Shown one piece after another: positions 1-33,567 of a stretch of 33,567 nucleotides of DNA; position 1 is the stretch's first letter; every line of letters starts with the position of its first letter. Made by a program: the position numbers and the translations under genes. This stretch comes from Dehalococcoidia bacterium (GTDB lineage Bacteria > Chloroflexota > Dehalococcoidia > SHYD01 > SHYC01). Under the pieces are notes generated by a model that saw only the letters and a program-made list of their open reading frames with translations, ran no database searches and had not been told where the DNA came from. The stretch lies in NCBI GenBank assembly GCA_009693005.1, contig SHYC01000004.1, positions 1 to 33,567 on the forward strand. Reading direction: 5' to 3'.

Positions 1-366
1 CGCGCCGATCGCCTTTCGGGCGGCAACATACAACGCATGATAATTGGGCGTGCTATAGCACGGAATCCGCAGGTCTTGATTGCCAGCTACCCAACCCAGG
101 GTCTGGACATCGTGACCATACGCCGGCTGATCTCGATACTGCTGCAGCTGCGCGATGAGGGAGTCAGCATTCTATATTTTTCAGAGGACCTGTCGGAACT
201 CTATGAGGTGTCGGACCAGTTGCTCGTTGTGACTCACGGACGCCTCCTTGGCCCGTTCGACCCAGCCGAGGTAGCGGCTTATGATATAGCGGGCATGATG
301 GTAGCCGGCGAAAACTACCACCTATCACGAGGTCTGTCTGACACAGTAGGAGTGCGTCATGAGTAA
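1..366 (+). CDS. ABC transporter ATP-binding protein, C-terminal part (BMP/nucleoside-type importer); truncated by window edge
   Basis: Frame 1 reads RADRLSGGNIQRMIIGRAIARNPQVLIASYPTQGLD: LSGGN(I)QR signature and degenerate Walker B/D-loop of a second NBD; directly followed by BMP-type permeases. Confidence 0.9.
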   Translation, partial: RADRLSGGNIQRMIIGRAIARNPQVLIASYPTQGLDIVTIRRLISILLQLRDEGVSILYFSEDLSELYEVSDQLLVVTHGRLLGPFDPAEVAAYDIAGMMVAGENYHLSRGLSDTVGVRHE

Positions 367-1417
367 TATCGCCACCTTCTTACGAGGCAGCCACCCACGG
401 CTGAGAACCAGTCTCAGGCCTGCCCTGATCACAACGCTCAGCGCGGTGATAGTGCCGCTGTGTTTGTTTTCCGTGTTTTTGATGATGGCCGGCGTCGCCC
501 CTCTCGATGCGTTTCGAGCGATGCTACAAAGTTCGCTCGGCTCATCATACGGGATAGGAGAGGTGCTCGTGAGAGCGGCTCCTTTTGCGCTCACGGCCCT
601 GGCTACGGCGATCCCGGCCCGTGCCGGCTTGCTGAACGTCGGCGCGGAAGGGCAGCTCGTAGTTGGAGCTCTTGGTGCAGCGGCTGCGTCTGCACTGCTA
701 AAGGACATAGGGATTGTTGGATTGCCTGTCCTGATTCTCGCAGGAATTATAGGCGGGGCAGCCTGGGCAGGCCTGGCAGCGGTTCTTCGGACCAAGCTGC
801 AGCTGAACGAGACCATCAGCACGTTGCTTCTGAACTACGTGGCATATCTGCTGGTCGCACATATTTTGCAGGGTCCTCTGAGAGACCCGGCGTCATTCAA
901 CTGGCCCTTCTCGCCGCCGATCCCTGACGGTATGAGGTTCCCAGTCTTGTTCGATTCAAGGGTACATCTTGGGTTGCTAATTGCGCCCGTGGCGGCCATA
1001 ATATTCGCGCTGGCGCTTTGGCGTACGTATTGGGGCCTGAACCTAAGAGTCACCGGAGGCAACCCGCAGGCTGCCCGGCGGGCGGGTATCGACGTAGCAA
1101 AGACTTATCTGACGGTGATGCTTATCGCGGGCGCAATGGCAGGACTGGCCGGAGTGCTGCAGGTAGTTGGTGTCGAAGGGCGTCTTCGCCCCAGCACGGG
1201 CGTAGGCTTTGGTTACTCCGGATTCCTGGCTGCATGGATGGTTAGTCATCATCCTCTTTGGCTACTGGGATCATCACTACTGCTGGCCGCGATTGTGGTG
1301 AGTGGTGACGCCCTACAAATTACCTCCGGCCTACCATCATCAACAGTTGGCATTCTCACCGCATTGGTGCTGTTGGGCGTGCTCGCCCGAGGTCACAGCC
1401 AGGGCGTGAGGTTGTAA
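359..1417 (+). CDS. ABC transporter permease (BMP/nucleoside family, YufP-like)
   Basis: Multi-TM protein with GLLNVGAEGQLVVGALGAA motif; ATG overlaps the upstream stop. Confidence 0.9.
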   Translation: MSNIATFLRGSHPRLRTSLRPALITTLSAVIVPLCLFSVFLMMAGVAPLDAFRAMLQSSLGSSYGIGEVLVRAAPFALTALATAIPARAGLLNVGAEGQLVVGALGAAAASALLKDIGIVGLPVLILAGIIGGAAWAGLAAVLRTKLQLNETISTLLLNYVAYLLVAHILQGPLRDPASFNWPFSPPIPDGMRFPVLFDSRVHLGLLIAPVAAIIFALALWRTYWGLNLRVTGGNPQAARRAGIDVAKTYLTVMLIAGAMAGLAGVLQVVGVEGRLRPSTGVGFGYSGFLAAWMVSHHPLWLLGSSLLLAAIVVSGDALQITSGLPSSTVGILTALVLLGVLARGHSQGVRL

Positions 1418-1418
1418 T

Positions 1419-2333
1419 ATGCTACCGATAATAATCGCCGTTCTGAGCGGCGCAATCCGATCTGGGACAGCGGTCCTCTTCGCTTGTTTGGGTGAAATAA
1501 TCGCTGAACGCGCCGGGGTGGTTAACCTCGGCACGGAGGGATGTATGCTCATCGGAGCGCTGGGAGCTTTCGCTGCCACTGCGATGACCGGAAATCCTTT
1601 CCTCGGAGCCTTTGTGGGCGGGTTGTGTGGAGCATCGCTGGCTGCAGTCCATGCCTACGTAGCCGTAATTCGCCGCGGAAATCAACTCGCCTCCGGTCTG
1701 GCGATTACCATTCTGGGGCTGGGCGTGACCTCTTTTTTCGGTAGATCATTTGTGGCCACTCAGATCAATGGGATGAATAGCATTTCGATTGCAGGTCTTT
1801 CCGATCTGCCGATTCTAGGACCAATATTATTCCAGCATGACGCGTTGACCTACCTTGCCGCATTCTTGGCTCCCGGAATTTGGTTCGTCCTGTATCGTAC
1901 TCGCTGGGGACTAATGCTTCGGGCCACAGGAGAACGCCAGGATGTTGTTTACTCCGTAGGATTAAGCCCAACGCTTATCCGATGTCTGGCGGTGATATGT
2001 GGTGGTTTTCTGGCCGGGCTCGGCGGCGCTCAGCTTTCGGTAGCGTACACATTGAATTGGGTCGAAAACATGACCCAGGGCCGTGGGTACGTCGCGGTGG
2101 CCCTGGTGATTTTCTCTTCATGGTCACCACTTACAGCGGTCGCCGGAAGCTACCTGTTTGGCGGCGCACTCTCGCTGCAGCTCGCACTGCAAGCTCGGGG
2201 CGTCGGCGCTTCTCCCTTCTTGATGTCTGCGATTCCCTACTTAGTCACACTCGCCGTTCTGGTACTGGTTGGGCGAAGGCGTCGCCAGGCCATGCCTGAT
2301 GAACTGAGAGCTGTCTTTGAAAGGGGCGGATAA
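1419..2333 (+). CDS. ABC transporter permease (BMP/nucleoside family, YufQ-like)
   Basis: ERAGVVNLGTEGCMLIGALGAF motif, multi-TM, tight operon spacing. Confidence 0.9.
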   Translation: MLPIIIAVLSGAIRSGTAVLFACLGEIIAERAGVVNLGTEGCMLIGALGAFAATAMTGNPFLGAFVGGLCGASLAAVHAYVAVIRRGNQLASGLAITILGLGVTSFFGRSFVATQINGMNSISIAGLSDLPILGPILFQHDALTYLAAFLAPGIWFVLYRTRWGLMLRATGERQDVVYSVGLSPTLIRCLAVICGGFLAGLGGAQLSVAYTLNWVENMTQGRGYVAVALVIFSSWSPLTAVAGSYLFGGALSLQLALQARGVGASPFLMSAIPYLVTLAVLVLVGRRRRQAMPDELRAVFERGG

Positions 2334-2355
2334 TAAAATATATGGAGGTATTCTT

Positions 2356-3495
2356 GTGAGGATAAACTCACGGTTAGTTGTAATGGCGGTAATGCTCATC
2401 GGGTCACTGATGTTAGCAGCCTGCGGTTCGCCGGCCGCGGCGCCGGCTGGATCAAAAGATGCGGCGGCGCCGGCCAGCGCAGTAACAACGGTTGGGTTCC
2501 TCTTTGTAGGCCCCAAGGATGACTTTGGGTACAATCAGGCCGCTTATCTCGGTAGCACCGGGATGGAGAAGGAACTCGGCTCAAAAGTCAAGGTAATTCG
2601 GGCTGAGAATGTTCCGGAAACGGAAGAAGCCGAGCGCGTGATGGAAAGCATGATTCAGCAGGGAGCGAAAGTCATTTTCCCGACCTCGTACGGACATTTG
2701 GACCCGGCGCTTAACGTCGCCAAACGGCATCCGGAGGTCACCTTCATTCACCAGGGCGGCTTGAAGACCTCGAGTAACTTAGGTACATACTTCGGAAACA
2801 TTTTTGAAGAGGTGTACCTCGGCGGCGTAACAGCCGGCAAAATGACCAAAACCAATAAGCTTGGATTCATCGCTTCCTTCCCGATTCCCCAAGTGTTGGA
2901 AAATATTAATGCGTTTGAACTTGGTGCGAAATCAGTTAATCCGAACGCCACCACATCTGTAGTGTTTACCGCAAACTGGTGCGATCCGGGTAAACAGGCC
3001 GAGGCGGCCAATAACCTTATTGCGCAGGGCGTGGACGTGTTGACGCAGCATCAAGATTGCACCAAGACAATAGTCGAGGCCGCCGAGCGCAAGGGTATCA
3101 TGTCCGTCGGGTATCATGCCGACGCCTCTTCGCTGGCTCCAAAAGGTTGGCTGACAGGCTCCGTTTGGAACTGGAGTCCACTATACACCCAAGAAGTGCA
3201 GGCCGTACTGGACGGCAAATGGAAAGAAGGTCCCCTTGCCGGTAAGTATCGGGTTGGCATGAAGGAAGGGGCCGTTAAGCTCGCTCCTTTTGGCTCCTCG
3301 GTTCCGGCCGACGTGCAGGCCCTAGTAAAACAGAAGGAGCAAGACATCATGAGCGGGAAACTGGCGCCGTTTGCCGGGCCGATTAAGGACCAAAGCGGCG
3401 CGGTGAAGATTGCAGCCGGCGTGAATCCAACTGTTGACCAGCTTGAGACAACCGACTATTTGGTTGAGGGCGTTGTTGGAAGTATTCCCCGTTAG
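2356..3495 (+). CDS. BMP-family ABC transporter substrate-binding lipoprotein
   Basis: Lipobox LMLAACGS; GFLFVGPKDDFGYNQAAYLG...; GTG start at 2356 preceded by GGAGGT (ORF track opens upstream at 2317). Confidence 0.88.
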   Translation: MRINSRLVVMAVMLIGSLMLAACGSPAAAPAGSKDAAAPASAVTTVGFLFVGPKDDFGYNQAAYLGSTGMEKELGSKVKVIRAENVPETEEAERVMESMIQQGAKVIFPTSYGHLDPALNVAKRHPEVTFIHQGGLKTSSNLGTYFGNIFEEVYLGGVTAGKMTKTNKLGFIASFPIPQVLENINAFELGAKSVNPNATTSVVFTANWCDPGKQAEAANNLIAQGVDVLTQHQDCTKTIVEAAERKGIMSVGYHADASSLAPKGWLTGSVWNWSPLYTQEVQAVLDGKWKEGPLAGKYRVGMKEGAVKLAPFGSSVPADVQALVKQKEQDIMSGKLAPFAGPIKDQSGAVKIAAGVNPTVDQLETTDYLVEGVVGSIPR

Positions 3496-3507
3496 CGGAG
3501 AGAACCG

Positions 3508-4098
3508 GTGTTGATCGAAGCCGTCCCTTACCCTTGGCCGTACGACGGATTTGCTGCGGTGGAGAATACGGCGCTGGTGTTGGTCGCCCCGCAGATAGCC
3601 TTTACCTGGATGGACCCAGCCGGTCGAGTCGTGAGCGCTTGTGAGACAATATCAGAGGCGGCTGCCAGGGCAGGAATGGCGCAATGTATCATCCGTCTGG
3701 GGCGTACGGCAGTGACGCCCCAGCGGATGCCCGGTCTTCCCGCTCCGGGGTCATACGGGTGGGAATATACATCCAACTTTGAAATATCAGGTCGTAGTCT
3801 CGTAATAGACGCGCCGGCGCTAGACGGCTTTTACGCTACCGGCTTGGACTCAGCTCTCCGGGTTCGGCGGATCACTCATCTGGTGTTCGCTGGCTTCGGA
3901 ACCGAAACTATGGTACATTCCACACTGCGGTCCGCCAACGATCGCGGCTTCGAGTGCTTGGTATTGTCGGATGCGTGCGCCGATGTAAGTCCCGACCTTC
4001 ATCATGCGGCGTTGAGCTCTATCATGATGTCCGGTGGTATTTTCGGCGCTTATGCAGAAAGTCAAGCGTTCCTGGCCGGCTTGAATCAACGACCGTAG
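3508..4098 (+). CDS. Isochorismatase-fold (cysteine hydrolase superfamily) protein, predicted catalytically inactive
   Basis: [36 protein letters not shown] aligns with the neighbouring isochorismatase; Asp, Lys and Cys catalytic positions replaced. Confidence 0.8.
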   Translation: MLIEAVPYPWPYDGFAAVENTALVLVAPQIAFTWMDPAGRVVSACETISEAAARAGMAQCIIRLGRTAVTPQRMPGLPAPGSYGWEYTSNFEISGRSLVIDAPALDGFYATGLDSALRVRRITHLVFAGFGTETMVHSTLRSANDRGFECLVLSDACADVSPDLHHAALSSIMMSGGIFGAYAESQAFLAGLNQRP

Positions 4099-4198
4099 GA
4101 TCACGACAACGCAAGGAGGGTATTATTGAGGGCCTCCTGTGTGGATGGTGCCGGGTACGCCGATCAGTCAGATCAATATGAATGGAAGGACTTTGAGG

Positions 4199-4888
4199 AT
4201 GACCACTATTAAAGTGCAAGGCGACCCATATGACTGGCCCTTTGATGGTGGCTTGGACGTTGCCGGCACTGCTCTAATAAGTATCGACTGGCAGACTGAC
4301 TTTTGTGGCCCTGGTGGATATGTGGATGCCATGGGATATGACCTCAGCCTGACACGTGCCGGCATTGAGCCTACAAGGGACTTAATGCAAGCATGGCGGG
4401 CTCGCGGCGGACTCGTAATCCATACACGTGAGGGACATAAGCCTGACCTTTCTGACTGTCCCCCTAACAAGCTTTGGAGGTCGCAGCGCATAGGCGCAGG
4501 CATTGGTGATCCGGGGCCGTGCGGCCGGATTCTAATCCGTGGGGAGAAAGGCTGGGAAATCATCCCTGAGCTAGCGCCTTTGCCCGGTGAATTTATCATC
4601 GACAAACCCGGCAAGGGCGCTTTCTATGCAACCGACTTTGAACTGGTCCTGCATAATCATGGGATTACGCATCTTATCATTACGGGGATCACTACTGACG
4701 TGTGCGTGCACACGACAATGCGTGAGGCAAACGACAGGGGTTTCGAATGCTTGCTGGTCGAGGACTGCACGGGAGCCACAGACTATGGGAATTATCTGGC
4801 GGCGGTCAAGATGGTGAAGATGCAGGGTGGGGTCTTTGGGTCCGTAAGTTCGTCGGACAAGATCATAAAGGCACTCGGCGCAGAGTAA
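4199..4888 (+). CDS. biuH-like: Isochorismatase-family hydrolase, biuret hydrolase-like
   Basis: [105 protein letters not shown]; resembles BiuH as I recall it. Start ATG 4199 chosen (GGAAGGA upstream); ATG 4178 also possible. Confidence 0.8.
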
Positions 4889-6330
4889 TGCAAGAACCGA
4901 GCATCGTTCACAACAACTTTCGAGCGGCAAGGGACTACATCAATAACCTGGCATTCACCAATCCGGATTTGAACCTGGCGGTCAACCTGTCACCGGCGTA
5001 TTACAAGAAACCAAGGATCAAACCTAGCACAGTTCCCTTTGCCGCTCCCATAGCTCAGATGGTTGAGGGTTTTGTTAACCGTCAACATACGGTTGAGCAA
5101 GTTATACTCGAATCTATTGCAGCGGCCAAAGCAAATGCCGACCTGAAAGGCGTCGTCTATTTGGATGAAGACGGCGCGATCTCGGCTGCTCGTGCCAGCG
5201 ACGCCGCGCTGCGAGACGGTAAGCTCTCCGGCCCGCTGCACGGTATTCCAATTACGGTCAAAGATATCATGCATGTTGCAGGAATGCCCACGCGGGCGGG
5301 TTCTCTTGCCTACAACCAGATTGCCTCAATCGACGCCACTGCAGTAGCCCGCCTGCGTGCTGCGGGCGCTATCATTCTTGCAAAAGTGGCGACTCACGAG
5401 TTTGCGCTGGGAGTAACTACACCTCAAGCCAAGAACCCGTGGGACCCAAAGCGAATACCCGGAGGCTCGAGCGGAGGGTCCGCTATTGCGCTCGTAAAGG
5501 GCATCGGCATGGGATCGTTAGGGACTGATACTCGCGCCTCGATCAGGGTGCCATCCGCTCTATCTGGAGTCGTCGGTTTCAAAGCGACGTTCGGCAACGT
5601 GGATACAGCCGGTGTGGTTACCCTGTCATGGACAATGGACCACGTTGCCCCCATGGCGACAAACTCAGCCGACGCCGCTCTTCTAATGGACGTGATATCA
5701 AATAAACCGAAAGGTCTGTCAGGTTACGTGGGCGCTAAGGTCGATGGGCTGCGCATCGGTGTGCCCGACGCCGCCTTCGAAGACGCAGACCCCGATGTGG
5801 CCGCGGTCGTAGAAAGAGCCATCAAGTCAATTGGAGAGCTTGGGGGAATCATCATACCGGTCCGGCAGCCAACCAGGAGCCAACTGGAACTGGCAAATCT
5901 GGCAGGACTGATAGTGAGCCGGTGCGAAGCCCTGGCATATCACCGCAGCATCGGTACCGATCTGAGCAAGTGCTGGGATGAGACACGAGAGCAGCTTGAA
6001 GAAGCTATGGAGATTCCTGCATCTGAGTACCTGGCGGCACAGCGCTCACGCTCTGCATTAATTGCCGATATGCTCTCGTTGTTTGAAGATGTCGATGCGC
6101 TGGCAATGCCGACCAGCCTGGTTACCGCTCCACTCATTCCGGAAGCCCAGCAATATCTAATGACACTGGCCCGCAACTGCATTCCATGGAGTTTCGTTGG
6201 ATTCCCCTCGATTTCAGTACCCTGTAAAGAACTGGTGAATGGACTTCCGGTGGGTCTGCAAATTGTCGCTCCCCCGCAACATGAGGCCGTGTTGGTAGGA
6301 TTAGCCACCGCTTATGAACGATACTACTAA
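4888..6330 (+). CDS. Amidase-signature family amidohydrolase
   Basis: PLHGIPITVKDIM (Lys), PGGSSGGSA (cis-Ser), LGTDTRASIRVPSALSGVVGFKAT (Ser nucleophile); ATG 4888 overlaps upstream stop (TAATG). Confidence 0.9.
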   Translation: MQEPSIVHNNFRAARDYINNLAFTNPDLNLAVNLSPAYYKKPRIKPSTVPFAAPIAQMVEGFVNRQHTVEQVILESIAAAKANADLKGVVYLDEDGAISAARASDAALRDGKLSGPLHGIPITVKDIMHVAGMPTRAGSLAYNQIASIDATAVARLRAAGAIILAKVATHEFALGVTTPQAKNPWDPKRIPGGSSGGSAIALVKGIGMGSLGTDTRASIRVPSALSGVVGFKATFGNVDTAGVVTLSWTMDHVAPMATNSADAALLMDVISNKPKGLSGYVGAKVDGLRIGVPDAAFEDADPDVAAVVERAIKSIGELGGIIIPVRQPTRSQLELANLAGLIVSRCEALAYHRSIGTDLSKCWDETREQLEEAMEIPASEYLAAQRSRSALIADMLSLFEDVDALAMPTSLVTAPLIPEAQQYLMTLARNCIPWSFVGFPSISVPCKELVNGLPVGLQIVAPPQHEAVLVGLATAYERYY

Positions 6331-6757
6331 CAGTACGTCATCAGTTACGCAGGCTAACAAGGCGATCGTGCTGCAAATCTATGAGAGGATTTTGACTCAT
6401 GGTGAGCTGCAGTTAGCCGGTGAGGTTTTCGCCCCGGATATTGTCGACCACCGAAAATTCCCCGGACTGGCGAACGGCCTTGAGAATGTCCTGGCAGGTG
6501 CGCGGGTTAATCGAGAAGCCTTTCCGGATATGCGGTTTACTGTGGAAGCTTTAGTAGCCGAGGAGGACCTCGTGATGGCCCGATGGGTAATGCATGGTAC
6601 ATTCCTCGGAGAGTTCATGGGCAGGCAGCCCACCGGAACGTCCGTTGAATGGCGAGGGATCACACAATTTCGGCTGACCAACGGTAAGGTCGTGGAACGG
6701 TGGCTTTACGCCGATGAACTGCAATTGCTCGGTAACGGCGATTCAACGACGCTGTGA
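6314..6757 (+). CDS. SnoaL-like / NTF2-fold ester-cyclase family protein
   Basis: VLQIYERILTHGELQLAGEVFAPDIVDHRKFPG...FPDMRFTVEALVAEEDLVMARWVMHGTFLGEFMG; overlaps amidase end by 17 nt. Confidence 0.82.
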   Translation: MNDTTNSTSSVTQANKAIVLQIYERILTHGELQLAGEVFAPDIVDHRKFPGLANGLENVLAGARVNREAFPDMRFTVEALVAEEDLVMARWVMHGTFLGEFMGRQPTGTSVEWRGITQFRLTNGKVVERWLYADELQLLGNGDSTTL

Positions 6758-6772
6758 TCGTCGTCACAGTTA

Positions 6773-7606
6773 CTACCTGCCTGACTGAACTCCATCCAGA
6801 CTTACGGCCGGGTTGTAGTCCAGGATAACCAGCACCTCTTCAAGAGACTCCAACGGGACCGCGAGCCTGACATTTACGTCCTTGAACAAGTACATGTCTT
6901 TGCTGACAACGTCTGCTACCTGGCCTATGACTATATTCTTTGGCAGGCCACCGCCCAGTCCGGATGTGAGAACGACGTCGCCGGCCTTGATATCGGCGTC
7001 CTGTCTCACAAACTCCATGGACAGCTCGGAAGAGCCTATTCCAACCACAACACCCTCTGCTCTCGACCGGCTGATAATTGCATCCACGGCGCTCGAAGGA
7101 TCGGTAAGAAGCGTGATCTTGGAGGTATTATTGTAGACCTGCGTTACCTTCCCCACCAGACCGTTGGAGGCTACAACCACCGCGCCCTGCCTAACAGAAT
7201 CATGTGCGCCCTTATTCACGACCAAAGACTTGGTCAGGTTGTTTTGACCTCGACCTATGACCGTCGCAACCGCGTATTCTCGTCCAGGGTTATTCTTCTG
7301 ATATTCCAGGATGGCCCTCAGCCGCTGGTTTTCCAGATCCACCTCCTGCATCTGGGCCATCAGGTTGTTCAGTCTGACCACATCGTCCTTCAGGCTCTTG
7401 TTCTCCTGCTCGAGATAGCCGATGCGTCTGATGCTCTCTGCGAATCCGGAGACTATCCGGCTAACCAGGCTCATTCCTTCCTGCAGCGGAGAAACAGCCT
7501 CTACCCCCGCAGCTTCGACCGAAGCCATTGGGCCTGCGCCGGAAACGAAGCCACTGAACAGAAGACCTGCTGCCAGAATGGAAACTACGAACCATGGTCT
7601 TTTCAA
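6773..7606 (-). CDS. mreC: Rod shape-determining protein MreC
   Basis: Coiled-coil followed by VATVIGRGQNNLTKSLVVNKGAHDSVRQGAVVVASNGLVGKV; downstream of mreB. Confidence 0.9.
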   Translation of the reverse strand: MKRPWFVVSILAAGLLFSGFVSGAGPMASVEAAGVEAVSPLQEGMSLVSRIVSGFAESIRRIGYLEQENKSLKDDVVRLNNLMAQMQEVDLENQRLRAILEYQKNNPGREYAVATVIGRGQNNLTKSLVVNKGAHDSVRQGAVVVASNGLVGKVTQVYNNTSKITLLTDPSSAVDAIISRSRAEGVVVGIGSSELSMEFVRQDADIKAGDVVLTSGLGGGLPKNIVIGQVADVVSKDMYLFKDVNVRLAVPLESLEEVLVILDYNPAVSLDGVQSGR

Positions 7607-7657
7607 GACATTTACTTCCTGTTAGGCTTGACCAGCCTCAACACTAGCGTGCGGGGT

Positions 7658-8719
7658 TTAACGCGGAGGTTTCCTCTGGCTGAGCGAGGCCAAAAGAGGA
7701 CTGTCTTTATCTAGATTCTTGAGCATTTCTGCCGTTCCTCTCACGACACACGACAGCGGATCGTCTGCTATGGTGACCGGAAAGTGAGTGTCATGTGAAA
7801 TTCGCTGGTCAAGGCCCTCCAGCAAGGCGCCGCCGCCAGCCAGCACAATTCCACGGCCTATCAAGTCTGCTATCAGTTCAGGAGGCGTGAGCTCGATAGT
7901 GCTGCGAACAGCGTTAACAATTGCGTTTATTGATCCGGATAACGCGTCCCGTATCTCTATGCTGCTGATAGTAACCACTCTTGGCAGTCCGGTAACCAAG
8001 TCTCTGCCCTTTAGCTCCGCCTGTCGCTCTTCTTTTAGCGGGTAAGCAGAGCCTATTTTCATTTTTATATCCTCTGCCGTCCGCTCCCCTACGAGAAGGT
8101 TGTGGCTTTGCCGCGCATAGTCAATTATATCCTGGTCCATCTCGTCTCCGGCGGTCCTGAGACTGATACTGGCCACTATGCCGCCAAGAGAGATGACTGC
8201 CACCTCTGTGGTACCGCCACCGATGTCCACTATCATGCTGCCGCTGGCCTCCCTAACAGGAAGGCCAGCGCCTATAGCCGCCGCCAAAGGCTCCTCGATG
8301 AGAAAGCAAGCTCTGGCGCCGGCGTTTAACGCGGCATCATGTACGGCTCTCCGCTCTACCTCGGTAACACCGCTGGGAATTCCAACGACCAGCCTTGGTC
8401 TATGGATCGAAAACCCATTCCGTCCGTGCGCCTTGTTGATAAAATAGTGGAGCATCCGTTCGGTAGTGTCGAAGTCCGAAATCACGCCATCCCGTAGGGG
8501 CCTAATGGCCACTATTCTGGCAGGCGTACGGCCCACCATCTGCTTTGCTTCAAAACCAATAGCGTGTATCTTCTTAGTCAGCTTGTCTATAGCAACAACT
8601 GAGGGTTCATTTATGACAATGTCTTTACCCTTAACCATAACCAGGGTGTTTGCAGTGCCAAGATCGATACCAATATCATAAGAAAAAAATCCAAGTATGG
8701 TATCTATAGGGTTAAACAA
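7658..8719 (-). CDS. mreB: Rod shape-determining protein MreB
   Basis: DIGIDLGTANTLVMVKGKDIVINEPSVVAI...MIVDIGGGTTEVAVISLGGIV... Confidence 0.96.
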   Translation of the reverse strand: MFNPIDTILGFFSYDIGIDLGTANTLVMVKGKDIVINEPSVVAIDKLTKKIHAIGFEAKQMVGRTPARIVAIRPLRDGVISDFDTTERMLHYFINKAHGRNGFSIHRPRLVVGIPSGVTEVERRAVHDAALNAGARACFLIEEPLAAAIGAGLPVREASGSMIVDIGGGTTEVAVISLGGIVASISLRTAGDEMDQDIIDYARQSHNLLVGERTAEDIKMKIGSAYPLKEERQAELKGRDLVTGLPRVVTISSIEIRDALSGSINAIVNAVRSTIELTPPELIADLIGRGIVLAGGGALLEGLDQRISHDTHFPVTIADDPLSCVVRGTAEMLKNLDKDSPLLASLSQRKPPR

Positions 8720-8993
8720 GGGCTAACTCCCGATCAATACGTAGTGCTACTCCCAGACCTCCTGGACGCCCAGCGATTATCGTACTAATTATAACATAAA
8801 GAGTTACTGTCCACGGCTGCTACCAAGTGTGACGAATGGATGACTCATGCACCGTGGCCTTGGCGGATCGGATCGTGGAAAAAGAAGGATGAAGGCAGGT
8901 ATACTGATGACGTGCCAACATTATATTGATCATGTATTGTCAGCGTCGAAGGCACCGGCAATTCCTCGATAATCTCATAAGTAAAGAAGGGCC

Positions 8994-9854
8994 ATGTCCA
9001 AGATCATCACTATGCTCACAGACTTCGGAGAATCGGACGGATATGTGGCATCCATGAAGGGGGTAGTCCTTGTTATAGACCCATCTGCAACTTTGGTGGA
9101 CATCACGCATCAAATCAGGCCGCAAGATGTTATGGCGGCGGCCTTTGTCATCGATACGGCATACTCTTACTTTCCGAAGGGGACTATTCACGTAGTGGTG
9201 GTAGACCCGGGAGTCGGCAGCAACCGCAGCGCTCTCCTGGTCTGCGTTCCGGACTACTGCTTTGTAGCTCCCGACAATGGCGTACTTACAAACGTGGTTT
9301 CTAGATGGCTGCCAACAGTTGGACCACCTTTCCTGAGCGTGGTCGAAACGGAGGATAAAAGAAGTCTCCACAGAGTAGAACTGCCTCATGGATCACCAAT
9401 CTCTATTTACCGCCTTACAGATGAGCGTTACTTCCTTCGCGCAGTCAGCCAGACTTTCCACGGCAGGGATATATTCGCCCCGGTGGCCGCCCACGTAAGC
9501 AGGGGAATACCGCCGGAGGATATTGGCGAGCGAATAAATCACATCCACCTGTTTAGCCTGCCCGTACCCCAAAGTAACGGCGACCTCATAACCGCGGAGG
9601 TGATCCACATTGACCGCTTTGGAAACATGATTACCAACCTGCTGCCTCCGGAGATAGCAGGGGAGATCACGACTGTCGCTGTCGCCGGGCACGTCATCTC
9701 CGGGCTAAGCAAATCTTACCTTGATGGTGGGGACCTCCTGGCGATAATAGGCAGCAGCGGCCGACTGGAGATAGCCGCCAGGAACGGCAGCGCCGCAGCT
9801 GTTCTGGGTCTGGGTGTTGGAGCTAAGGTAGAGGTGAGGGTGCAGCGCAAGTAA
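8994..9854 (+). CDS. SAM hydroxide adenosyltransferase (DUF62 family)
   Basis: ITMLTDFGESDGYVASMKGVVL...DITHQIRPQDV...VVVVDPGVGSNR...HIDRFGNMITNL. Confidence 0.92.
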   Translation: MSKIITMLTDFGESDGYVASMKGVVLVIDPSATLVDITHQIRPQDVMAAAFVIDTAYSYFPKGTIHVVVVDPGVGSNRSALLVCVPDYCFVAPDNGVLTNVVSRWLPTVGPPFLSVVETEDKRSLHRVELPHGSPISIYRLTDERYFLRAVSQTFHGRDIFAPVAAHVSRGIPPEDIGERINHIHLFSLPVPQSNGDLITAEVIHIDRFGNMITNLLPPEIAGEITTVAVAGHVISGLSKSYLDGGDLLAIIGSSGRLEIAARNGSAAAVLGLGVGAKVEVRVQRK

Positions 9855-9867
9855 TGATTGGGACCCG

Positions 9868-10866
9868 CTAGCGTTCTTGAGCTTTAAGAGTCTTCCGATA
9901 TTTCCATCGCCAGATCAGGCCCACAGGATAGCCCGCCATTTTCGCGATGTCTCCGGTCAAGCGTATGACCGGCACCCACGACAACGCTGAAATCTGTTCT
10001 TTTCTTGATGCCTGCCTCAAATATGGCAACAGGCGCGCGTAGGGACGATAAAGGTGGACAGCGCCTCCCAACAACAGCACGGGCCAAAGTGCCTTCCAGC
10101 ACAGGCCAAAGGCGACGGTCGATAAGGCGTAGCCATAAGACAGATAGCGGATAAGATGGCGCTTGGTCCACAAATTGGCTTTACCGTCGCCCCGGGCATA
10201 ACGATAGTACTGCTTGAAAAAGCTCTTCAGGTCGTTCCTGGGGCGGAAATAGACTAGGGCTTCAGGACACCACACGAAAGGCACTCCGGCCTCTTTCAAT
10301 CGCGTGTCGAATACCAGGTCCTCGCAATAGTCCAGCCACGCCGGATAACCGCCTGCCACTCTCCACGCCTCTTTGGAGAAGGCCACAGAACGACTTGAGG
10401 GCAGGAATCTTTGGCCGTCTATGTCCCGCACATTGGGGATGACAGTGGCGCCCATAGCCAGCTCAAAGACGGTCCGAGCGTCCGGCACGAAGAAGCCGCA
10501 CGCCACCAGCAGAGGAGAATCATTGTGATCATGGAAAGGCTTCAGCAAGCTCTCCAGCCAGGTGGGACTGAGCCTCACGCCCGCATCCGTCGCCGCGATG
10601 ATCTCGCAGTCCGTGCTGGTGATGGCCAGATTACGGCCCTGGGATATATTGGCCCCGGGCGCCTCGATCAGCCGCAAGGGCAGCCGCTCCGAATAGCTTT
10701 GCACTATAGAAACAGTGGTGTCAGAGCTTCCGCCGTCCACCAGCACCACCTCATCCGGCTGCCTGGTCTGTTGCAGGATAGACTCCAGCAACGCTCCGAC
10801 GCTGTCCTCTTCGTTGAGAACTGTTGCGATTAGCGCGACCCTTTTTTGTATCCTCTGTCTTCCCAA
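9868..10866 (-). CDS. Glycosyltransferase family 2
   Basis: VALIATVLNEEDSVGALLESILQQTRQPDEVVLVDGGSSDTT. Confidence 0.93.
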   Translation of the reverse strand: MGRQRIQKRVALIATVLNEEDSVGALLESILQQTRQPDEVVLVDGGSSDTTVSIVQSYSERLPLRLIEAPGANISQGRNLAITSTDCEIIAATDAGVRLSPTWLESLLKPFHDHNDSPLLVACGFFVPDARTVFELAMGATVIPNVRDIDGQRFLPSSRSVAFSKEAWRVAGGYPAWLDYCEDLVFDTRLKEAGVPFVWCPEALVYFRPRNDLKSFFKQYYRYARGDGKANLWTKRHLIRYLSYGYALSTVAFGLCWKALWPVLLLGGAVHLYRPYARLLPYLRQASRKEQISALSWVPVIRLTGDIAKMAGYPVGLIWRWKYRKTLKAQER

Positions 10867-10897
10867 ATTGACTAATCCCGTAAATCTTCTCTAGCCG

Positions 10898-12589
10898 CTA
10901 GCGCGACCCCTGGCCTACGCTTTGCTTGATGACTAACCATCCCATAAATATAGAAACCAGGAGCAGGCCTAACCCGAAAACTCCTTGCCCTATGGAGTCC
11001 CTGCGGCTGTCCACTACCAACGCATCTACCGAGACCTCACCGTCTCCCCGCACCTGCAGCTTCACGCTATGCTCCCGTACCTCAAGGCCGGTGGCTAGGG
11101 AAACCTCTGTATTCTGCTTTTCATTGCTCTTCAGGCTTACGCAGGGGTCTTGACGAACGCCATCTATCTCGACACAGAAGGTACCAGCCCCAGGGCCTTT
11201 TTCCGTCAGCAGGCTTAGTGACGAGCCCTTGAAGGTAAAGCTAAGCGAGTCGCCGGAAGCGCTGCCGACCATCTTGCGCCCTAACTCTGCGTTGCTGTCT
11301 GTTTCGGCAAGCAAGCCGCCGCTGTATCTTAAGGCCCAATTGTCCTCCTGGCGCCTGCCGTAATGGAGGACTGCCGGAGCGTTCGCCACATCTTTATAGG
11401 CGTAATAGACCGGACGGGGAGTGAAGTCCGGGTCTACCATTCTGAAGTAGAAGTTGAGGTCGCCCCGGCTTTCATCGGACACTCTCCTGAAGTGCCAGTA
11501 AAACGCTACCCCTATCCAGGGCCACTCCTCCTGAATCCGTTCGTATGCGGTGGCGGTATACCGCGCCTGCCGCTCTTCGTCCACCCGGCCGTGGACCGCC
11601 GTGGCAGGAAAGTCTATGGGCAGCGCGCTCCAACCCAGCTCCGAAACCCAGATCGATTTGTTGGCGTCCCCATTCTTCACCATAATATCGCGAATTAGCT
11701 GGACGCGGGAGAAGTTGACCTGCTCCGGCGACACTCGTCGGTTGCCTGGCCCCGTCCACAGTCCATAAGCCTGAGCGGATAGAATATCAAAATAGCTCGC
11801 GGCACCGGCGTCGTACATCTTCTGAAGATAAGTGAGATCGCTCTCGTTGTTGCCGTCGGGCGTCCCCAGGGTGGGCGCAAGAGCTGCAGAAAGCACCACC
11901 ACGTCCGGATTCGCCTCTTTCGCCTTTCTATAGCCCTCCTTCAGCAGTTCTGTATATGCGCCGGCATCCGGCGGCTCTCCCCATTCGTCATACAGGTTTG
12001 GCTCGTTCCAGATCTGGACATAGCCTACCTGCCCTTTGTACCGCTTCACGAAGGCGTACACGAAGTCCCCATAGTCCTCGATCTTTCGAGGGCGAGCGTC
12101 ACTGGCTTTGGAGTCTATGCGCGCCCAGAGCGGAGGGAGGTCTAACCGGGCGACCACCTTTAGCCCGTACTCGTTGGCCAGGGCGACAATAAGATCGTAA
12201 TGTTTCCATGAGCTTCCCGGTGGGTCGCCAAACTTGCCTTTGCCATCTCTTTCGATAATTATCCAGGGCGTCTGCTGCCTTATCCAACGGACGCCGGCAT
12301 CCCGCAGCATCTCCATGCTCCGCCTTATCTTACCTTCCTCTACCTCTTGCTCAAAGAAGGTATTGGCCCCATAAGGACTATAACTGGCGTTAGAGACCGG
12401 GACGAGATCTGCGGTATCCAACTGCCTTCTGGGAAGGGAAAGGAGCAGGCCCTTCAACTGCTGGTAGGTTTCCCTCTCGCCGGTATTTCTCTCAAGCCAT
12501 GAAGCTGCTGCAGGGCTGGACAAAAGAGCTACAGAAGAGATAATAACTAGAATCGCGAGGGCAAGTGCTATCTTACGCTCTTTGAACAT
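10898..12589 (-). CDS. Glycoside hydrolase (GH39/clan GH-A-like), membrane anchored
   Basis: YVQIWNEPNLYDEWG acid/base motif and SIWVSELGWSALP nucleophile motif; N- and C-terminal hydrophobic segments. Confidence 0.8.
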   Translation of the reverse strand: MFKERKIALALAILVIISSVALLSSPAAASWLERNTGERETYQQLKGLLLSLPRRQLDTADLVPVSNASYSPYGANTFFEQEVEEGKIRRSMEMLRDAGVRWIRQQTPWIIIERDGKGKFGDPPGSSWKHYDLIVALANEYGLKVVARLDLPPLWARIDSKASDARPRKIEDYGDFVYAFVKRYKGQVGYVQIWNEPNLYDEWGEPPDAGAYTELLKEGYRKAKEANPDVVVLSAALAPTLGTPDGNNESDLTYLQKMYDAGAASYFDILSAQAYGLWTGPGNRRVSPEQVNFSRVQLIRDIMVKNGDANKSIWVSELGWSALPIDFPATAVHGRVDEERQARYTATAYERIQEEWPWIGVAFYWHFRRVSDESRGDLNFYFRMVDPDFTPRPVYYAYKDVANAPAVLHYGRRQEDNWALRYSGGLLAETDSNAELGRKMVGSASGDSLSFTFKGSSLSLLTEKGPGAGTFCVEIDGVRQDPCVSLKSNEKQNTEVSLATGLEVREHSVKLQVRGDGEVSVDALVVDSRRDSIGQGVFGLGLLLVSIFMGWLVIKQSVGQGSR

Positions 12590-12824
12590 ACTTTAATTGG
12601 TTTACTCTAACCAGAAGTATCCTAATCCTAGGCTGACACGTCTCGTGTGTCAATTTATCGCTGTCGACTATCATAGAAACGAGCGCATCTTAACGGCTAT
12701 AATATTCCCATACACCCTAAGGTAGCGACTATATTGACGTCATGCCTCACCGGGCAAACGTTTCTGCTATGTATGGGCAGGTACTGGTCCAAACACCAAT
12801 AAGCCGAACTGAAATTAAGGTGAT

Positions 12825-13751
12825 ATGAGCGCGCCACTAGATACCGTATTGGAGAACCATAGACTAAAGCAACTCCTAAACAACGGTGCAGTCGTTTTGG
12901 CCATAAGGACGGCTAAGAGCTTTGGAGACCATGATTGTCCCCACATAGCCGCCGGCCTGGCGTACTATTCGTTCTTCTCCGTTTTTCCCCTGACCCTTGC
13001 CCTTATAGCCATGTTCAGCCTAATTGCAGACCCGGAAACTGTGCAGCGGGGCATCGTACGCGCGATAGGAGCATACCTGCCGGGTTCCGCAGATTTTGTG
13101 GCCGAGAACATAAGGACCGTCCTGGAGAACAGGGGCTCTGCAGGAATAATAGCCATCGCGAGCCTCCTGTGGTCAGCTTCCGCCTTCTTCGAGGCGCTGC
13201 AGAAATCTATAAACCGCGCCTGGGACGTAAAAAAGGACAGGTCGTTTATGGGGCAAAAAGTGGTTGAATTCGCTACCCTGCTCGCAGCAGCGGCGCTGTT
13301 GTTCATATCCCTTAGCTTTACCTTTATATCTCTCCGTGTACAAGAGTTGATAAGCGTGTATCTCGGGACAGGGGCAAGCTTTTTCGACCCGATGATCTTG
13401 TCACGACCTCTGACAGTTCTCAATCTTGTCCTGAACCTGCTGCCCATCCCAATTGCATTTTTCATATTCCTGGCCCTCTACCGCTTCATTCCCAATACGA
13501 CCGTACGGGTTACCGATGTTTGGATGGGAGCTCTGGTCGCTGCCATGCTGTTCGAGACCGCGAAGTGGGGCTTTGTATGGTACTTGAGCAATTTAGCGAG
13601 CTATAACCTGGTGTACGGCTCACTCGCTTCGGTCATCGTGCTGTTATTCTGGGCCTATATCTCCGCAGTCATTCTTCTGCTGGGGGCCGAAATGGCCTCG
13701 GCGTATTCCAAGCTCTTTGGGAGTCAGAAGCCGCACGATAGTGGTCAATGA
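12825..13751 (+). CDS. YihY/BrkB family inner-membrane protein
   Basis: HIAAGLAYYSFFSVFPLTLALIAM...SASAFFEALQKSINRAWDVKK...VYGSLASVIVLLFWAYISAVILLLGAEM. Confidence 0.93.
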   Translation: MSAPLDTVLENHRLKQLLNNGAVVLAIRTAKSFGDHDCPHIAAGLAYYSFFSVFPLTLALIAMFSLIADPETVQRGIVRAIGAYLPGSADFVAENIRTVLENRGSAGIIAIASLLWSASAFFEALQKSINRAWDVKKDRSFMGQKVVEFATLLAAAALLFISLSFTFISLRVQELISVYLGTGASFFDPMILSRPLTVLNLVLNLLPIPIAFFIFLALYRFIPNTTVRVTDVWMGALVAAMLFETAKWGFVWYLSNLASYNLVYGSLASVIVLLFWAYISAVILLLGAEMASAYSKLFGSQKPHDSGQ

Positions 13752-13760
13752 AGGGCCATA

Positions 13761-14594
13761 GTGACAAAACCATTCTTTATGTTAAGGAGTCCGATGCTGC
13801 CACTCTTGGATAACCTAGACAAACTGGAGCCGTTCCTATCAGCTGGCAGGCCAGCGCTTATGACAGCCATAAACGGCGCCATAAGACACATGGGAGAGGA
13901 GGACATGGAGGACACTATCACCGATCGGTGCCGGCGCCTTTTAGAACAGCTAACGGCGAGGCTGTCCCTGGTAGCGGTAATGACCGGAGGCACGGCCGAG
14001 CGGGCGAGAGAAATGGTTGGTGTCGACGGGATTGTGTATATAGGAAACCACGGACTTGAACGATGGTCGTCCGAGGGGACGATGTACTGGGGTGGGGTTC
14101 AGATGTATACGGAGAGCATCCCGGGTGTCCTGGCCTCTCTACAGGCGAGGTTGAACCTAGACGGGATAACATACGAAGACAACGGCATCTCGGCATCAAT
14201 CTGTTATAGGAACGCGCAAAACACGCAGCTAGCCAGAAACAAGATCGTCGAAGCGCTCTCCGGAGCTCAGAAACAAGGTCTGACCGTAAGGGAGGGCCCA
14301 ATGTTCGTGGAGCTGCGACCGGACGTACCAATGAACGAAAGGCTAGCCGTTATGTCTCTAATGGAAGAGCACAATATAAACGCAGGCGTCTGCCTAGGAG
14401 ACGGCATCACCGATGTAGACAGCTTTAACGGGATGCGCCGCTGGGCATTGGAGAGAAGGCGCTTTGGAGCGACTATAGCCGTTTTAAGCCGGGATGCCCC
14501 TGAAGCGCTTAAGGGCGGAGCACACTATTACCTTAATGGCGTCGACGCCGTAGAGGACTTCCTTGGCTGGCTGGTGCAGAACGTAAAGAATTGA
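13761..14594 (+). CDS. Trehalose-phosphatase (OtsB)-like HAD-fold protein with degenerate catalytic motifs
   Basis: IGNHGLERW, YEDNGISASICYRN, GPMFVELRP, CLGDGITDVDSF are OtsB-like; motif I reads TAINGAI instead of D-x-D-G-T. Confidence 0.72.
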   Translation: MTKPFFMLRSPMLPLLDNLDKLEPFLSAGRPALMTAINGAIRHMGEEDMEDTITDRCRRLLEQLTARLSLVAVMTGGTAERAREMVGVDGIVYIGNHGLERWSSEGTMYWGGVQMYTESIPGVLASLQARLNLDGITYEDNGISASICYRNAQNTQLARNKIVEALSGAQKQGLTVREGPMFVELRPDVPMNERLAVMSLMEEHNINAGVCLGDGITDVDSFNGMRRWALERRRFGATIAVLSRDAPEALKGGAHYYLNGVDAVEDFLGWLVQNVKN

Positions 14595-14620
14595 CAACCG
14601 TCAGTTGGTTGTGGTATAAC
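14591..14620 (+). promoter_or_regulatory. Sigma70-type promoter upstream of SBP paralog 1
   Basis: TTGACA (14591-14596) - 18 nt - TATAAC (14615-14620); same architecture at 18536 and 20629. Confidence 0.7.
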
Positions 14621-14898
14621 CAAGTAATATATTCTGGACATGAAGTCCTTTTATGTCCTGACTAAGTGAACGACTTCAACAGCCGGACAACGTCTGCAAG
14701 GAGCATGGGAGGTGTGCTTATGATAGGAGCAGCCTAGTAGATGGCCGCGGTAATCAGCCCTTTGACTCTATATCTACCACAACCTGGTTCTTGCAAATAA
14801 AAATGCAGAATTAAAGCTCAGCGCTCGCCACACGAGCTGCTTGAAAAGAAGTCCTCTATTGTGAAGAGGTTTGTAGCAGGGATGAATGGAGATGACCA

Positions 14899-16653
14899 AT
14901 GAAGCATAAATCTGACAGCCTAACCGTTATGGGTAGCAGGGTTTTCTATATACTAATGGGACTATGCAGTCTTCTCATCGCAGCAGCCTGTGGCCCATCG
15001 GCTACGCAAGCGCCCTCGGGAGGCCAAGATGCCGGGCAGCCACCCCAGGCCGGCTCTCAACGTCCCCAGAGCGGGGGAACATTGAGATTGATGGGTGGCG
15101 GATATGTAACTTACGGTACCGTAGATATCAACAGGAACAACACCGGCGCCCCGAACGGCTTTGTCGGCCAGTCAGTCAACCAGGTGGTGAAGCGGGAGCT
15201 CGCATCCGGAAAATACGAGATCGTTCCTGACCTCGCCGAGTCCTGGCAGGTGTCACCGGACGGTCTCACCTACACCTTCAAACTCCGTAAAGGCGTTAAG
15301 TTTCAGAACGTCCCTCCAGTCAACGGCCGTGAGTTCACCGCCGACGACGTGGAGTACATGATCAAGCGCACCAGCGCCGACCCGGAGATAGTGCCGGCTA
15401 AGTGGAAAGAGCTCTTCATTAGACGCTCGGACTTTACCAGCATCTCCTCCCTCACAAAACCCGACAAGTACACAGTGGTCATAAAATTGAAGCAGATCGA
15501 CGCCGTCTTCATGCACAACATGGCCACCCTGGGAACTGCGGTCGTGCCCCACGAGCTAATAGAGGAGAACCCGGACAAGCTTATCCAGGACAAGATAATA
15601 GGCACCGGCCCGTTCATCTGTAAGGAGTATGTCCCGGATGTGAGACAGTACTGTGACCGCAATCCGGATTACTGGAGGAAGGACGAATTCGGCACCCAGC
15701 TACCTTATCTGGACAGGCTGGAGAAGAACTTCTACGGGGGTTCAGATACGTCCGCAGCTGTCGCGGCCTTTCTCTCTGGTCAGATCGATACCTTGGCCTA
15801 TAACATTGGTGGCCCAACCTTGACCGACGCCGACATTAGCACGGTCATGAAGCAGATGAAGGATAAGGTCTATGTGATCAATAGCTCTAGCGGACAGTTT
15901 AGCCACCTCAGGTTCAACGCTGCCCGCGCGCCTTTCGACAACGTAAAAATGAGAAAAGCAGTCTATCTGGCCATAGACCGCCAGCAGATCATAGACTCTA
16001 TTGTCCCCGGCGGTGGTGAAATCACCGGTCTCGTTCCCCCTGCCCTCGCGGGTCAAGGCGCTCAGACGGTCGACGAGCTTATGAAGATGCCGGGCTACCG
16101 CCAGCCCAAGGACCAGGACATTGCCGAAGCCAAGCGGCTGGTCAAAGAGGCCGGTTACGAGGGAGTTACCGTGGAGATGAACACCTCCGGCGCCACGGCC
16201 ACCTCGGCTGACCTGGCAGCTCTAGTGAAAGAGCAGCTTGCCAAAGTAGGGATCAACGTCAAGGTAAAGCTCACCGCCAACTATCAGGACCATCTTAATG
16301 AGATGCTGGCAGACAAATTCCAGTTGACTTGGACTGGGCATGGGGCGTCGCCAGACCCGGACGAATATATCTACAAGCACTTCAATACCGATGGGGCCCG
16401 GAACTACTACAAGTTCTCTGATCCCAAGTGGGACCAGGTCTCGGCAAAACAGAGGTTTGCAGTAACGACGGAGGAGCGCACTAAGGCGATAAAAGAGGCC
16501 CTGGCCTTGCACTCCGAGATTGCGCCCAACGCGCCGATATACAGCAGCCTGAATCAGGACATCTACCGCAACTACACGCACGGTTTTGGCAAGCCCGTTC
16601 AACCTTATGATGGGAGAAACAACTTTGACCTGTACTGGATGGAGAAGCACTAG
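14899..16653 (+). CDS. ABC transporter substrate-binding lipoprotein, peptide/nickel type (SBP_bac_5), paralog 1
   Basis: Lipobox LLIAAACG; DLAESWQVSPDGLTYTFKLRKGVKFQNVPPVNGREFTADDVEYMIKR. Confidence 0.95.
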   Translation: MKHKSDSLTVMGSRVFYILMGLCSLLIAAACGPSATQAPSGGQDAGQPPQAGSQRPQSGGTLRLMGGGYVTYGTVDINRNNTGAPNGFVGQSVNQVVKRELASGKYEIVPDLAESWQVSPDGLTYTFKLRKGVKFQNVPPVNGREFTADDVEYMIKRTSADPEIVPAKWKELFIRRSDFTSISSLTKPDKYTVVIKLKQIDAVFMHNMATLGTAVVPHELIEENPDKLIQDKIIGTGPFICKEYVPDVRQYCDRNPDYWRKDEFGTQLPYLDRLEKNFYGGSDTSAAVAAFLSGQIDTLAYNIGGPTLTDADISTVMKQMKDKVYVINSSSGQFSHLRFNAARAPFDNVKMRKAVYLAIDRQQIIDSIVPGGGEITGLVPPALAGQGAQTVDELMKMPGYRQPKDQDIAEAKRLVKEAGYEGVTVEMNTSGATATSADLAALVKEQLAKVGINVKVKLTANYQDHLNEMLADKFQLTWTGHGASPDPDEYIYKHFNTDGARNYYKFSDPKWDQVSAKQRFAVTTEERTKAIKEALALHSEIAPNAPIYSSLNQDIYRNYTHGFGKPVQPYDGRNNFDLYWMEKH

Positions 16654-16738
16654 GCTATATAACAAAATGCAATTCTCTATATATTACGGGTGTAAGAAGC
16701 TTTGCAAGTATCGTGCCAGGGATAGGATGAGATAAGCA

Positions 16739-18457
16739 ATGGAGTTCCAGCCTGGGAAGAGTTTTTTGTGTTTATTACTAGGACTATGTGGCGTGCTAAT
16801 TGTGGCCTGCGGTCCATCGGGCACACCAGCGCAACCTGCGGGGCAGGGCGCCAAGCCAGCCACCGAAGCCCAACCAGAACGAGGCGGTACTTTGCGACTG
16901 CTGGCCGCGGGGCACTTAAATTATGGGACGACGGACCCACACAGGTCTCCCTTCGGTCCCATACCCTTTTCTGGACAGTCTACAAACAAGGTGCTCAAAC
17001 GCAACATAATGTCCGGCAACTACGAGATCATCCCCGAGCTTGCGGAGAGTTGGGATGCAGCGCCCGATGGCATGAGCTATACTTTTAGACTGCACAAGGG
17101 TGTGAAGTTCCACAATGTGCCACCAGTGAATGGTAGAGAGTTCACTGCCGATGACGTGGAGTACATGATACGGCGTATTAGCGCCGACCCGGAGATAGTA
17201 CCGGCTAAGTGGGTCCCCTTTTTTGTCAAGCGCAGCGACTTTGTGAACGTGGCTGGGTTCGAGAAACCAGACAAGTACACTATCGTTGTGAAAATGAAAA
17301 AGCCCGACCCCACCTTCCTCCACAACATGGCTAACAACAGTGCCGTTATCCTTCCGCATGAGCTAATAGAGGAGAATCCAGAGAAGCTGGTCCAGGACAA
17401 GATAATTGGCACGGGACCCTTCATGCACAAAGAGTATGTGCCCGATGTCAGGCATGTAGTTGAGCGCAATCCCGACTACTGGAAGAAGGATGAGCGGGGC
17501 GTCCAACTGCCGTACCTTGATAAGCTAGTTAAGGACTATTACTCATCCAGGGGTGCCGACGTTGCAGCATCCGTGGCTGCGTTCCTCTCTGGCCAGATAG
17601 ACGCCCTGGCTGCCATAGGTGGCGGGAACAACCTTAACAGTGCCGACATAGAGACAGTAATGAGGCAGATGGGGGACAAATCCTATGCTACCTCCAGCCC
17701 TGGCTACGGTGTTTTCCACCTGAGATTCAACACCAAGCGGCCCCCCTTTGATAATGTAAAGATGAGGCGCGCCGTGACACTGGCCCTGGACCGGGAGCAG
17801 ATAAAATCAGCTCTCTCGGCCCCCTCGACACTGAGCGGCTTCATCCCTCCGCTCCTCGCCGAAGGCGGGGCCCAAACCGTGGAAAACCTCCTCAAGTTGC
17901 CCGGCTACCGGGAGCCGAAAGAACAGGATATTGCGGAAGCCAAGAAGCTGGTGCGGGAAGCTGGTTTTGATGGCGTCGCTGTGGGAGTTCACTTTCATAA
18001 CCCAGACTGGGTTGACTCAGCATCCATAATCAAGGAGCAGTTAGGGCGGATCGGAATTAATGTAAGCATAACAATTAACGCCAGTTCTGAGGTTAGTATA
18101 GCCAACATGGAGGCCAACAAGTTCGAGATGATGCTATGGAGCCAAGCCTTCGATGGGGAGATTGGTGAGTACGTCTATTCCCATTTCCACACCAAGGGGT
18201 CCAGGAATTACTACAAGTTCTCTGACCCCAATTGGGACGACCTAGCTGAGAAGCAGAGGGCTGCGGTTAACTTAGAGGAGAGAAAGAAGATAATTAAAGA
18301 GGTTATTGCCTATCAAGTGGATATAGTGCCCAATGCCCCTATATCAAGCGGCTTGACTAGGAGCATCTATCGCAGCTATACACACGGCTTTGGAACGCCG
18401 GTCAATTCGGGCGACGCCAGTCAGAACACTGATGTGTACTGGGTGGACAAGCACTAG
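16739..18457 (+). CDS. ABC transporter substrate-binding lipoprotein, SBP_bac_5, paralog 2
   Basis: Lipobox VLIVACG; ELAESWDAAPDGMSYTFRLHKGVKFHNVPPVNGREFTADDVEYM. Confidence 0.95.
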   Translation: MEFQPGKSFLCLLLGLCGVLIVACGPSGTPAQPAGQGAKPATEAQPERGGTLRLLAAGHLNYGTTDPHRSPFGPIPFSGQSTNKVLKRNIMSGNYEIIPELAESWDAAPDGMSYTFRLHKGVKFHNVPPVNGREFTADDVEYMIRRISADPEIVPAKWVPFFVKRSDFVNVAGFEKPDKYTIVVKMKKPDPTFLHNMANNSAVILPHELIEENPEKLVQDKIIGTGPFMHKEYVPDVRHVVERNPDYWKKDERGVQLPYLDKLVKDYYSSRGADVAASVAAFLSGQIDALAAIGGGNNLNSADIETVMRQMGDKSYATSSPGYGVFHLRFNTKRPPFDNVKMRRAVTLALDREQIKSALSAPSTLSGFIPPLLAEGGAQTVENLLKLPGYREPKEQDIAEAKKLVREAGFDGVAVGVHFHNPDWVDSASIIKEQLGRIGINVSITINASSEVSIANMEANKFEMMLWSQAFDGEIGEYVYSHFHTKGSRNYYKFSDPNWDDLAEKQRAAVNLEERKKIIKEVIAYQVDIVPNAPISSGLTRSIYRSYTHGFGTPVNSGDASQNTDVYWVDKH

Positions 18458-18492
18458 GCTATACGCTCAAAGATATGCTTTGGCCCTTATCG

Positions 18493-18524
18493 GGGGCGCC
18501 TGTATAAGGCGCCCCTCCTTTTTT
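18493..18524 (+). terminator. Rho-independent terminator after SBP paralog 2
   Basis: GGGGCGCC-TGTATAA-GGCGCCCC perfect 8-bp stem followed by TCCTTTTTTA. Confidence 0.88.
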
Positions 18525-18535
18525 ATGTATATTTA

Positions 18536-18564
18536 TTGACAATCCATTATGTCTAAGGTATAAC
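18536..18564 (+). promoter_or_regulatory. Sigma70-type promoter upstream of SBP paralog 3
   Basis: TTGACA (18536-18541) - 17 nt - TATAAC (18559-18564), just after the terminator. Confidence 0.75.
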
Positions 18565-18854
18565 CATCTAATATATTATGAATAGGGTATATCGAAGCTT
18601 TCTTTTATGGCAACATAAGCGGCTTCACAGGTCGTTACCAATCTACCGTTATTATAAGCCAGGAGGGTTCAGAAATATGCGAGTGACTTGAGCAACAGGA
18701 CCGCAGACGCCCACATTGCTATTCCAACCAAACCATCTTCGTTGACAAAACTCAGGAATTGCGGCAGACCCAATGCGCACACGGAGTTGTTTCAATACAG
18801 GCCATTAGCGGGCAGGGAGATTATTCAGGAAGTTAAAAGGAGTCGACCAAATAA

Positions 18855-20591
18855 ATGCAGCATCAATTTAATAGAACAAGGTTTTTCTATATATTACTTG
18901 GGCTATGCAGCCTTCTTATCGCGGCGGCCTGCGGTCCCTCGGCAACCCAAGCGCCGTCCGGCACGCAGGGTGGGGCGCAGCCGCCAACTACCTCCGACAA
19001 GCCCCAGAAGGGTGGAATATTGAAGCTGATGGGTGGCGGTTACGTCTCCTACGGCACCACCGACGCTCACAGAGCTTCCTTCGGCCCTCCCACGGGCTTC
19101 TCAGCCCAGTCTGTCAACCAGGTTGTCAAGCGCAACCTCATGTCCGGCAAATACGAGATCATTCCCGAGCTTGCTGAAAGCTGGACACAATCACCCGACG
19201 GCCTCACTTATACCTTCAAGCTCCAGAAGGGCGTCAAGTTCCAGAACCTGCCGCCTGTCAATGGTAGAGAGTTCACCTCAGACGACGTGGAGTACATGAT
19301 CAAGCGCATTAGCGCCGATCCGGCCATCGTCCTTGAGAAATGGACTCAGCTTTTCACCCGGCGCTCCGATTTCACCTCCATATCATCTATTGAGAAGCCG
19401 GACAAATACACGATTATCGTAAAGATGAAGCAGCCCGATGCTGTATTCATGCACAATTTGGCAACAATCGGCTCCATTATCGTTCCCAAAGAAATGATAG
19501 ATGAAAACCCGGACAAGCTAATACAGGACAAGATAATAGGCACTGGTCCCTTCATCTGTAAAGAGTATGTCCCCGATGTAAGGCACTACTGCGACCGCAA
19601 TCCTGACTACTGGAAGAAAGATGCGGATGGAGTACAGCTGCCTTACTTTGACAGACTGGAGAAGAACTTCTACAGCGGCGGGGATACTTCCGGTGCGGTT
19701 GCAGCCTTCCTCTCCAGCCAGACCGACGTGCTGGCAGGCTCTATCGCAAGCTTCTCTCTCACTGATGCAGACATTAAAACCGTGATGAACCAGATGAAAG
19801 ACAAGGCGTACATGATCGCCAACTCCGGCAGCAACTTCTCACATCTCAGAATCAATGCTACTCGGGCTCCGTTCAACAACGTCAAGATGCGTCAGGCAGT
19901 GAATCTTGCGATTGACCGCCAGCAAATAATAGACTCGACTGTTCCGGGAGGCGCGGAACTCAGCGGAATCGTCCCGCCCGCTCTGTCGGATGGCGGCGCA
20001 CAGACAGGAGACGAGCTTATGAAGCTTCCCGGCTACAGACCGCAGAAAGACCAGGACATCGCTGAGGCAAAGAAGCTGGTGAAGGATGCAGGCTTCGAGG
20101 GCGTCACTATAGAGATGAACACCTCGGGTGGCACAGCAACTAGCGCCGACCAGGCTTCCCTTGTTAAGCAGCAGCTAGCCAAAATAGGGATTACAGTAAA
20201 CATAAAACTGACTGCCAACTATCAGGACCATCTTAATGAGATGCTGGCAGACAAATTCCAGTTGACTTGGACTGGGCATGGGGCTTCTCCTGACTTTGAT
20301 GAATACATATATAAGCATCTCCACTCCAAGGGCGCGAGGAACTATTACAAGTTTTCCGATCCCAAGTGGGACCAGTTGGCTGATAAGCAGAGATTCGCAG
20401 CCAACCTTGAAGAGCGCAAGAAAGCCGTCAAAGAAGCTGTTGCGTATCACGAAGAGATTGTTCCCAATGTCATCTTGTATGCAAGCTTGAACCAGAGCAT
20501 ATACCGGAACTACACCCACGGCTGGGGAAAGCCGGTGCAACCTTATGACGGTTTGACCTCTTTTGACGAGTACTGGATGGAGAAGCGCTAG
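18855..20591 (+). CDS. ABC transporter substrate-binding lipoprotein, SBP_bac_5, paralog 3
   Basis: Lipobox LLIAAACG; ELAESWTQSPDGLTYTFKLQKGVKFQNLPPVNGREFTSDDVEYMIKR. Confidence 0.95.
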   Translation: MQHQFNRTRFFYILLGLCSLLIAAACGPSATQAPSGTQGGAQPPTTSDKPQKGGILKLMGGGYVSYGTTDAHRASFGPPTGFSAQSVNQVVKRNLMSGKYEIIPELAESWTQSPDGLTYTFKLQKGVKFQNLPPVNGREFTSDDVEYMIKRISADPAIVLEKWTQLFTRRSDFTSISSIEKPDKYTIIVKMKQPDAVFMHNLATIGSIIVPKEMIDENPDKLIQDKIIGTGPFICKEYVPDVRHYCDRNPDYWKKDADGVQLPYFDRLEKNFYSGGDTSGAVAAFLSSQTDVLAGSIASFSLTDADIKTVMNQMKDKAYMIANSGSNFSHLRINATRAPFNNVKMRQAVNLAIDRQQIIDSTVPGGAELSGIVPPALSDGGAQTGDELMKLPGYRPQKDQDIAEAKKLVKDAGFEGVTIEMNTSGGTATSADQASLVKQQLAKIGITVNIKLTANYQDHLNEMLADKFQLTWTGHGASPDFDEYIYKHLHSKGARNYYKFSDPKWDQLADKQRFAANLEERKKAVKEAVAYHEEIVPNVILYASLNQSIYRNYTHGWGKPVQPYDGLTSFDEYWMEKR

Positions 20592-20628
20592 GACAAAGGC
20601 TTGTAACAACGTAGAGTACAATCTACTA

Positions 20629-20658
20629 TTGACATCGACCTGAAATTTGGAGTATAAC
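20629..20658 (+). promoter_or_regulatory. Sigma70-type promoter upstream of SBP paralog 4
   Basis: TTGACA (20629-20634) - 18 nt - TATAAC (20653-20658). Confidence 0.7.
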
Positions 20659-20680
20659 CTAACCACCGACTAATAAAACC

Positions 20681-20716
20681 TAACTTCTCCCTTACCAAAT
20701 AGTAAGGGAGAAGTTA
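20681..20716 (+). promoter_or_regulatory. Perfect 15-bp stem-loop in 5' leader of SBP paralog 4
   Basis: TAACTTCTCCCTTAC-CAAATA-GTAAGGGAGAAGTTA; no downstream T-tract on + strand. Confidence 0.7.
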
Positions 20717-20774
20717 TAAGCTGAACATGGAGTTCCGCTCAGGAGGAAAGGGAGAAGTGTTAATAACGTAGTGC

Positions 20775-20812
20775 TGAGTAGGCTAACTGTTAGGCCGCAG
20801 CTAGCCTACTCA
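20775..20812. repeat. 11-bp perfect inverted repeat in leader of SBP paralog 4
   Basis: TGAGTAGGCTA-N16-TAGCCTACTCA. Confidence 0.6.
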
Positions 20813-20938
20813 TGTGCGTTAGTCTCTCTTAAGCCCGTAGATATCATCAAGTAAACATCGTTTAACCGTTGAATTTTCCTAGAGTTGCTATTGAGACTAT
20901 AAAAGGGGACCTGCTGTAGAGAATAGGAGGGGATGTTA

Positions 20939-22693
20939 ATGTTCCAGACTTGTAGTGAGCCTGGCCGAACTAAAGGAAAAGCTGCCCTGGTATGGGCATA
21001 TCTCGCTGCAAGCGCTCTGCTGCTGGCAGCCTGCGGTCCATCGGCAACACAAACACCATCCGGAACCCAAAGTGAACAGCCACCACAGGCTCAAGGACAG
21101 CCGCAGCGTGGTGGAGCATTCCGCGTTATGGTTTCGGGATATGTGTCCTACGGAACAGTAGACGCTCACCGCGCCTCATTTAGCCCACCGGTCGGTTTCG
21201 CCGGCCAATCCGTTAATCAGATTGTCAAACGCAACCTCAATTCCGGCAAGTATGATATCATTCCAGACCTGGCAGAAAGCTGGCAGGTCTCTCCGGACGG
21301 GCTTACCTACACTTTCAAGCTCCACAAAGGCGTCAAGTTCCAGAACGTCCCTCCGGTCAACGGCAGAGAGTTCACCTCAGACGACGTGGAGTATATGATA
21401 AAGCGCATCAGCGCAGACCCATCGATAGTGCTCGACAAATGGAAGGACCTGTTCACCAGGCGCAGTGATTTTACCAGCGTCGCCAGCATCGAGAAGCCGG
21501 ACAAGTACACCGTAGTAGTTAGGATGAAGCAGCCTGATGCAGTCTTCATGCATAACATGGCCACTATCGGCACGATCATCGTGCCCAAAGAGATGATAGA
21601 TGAAAACCCGGACAGGCTTATCCAGGACAAGATCATAGGCACCGGTCCTTTTATCTGTAAGGAATATGTGCCGGACGTCAGACAGTACTGCGACCGCAAT
21701 CCGGACTACTGGAAGAAGGATGAAAATGGCACTCAACTACCCTATCTGGACAGGCTGGAGAAGAATTTCTATAGCGGGGGCGATACTTCTGGGGCCATTG
21801 CTGCCTTCCTGGCGGGCCAGATCGAAGCGCTGGCTGGTCAAGGTGGTGGTCCACCGTCCCTAACCGATGCAGACATAACTACGATAACGAAGCAGATGGG
21901 CGATAAGGCCTACTTGATCACCAGTTCCGGTGGAAATTTCGGACATATCAGGATCAACGCCAAGCGTCCGCCTTTCGACAATGTAAAGATGAGAAGGGCC
22001 GTTTATCTGGCAATAGACCGGCAGCAGATCATCGATTCGACCAATCGGGGTGGCGCGGAGATCAGCGCCCTTATTCCGCCAGCCCTCGCAGGAGGCGGTG
22101 CGCAGTCGGTGGATGACTTGTTGAAGCTGCCGGGCTATCGCCAGCCCAAGGACCAGGATATCGCCGAGGCCAAGAGGCTGGTCAAGGAGGCCGGTTACGA
22201 TGGAGCCACGATAGATATGAACACATCGGGCAGCACAGCAGTAATCGCAGATCTGGCAGCCCTTATTAAGGAGCAGCTAGGCAAAGCAGGTATAAATGTC
22301 AACGTAAAGCTGACAGCTAACTATCAGGACCATCTGAACGAGATGCTGGCCGACAAGTTTAACCTTACTTACACGGGCCATGGCGCCTCCCCTGACCCTG
22401 ACGAGTATATCTACAAGCACTTCGCTACCAAAGGAGCCAGGAACTACTACAAGTTCTCTGACCCCAAGTGGGACCAGCTCGCTGAGAAGCAGAGGGCTGC
22501 GGTTACTGACGAGGAGCGCAAAAAGGCGGTGCAGGAGGCTGTAGCGTACCACGCTGAAGTGGCGCCCTCTGTTCCCTTGTCTGCCACCTACAATCAGTTC
22601 TTTTACCGTTCTTACACTCACGGTTTTGGCAAGCCAGTGCAGAACGTTGATGGCAGCGCCTACTTCGATGTCTACTGGATGGACAAGCGCTAG
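20939..22693 (+). CDS. ABC transporter substrate-binding lipoprotein, SBP_bac_5, paralog 4
   Basis: Lipobox ALLLAACG; DLAESWQVSPDGLTYTFKLHKGVKFQNVPPVNGREFTSDDVEYM; ATG 20939 sits better behind AGGAGGG than ATG 20933. Confidence 0.95.
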   Translation: MFQTCSEPGRTKGKAALVWAYLAASALLLAACGPSATQTPSGTQSEQPPQAQGQPQRGGAFRVMVSGYVSYGTVDAHRASFSPPVGFAGQSVNQIVKRNLNSGKYDIIPDLAESWQVSPDGLTYTFKLHKGVKFQNVPPVNGREFTSDDVEYMIKRISADPSIVLDKWKDLFTRRSDFTSVASIEKPDKYTVVVRMKQPDAVFMHNMATIGTIIVPKEMIDENPDRLIQDKIIGTGPFICKEYVPDVRQYCDRNPDYWKKDENGTQLPYLDRLEKNFYSGGDTSGAIAAFLAGQIEALAGQGGGPPSLTDADITTITKQMGDKAYLITSSGGNFGHIRINAKRPPFDNVKMRRAVYLAIDRQQIIDSTNRGGAEISALIPPALAGGGAQSVDDLLKLPGYRQPKDQDIAEAKRLVKEAGYDGATIDMNTSGSTAVIADLAALIKEQLGKAGINVNVKLTANYQDHLNEMLADKFNLTYTGHGASPDPDEYIYKHFATKGARNYYKFSDPKWDQLAEKQRAAVTDEERKKAVQEAVAYHAEVAPSVPLSATYNQFFYRSYTHGFGKPVQNVDGSAYFDVYWMDKR

Positions 22694-22770
22694 GAGCAAA
22701 GGTCCACCAAGATGGAAGGCAGACTATCGCCTACCGCCGGGAAGACTAAATCTACAGTAAGGAGGTATAT

Positions 22771-23718
22771 ATGACGAGGTTTATCGTACGCAGACTATTA
22801 ATGCTCATTCCGGTGCTTTTAGGTGTCAGCCTCCTTATATTCACGCTGATGCGGGTTGTGCCCACAGACGTAGCAGCAATGATGCTGGGGGAGAACGTAT
22901 CTACAGAGACCCTGGCCAGCCTTCGGAAGGACCTTGGACTGGACAAACCGATCCCGCTCCAATATTTCGAATGGATCAGCAACGTCGTGAGGGGTGACCT
23001 GGGGCGCTCTATCTGGTTGCCAGACAAAACGGTGACCGAACGACTTTTGCAGCGCTTGCCAGTTACCTTTGAGCTGGCCCTAATAGCCACCTCGGTGGGC
23101 ATAATATCCGGCATATCCTTTGGTGTGCTGGCAGCAGTCCGCCAGGATACCTGGGTGGACAATGTGGCGCGGGCCGTAGGCATCATTGGCCTGGCGGCTC
23201 CGAGCTTCTGGATAGCTACGATAGTAATTCTCTTTCCAGCTATTTTCTGGGGCTGGTCTATTCCAGCAGCCTACGTGGATCTTACGGAGAACCCGGGCAA
23301 CCATCTAATGAAGATCGTGCCGGCGGCGTTGGTATTGGGCTTTTCACTTACCGCTACCGTAATGCGTTATAGCCGTACCACCCTGCTTGAGGTGCTGCGT
23401 CAAGACTATGTAAGGACCGCACGCGCGAAGGGTCTGACCGAAAGAGTTGTCATTTACCGCCATGCGTTGAAAAACGCTCTGATACCTGTGGTAACCATAT
23501 CCGGCCAGGCGTTCGCGAGGCAGCTCGGCGGTACCGTGATCATAGAGACAGTGTTCAATATCCCTGGCGTTGGCCTTCTCATGATAGGCGCAATAACCGC
23601 CAGGGACTATAACATGGTCCAGGGGGGAATTCTAATCCTGGCCCTCTTCCTCGCTTTCTCTAACCTTGTAGTGGACGTACTATACGCTGTATTGGATCCG
23701 CGGATACGCTACAGCTAG
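22771..23718 (+). CDS. ABC transporter permease, DppB/OppB-like
   Basis: MTRFIVRRLLMLIPVLLGVSLLIFTLMRVVPTD...DYVRTARAKGLTERVVIYRHALKNALIPVVT; GGAGG at correct spacing. Confidence 0.96.
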   Translation: MTRFIVRRLLMLIPVLLGVSLLIFTLMRVVPTDVAAMMLGENVSTETLASLRKDLGLDKPIPLQYFEWISNVVRGDLGRSIWLPDKTVTERLLQRLPVTFELALIATSVGIISGISFGVLAAVRQDTWVDNVARAVGIIGLAAPSFWIATIVILFPAIFWGWSIPAAYVDLTENPGNHLMKIVPAALVLGFSLTATVMRYSRTTLLEVLRQDYVRTARAKGLTERVVIYRHALKNALIPVVTISGQAFARQLGGTVIIETVFNIPGVGLLMIGAITARDYNMVQGGILILALFLAFSNLVVDVLYAVLDPRIRYS

Positions 23719-23772
23719 GCCAATAATGTTTTTGGACACCGACAGAATACGATTAGAGGGGGGGTATTTATA

Positions 23773-24681
23773 ATGAGTGCACAAGGACCAATAAGCCACA
23801 CAGCAGGAGAAATTGCGGTGGTGCTGCGGCCTAAGCAGCCTGCGATAATCCAATTCATGAAGCGTCTGATGCACAAGCCGCTCGGCTTCATATCATTCCT
23901 AATCATCCTCGGAGTAGTATTCTGTGCCCTCTTCGCGGATATCGTAGCGCCCTACGATCCGGACTTGACGGACCGGACTGCTACTCTGGTCGCTCCTAAT
24001 GTGGCGCATCCTCTGGGTACTGATCCGCTCGGAAGGGATGTTCTCAGCCGTATCATCTACGGGGCAAGAATATCCCTGTTTATTGGTATTCTGGCAACCG
24101 GCACTAACGTCATCCTGGGGGCGACCATAGGCATGATCGCCGGTTACTACGGTGGTAGGCTAGGCATGATAATCATGCGATGTATGGACGTTGTCATGGC
24201 CATTCCTCTCATTATCCTGGCGATTGTGATGGTAGGGATTTTGGGGCCATCCACCAAGAATGTGATCTTGGCCATCATTGTGGTGGGCACGCCATCCGTG
24301 GCCAGAGTAACCGAGGGCATAGTGCTTTCGGTGAGCAAGAACGTCTATGTGGACGGGGGCAAAGCTATCGGCGCCACGGACTTCAGAATCCTTTTCCGCT
24401 ATATCCTGCCAAACATATTGCATGTCACGATGGTGCAATTCTCCATCGGTATGGGCTTCAATATTCTCACTGAGTCCAGCTTGAGCTTCCTGGGGCTAGG
24501 CTCTCCACCGCCGACTCCCACATGGGGCCAGATGCTGAGCGGCAGCGGAAGAAGATACTTCGCCCTGGCGCCTTGGCTAGCAATATGGCCGGGGTTGGCA
24601 ATAACCCTGGTAGTCTACTCATACAACATGCTCGGCGACGCTTTGAGAGACCTGCTGGACCCAAGAATGCGAGGCTCGTAA
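23773..24681 (+). CDS. ABC transporter permease, DppC/OppC-like
   Basis: HPLGTDPLGRDVLSRIIYGARISLFIG...LTESSLSFLGLGSPPPTPTWGQML. Confidence 0.96.
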   Translation: MSAQGPISHTAGEIAVVLRPKQPAIIQFMKRLMHKPLGFISFLIILGVVFCALFADIVAPYDPDLTDRTATLVAPNVAHPLGTDPLGRDVLSRIIYGARISLFIGILATGTNVILGATIGMIAGYYGGRLGMIIMRCMDVVMAIPLIILAIVMVGILGPSTKNVILAIIVVGTPSVARVTEGIVLSVSKNVYVDGGKAIGATDFRILFRYILPNILHVTMVQFSIGMGFNILTESSLSFLGLGSPPPTPTWGQMLSGSGRRYFALAPWLAIWPGLAITLVVYSYNMLGDALRDLLDPRMRGS

Positions 24682-24766
24682 AAAGCGCGCTTCTACGTGA
24701 TACTTCGATTGCACAGGGTGAGCGGTTGGAACCTAATCGTCCGCTCCTGGTGATACCGCCTGGCCT

Positions 24767-24794
24767 GTAGGGGCGCAAGGGCTTGCGCCCCTAC
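24767..24794. repeat. Perfect 13-bp palindromic hairpin, REP-like
   Basis: GTAGGGGCGCAAG-GG-CTTGCGCCCCTAC between dppC-like and DLH genes; no T-tract. Confidence 0.65.
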
Positions 24795-24972
24795 TAATGT
24801 TCAAACCGTGGTTGCCAAGACATGAAACAGGCGCTGCTGCGCGTCATATCCGCCGGCCTAAATGCCGGGACCTCAGACTACCGTCCAGGTCAGCCGTTCA
24901 CCGCGGCGGTATTACCCGATGATCTGAAACTATGCGCGGCTAAAAAGTAAAGAACTCGAGATGTGAGATTAT

Positions 24973-25680
24973 ATGCCATCCGCACACGAAAACGTCGCAG
25001 TTGACGGCAGCAGCATGACTACGTACGTGAGCACACCAGAGGGCGAGGGACCTTTCCCAGCTGTCGTTGTAATACAGCATGCCAGCGGTGTAGACGACTT
25101 CATTCGCAGCTTCGTAGACAGGCTGGCGAACGAGGGCTACGTGGCCGCAGCCCCAAATCTCTATCATCGTGAGGAACCTGGAACAGCGGATGACGCTATG
25201 GGCCGTATGGGCAGGCTGAGGGACTCGAACATCGTCAAAGACGTCAACGCATGCGTCCGGCATCTGGGCGCACAGAGCAACGTCCGATCGGATAGGGTGG
25301 GCATCACCGGATTCTGCATGGGAGGACGGGTTGCATACCTCATGCCCTCGATGAACACAGCGCTAAAAGCCTCGGTGGTCTTTTACGGCGGCAACACCAC
25401 GGAGCGCTGGGGAGAGTCGCCGGCGCCCTTCGAGCTCACCTCAAAGATCAGCTGTCCGATAATGGGGCTCTTCGGCGATGAAGACGGGAACCCATCGCCG
25501 GCGGATGTCAAAAGGATAGAAGTGGAGCTTACAAAGCACGGGGTGACCCACGAGTTCCACTCCTATTCCGGCGCCGGCCACGGCTTCATGGGCACCGGAC
25601 GACCCTCATACAGAGAGGGCGCCGCAACCACTGCCTGGGCCAAAACCCTGGGGTGGTTCCAAAAATATCTGAAAAGCTGA
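24973..25680 (+). CDS. Dienelactone hydrolase family protein
   Basis: GPFPAVVVIQHASGVDDFIRSFVDRLANEGYVAAAPNLYHR...GITGFCMGGRVAYL...GAGHGF. Confidence 0.92.
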   Translation: MPSAHENVAVDGSSMTTYVSTPEGEGPFPAVVVIQHASGVDDFIRSFVDRLANEGYVAAAPNLYHREEPGTADDAMGRMGRLRDSNIVKDVNACVRHLGAQSNVRSDRVGITGFCMGGRVAYLMPSMNTALKASVVFYGGNTTERWGESPAPFELTSKISCPIMGLFGDEDGNPSPADVKRIEVELTKHGVTHEFHSYSGAGHGFMGTGRPSYREGAATTAWAKTLGWFQKYLKS

Positions 25681-25698
25681 CAAGTCAGGTATTATCTA

Positions 25699-25998
25699 AT
25701 GACGGAGGCACACAAGCATAACGGCCCGACTTTCAAGCTGGTAGTCATCCGGCAAAAAGACCGGGTCGTAGGTAAAGACATCGAACTGGCGCTAACAACA
25801 AGAGTCGGAGAGGACAGCGTATTGCGCCTCTCCGACTCTGGCTTCTTGGTACACACACAACTTGAGCCAATGGAGATCAGGGACTGGCTAAAAAGCCACT
25901 TCTCAATGGAAGAGCAACTACTAGTGGTAGAGTTCGAGAGATGGTCCGGCTTCGGAGAGTCCGAAGCCTGGAAATGGCTGCTCTGGCGCGGCCACTAG
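25699..25998 (+). CDS. Hypothetical small protein (99 aa)
   Basis: Open frame shortly after the DLH gene; no recognised family; two perfect inverted repeats inside. Confidence 0.45.
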   Translation: MTEAHKHNGPTFKLVVIRQKDRVVGKDIELALTTRVGEDSVLRLSDSGFLVHTQLEPMEIRDWLKSHFSMEEQLLVVEFERWSGFGESEAWKWLLWRGH

Positions 25999-26067
25999 CA
26001 CTGGCTTGTCTTCCTGTGGTCTCCCAAGGCGACCGAAGACTCTGTGTGGCCGAAGAGGGAATTTATT

Positions 26068-26145
26068 TGGTAGCGCATAGGGGATTCGAACCCCTGATCT
26101 CCGCCTTGAGAGGGCGGCGTCCTGGGCCGCTAGACGAATGCGCCA
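26068..26145 (-). tRNA. tRNA-Glu (CTC), CCA encoded
   Basis: Minus strand TGGCGCATTCGTCTAGCGGCCCAGGACGCCGCCCTCTCAAGGCGGAGATCAGGGGTTCGAATCCCCTATGCGCTACCA; anticodon loop CTCTCAA, T-loop TTCGAAT. Confidence 0.93.
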
Positions 26146-26301
26146 CACGTATTATTTATAACACATATCCTAAGTTTTTGCATCGTTATTTAGTTAGACA
26201 AGCGTGATAAGCCTCCGCAGTAACTATTCCCGGAAATTCATATTCTGCTAACAGCCTCCGTTATTGACAGCTATGACTATCAGCAGTATGAGGAACCTTA
26301 G

Positions 26302-26748
26302 ATGCGTCTCGCAATTGGCAGCGATGAAAAGTGCAGCCTGACTGACGCCGTGGTGGAGTACCTGAAGAGTCTGGGCCACGAGCTGGACCTTTTAGGCCCG
26401 CTGGCCGGCGAACCACTGGCCTGGCCCGATGTCGCAATAAACGTCGCCCAGAGAATATCAGAAGGAAAGTGCGAGCAAGGAATTCTGTTCTGCTGGACTG
26501 GGACAGGGGTGAGCATCGCAGCCAACAAAGTGCCGGGCGTCAGGGCTGCGCTGTGTACCGATGCGGAAACGGCTCGAGGGGCTCGCAAGTGGAACGACGC
26601 CAACGTCCTCTGCATTGGGTTGCGCCTTATCTCGGAAACTGTGGCCAGGGAAGTCCTGGATGCCTGGTTCAGTGCTCATCCCGACCCGAGCGAGGCCGCA
26701 AATATTCAGAAGGTCCGTGAGCTGGATTTGGGGAAGCCGGGAAGCTAA
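26302..26748 (+). CDS. RpiB/LacA/LacB-family sugar-phosphate isomerase-like protein
   Basis: MRLAIGSDEKCSLTDAVVEYL...GILFCWTGTGVSIAANKVPGVRAALCTDAETARGARKWNDANVLCIGLR. Confidence 0.87.
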   Translation: MRLAIGSDEKCSLTDAVVEYLKSLGHELDLLGPLAGEPLAWPDVAINVAQRISEGKCEQGILFCWTGTGVSIAANKVPGVRAALCTDAETARGARKWNDANVLCIGLRLISETVAREVLDAWFSAHPDPSEAANIQKVRELDLGKPGS

Positions 26749-26828
26749 GTCTGAATGCGCCCGCAGGGAACCTTGCGCGGACAACGCAGCAGCGATTCTC
26801 GAGTCAATCACAGTCAACGGGGGGTTCT

Positions 26829-27554
26829 TTATTCCCGTTCCTGCCTGACCTCTCCAGGCTCACTTTCGTAGGACTGGTGCAGATGGACCGGCCGGGTGGC
26901 CGGTTGCATCCGCATGTTTAGCAGCTCGACGAGAACCGAGAACGCCATCGCGAAGTAGATATATCCCTTGTCCACGTGCCGTCCTGTTCCCTCTACCACC
27001 AGCATGACCCCGATGAGCAATAAGAATGAGAGCGCAAGGATCTTAATCGTTGGATGGCGCTCCACGAAGTCACTTAGGGCGCCGGCGGCGAACAGCATTA
27101 CTCCGACAGCGATCACAATCGCCGCGACCATTATTGGCAATTGATTAGACATGCCGACTGCCGTGATCACTGAATCGAGGGAGAACACCATATCCAGCAG
27201 TATTATCTGGATAATGATTGCACCGAAGGCTGCCGTGCGCCCCACAGTTCCCGACGTATGTTCACTGCCCTCCAGTCGCTCGTGTATCTCCATCGTAGCT
27301 TTGTATATCAGGAACAGGCCGCCACCAAGAAGGATCAGGTCTCGTCCGGACACGTCATGTCCAAATGCTGTTAAGATCGGTGCAGTGAGGCCCATGACCC
27401 AGGAGATGGTAAGCAAGAGAGCGATCCGCATTACCATTGCAAGGCTGAGGCCCACCGTCCGAGCCAAGTCTCTCTGTTCTTGGGGCAATCTAGCAGTCAT
27501 GATGGAAATGAAGATGATGTTGTCCAGCCCCAGGACAATCTCCATAACGGTCAA
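26829..27554 (-). CDS. TerC family integral membrane protein
   Basis: MEIVLGLDNIIFISI...IILLDMVFSLDSVITAVGMSNQLPIM; start codon uncertain (TTG 27554). Confidence 0.88.
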   Translation of the reverse strand: MTVMEIVLGLDNIIFISIMTARLPQEQRDLARTVGLSLAMVMRIALLLTISWVMGLTAPILTAFGHDVSGRDLILLGGGLFLIYKATMEIHERLEGSEHTSGTVGRTAAFGAIIIQIILLDMVFSLDSVITAVGMSNQLPIMVAAIVIAVGVMLFAAGALSDFVERHPTIKILALSFLLLIGVMLVVEGTGRHVDKGYIYFAMAFSVLVELLNMRMQPATRPVHLHQSYESEPGEVRQERE

Positions 27555-27629
27555 GGTTACAAGCGCCGCGAGAGCGTCAGCCGTGAATAAACTATCCCTT
27601 GAACCTCTATCCTGACCTAAGAGCAGATG

Positions 27630-28046
27630 CTAAATATCGTTTCTAACCGCCTCAATGCCTTCAGCGCAAACGCCCAGGGGCCGCCAGGGGCAGGAAGGGC
27701 ACGTAAGCGCCAGATCAGAGGGCTTCATTCGCTCCGCCACCATCTTCTTTACACGACTCCACTCCACCAGTGTGCCGGAGGCTACGCCAAGCCACTTCAG
27801 GACTCTCAGATCATGGTCTCTGACCCTCGCTTCAGAGTCAAGCCGCCCACTGTGGCCGCAGCTATCACCAACACGTCCCGGAGCAGCCAGGCAGATATCG
27901 TCCGGCCCGTCCACAATCTCGATGGACGGATCGTGCGAGTCCCGCAGTTGGGCCACTACCTCGGCCATGTTATCTATGAAGCTCTGCGAATACCCCATGC
28001 CCTTGAAACCAAGGACGCAGAGCAGATGGTGGCCTCTCAGCTTCAC
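27630..28046 (-). CDS. DUF1284 domain protein
   Basis: MKLRGHHLLCVLGFKGMGYSQSFIDNMAEVV...IEIVDGPDDIC. Confidence 0.82.
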   Translation of the reverse strand: MKLRGHHLLCVLGFKGMGYSQSFIDNMAEVVAQLRDSHDPSIEIVDGPDDICLAAPGRVGDSCGHSGRLDSEARVRDHDLRVLKWLGVASGTLVEWSRVKKMVAERMKPSDLALTCPSCPWRPLGVCAEGIEAVRNDI

Positions 28047-28048
28047 CG

Positions 28049-29206
28049 CTATGCCCTCCCGGCCACCCGGTCATCAATCAGCGAGTAGAAGATATTCCCA
28101 TCCCTGCTTTCAACCTTAACGCTTCCCGATTCCTCCAAGATATCCAGGTGCCCAATTACCTCGGCCATCGCAGGAATCAATGCAAACGCCCTCAGAGCGG
28201 GAAAAACATGCGGCATGATTTCGAACGGTCGGTATCGACCCTCCACCACTGCTTCCAATACCTTTTCACTCCTGCGGTCGTGGTGATGCTCCAGCCGTTC
28301 CACCGAAGCAGGTAGATCGTATATCTCTTCTTCATGCGCCGGTAGGACTCTTTTTGCATTTAGGTCGAGCACTTTCCTCAGCGAACGCAGGTACTCCGGA
28401 AGGCTGTGGAAGCGCTTTTCGGAGTCTTCATCGTGAAAGTGTATCCCTGGGTTGGGGGTTATCCTTTTCAAGATATGGTCGCCGGTAAAAACTGCGCCGC
28501 TGGCTTCGTGATAAAAGCAGCAGTGTCCGGGTGTGTGTCCGGGCGTGTGTACAGCCCTTAGGGTCGCGTCGCCCAGGGACATATCTTCATCATCCTCAAA
28601 GGTAAAGTCAGGGACGAAATTCACTCCACCTACCGGAAGCTCTCCGTGGCCCCCCGTGTGAACATGGCCCTTATGCTGAAAGTGAGGGGACTCCTCCTCG
28701 GGATGAGCCTCTTTGTAAGAATGAGCTGATAATGCCTCAAGACGTATAGCATAGTCAGGTGCGGGGCCAAACAAAGGCTCGGCTTGCCTCCAATTCTTGG
28801 GCCAAATGTCGCCTCTACGAGCGCCGGAATAGAACCACTCCAGCATGGTTTCCGGCACTCCGGAAGCGATCATAAGATCGTGCATGTTCCGGCGGTTGAG
28901 GGTTCTTTTGGACTGGTTGTAGCTGAGATAGGCCGCGTCTTCACGGTGAATAGCTATTTTCGCGCCGGAGGCGTTTCTCACCCTCTCAGCAAGTCCGCTG
29001 TGGTCGGAGTGGCTGTGTGTGAGAAGCACCAGCCTGGCATCAGATACATCATGCCCCAACTCTTTAAGACCTTTGACAAGCGCCTCCCACAGCGCGTCGG
29101 AGTTAGTGCCGGTATCGATTAAGATTAAACCCTGGTCGGTATCAATGGGATAACAGTTTGTCGACCCGACCTTCACCGGCTCAAGGGCAACCATGTCTTG
29201 TACCAT
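28049..29206 (-). CDS. MBL-fold metallo-hydrolase
   Basis: LILIDTGTNS...LLTHSHSDHSGLAE...VHTPGHTPGHCCFY...FTGDHIL; likely ATG at 29206 (ORF track extends to 29338). Confidence 0.92.
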   Translation of the reverse strand: MVQDMVALEPVKVGSTNCYPIDTDQGLILIDTGTNSDALWEALVKGLKELGHDVSDARLVLLTHSHSDHSGLAERVRNASGAKIAIHREDAAYLSYNQSKRTLNRRNMHDLMIASGVPETMLEWFYSGARRGDIWPKNWRQAEPLFGPAPDYAIRLEALSAHSYKEAHPEEESPHFQHKGHVHTGGHGELPVGGVNFVPDFTFEDDEDMSLGDATLRAVHTPGHTPGHCCFYHEASGAVFTGDHILKRITPNPGIHFHDEDSEKRFHSLPEYLRSLRKVLDLNAKRVLPAHEEEIYDLPASVERLEHHHDRRSEKVLEAVVEGRYRPFEIMPHVFPALRAFALIPAMAEVIGHLDILEESGSVKVESRDGNIFYSLIDDRVAGRA

Positions 29207-29496
29207 AAACAGTTCTCCAAACAATCGCAGTTTTATTGATTTGGTCTTCCGCACATTGGGCGTGGGGGGGAGACCTACCCTAAAGACACAATGCATCCTT
29301 TGACTAACGAGGATGCCTATGAAATAATTACTAACCAAACCAGTATATCATAAGTACTCAAGGGCAAAGCAGCGAAGCAGAAGAGGGTAAAAGACTGACG
29401 CAGATGGTTCACCATGGTCTTACCGAATCAATCGGCGTGAGCTACCCGCCCGTACGTGATCTGTTCCAGTATAATTAGTAAGAAGGTTGGGGGAAA

Positions 29497-31011
29497 ATGG
29501 CCATCACATTGAAGCGTCAACTCACGGGTCCTTAGAAAGTACAGATCCTTAGCCAGCATGGGCGAATTTGTTTCGCCACGGGTCATGCCATATCCCCAGA
29601 GGATCAACTCCATTTCGAACATATTTTGGCGTGGACCGATGGAGGTCCTACCGAACTTAATAATATTGCACCAATGTGCCAAGTTCATAATCAAGCAAAA
29701 GGAACTCTTCCGTTAGGTGATTTTAGAGTCAAACTGCGCCTAGATAAGTTCTTCGCTTCAGGCGATCGTCTAACTCTCAAACATTTGCTTCGGTTCCTCA
29801 AAGAGGAAAAAGATATTACCGGCTTCGGGCATCACATCGTCAGCAGCATTTATGAAGAGAAAGTGCAGATTGATTCTGCATCCGGCAAGAACAGCTACAT
29901 CCTGTATACCTGCCCGACCACTGGTTGGCAATACTTCTATGCCACCCTACCGGTCGACCTTCTAGACAGTGACGACGAAGAAGACAATAACGTTGGTCTC
30001 CAGCCTCGATTCCTGATTCAAGACAAGGTTTTCGAACTTTTTCGACACTTCCAACGTCATCCGGTACTGCAGCCGGCGATTGGACGTATACACAATGATC
30101 GCATTCTTCTTTTCGATGGTCAGCATAAGGTTGCTGCACTCCTATGGAATGGTCGAAAGGAATACGAGTGTAAAATTTACCTTTCCCCTGATCTCCGCCT
30201 GTTAAATCAAACTAATATTGCCGCTCATGATAAGTACTCCCAAACACGTTTTTACTCCTCTGTGATGGTGATGAAGTTAGGCAGCGAGTTCGGCATGGAC
30301 TTTAAAACCTACACGAATAGCGAAGATGACGGGGTTAAGAGTGAGGCAGGCTTCATGAGATTTCTCAGCAATGATGCTAATCAGGCGCTATCAAAAGGGG
30401 AGCGCAATAAGCGCTTCCGAAGTTATCTCTACAATTCTGTGTTACAAAACCCAGACAATAGAATAACACGTTTGGTGTCTAGCGGGAACCGAAGCACTGA
30501 TGATAAGCCTCTGACGCTGGATATGCTGAGCAAATCGATTTTCTCGTCATTTCTTTATACAGAGCCTGTCGAAGATGATATGGCATCCGATAAATACAAA
30601 CGGGACAAAGAGATAGCTAATGTAGTTGCCCTAATGAATATGCTCGATGATTTGGCATTGGTTGGATGGAACTCTAAGGCCGGAGCAAATGATGAATATC
30701 AGAGACGCTTGAAGAGATTATTTGCTTCCAAATCGATCATGGCTTGGTCTGAACTGCTGAGCAGTGCTGTATGTGGAGAGCTAAAGTTGGTTGATAAAGA
30801 TGACCAAGCCCGCCCATTTTATCGAGAATTATTGCAGAACGATCTAGATGACATCAAAATGGTAGTAGAGAGGCTGATAAACTGGAAGTTGTGGAGTTCG
30901 GTCGCCAACAGTGATATCGATCGCACGTTATCGGATAACAAGAGCGCGGTTAAGGATTGGATGCGAGCGCACGGACTAACTGCGGGTTATCTTATGGGTG
31001 CTCCTGAGTGA
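29497..31011 (+). pseudogene. HNH nuclease domain fused to a DGQH(R)/ParB-like domain protein, interrupted by in-frame TAG at 29533-29535
   Basis: MAITLKRQLTGP*KVQILSQHGRICFATGHAISPEDQLHFEHILAWTDGGPTELNNIAPMCQVHNQAKGTLPLGDFR...RILLFDGQHKVAALLWNGRKEYECKIYLSPD; the intact ORF (29626-31011, TTG start) begins in the middle of the HNH core. Confidence 0.72.
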
Positions 31012-31030
31012 TATCTGAAAGGACGTAGAC

Positions 31031-32119
31031 TTGGAACATGGTGTACAAATGCCTTCAGTAGAAAGCGAAATGATAATAAGAGTACCAAGAGACGCCCTCC
31101 ACAGCTTCGCCGTAAACGCGTTCTGCTATTACGGCGTACCTGATGACGATGCTAGGATCGCGGCCGATGTCCTTTTGGAGTCGGACCTGAGAGGGATAGA
31201 GTCCCACGGCGTGCCACGATTAGAGCAGTTCTACCTGGCCAGGCTCAGGGACGGCAGGATAAATCCCACGCCACAGATAAAAGTCCTCCATGAGTCACCC
31301 TCTACCGCGCTGGTGGACGCCGACGGCGGCCTGGGCATGGTAACCGGCTTCAGGTCCATGAAGATAGCCATAGAGAAGGCCAAAGTGAGCGGCACGGGGT
31401 TTGTGAGCGTGACAAACGCCAGGCACTTCGGCATCGCCGGGTATTACAGCTCCATGGCGTTGGAAGAGGATATGATCGGCATCGCGATGTGCAACACCAG
31501 CGCGATAATGGTGCCAACTTTTGGAAGGGACGCTAAAGTTGGGACTAATGCTTTTAGCGTTGCAGCCCCCAGCGCAGATGGAAGGCATTTCATTTTGGAT
31601 ATGGCTACGTCCACAGTCTCGGCGGGAAAATTTGAGGTGGCGGCCAGAAAAGGCCAGCCGGTCCCTATAGGCTGGGCAGGCGATGCCGATGGCGTGCCTA
31701 CCACCGACCCCAGCGCCGCAAGAGACGCCCGACATTATTCTCCCCTAGGCGGAGCGCCGGAGATGAGCAGCCACAAGGGATACGGCCTGGGTGTCGTTGT
31801 GGACATACTTTGCGGAATCCTCTCCGGTGTAGGCCCGTCGGCTGCGCTGGTATCCGGAAGCGGTGTCGGCCACTTCTTCGGCGCGATCAGGGTAGACGGC
31901 TTCCGCGACCCGGCAGAGTTTAGAGCTATGATGACCGAGATGATGAACGACCTGCGCAGCACCAGGCCCGCCGACGGCTACGAAAGAGTATACGTGGCCG
32001 GAGACCGGGAACATCAGGCCAAAGAAGAGCGCCTCAGGCTGGGGATCCCGCTGTATCCGGACGTGGTAGAGTCTATCCGGCGGGTAAGCTTAGAGCTTGG
32101 GATAGAGTCGCCGGTGTAG
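31031..32119 (+). CDS. Malate/L-lactate dehydrogenase-like oxidoreductase (Ldh_2 family)
   Basis: DLRGIESHGVPRLEQFYLARLRDGRINPTP...VTNARHFGIAGYYSSMAL...MCNTSAIMVPTFGRDAKVGTNAFSVAAP. Confidence 0.93.
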   Translation: MEHGVQMPSVESEMIIRVPRDALHSFAVNAFCYYGVPDDDARIAADVLLESDLRGIESHGVPRLEQFYLARLRDGRINPTPQIKVLHESPSTALVDADGGLGMVTGFRSMKIAIEKAKVSGTGFVSVTNARHFGIAGYYSSMALEEDMIGIAMCNTSAIMVPTFGRDAKVGTNAFSVAAPSADGRHFILDMATSTVSAGKFEVAARKGQPVPIGWAGDADGVPTTDPSAARDARHYSPLGGAPEMSSHKGYGLGVVVDILCGILSGVGPSAALVSGSGVGHFFGAIRVDGFRDPAEFRAMMTEMMNDLRSTRPADGYERVYVAGDREHQAKEERLRLGIPLYPDVVESIRRVSLELGIESPV

Positions 32120-32152
32120 GCGCCCATATTCATGAGTTGATATAATTGGGTC

Positions 32153-32440
32153 ATGAGAGACCCCTTAGAACAAATTAAAAAGAAAGCTCTACCGATTCTG
32201 AAAGAAGCGGGCGTAACTCGCTCTTCTATTTTTGGTTCATACGTGCATGGGGAGAATACCGAAGATAGTGATATTGATATACTTATAGAGTTTCCCCGCG
32301 GCAACAGTTTCTTTGATCTGGCAGAGCTACAGCTTCAGCTGGAACAAGCACTGGGCAAAAAAGTAGACATACTGACGTATAACTCCATACATCCCCTACT
32401 CAAGGAAATTATTCTGAACGAGCAGGTAAGGATTCTCTAA
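32153..32440 (+). CDS. mntA-like: MntA-type minimal nucleotidyltransferase antitoxin
   Basis: SSIFGSYVHGENTEDSDIDILIEF: GSX10DXD nucleotidyltransferase motif; next to hepT-like gene. Confidence 0.88.
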   Translation: MRDPLEQIKKKALPILKEAGVTRSSIFGSYVHGENTEDSDIDILIEFPRGNSFFDLAELQLQLEQALGKKVDILTYNSIHPLLKEIILNEQVRIL

Positions 32441-32456
32441 TCGAAACTATTAATTC

Positions 32457-32796
32457 ATGAAGAAAGATCCTGTTATTTTTCTGAAGCACATTCTGGAGAG
32501 CATTCAAGACGTCGAACGATATATTGGAGATGCTTCCCAGGATGATTTTAATAATAACAAAGAAAAACAAGACGCGGTAGTAAGAAGGCTTGAGATTATC
32601 GGCGAGGCGGTGAGGAATTTGCCTGAAGATTCTAAACAGTCTCATCCGGAAGTTGCCTGGCACGAACCAGTAGCAATGAGAAATATCCTCATTCATGAGT
32701 ATTATTGGGATTGATCTAAACATAGTTTGGGATACAGCTACTCAGACCATGCCAGAGTTCAGAGAGCAGATTCGGAATCTACCAGAATCAAAATAG
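32457..32796 (+). pseudogene. hepT-like: HepT-like (DUF86) ribonuclease toxin, frameshifted after catalytic motif
   Basis: ...VAMRNILIHEYYWD* (32457-32714) with the expected C-terminus IDLNIVWDTATQTMPEFREQIRNLPESK* continuing in the +1 frame to 32796. Confidence 0.82.
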
Positions 32797-32843
32797 CAAC
32801 AGAAATCCTACCGGTAGCTGAACATTCTCACTTAATCATGCCT

Positions 32844-33350
32844 TCACTTAGGCATAATGCCCTTCAGATAATCGATCTGCCCCCAGTGCTCGTGTTCGTG
32901 GCCTATGCGCGGCATGAGGTAGGTGGCAATGGATGTGTCGGGCATATCCGGCATGGTAACCAGGAGCTTCTCGTCGGTAGCGGCCCACAGGTATCCCAGA
33001 GTCGCCTCTCGGACCCCGTTGTAGTAAGCGATGGCCTGCTCCAAGGATGGCGCGTTGAATGAGTTCACCTGCTCCGGCGTGAAGCCGAAACCTGTAGCCT
33101 CCGGGTCGAGGCCTATCCGCTGATGCCAGCCCTCGGACTGCCATATCTGCGGTACGCCCCGGATGCGCTCCTGTAAGTGGTAGTCCTCTCTGCGGGACAT
33201 GTGCCATAACAGAAACCCAATTGGGTTCCCCAGACTCTGGCCGGGTAGCCAGGTTAGCTGCTCTTCCGTGAATTCGCTGATGGTCTCCAGGGTGCGCTTT
33301 TGGAGCCGCTCAAGCTCGGACAGGAGCAAGTCGCGAATAATTTCAGCCAT
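32844..33350 (-). CDS. DinB/DUF664-like family protein
   Basis: LLSELERLQKRTLETISEFTEEQLTWLP...IGFLLWHMSRREDYHLQERI...MPRIGHEHEHWGQIDYLKG. Confidence 0.85.
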   Translation of the reverse strand: MAEIIRDLLLSELERLQKRTLETISEFTEEQLTWLPGQSLGNPIGFLLWHMSRREDYHLQERIRGVPQIWQSEGWHQRIGLDPEATGFGFTPEQVNSFNAPSLEQAIAYYNGVREATLGYLWAATDEKLLVTMPDMPDTSIATYLMPRIGHEHEHWGQIDYLKGIMPK

Positions 33351-33482
33351 TACAGTCCTCCAGTTTTAACGATTAGGGCGACACACGCCACCATCTGATA
33401 AATAGCCTAACACCGCGCTTGGGCTTGCCCCGATCTCACGGACATCTATAATAGTGGGTGAAGACCCAGAAAGGATGTCGAG

Positions 33483-33567
33483 ATGGAATCTAGAGAGAGT
33501 AGGCATCGGCGCACGTTTACGCCGGAGTACAAGGCAGAGGTGGTTGATCTGTGTCGCAGCAGCGGCA
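33483..33567 (+). mobile_element. Start of IS3/IS911-type transposase OrfA, truncated by window edge
   Basis: MESRESRHRRTFTPEYKAEVVDLCRSSG resembles the N-terminus of IS3-family OrfA. Confidence 0.75.

Follow-up and report, generated by a model that had tools for sequence, protein, structure and literature searches.

Biuret hydrolase (BiuH) frees nitrogen from a urea-like compound, converting biuret to allophanate. Genes for a BMP-type ABC transporter together with biuH and either atzF or a gene for a GatA-like amidase, often accompanied by trtA, are known from Rhizobium, Herbaspirillum, and nitrifying bacteria and archaea (PMC12625717, PMC7948467). Such biuH operons are also present on plasmids of Rhizobium, Enterobacter, and Pseudomonas luteola, and the second isochorismatase-like gene at the proteobacterial loci examined encodes an intact TrtA-type protein. 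The BiuH dimer is built by helices α2, α4, and α5, and each active site receives Gln215 from the opposite subunit, a residue that binds the far end of biuret; when it is replaced in Rhizobium BiuH (Q215A), catalytic efficiency with biuret (kcat/KM) drops about 400-fold, from 149742 to 357 per s per M (PMC5806882). In TrtA, Gln202 plays the equivalent neighbor-subunit role, and where it is placed distinguishes triuret from biuret specificity (PMC7948467). In both hydrolases, active sites are thus shared by two subunits, and substrate choice is believed to depend on where the neighbor's Gln lies (PMC7948467).

The window, i.e., the whole stretch of 33,567 nucleotides that was analyzed, is the entire contig of an incomplete genome from Dehalococcoidia. 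It encodes an operon in the order ABC ATPase, two permeases, AtzT-like binding protein, a catalytically dead paralog of BiuH, BiuH itself, GatA-like amidase, and SnoaL-like protein (Table 1), which is best explained as serving to import and hydrolyze biuret or related ureides. The dead ORF begins 12 bases 3' of the binding-protein gene and ends 100 bases 5' of biuH, and the ATG of the amidase gene overlaps the biuH stop codon. The gene downstream of the dead ORF, presented in an earlier note on this DNA as the active paralog, does exceed the equivalog cut-off for BiuH (Table 1). A purine ligand as for AtzT was considered for the binding protein and rejected, as Glu165, Asn218, and Asn220 of AtzT are replaced by Gln, His, and Asp, respectively, under an assumed residue-number offset. 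Between the dead gene and biuH, a frame of about 27 codons (4127-4210, + strand) follows a strong AAGGAGG and ends just inside the biuH start; it may be a leader peptide or due to chance, and in another genome with the same operon (G001, see below) the corresponding gap is longer (319 bases). Elsewhere in the window, extracellular binding proteins of family 5 (SBP_bac_5) are encoded by four genes in tandem (14899-22693, + strand), which precede one ABC permease set (22771-24681); three copies share about 75% identity, and the copy at 16739-18457 about 56%. Also, a 461-amino-acid protein (29626-31011, + strand) has no Pfam match at E 1e-5, and its N-terminus (NNIAPMCQVHNQAKG) is similar to the end of an HNH-type motif.

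Table 1. Operon genes and sites of interest in the window.
Feature	Position	Strand	Basis
ABC ATPase, 3' end, gene cut by contig end	1-366	+	63% identity to G001 ATPase
ABC permease 1	359-1417	+	PF02653; locus comparison
ABC permease 2	1419-2333	+	PF02653; orthologs
BMP-family substrate-binding lipoprotein, AtzT-like (ORF open from 2317)	2362-3495	+	PF02608; PDB 6pi5, E 1e-92
Catalytically dead isochorismatase-fold paralog of BiuH, 196 amino acids	3508-4098	+	PF00857; HMMER and family alignments; AlphaFold2/Foldseek
Ala27 codon (site of catalytic Asp36)	3586-3588	+	Alignments
Ala102 codon (site of catalytic Lys142)	3811-3813	+	Alignments
Leu105 codon (site of substrate-binding Lys145)	3820-3822	+	Alignments; role of Lys145 from PMC5806882
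Met135 codon (site of nucleophile Cys175)	3910-3912	+	Alignments
Segment matching BiuH dimer-interface helix α4 (STLRSANDR)	3919-3945	+	Alignment; helix according to PMC5806882
Loop MSGGIFGA, trans-Gln215 loop of BiuH; Ser175 (4030-4032) for Gln	4027-4050	+	Alignment
biuH, intact; Asp30, Lys136, Cys169, and trans-Gln209 present	4199-4888	+	NF050097, 401 bits (cut-off 370)
Amidase-signature (GatA-like) amidase, candidate allophanate hydrolase	4888-6330	+	PF01425; follows biuH in related loci
SnoaL-like protein, final operon gene, present in G001 too	6314-6757	+	PF07366

The dead ORF is intact and free of internal stops; it starts with GTG, and TTG at 3511 is an alternative start. With 85 bits against PF00857 (cut-off 27) and an alignment covering positions 1-168 of the 175 of the profile, its product belongs to the proteins of isochorismatase-like fold. 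The best NCBIfam model is NF050097 (BiuH), to which it scores 125 bits against the equivalog cut-off of 370, which leaves it outside BiuH proper. An AlphaFold2 model, obtained from a six-sequence alignment with input from the window and loci L038 and L039, is of moderate confidence (pLDDT 72.7, pTM 0.79). When searched with Foldseek, the top matches are crystal structures of BiuH and TrtA (E about 1e-16, TM-score 0.84 by query length), BiuH being first in the PDB, and structures of BiuH, TrtA, and RutB match at a TM-score of about 0.8. As modeled, the dead protein keeps the isochorismatase fold. It is 33 residues shorter than BiuH, mainly due to a truncated mobile loop and a missing helix α2 region. 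The view that ORF and fold motifs are well preserved holds for the ORF and, with regard to the PF00857 match and the predicted fold, for the protein, but not for the 33 residues, including part of the mobile loop and helix α2, that have been lost.

Besides the window's genome (G000), one genome from another family of the same order (G001) and two from two further families of the class Dehalococcoidia (G175 and G337) contain the dead gene, all four being MAG-type assemblies with a completeness of 74-95%. In G001 the operon is the same, and its dead copy, an ortholog of 56% identity, shows the same losses; BiuH of G001 is 81% identical to that of the window. G175 and G337 likewise have this operon, with a dead copy that has diverged further and occupies precisely the same place. 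In all four families the dead gene is situated between the gene for the AtzT-like binding protein and biuH. Nine other biuH loci of Dehalococcoidia are adjoined by the same binding-protein type but do without the dead gene, which is therefore optional. The tandem of dead and active genes beside BMP transporters, whose conservation in other genomes the earlier note had suggested surveying, thus recurs at 4 of the 13 Dehalococcoidia biuH loci of that context and is not general. Loci that have the dead gene and loci that lack it cannot be told apart by the residues lining the binding-protein pocket, which argues against a changed imported substrate, and a different ligand at the dead-gene loci was discarded as an explanation.

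The survey covered about 1,100 genomes of one phylum as well as plasmids and, across all GTDB species, two narrow pattern scans, and copies in other phyla may have escaped it. No dead copy without biuH was found in the genome searches, and in the genera of G175 and G337 the one other genome searched carries neither gene, so that the two genes appear and disappear as a pair. A scan of genome contigs from all GTDB species with a single narrow pattern yielded nothing, nor did a search of viral contigs. On plasmids, no match reached 60% identity, the places aligned being intact genes for BiuH or TrtA-type proteins. One Dehalococcoidia locus without the dead gene, L070 (G369), has biuH and a second, intact TrtA-like gene (4719-5402 and 7151-7843). 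Triad-less isochorismatase-fold proteins are also encoded elsewhere in Dehalococcoidia, i.e., at L066 (G340:C84), L027 (G029:C165), and L008/L076 (G047:C3), with Asp replaced by His, Lys by Asn or Gly, and Cys by Ala or Val; biuH is absent from the stretches examined around them, and they are further pseudoenzyme candidates. In other Chloroflexota, L093, L094, L096-L103, L105, and L106 form a common group that keeps Asp and Lys and has Gly at the Cys site (GISTNxGVEST-like).

Numbering residues as in Rhizobium BiuH, we aligned the dead protein with HMMER to the crystallized BiuH and also within a family alignment. The earlier note had concluded by eye that the catalytic Asp, Lys, and Cys are all replaced, and the independent HMMER alignment agrees (Asp36 to Ala27, Lys142 to Ala102, and Cys175 to Met135). 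Losses that had not been recognized before comprise Lys145 (Leu), Thr171 (Gly), the trans-acting Gln215 (Ser), Glu84, and Tyr47, all of them named as substrate-contact or pocket residues for BiuH or TrtA (PMC5806882, PMC7948467), and the window's dead protein retains Gln38, Phe41, Phe148, Thr151, Gly169, and Thr179. Neither the Asp36-Lys142-Cys175 triad, Lys145, and trans-Gln215 of BiuH nor the triad and Gln202 of TrtA are found. An intact triad that has moved elsewhere in the protein is ruled out, because there is not a single lysine in its whole sequence. The triad is lost in all four dead copies, three of which are free of lysine, the fourth having one C-terminal Lys; in G175 and G337 the β1 Asp motif is deleted, Lys142 is replaced by Arg, and Cys175 by Gly. 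As judged from the alignments, the dead protein lacks everything needed for the cysteine-hydrolase reaction, and its non-catalytic nature is well supported. Since nearly every known biuret-contacting residue is gone, a role as ligand sensor, which the earlier note had also envisaged, becomes less likely.

Some members of the isochorismatase superfamily work without Cys, and in our survey Cys is missing from many members in which Asp and Lys are retained. One might therefore ask whether the dead protein is an enzyme after all, converting some other substrate with different catalytic machinery, for which a pocket lining of Phe148, Thr151, and Gly169 would remain. However, in the dead proteins Asp and Lys have gone as well, the β1 Asp motif is deleted in G175 and G337, and three of the proteins contain no lysine at all. 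The one aligned Cys that the four share (Cys190 of BiuH) is found in every BiuH and hence is no new nucleophile. We regard such an enzyme as hardly probable at all.

Phylogenetic analysis groups the four dead proteins in one clade (support 98/92, and 96/89 after removal of two long rows, with a long-branch warning), and they do not group with TrtA. Their BiuH partners split in the same way, (G000, G001) and (G175, G337), indicating that the dead gene has been inherited together with biuH. In the BiuH tree, eight of the nine loci without the dead gene form a derived group, so that the pattern is explained simply by a single gain and a single later loss, although two gains are possible. Descent of the dead copies from a decayed TrtA is disfavored, as grouping them with true TrtA gives an AU p of 0.029 and their N-terminus is BiuH-like; grouping with BiuH (AU p 0.24) is neither rejected nor shown, long branches limiting the tree. 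Dead sequences are few and far apart, so that it is uncertain how deep the clade is and whether it arose from BiuH or earlier.

For the dead copies of G175 and G337, dN is 0.34 and dS is 1.03, corresponding to a dN/dS of about 0.33, whereas dS between G000 and G001 (2.8) is near saturation. As a neutral null, the same number of nucleotide differences was placed at random and amino-acid identities were compared: the dead copies of G000 and G001 share 0.56 of their residues versus 0.32 expected (null maximum 0.40), and those of G175 and G337 share 0.60 versus 0.40 expected (null maximum 0.47). BiuH has a dN of 0.09-0.12, the dead proteins evolving three to four times faster at non-synonymous sites. 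Constraint on the dead proteins is weaker than on BiuH, yet clear. Gly147, Glu173, and Ser211, and also Ser215 at the position of Gln215, are fixed in the four dead copies and absent from the 15 BiuH sequences. A slowly decaying remnant of a duplicated biuH or trtA, kept in the operon by chance, would be expected to be shorter and faster evolving than BiuH and, as a losable gene, to be missing from related biuH loci, as indeed observed. It is nevertheless very improbable in view of intact frames in four genomes of four families, the dN/dS value, identities far above the null, the four fixed residues, and the AU test against TrtA. Purifying selection over a long time is well supported by these comparisons, and four intact copies in one clade, with a dN/dS of about 0.33 where measurable, are what is expected of a pseudoenzyme, i.e., an intact, conserved protein that has lost its catalytic residues. 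The earlier suggestion of a selected non-catalytic role is therefore borne out: triad and substrate residues are lost, and the gene is kept in four families 5' of biuH with mirrored trees.

At the trans-Gln position, all 15 BiuH and all 7 TrtA-like sequences have Gln, and all four dead copies have Ser. Within each pair of dead orthologs, helix α4 is identical (9/9), and the Ser-bearing loop is identical at 8/8 and 6/8 positions. Helix α5 is poorly conserved (4/12 and 6/12) and α2 is deleted, and a BiuH-type interface is thus only partly kept. ANDRGFECL is common to the dead protein and BiuH of the window; recent gene conversion was ruled out, because five of the nine codons differ synonymously. 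The end of α4 reads ANDRG in both partners of G000 and G001 and ANDLG in both partners of G175 and G337; as these are two independent states, we do not count them as evidence.

A regulatory or heteromeric partner role seems plausible, and we tentatively propose, giving it slightly less than an even chance, that the dead ORF encodes a selected pseudoenzyme paralog which acts as a partner subunit of BiuH and dampens or re-tunes the BiuH active site. We infer that such a heteromer would form via the family's usual dimer face, and that the dead subunit would offer Ser where the other subunit normally gives Gln. The BiuH site facing it would lose its tight grip on biuret, and BiuH/BiuH pairs would stay fully active. 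As Q215A cuts kcat/KM so strongly, a BiuH/dead pair would be poor on biuret, and the dead subunit might thereby reduce, buffer, or re-tune what BiuH does. It is conceivable but doubtful that, through Ser-for-Gln in the shared active site of such a heteromeric biuret hydrolase, the affinity or specificity of the enzyme is determined by the proportion of dead and active subunits. What speaks for regulation of this prozyme type is linkage within the operon, the matching of the trees, and a dimer face that is conserved in part.

Because that face is partly lost, the gene is optional, and the pocket of the binding protein is unchanged, the dead protein could also have a function of its own. The dead protein might act alone as a homo-oligomer with a new non-catalytic job, such as ureide binding or regulation, and make no contact with BiuH. 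Its predicted fold is kept, in four genomes its gene is flanked by those for transporter and enzyme, interface helices α2 and α5 are lost or diverged, and BiuH keeps its own trans-Gln and so needs no partner. However, with nearly all known biuret contacts lost, binding of biuret in the old pocket is unlikely, and α4 and the old trans-position loop are among the best conserved parts of the dead protein, suggesting that the old dimer face still matters; we consider an isolated homo-oligomer unlikely. Quite improbable is an assembly or scaffold factor that helps BiuH to fold or holds it near the transporter, leaving the active site untouched. The place of the dead gene at all four loci, where it follows the binding-protein gene and immediately precedes biuH, and the partly conserved dimer face would suit it, but BiuH homologs work without the dead protein both at other loci and when purified alone (PMC5806882, PMC7948467), and the fixed Ser at the trans position would be left unexplained.

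As far as the literature was searched (isochorismatase combined with pseudoenzyme), a dead BiuH partner is not described; the operon type is already known, and a conserved pseudoenzyme partner in a biuret-hydrolase operon seems to be new. By the same search, pseudoenzyme partners of cysteine hydrolases with the isochorismatase fold would not have been reported before. If true, the heteromer would mean that an enzyme of the isochorismatase superfamily is controlled via an active site to which both subunits contribute, and a conserved dead paralog lacking just the Gln in question would be a natural experiment on the idea that its position sets the substrate. It would also bear on the handling of organic nitrogen by uncultured Chloroflexota.

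Among known systems, the Trypanosoma AdoMetDC prozyme is a dead paralog that pairs with and modulates an active enzyme, as proposed here, although the enzyme is unrelated; for the prozyme, complex formation and activation are demonstrated (PMC5201418), whereas for the present paralog they are proposed. Loci of ammonia-oxidizing archaea and bacteria have the same content of BMP transporter, biuH, and GatA-like amidase genes for biuret-type ureides, but unlike for the window's operon, the passages of that report on biuH and isochorismatases do not mention a dead paralog (PMC12625717). TrtA (Herbaspirillum sp. BH-1, PDB 6xix) is the usual second isochorismatase-like gene product of biuret/triuret operons, and the dead gene likewise is the second such gene in an operon with a BMP transporter and biuH. 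Like BiuH, TrtA has its active site completed by a Gln from the other subunit; in contrast to the dead protein, it keeps the full triad and Gln202, and trtA is located elsewhere in the operon. By sequence and predicted structure, the nearest relatives of the dead protein are BiuH from Rhizobium leguminosarum 3841 (PDB 6azo) and Rhodococcus sp. Mel (PDB 6xjm), represented by NF050097. The dead protein differs from these by the absence of Asp, Lys, Cys, Lys145, Thr171, Glu84, and trans-Gln215, by its shorter length, and by its lower score, and it has in common with them the N-terminal PYPWPYDG hairpin, helix α4, and the GGxFG loop.
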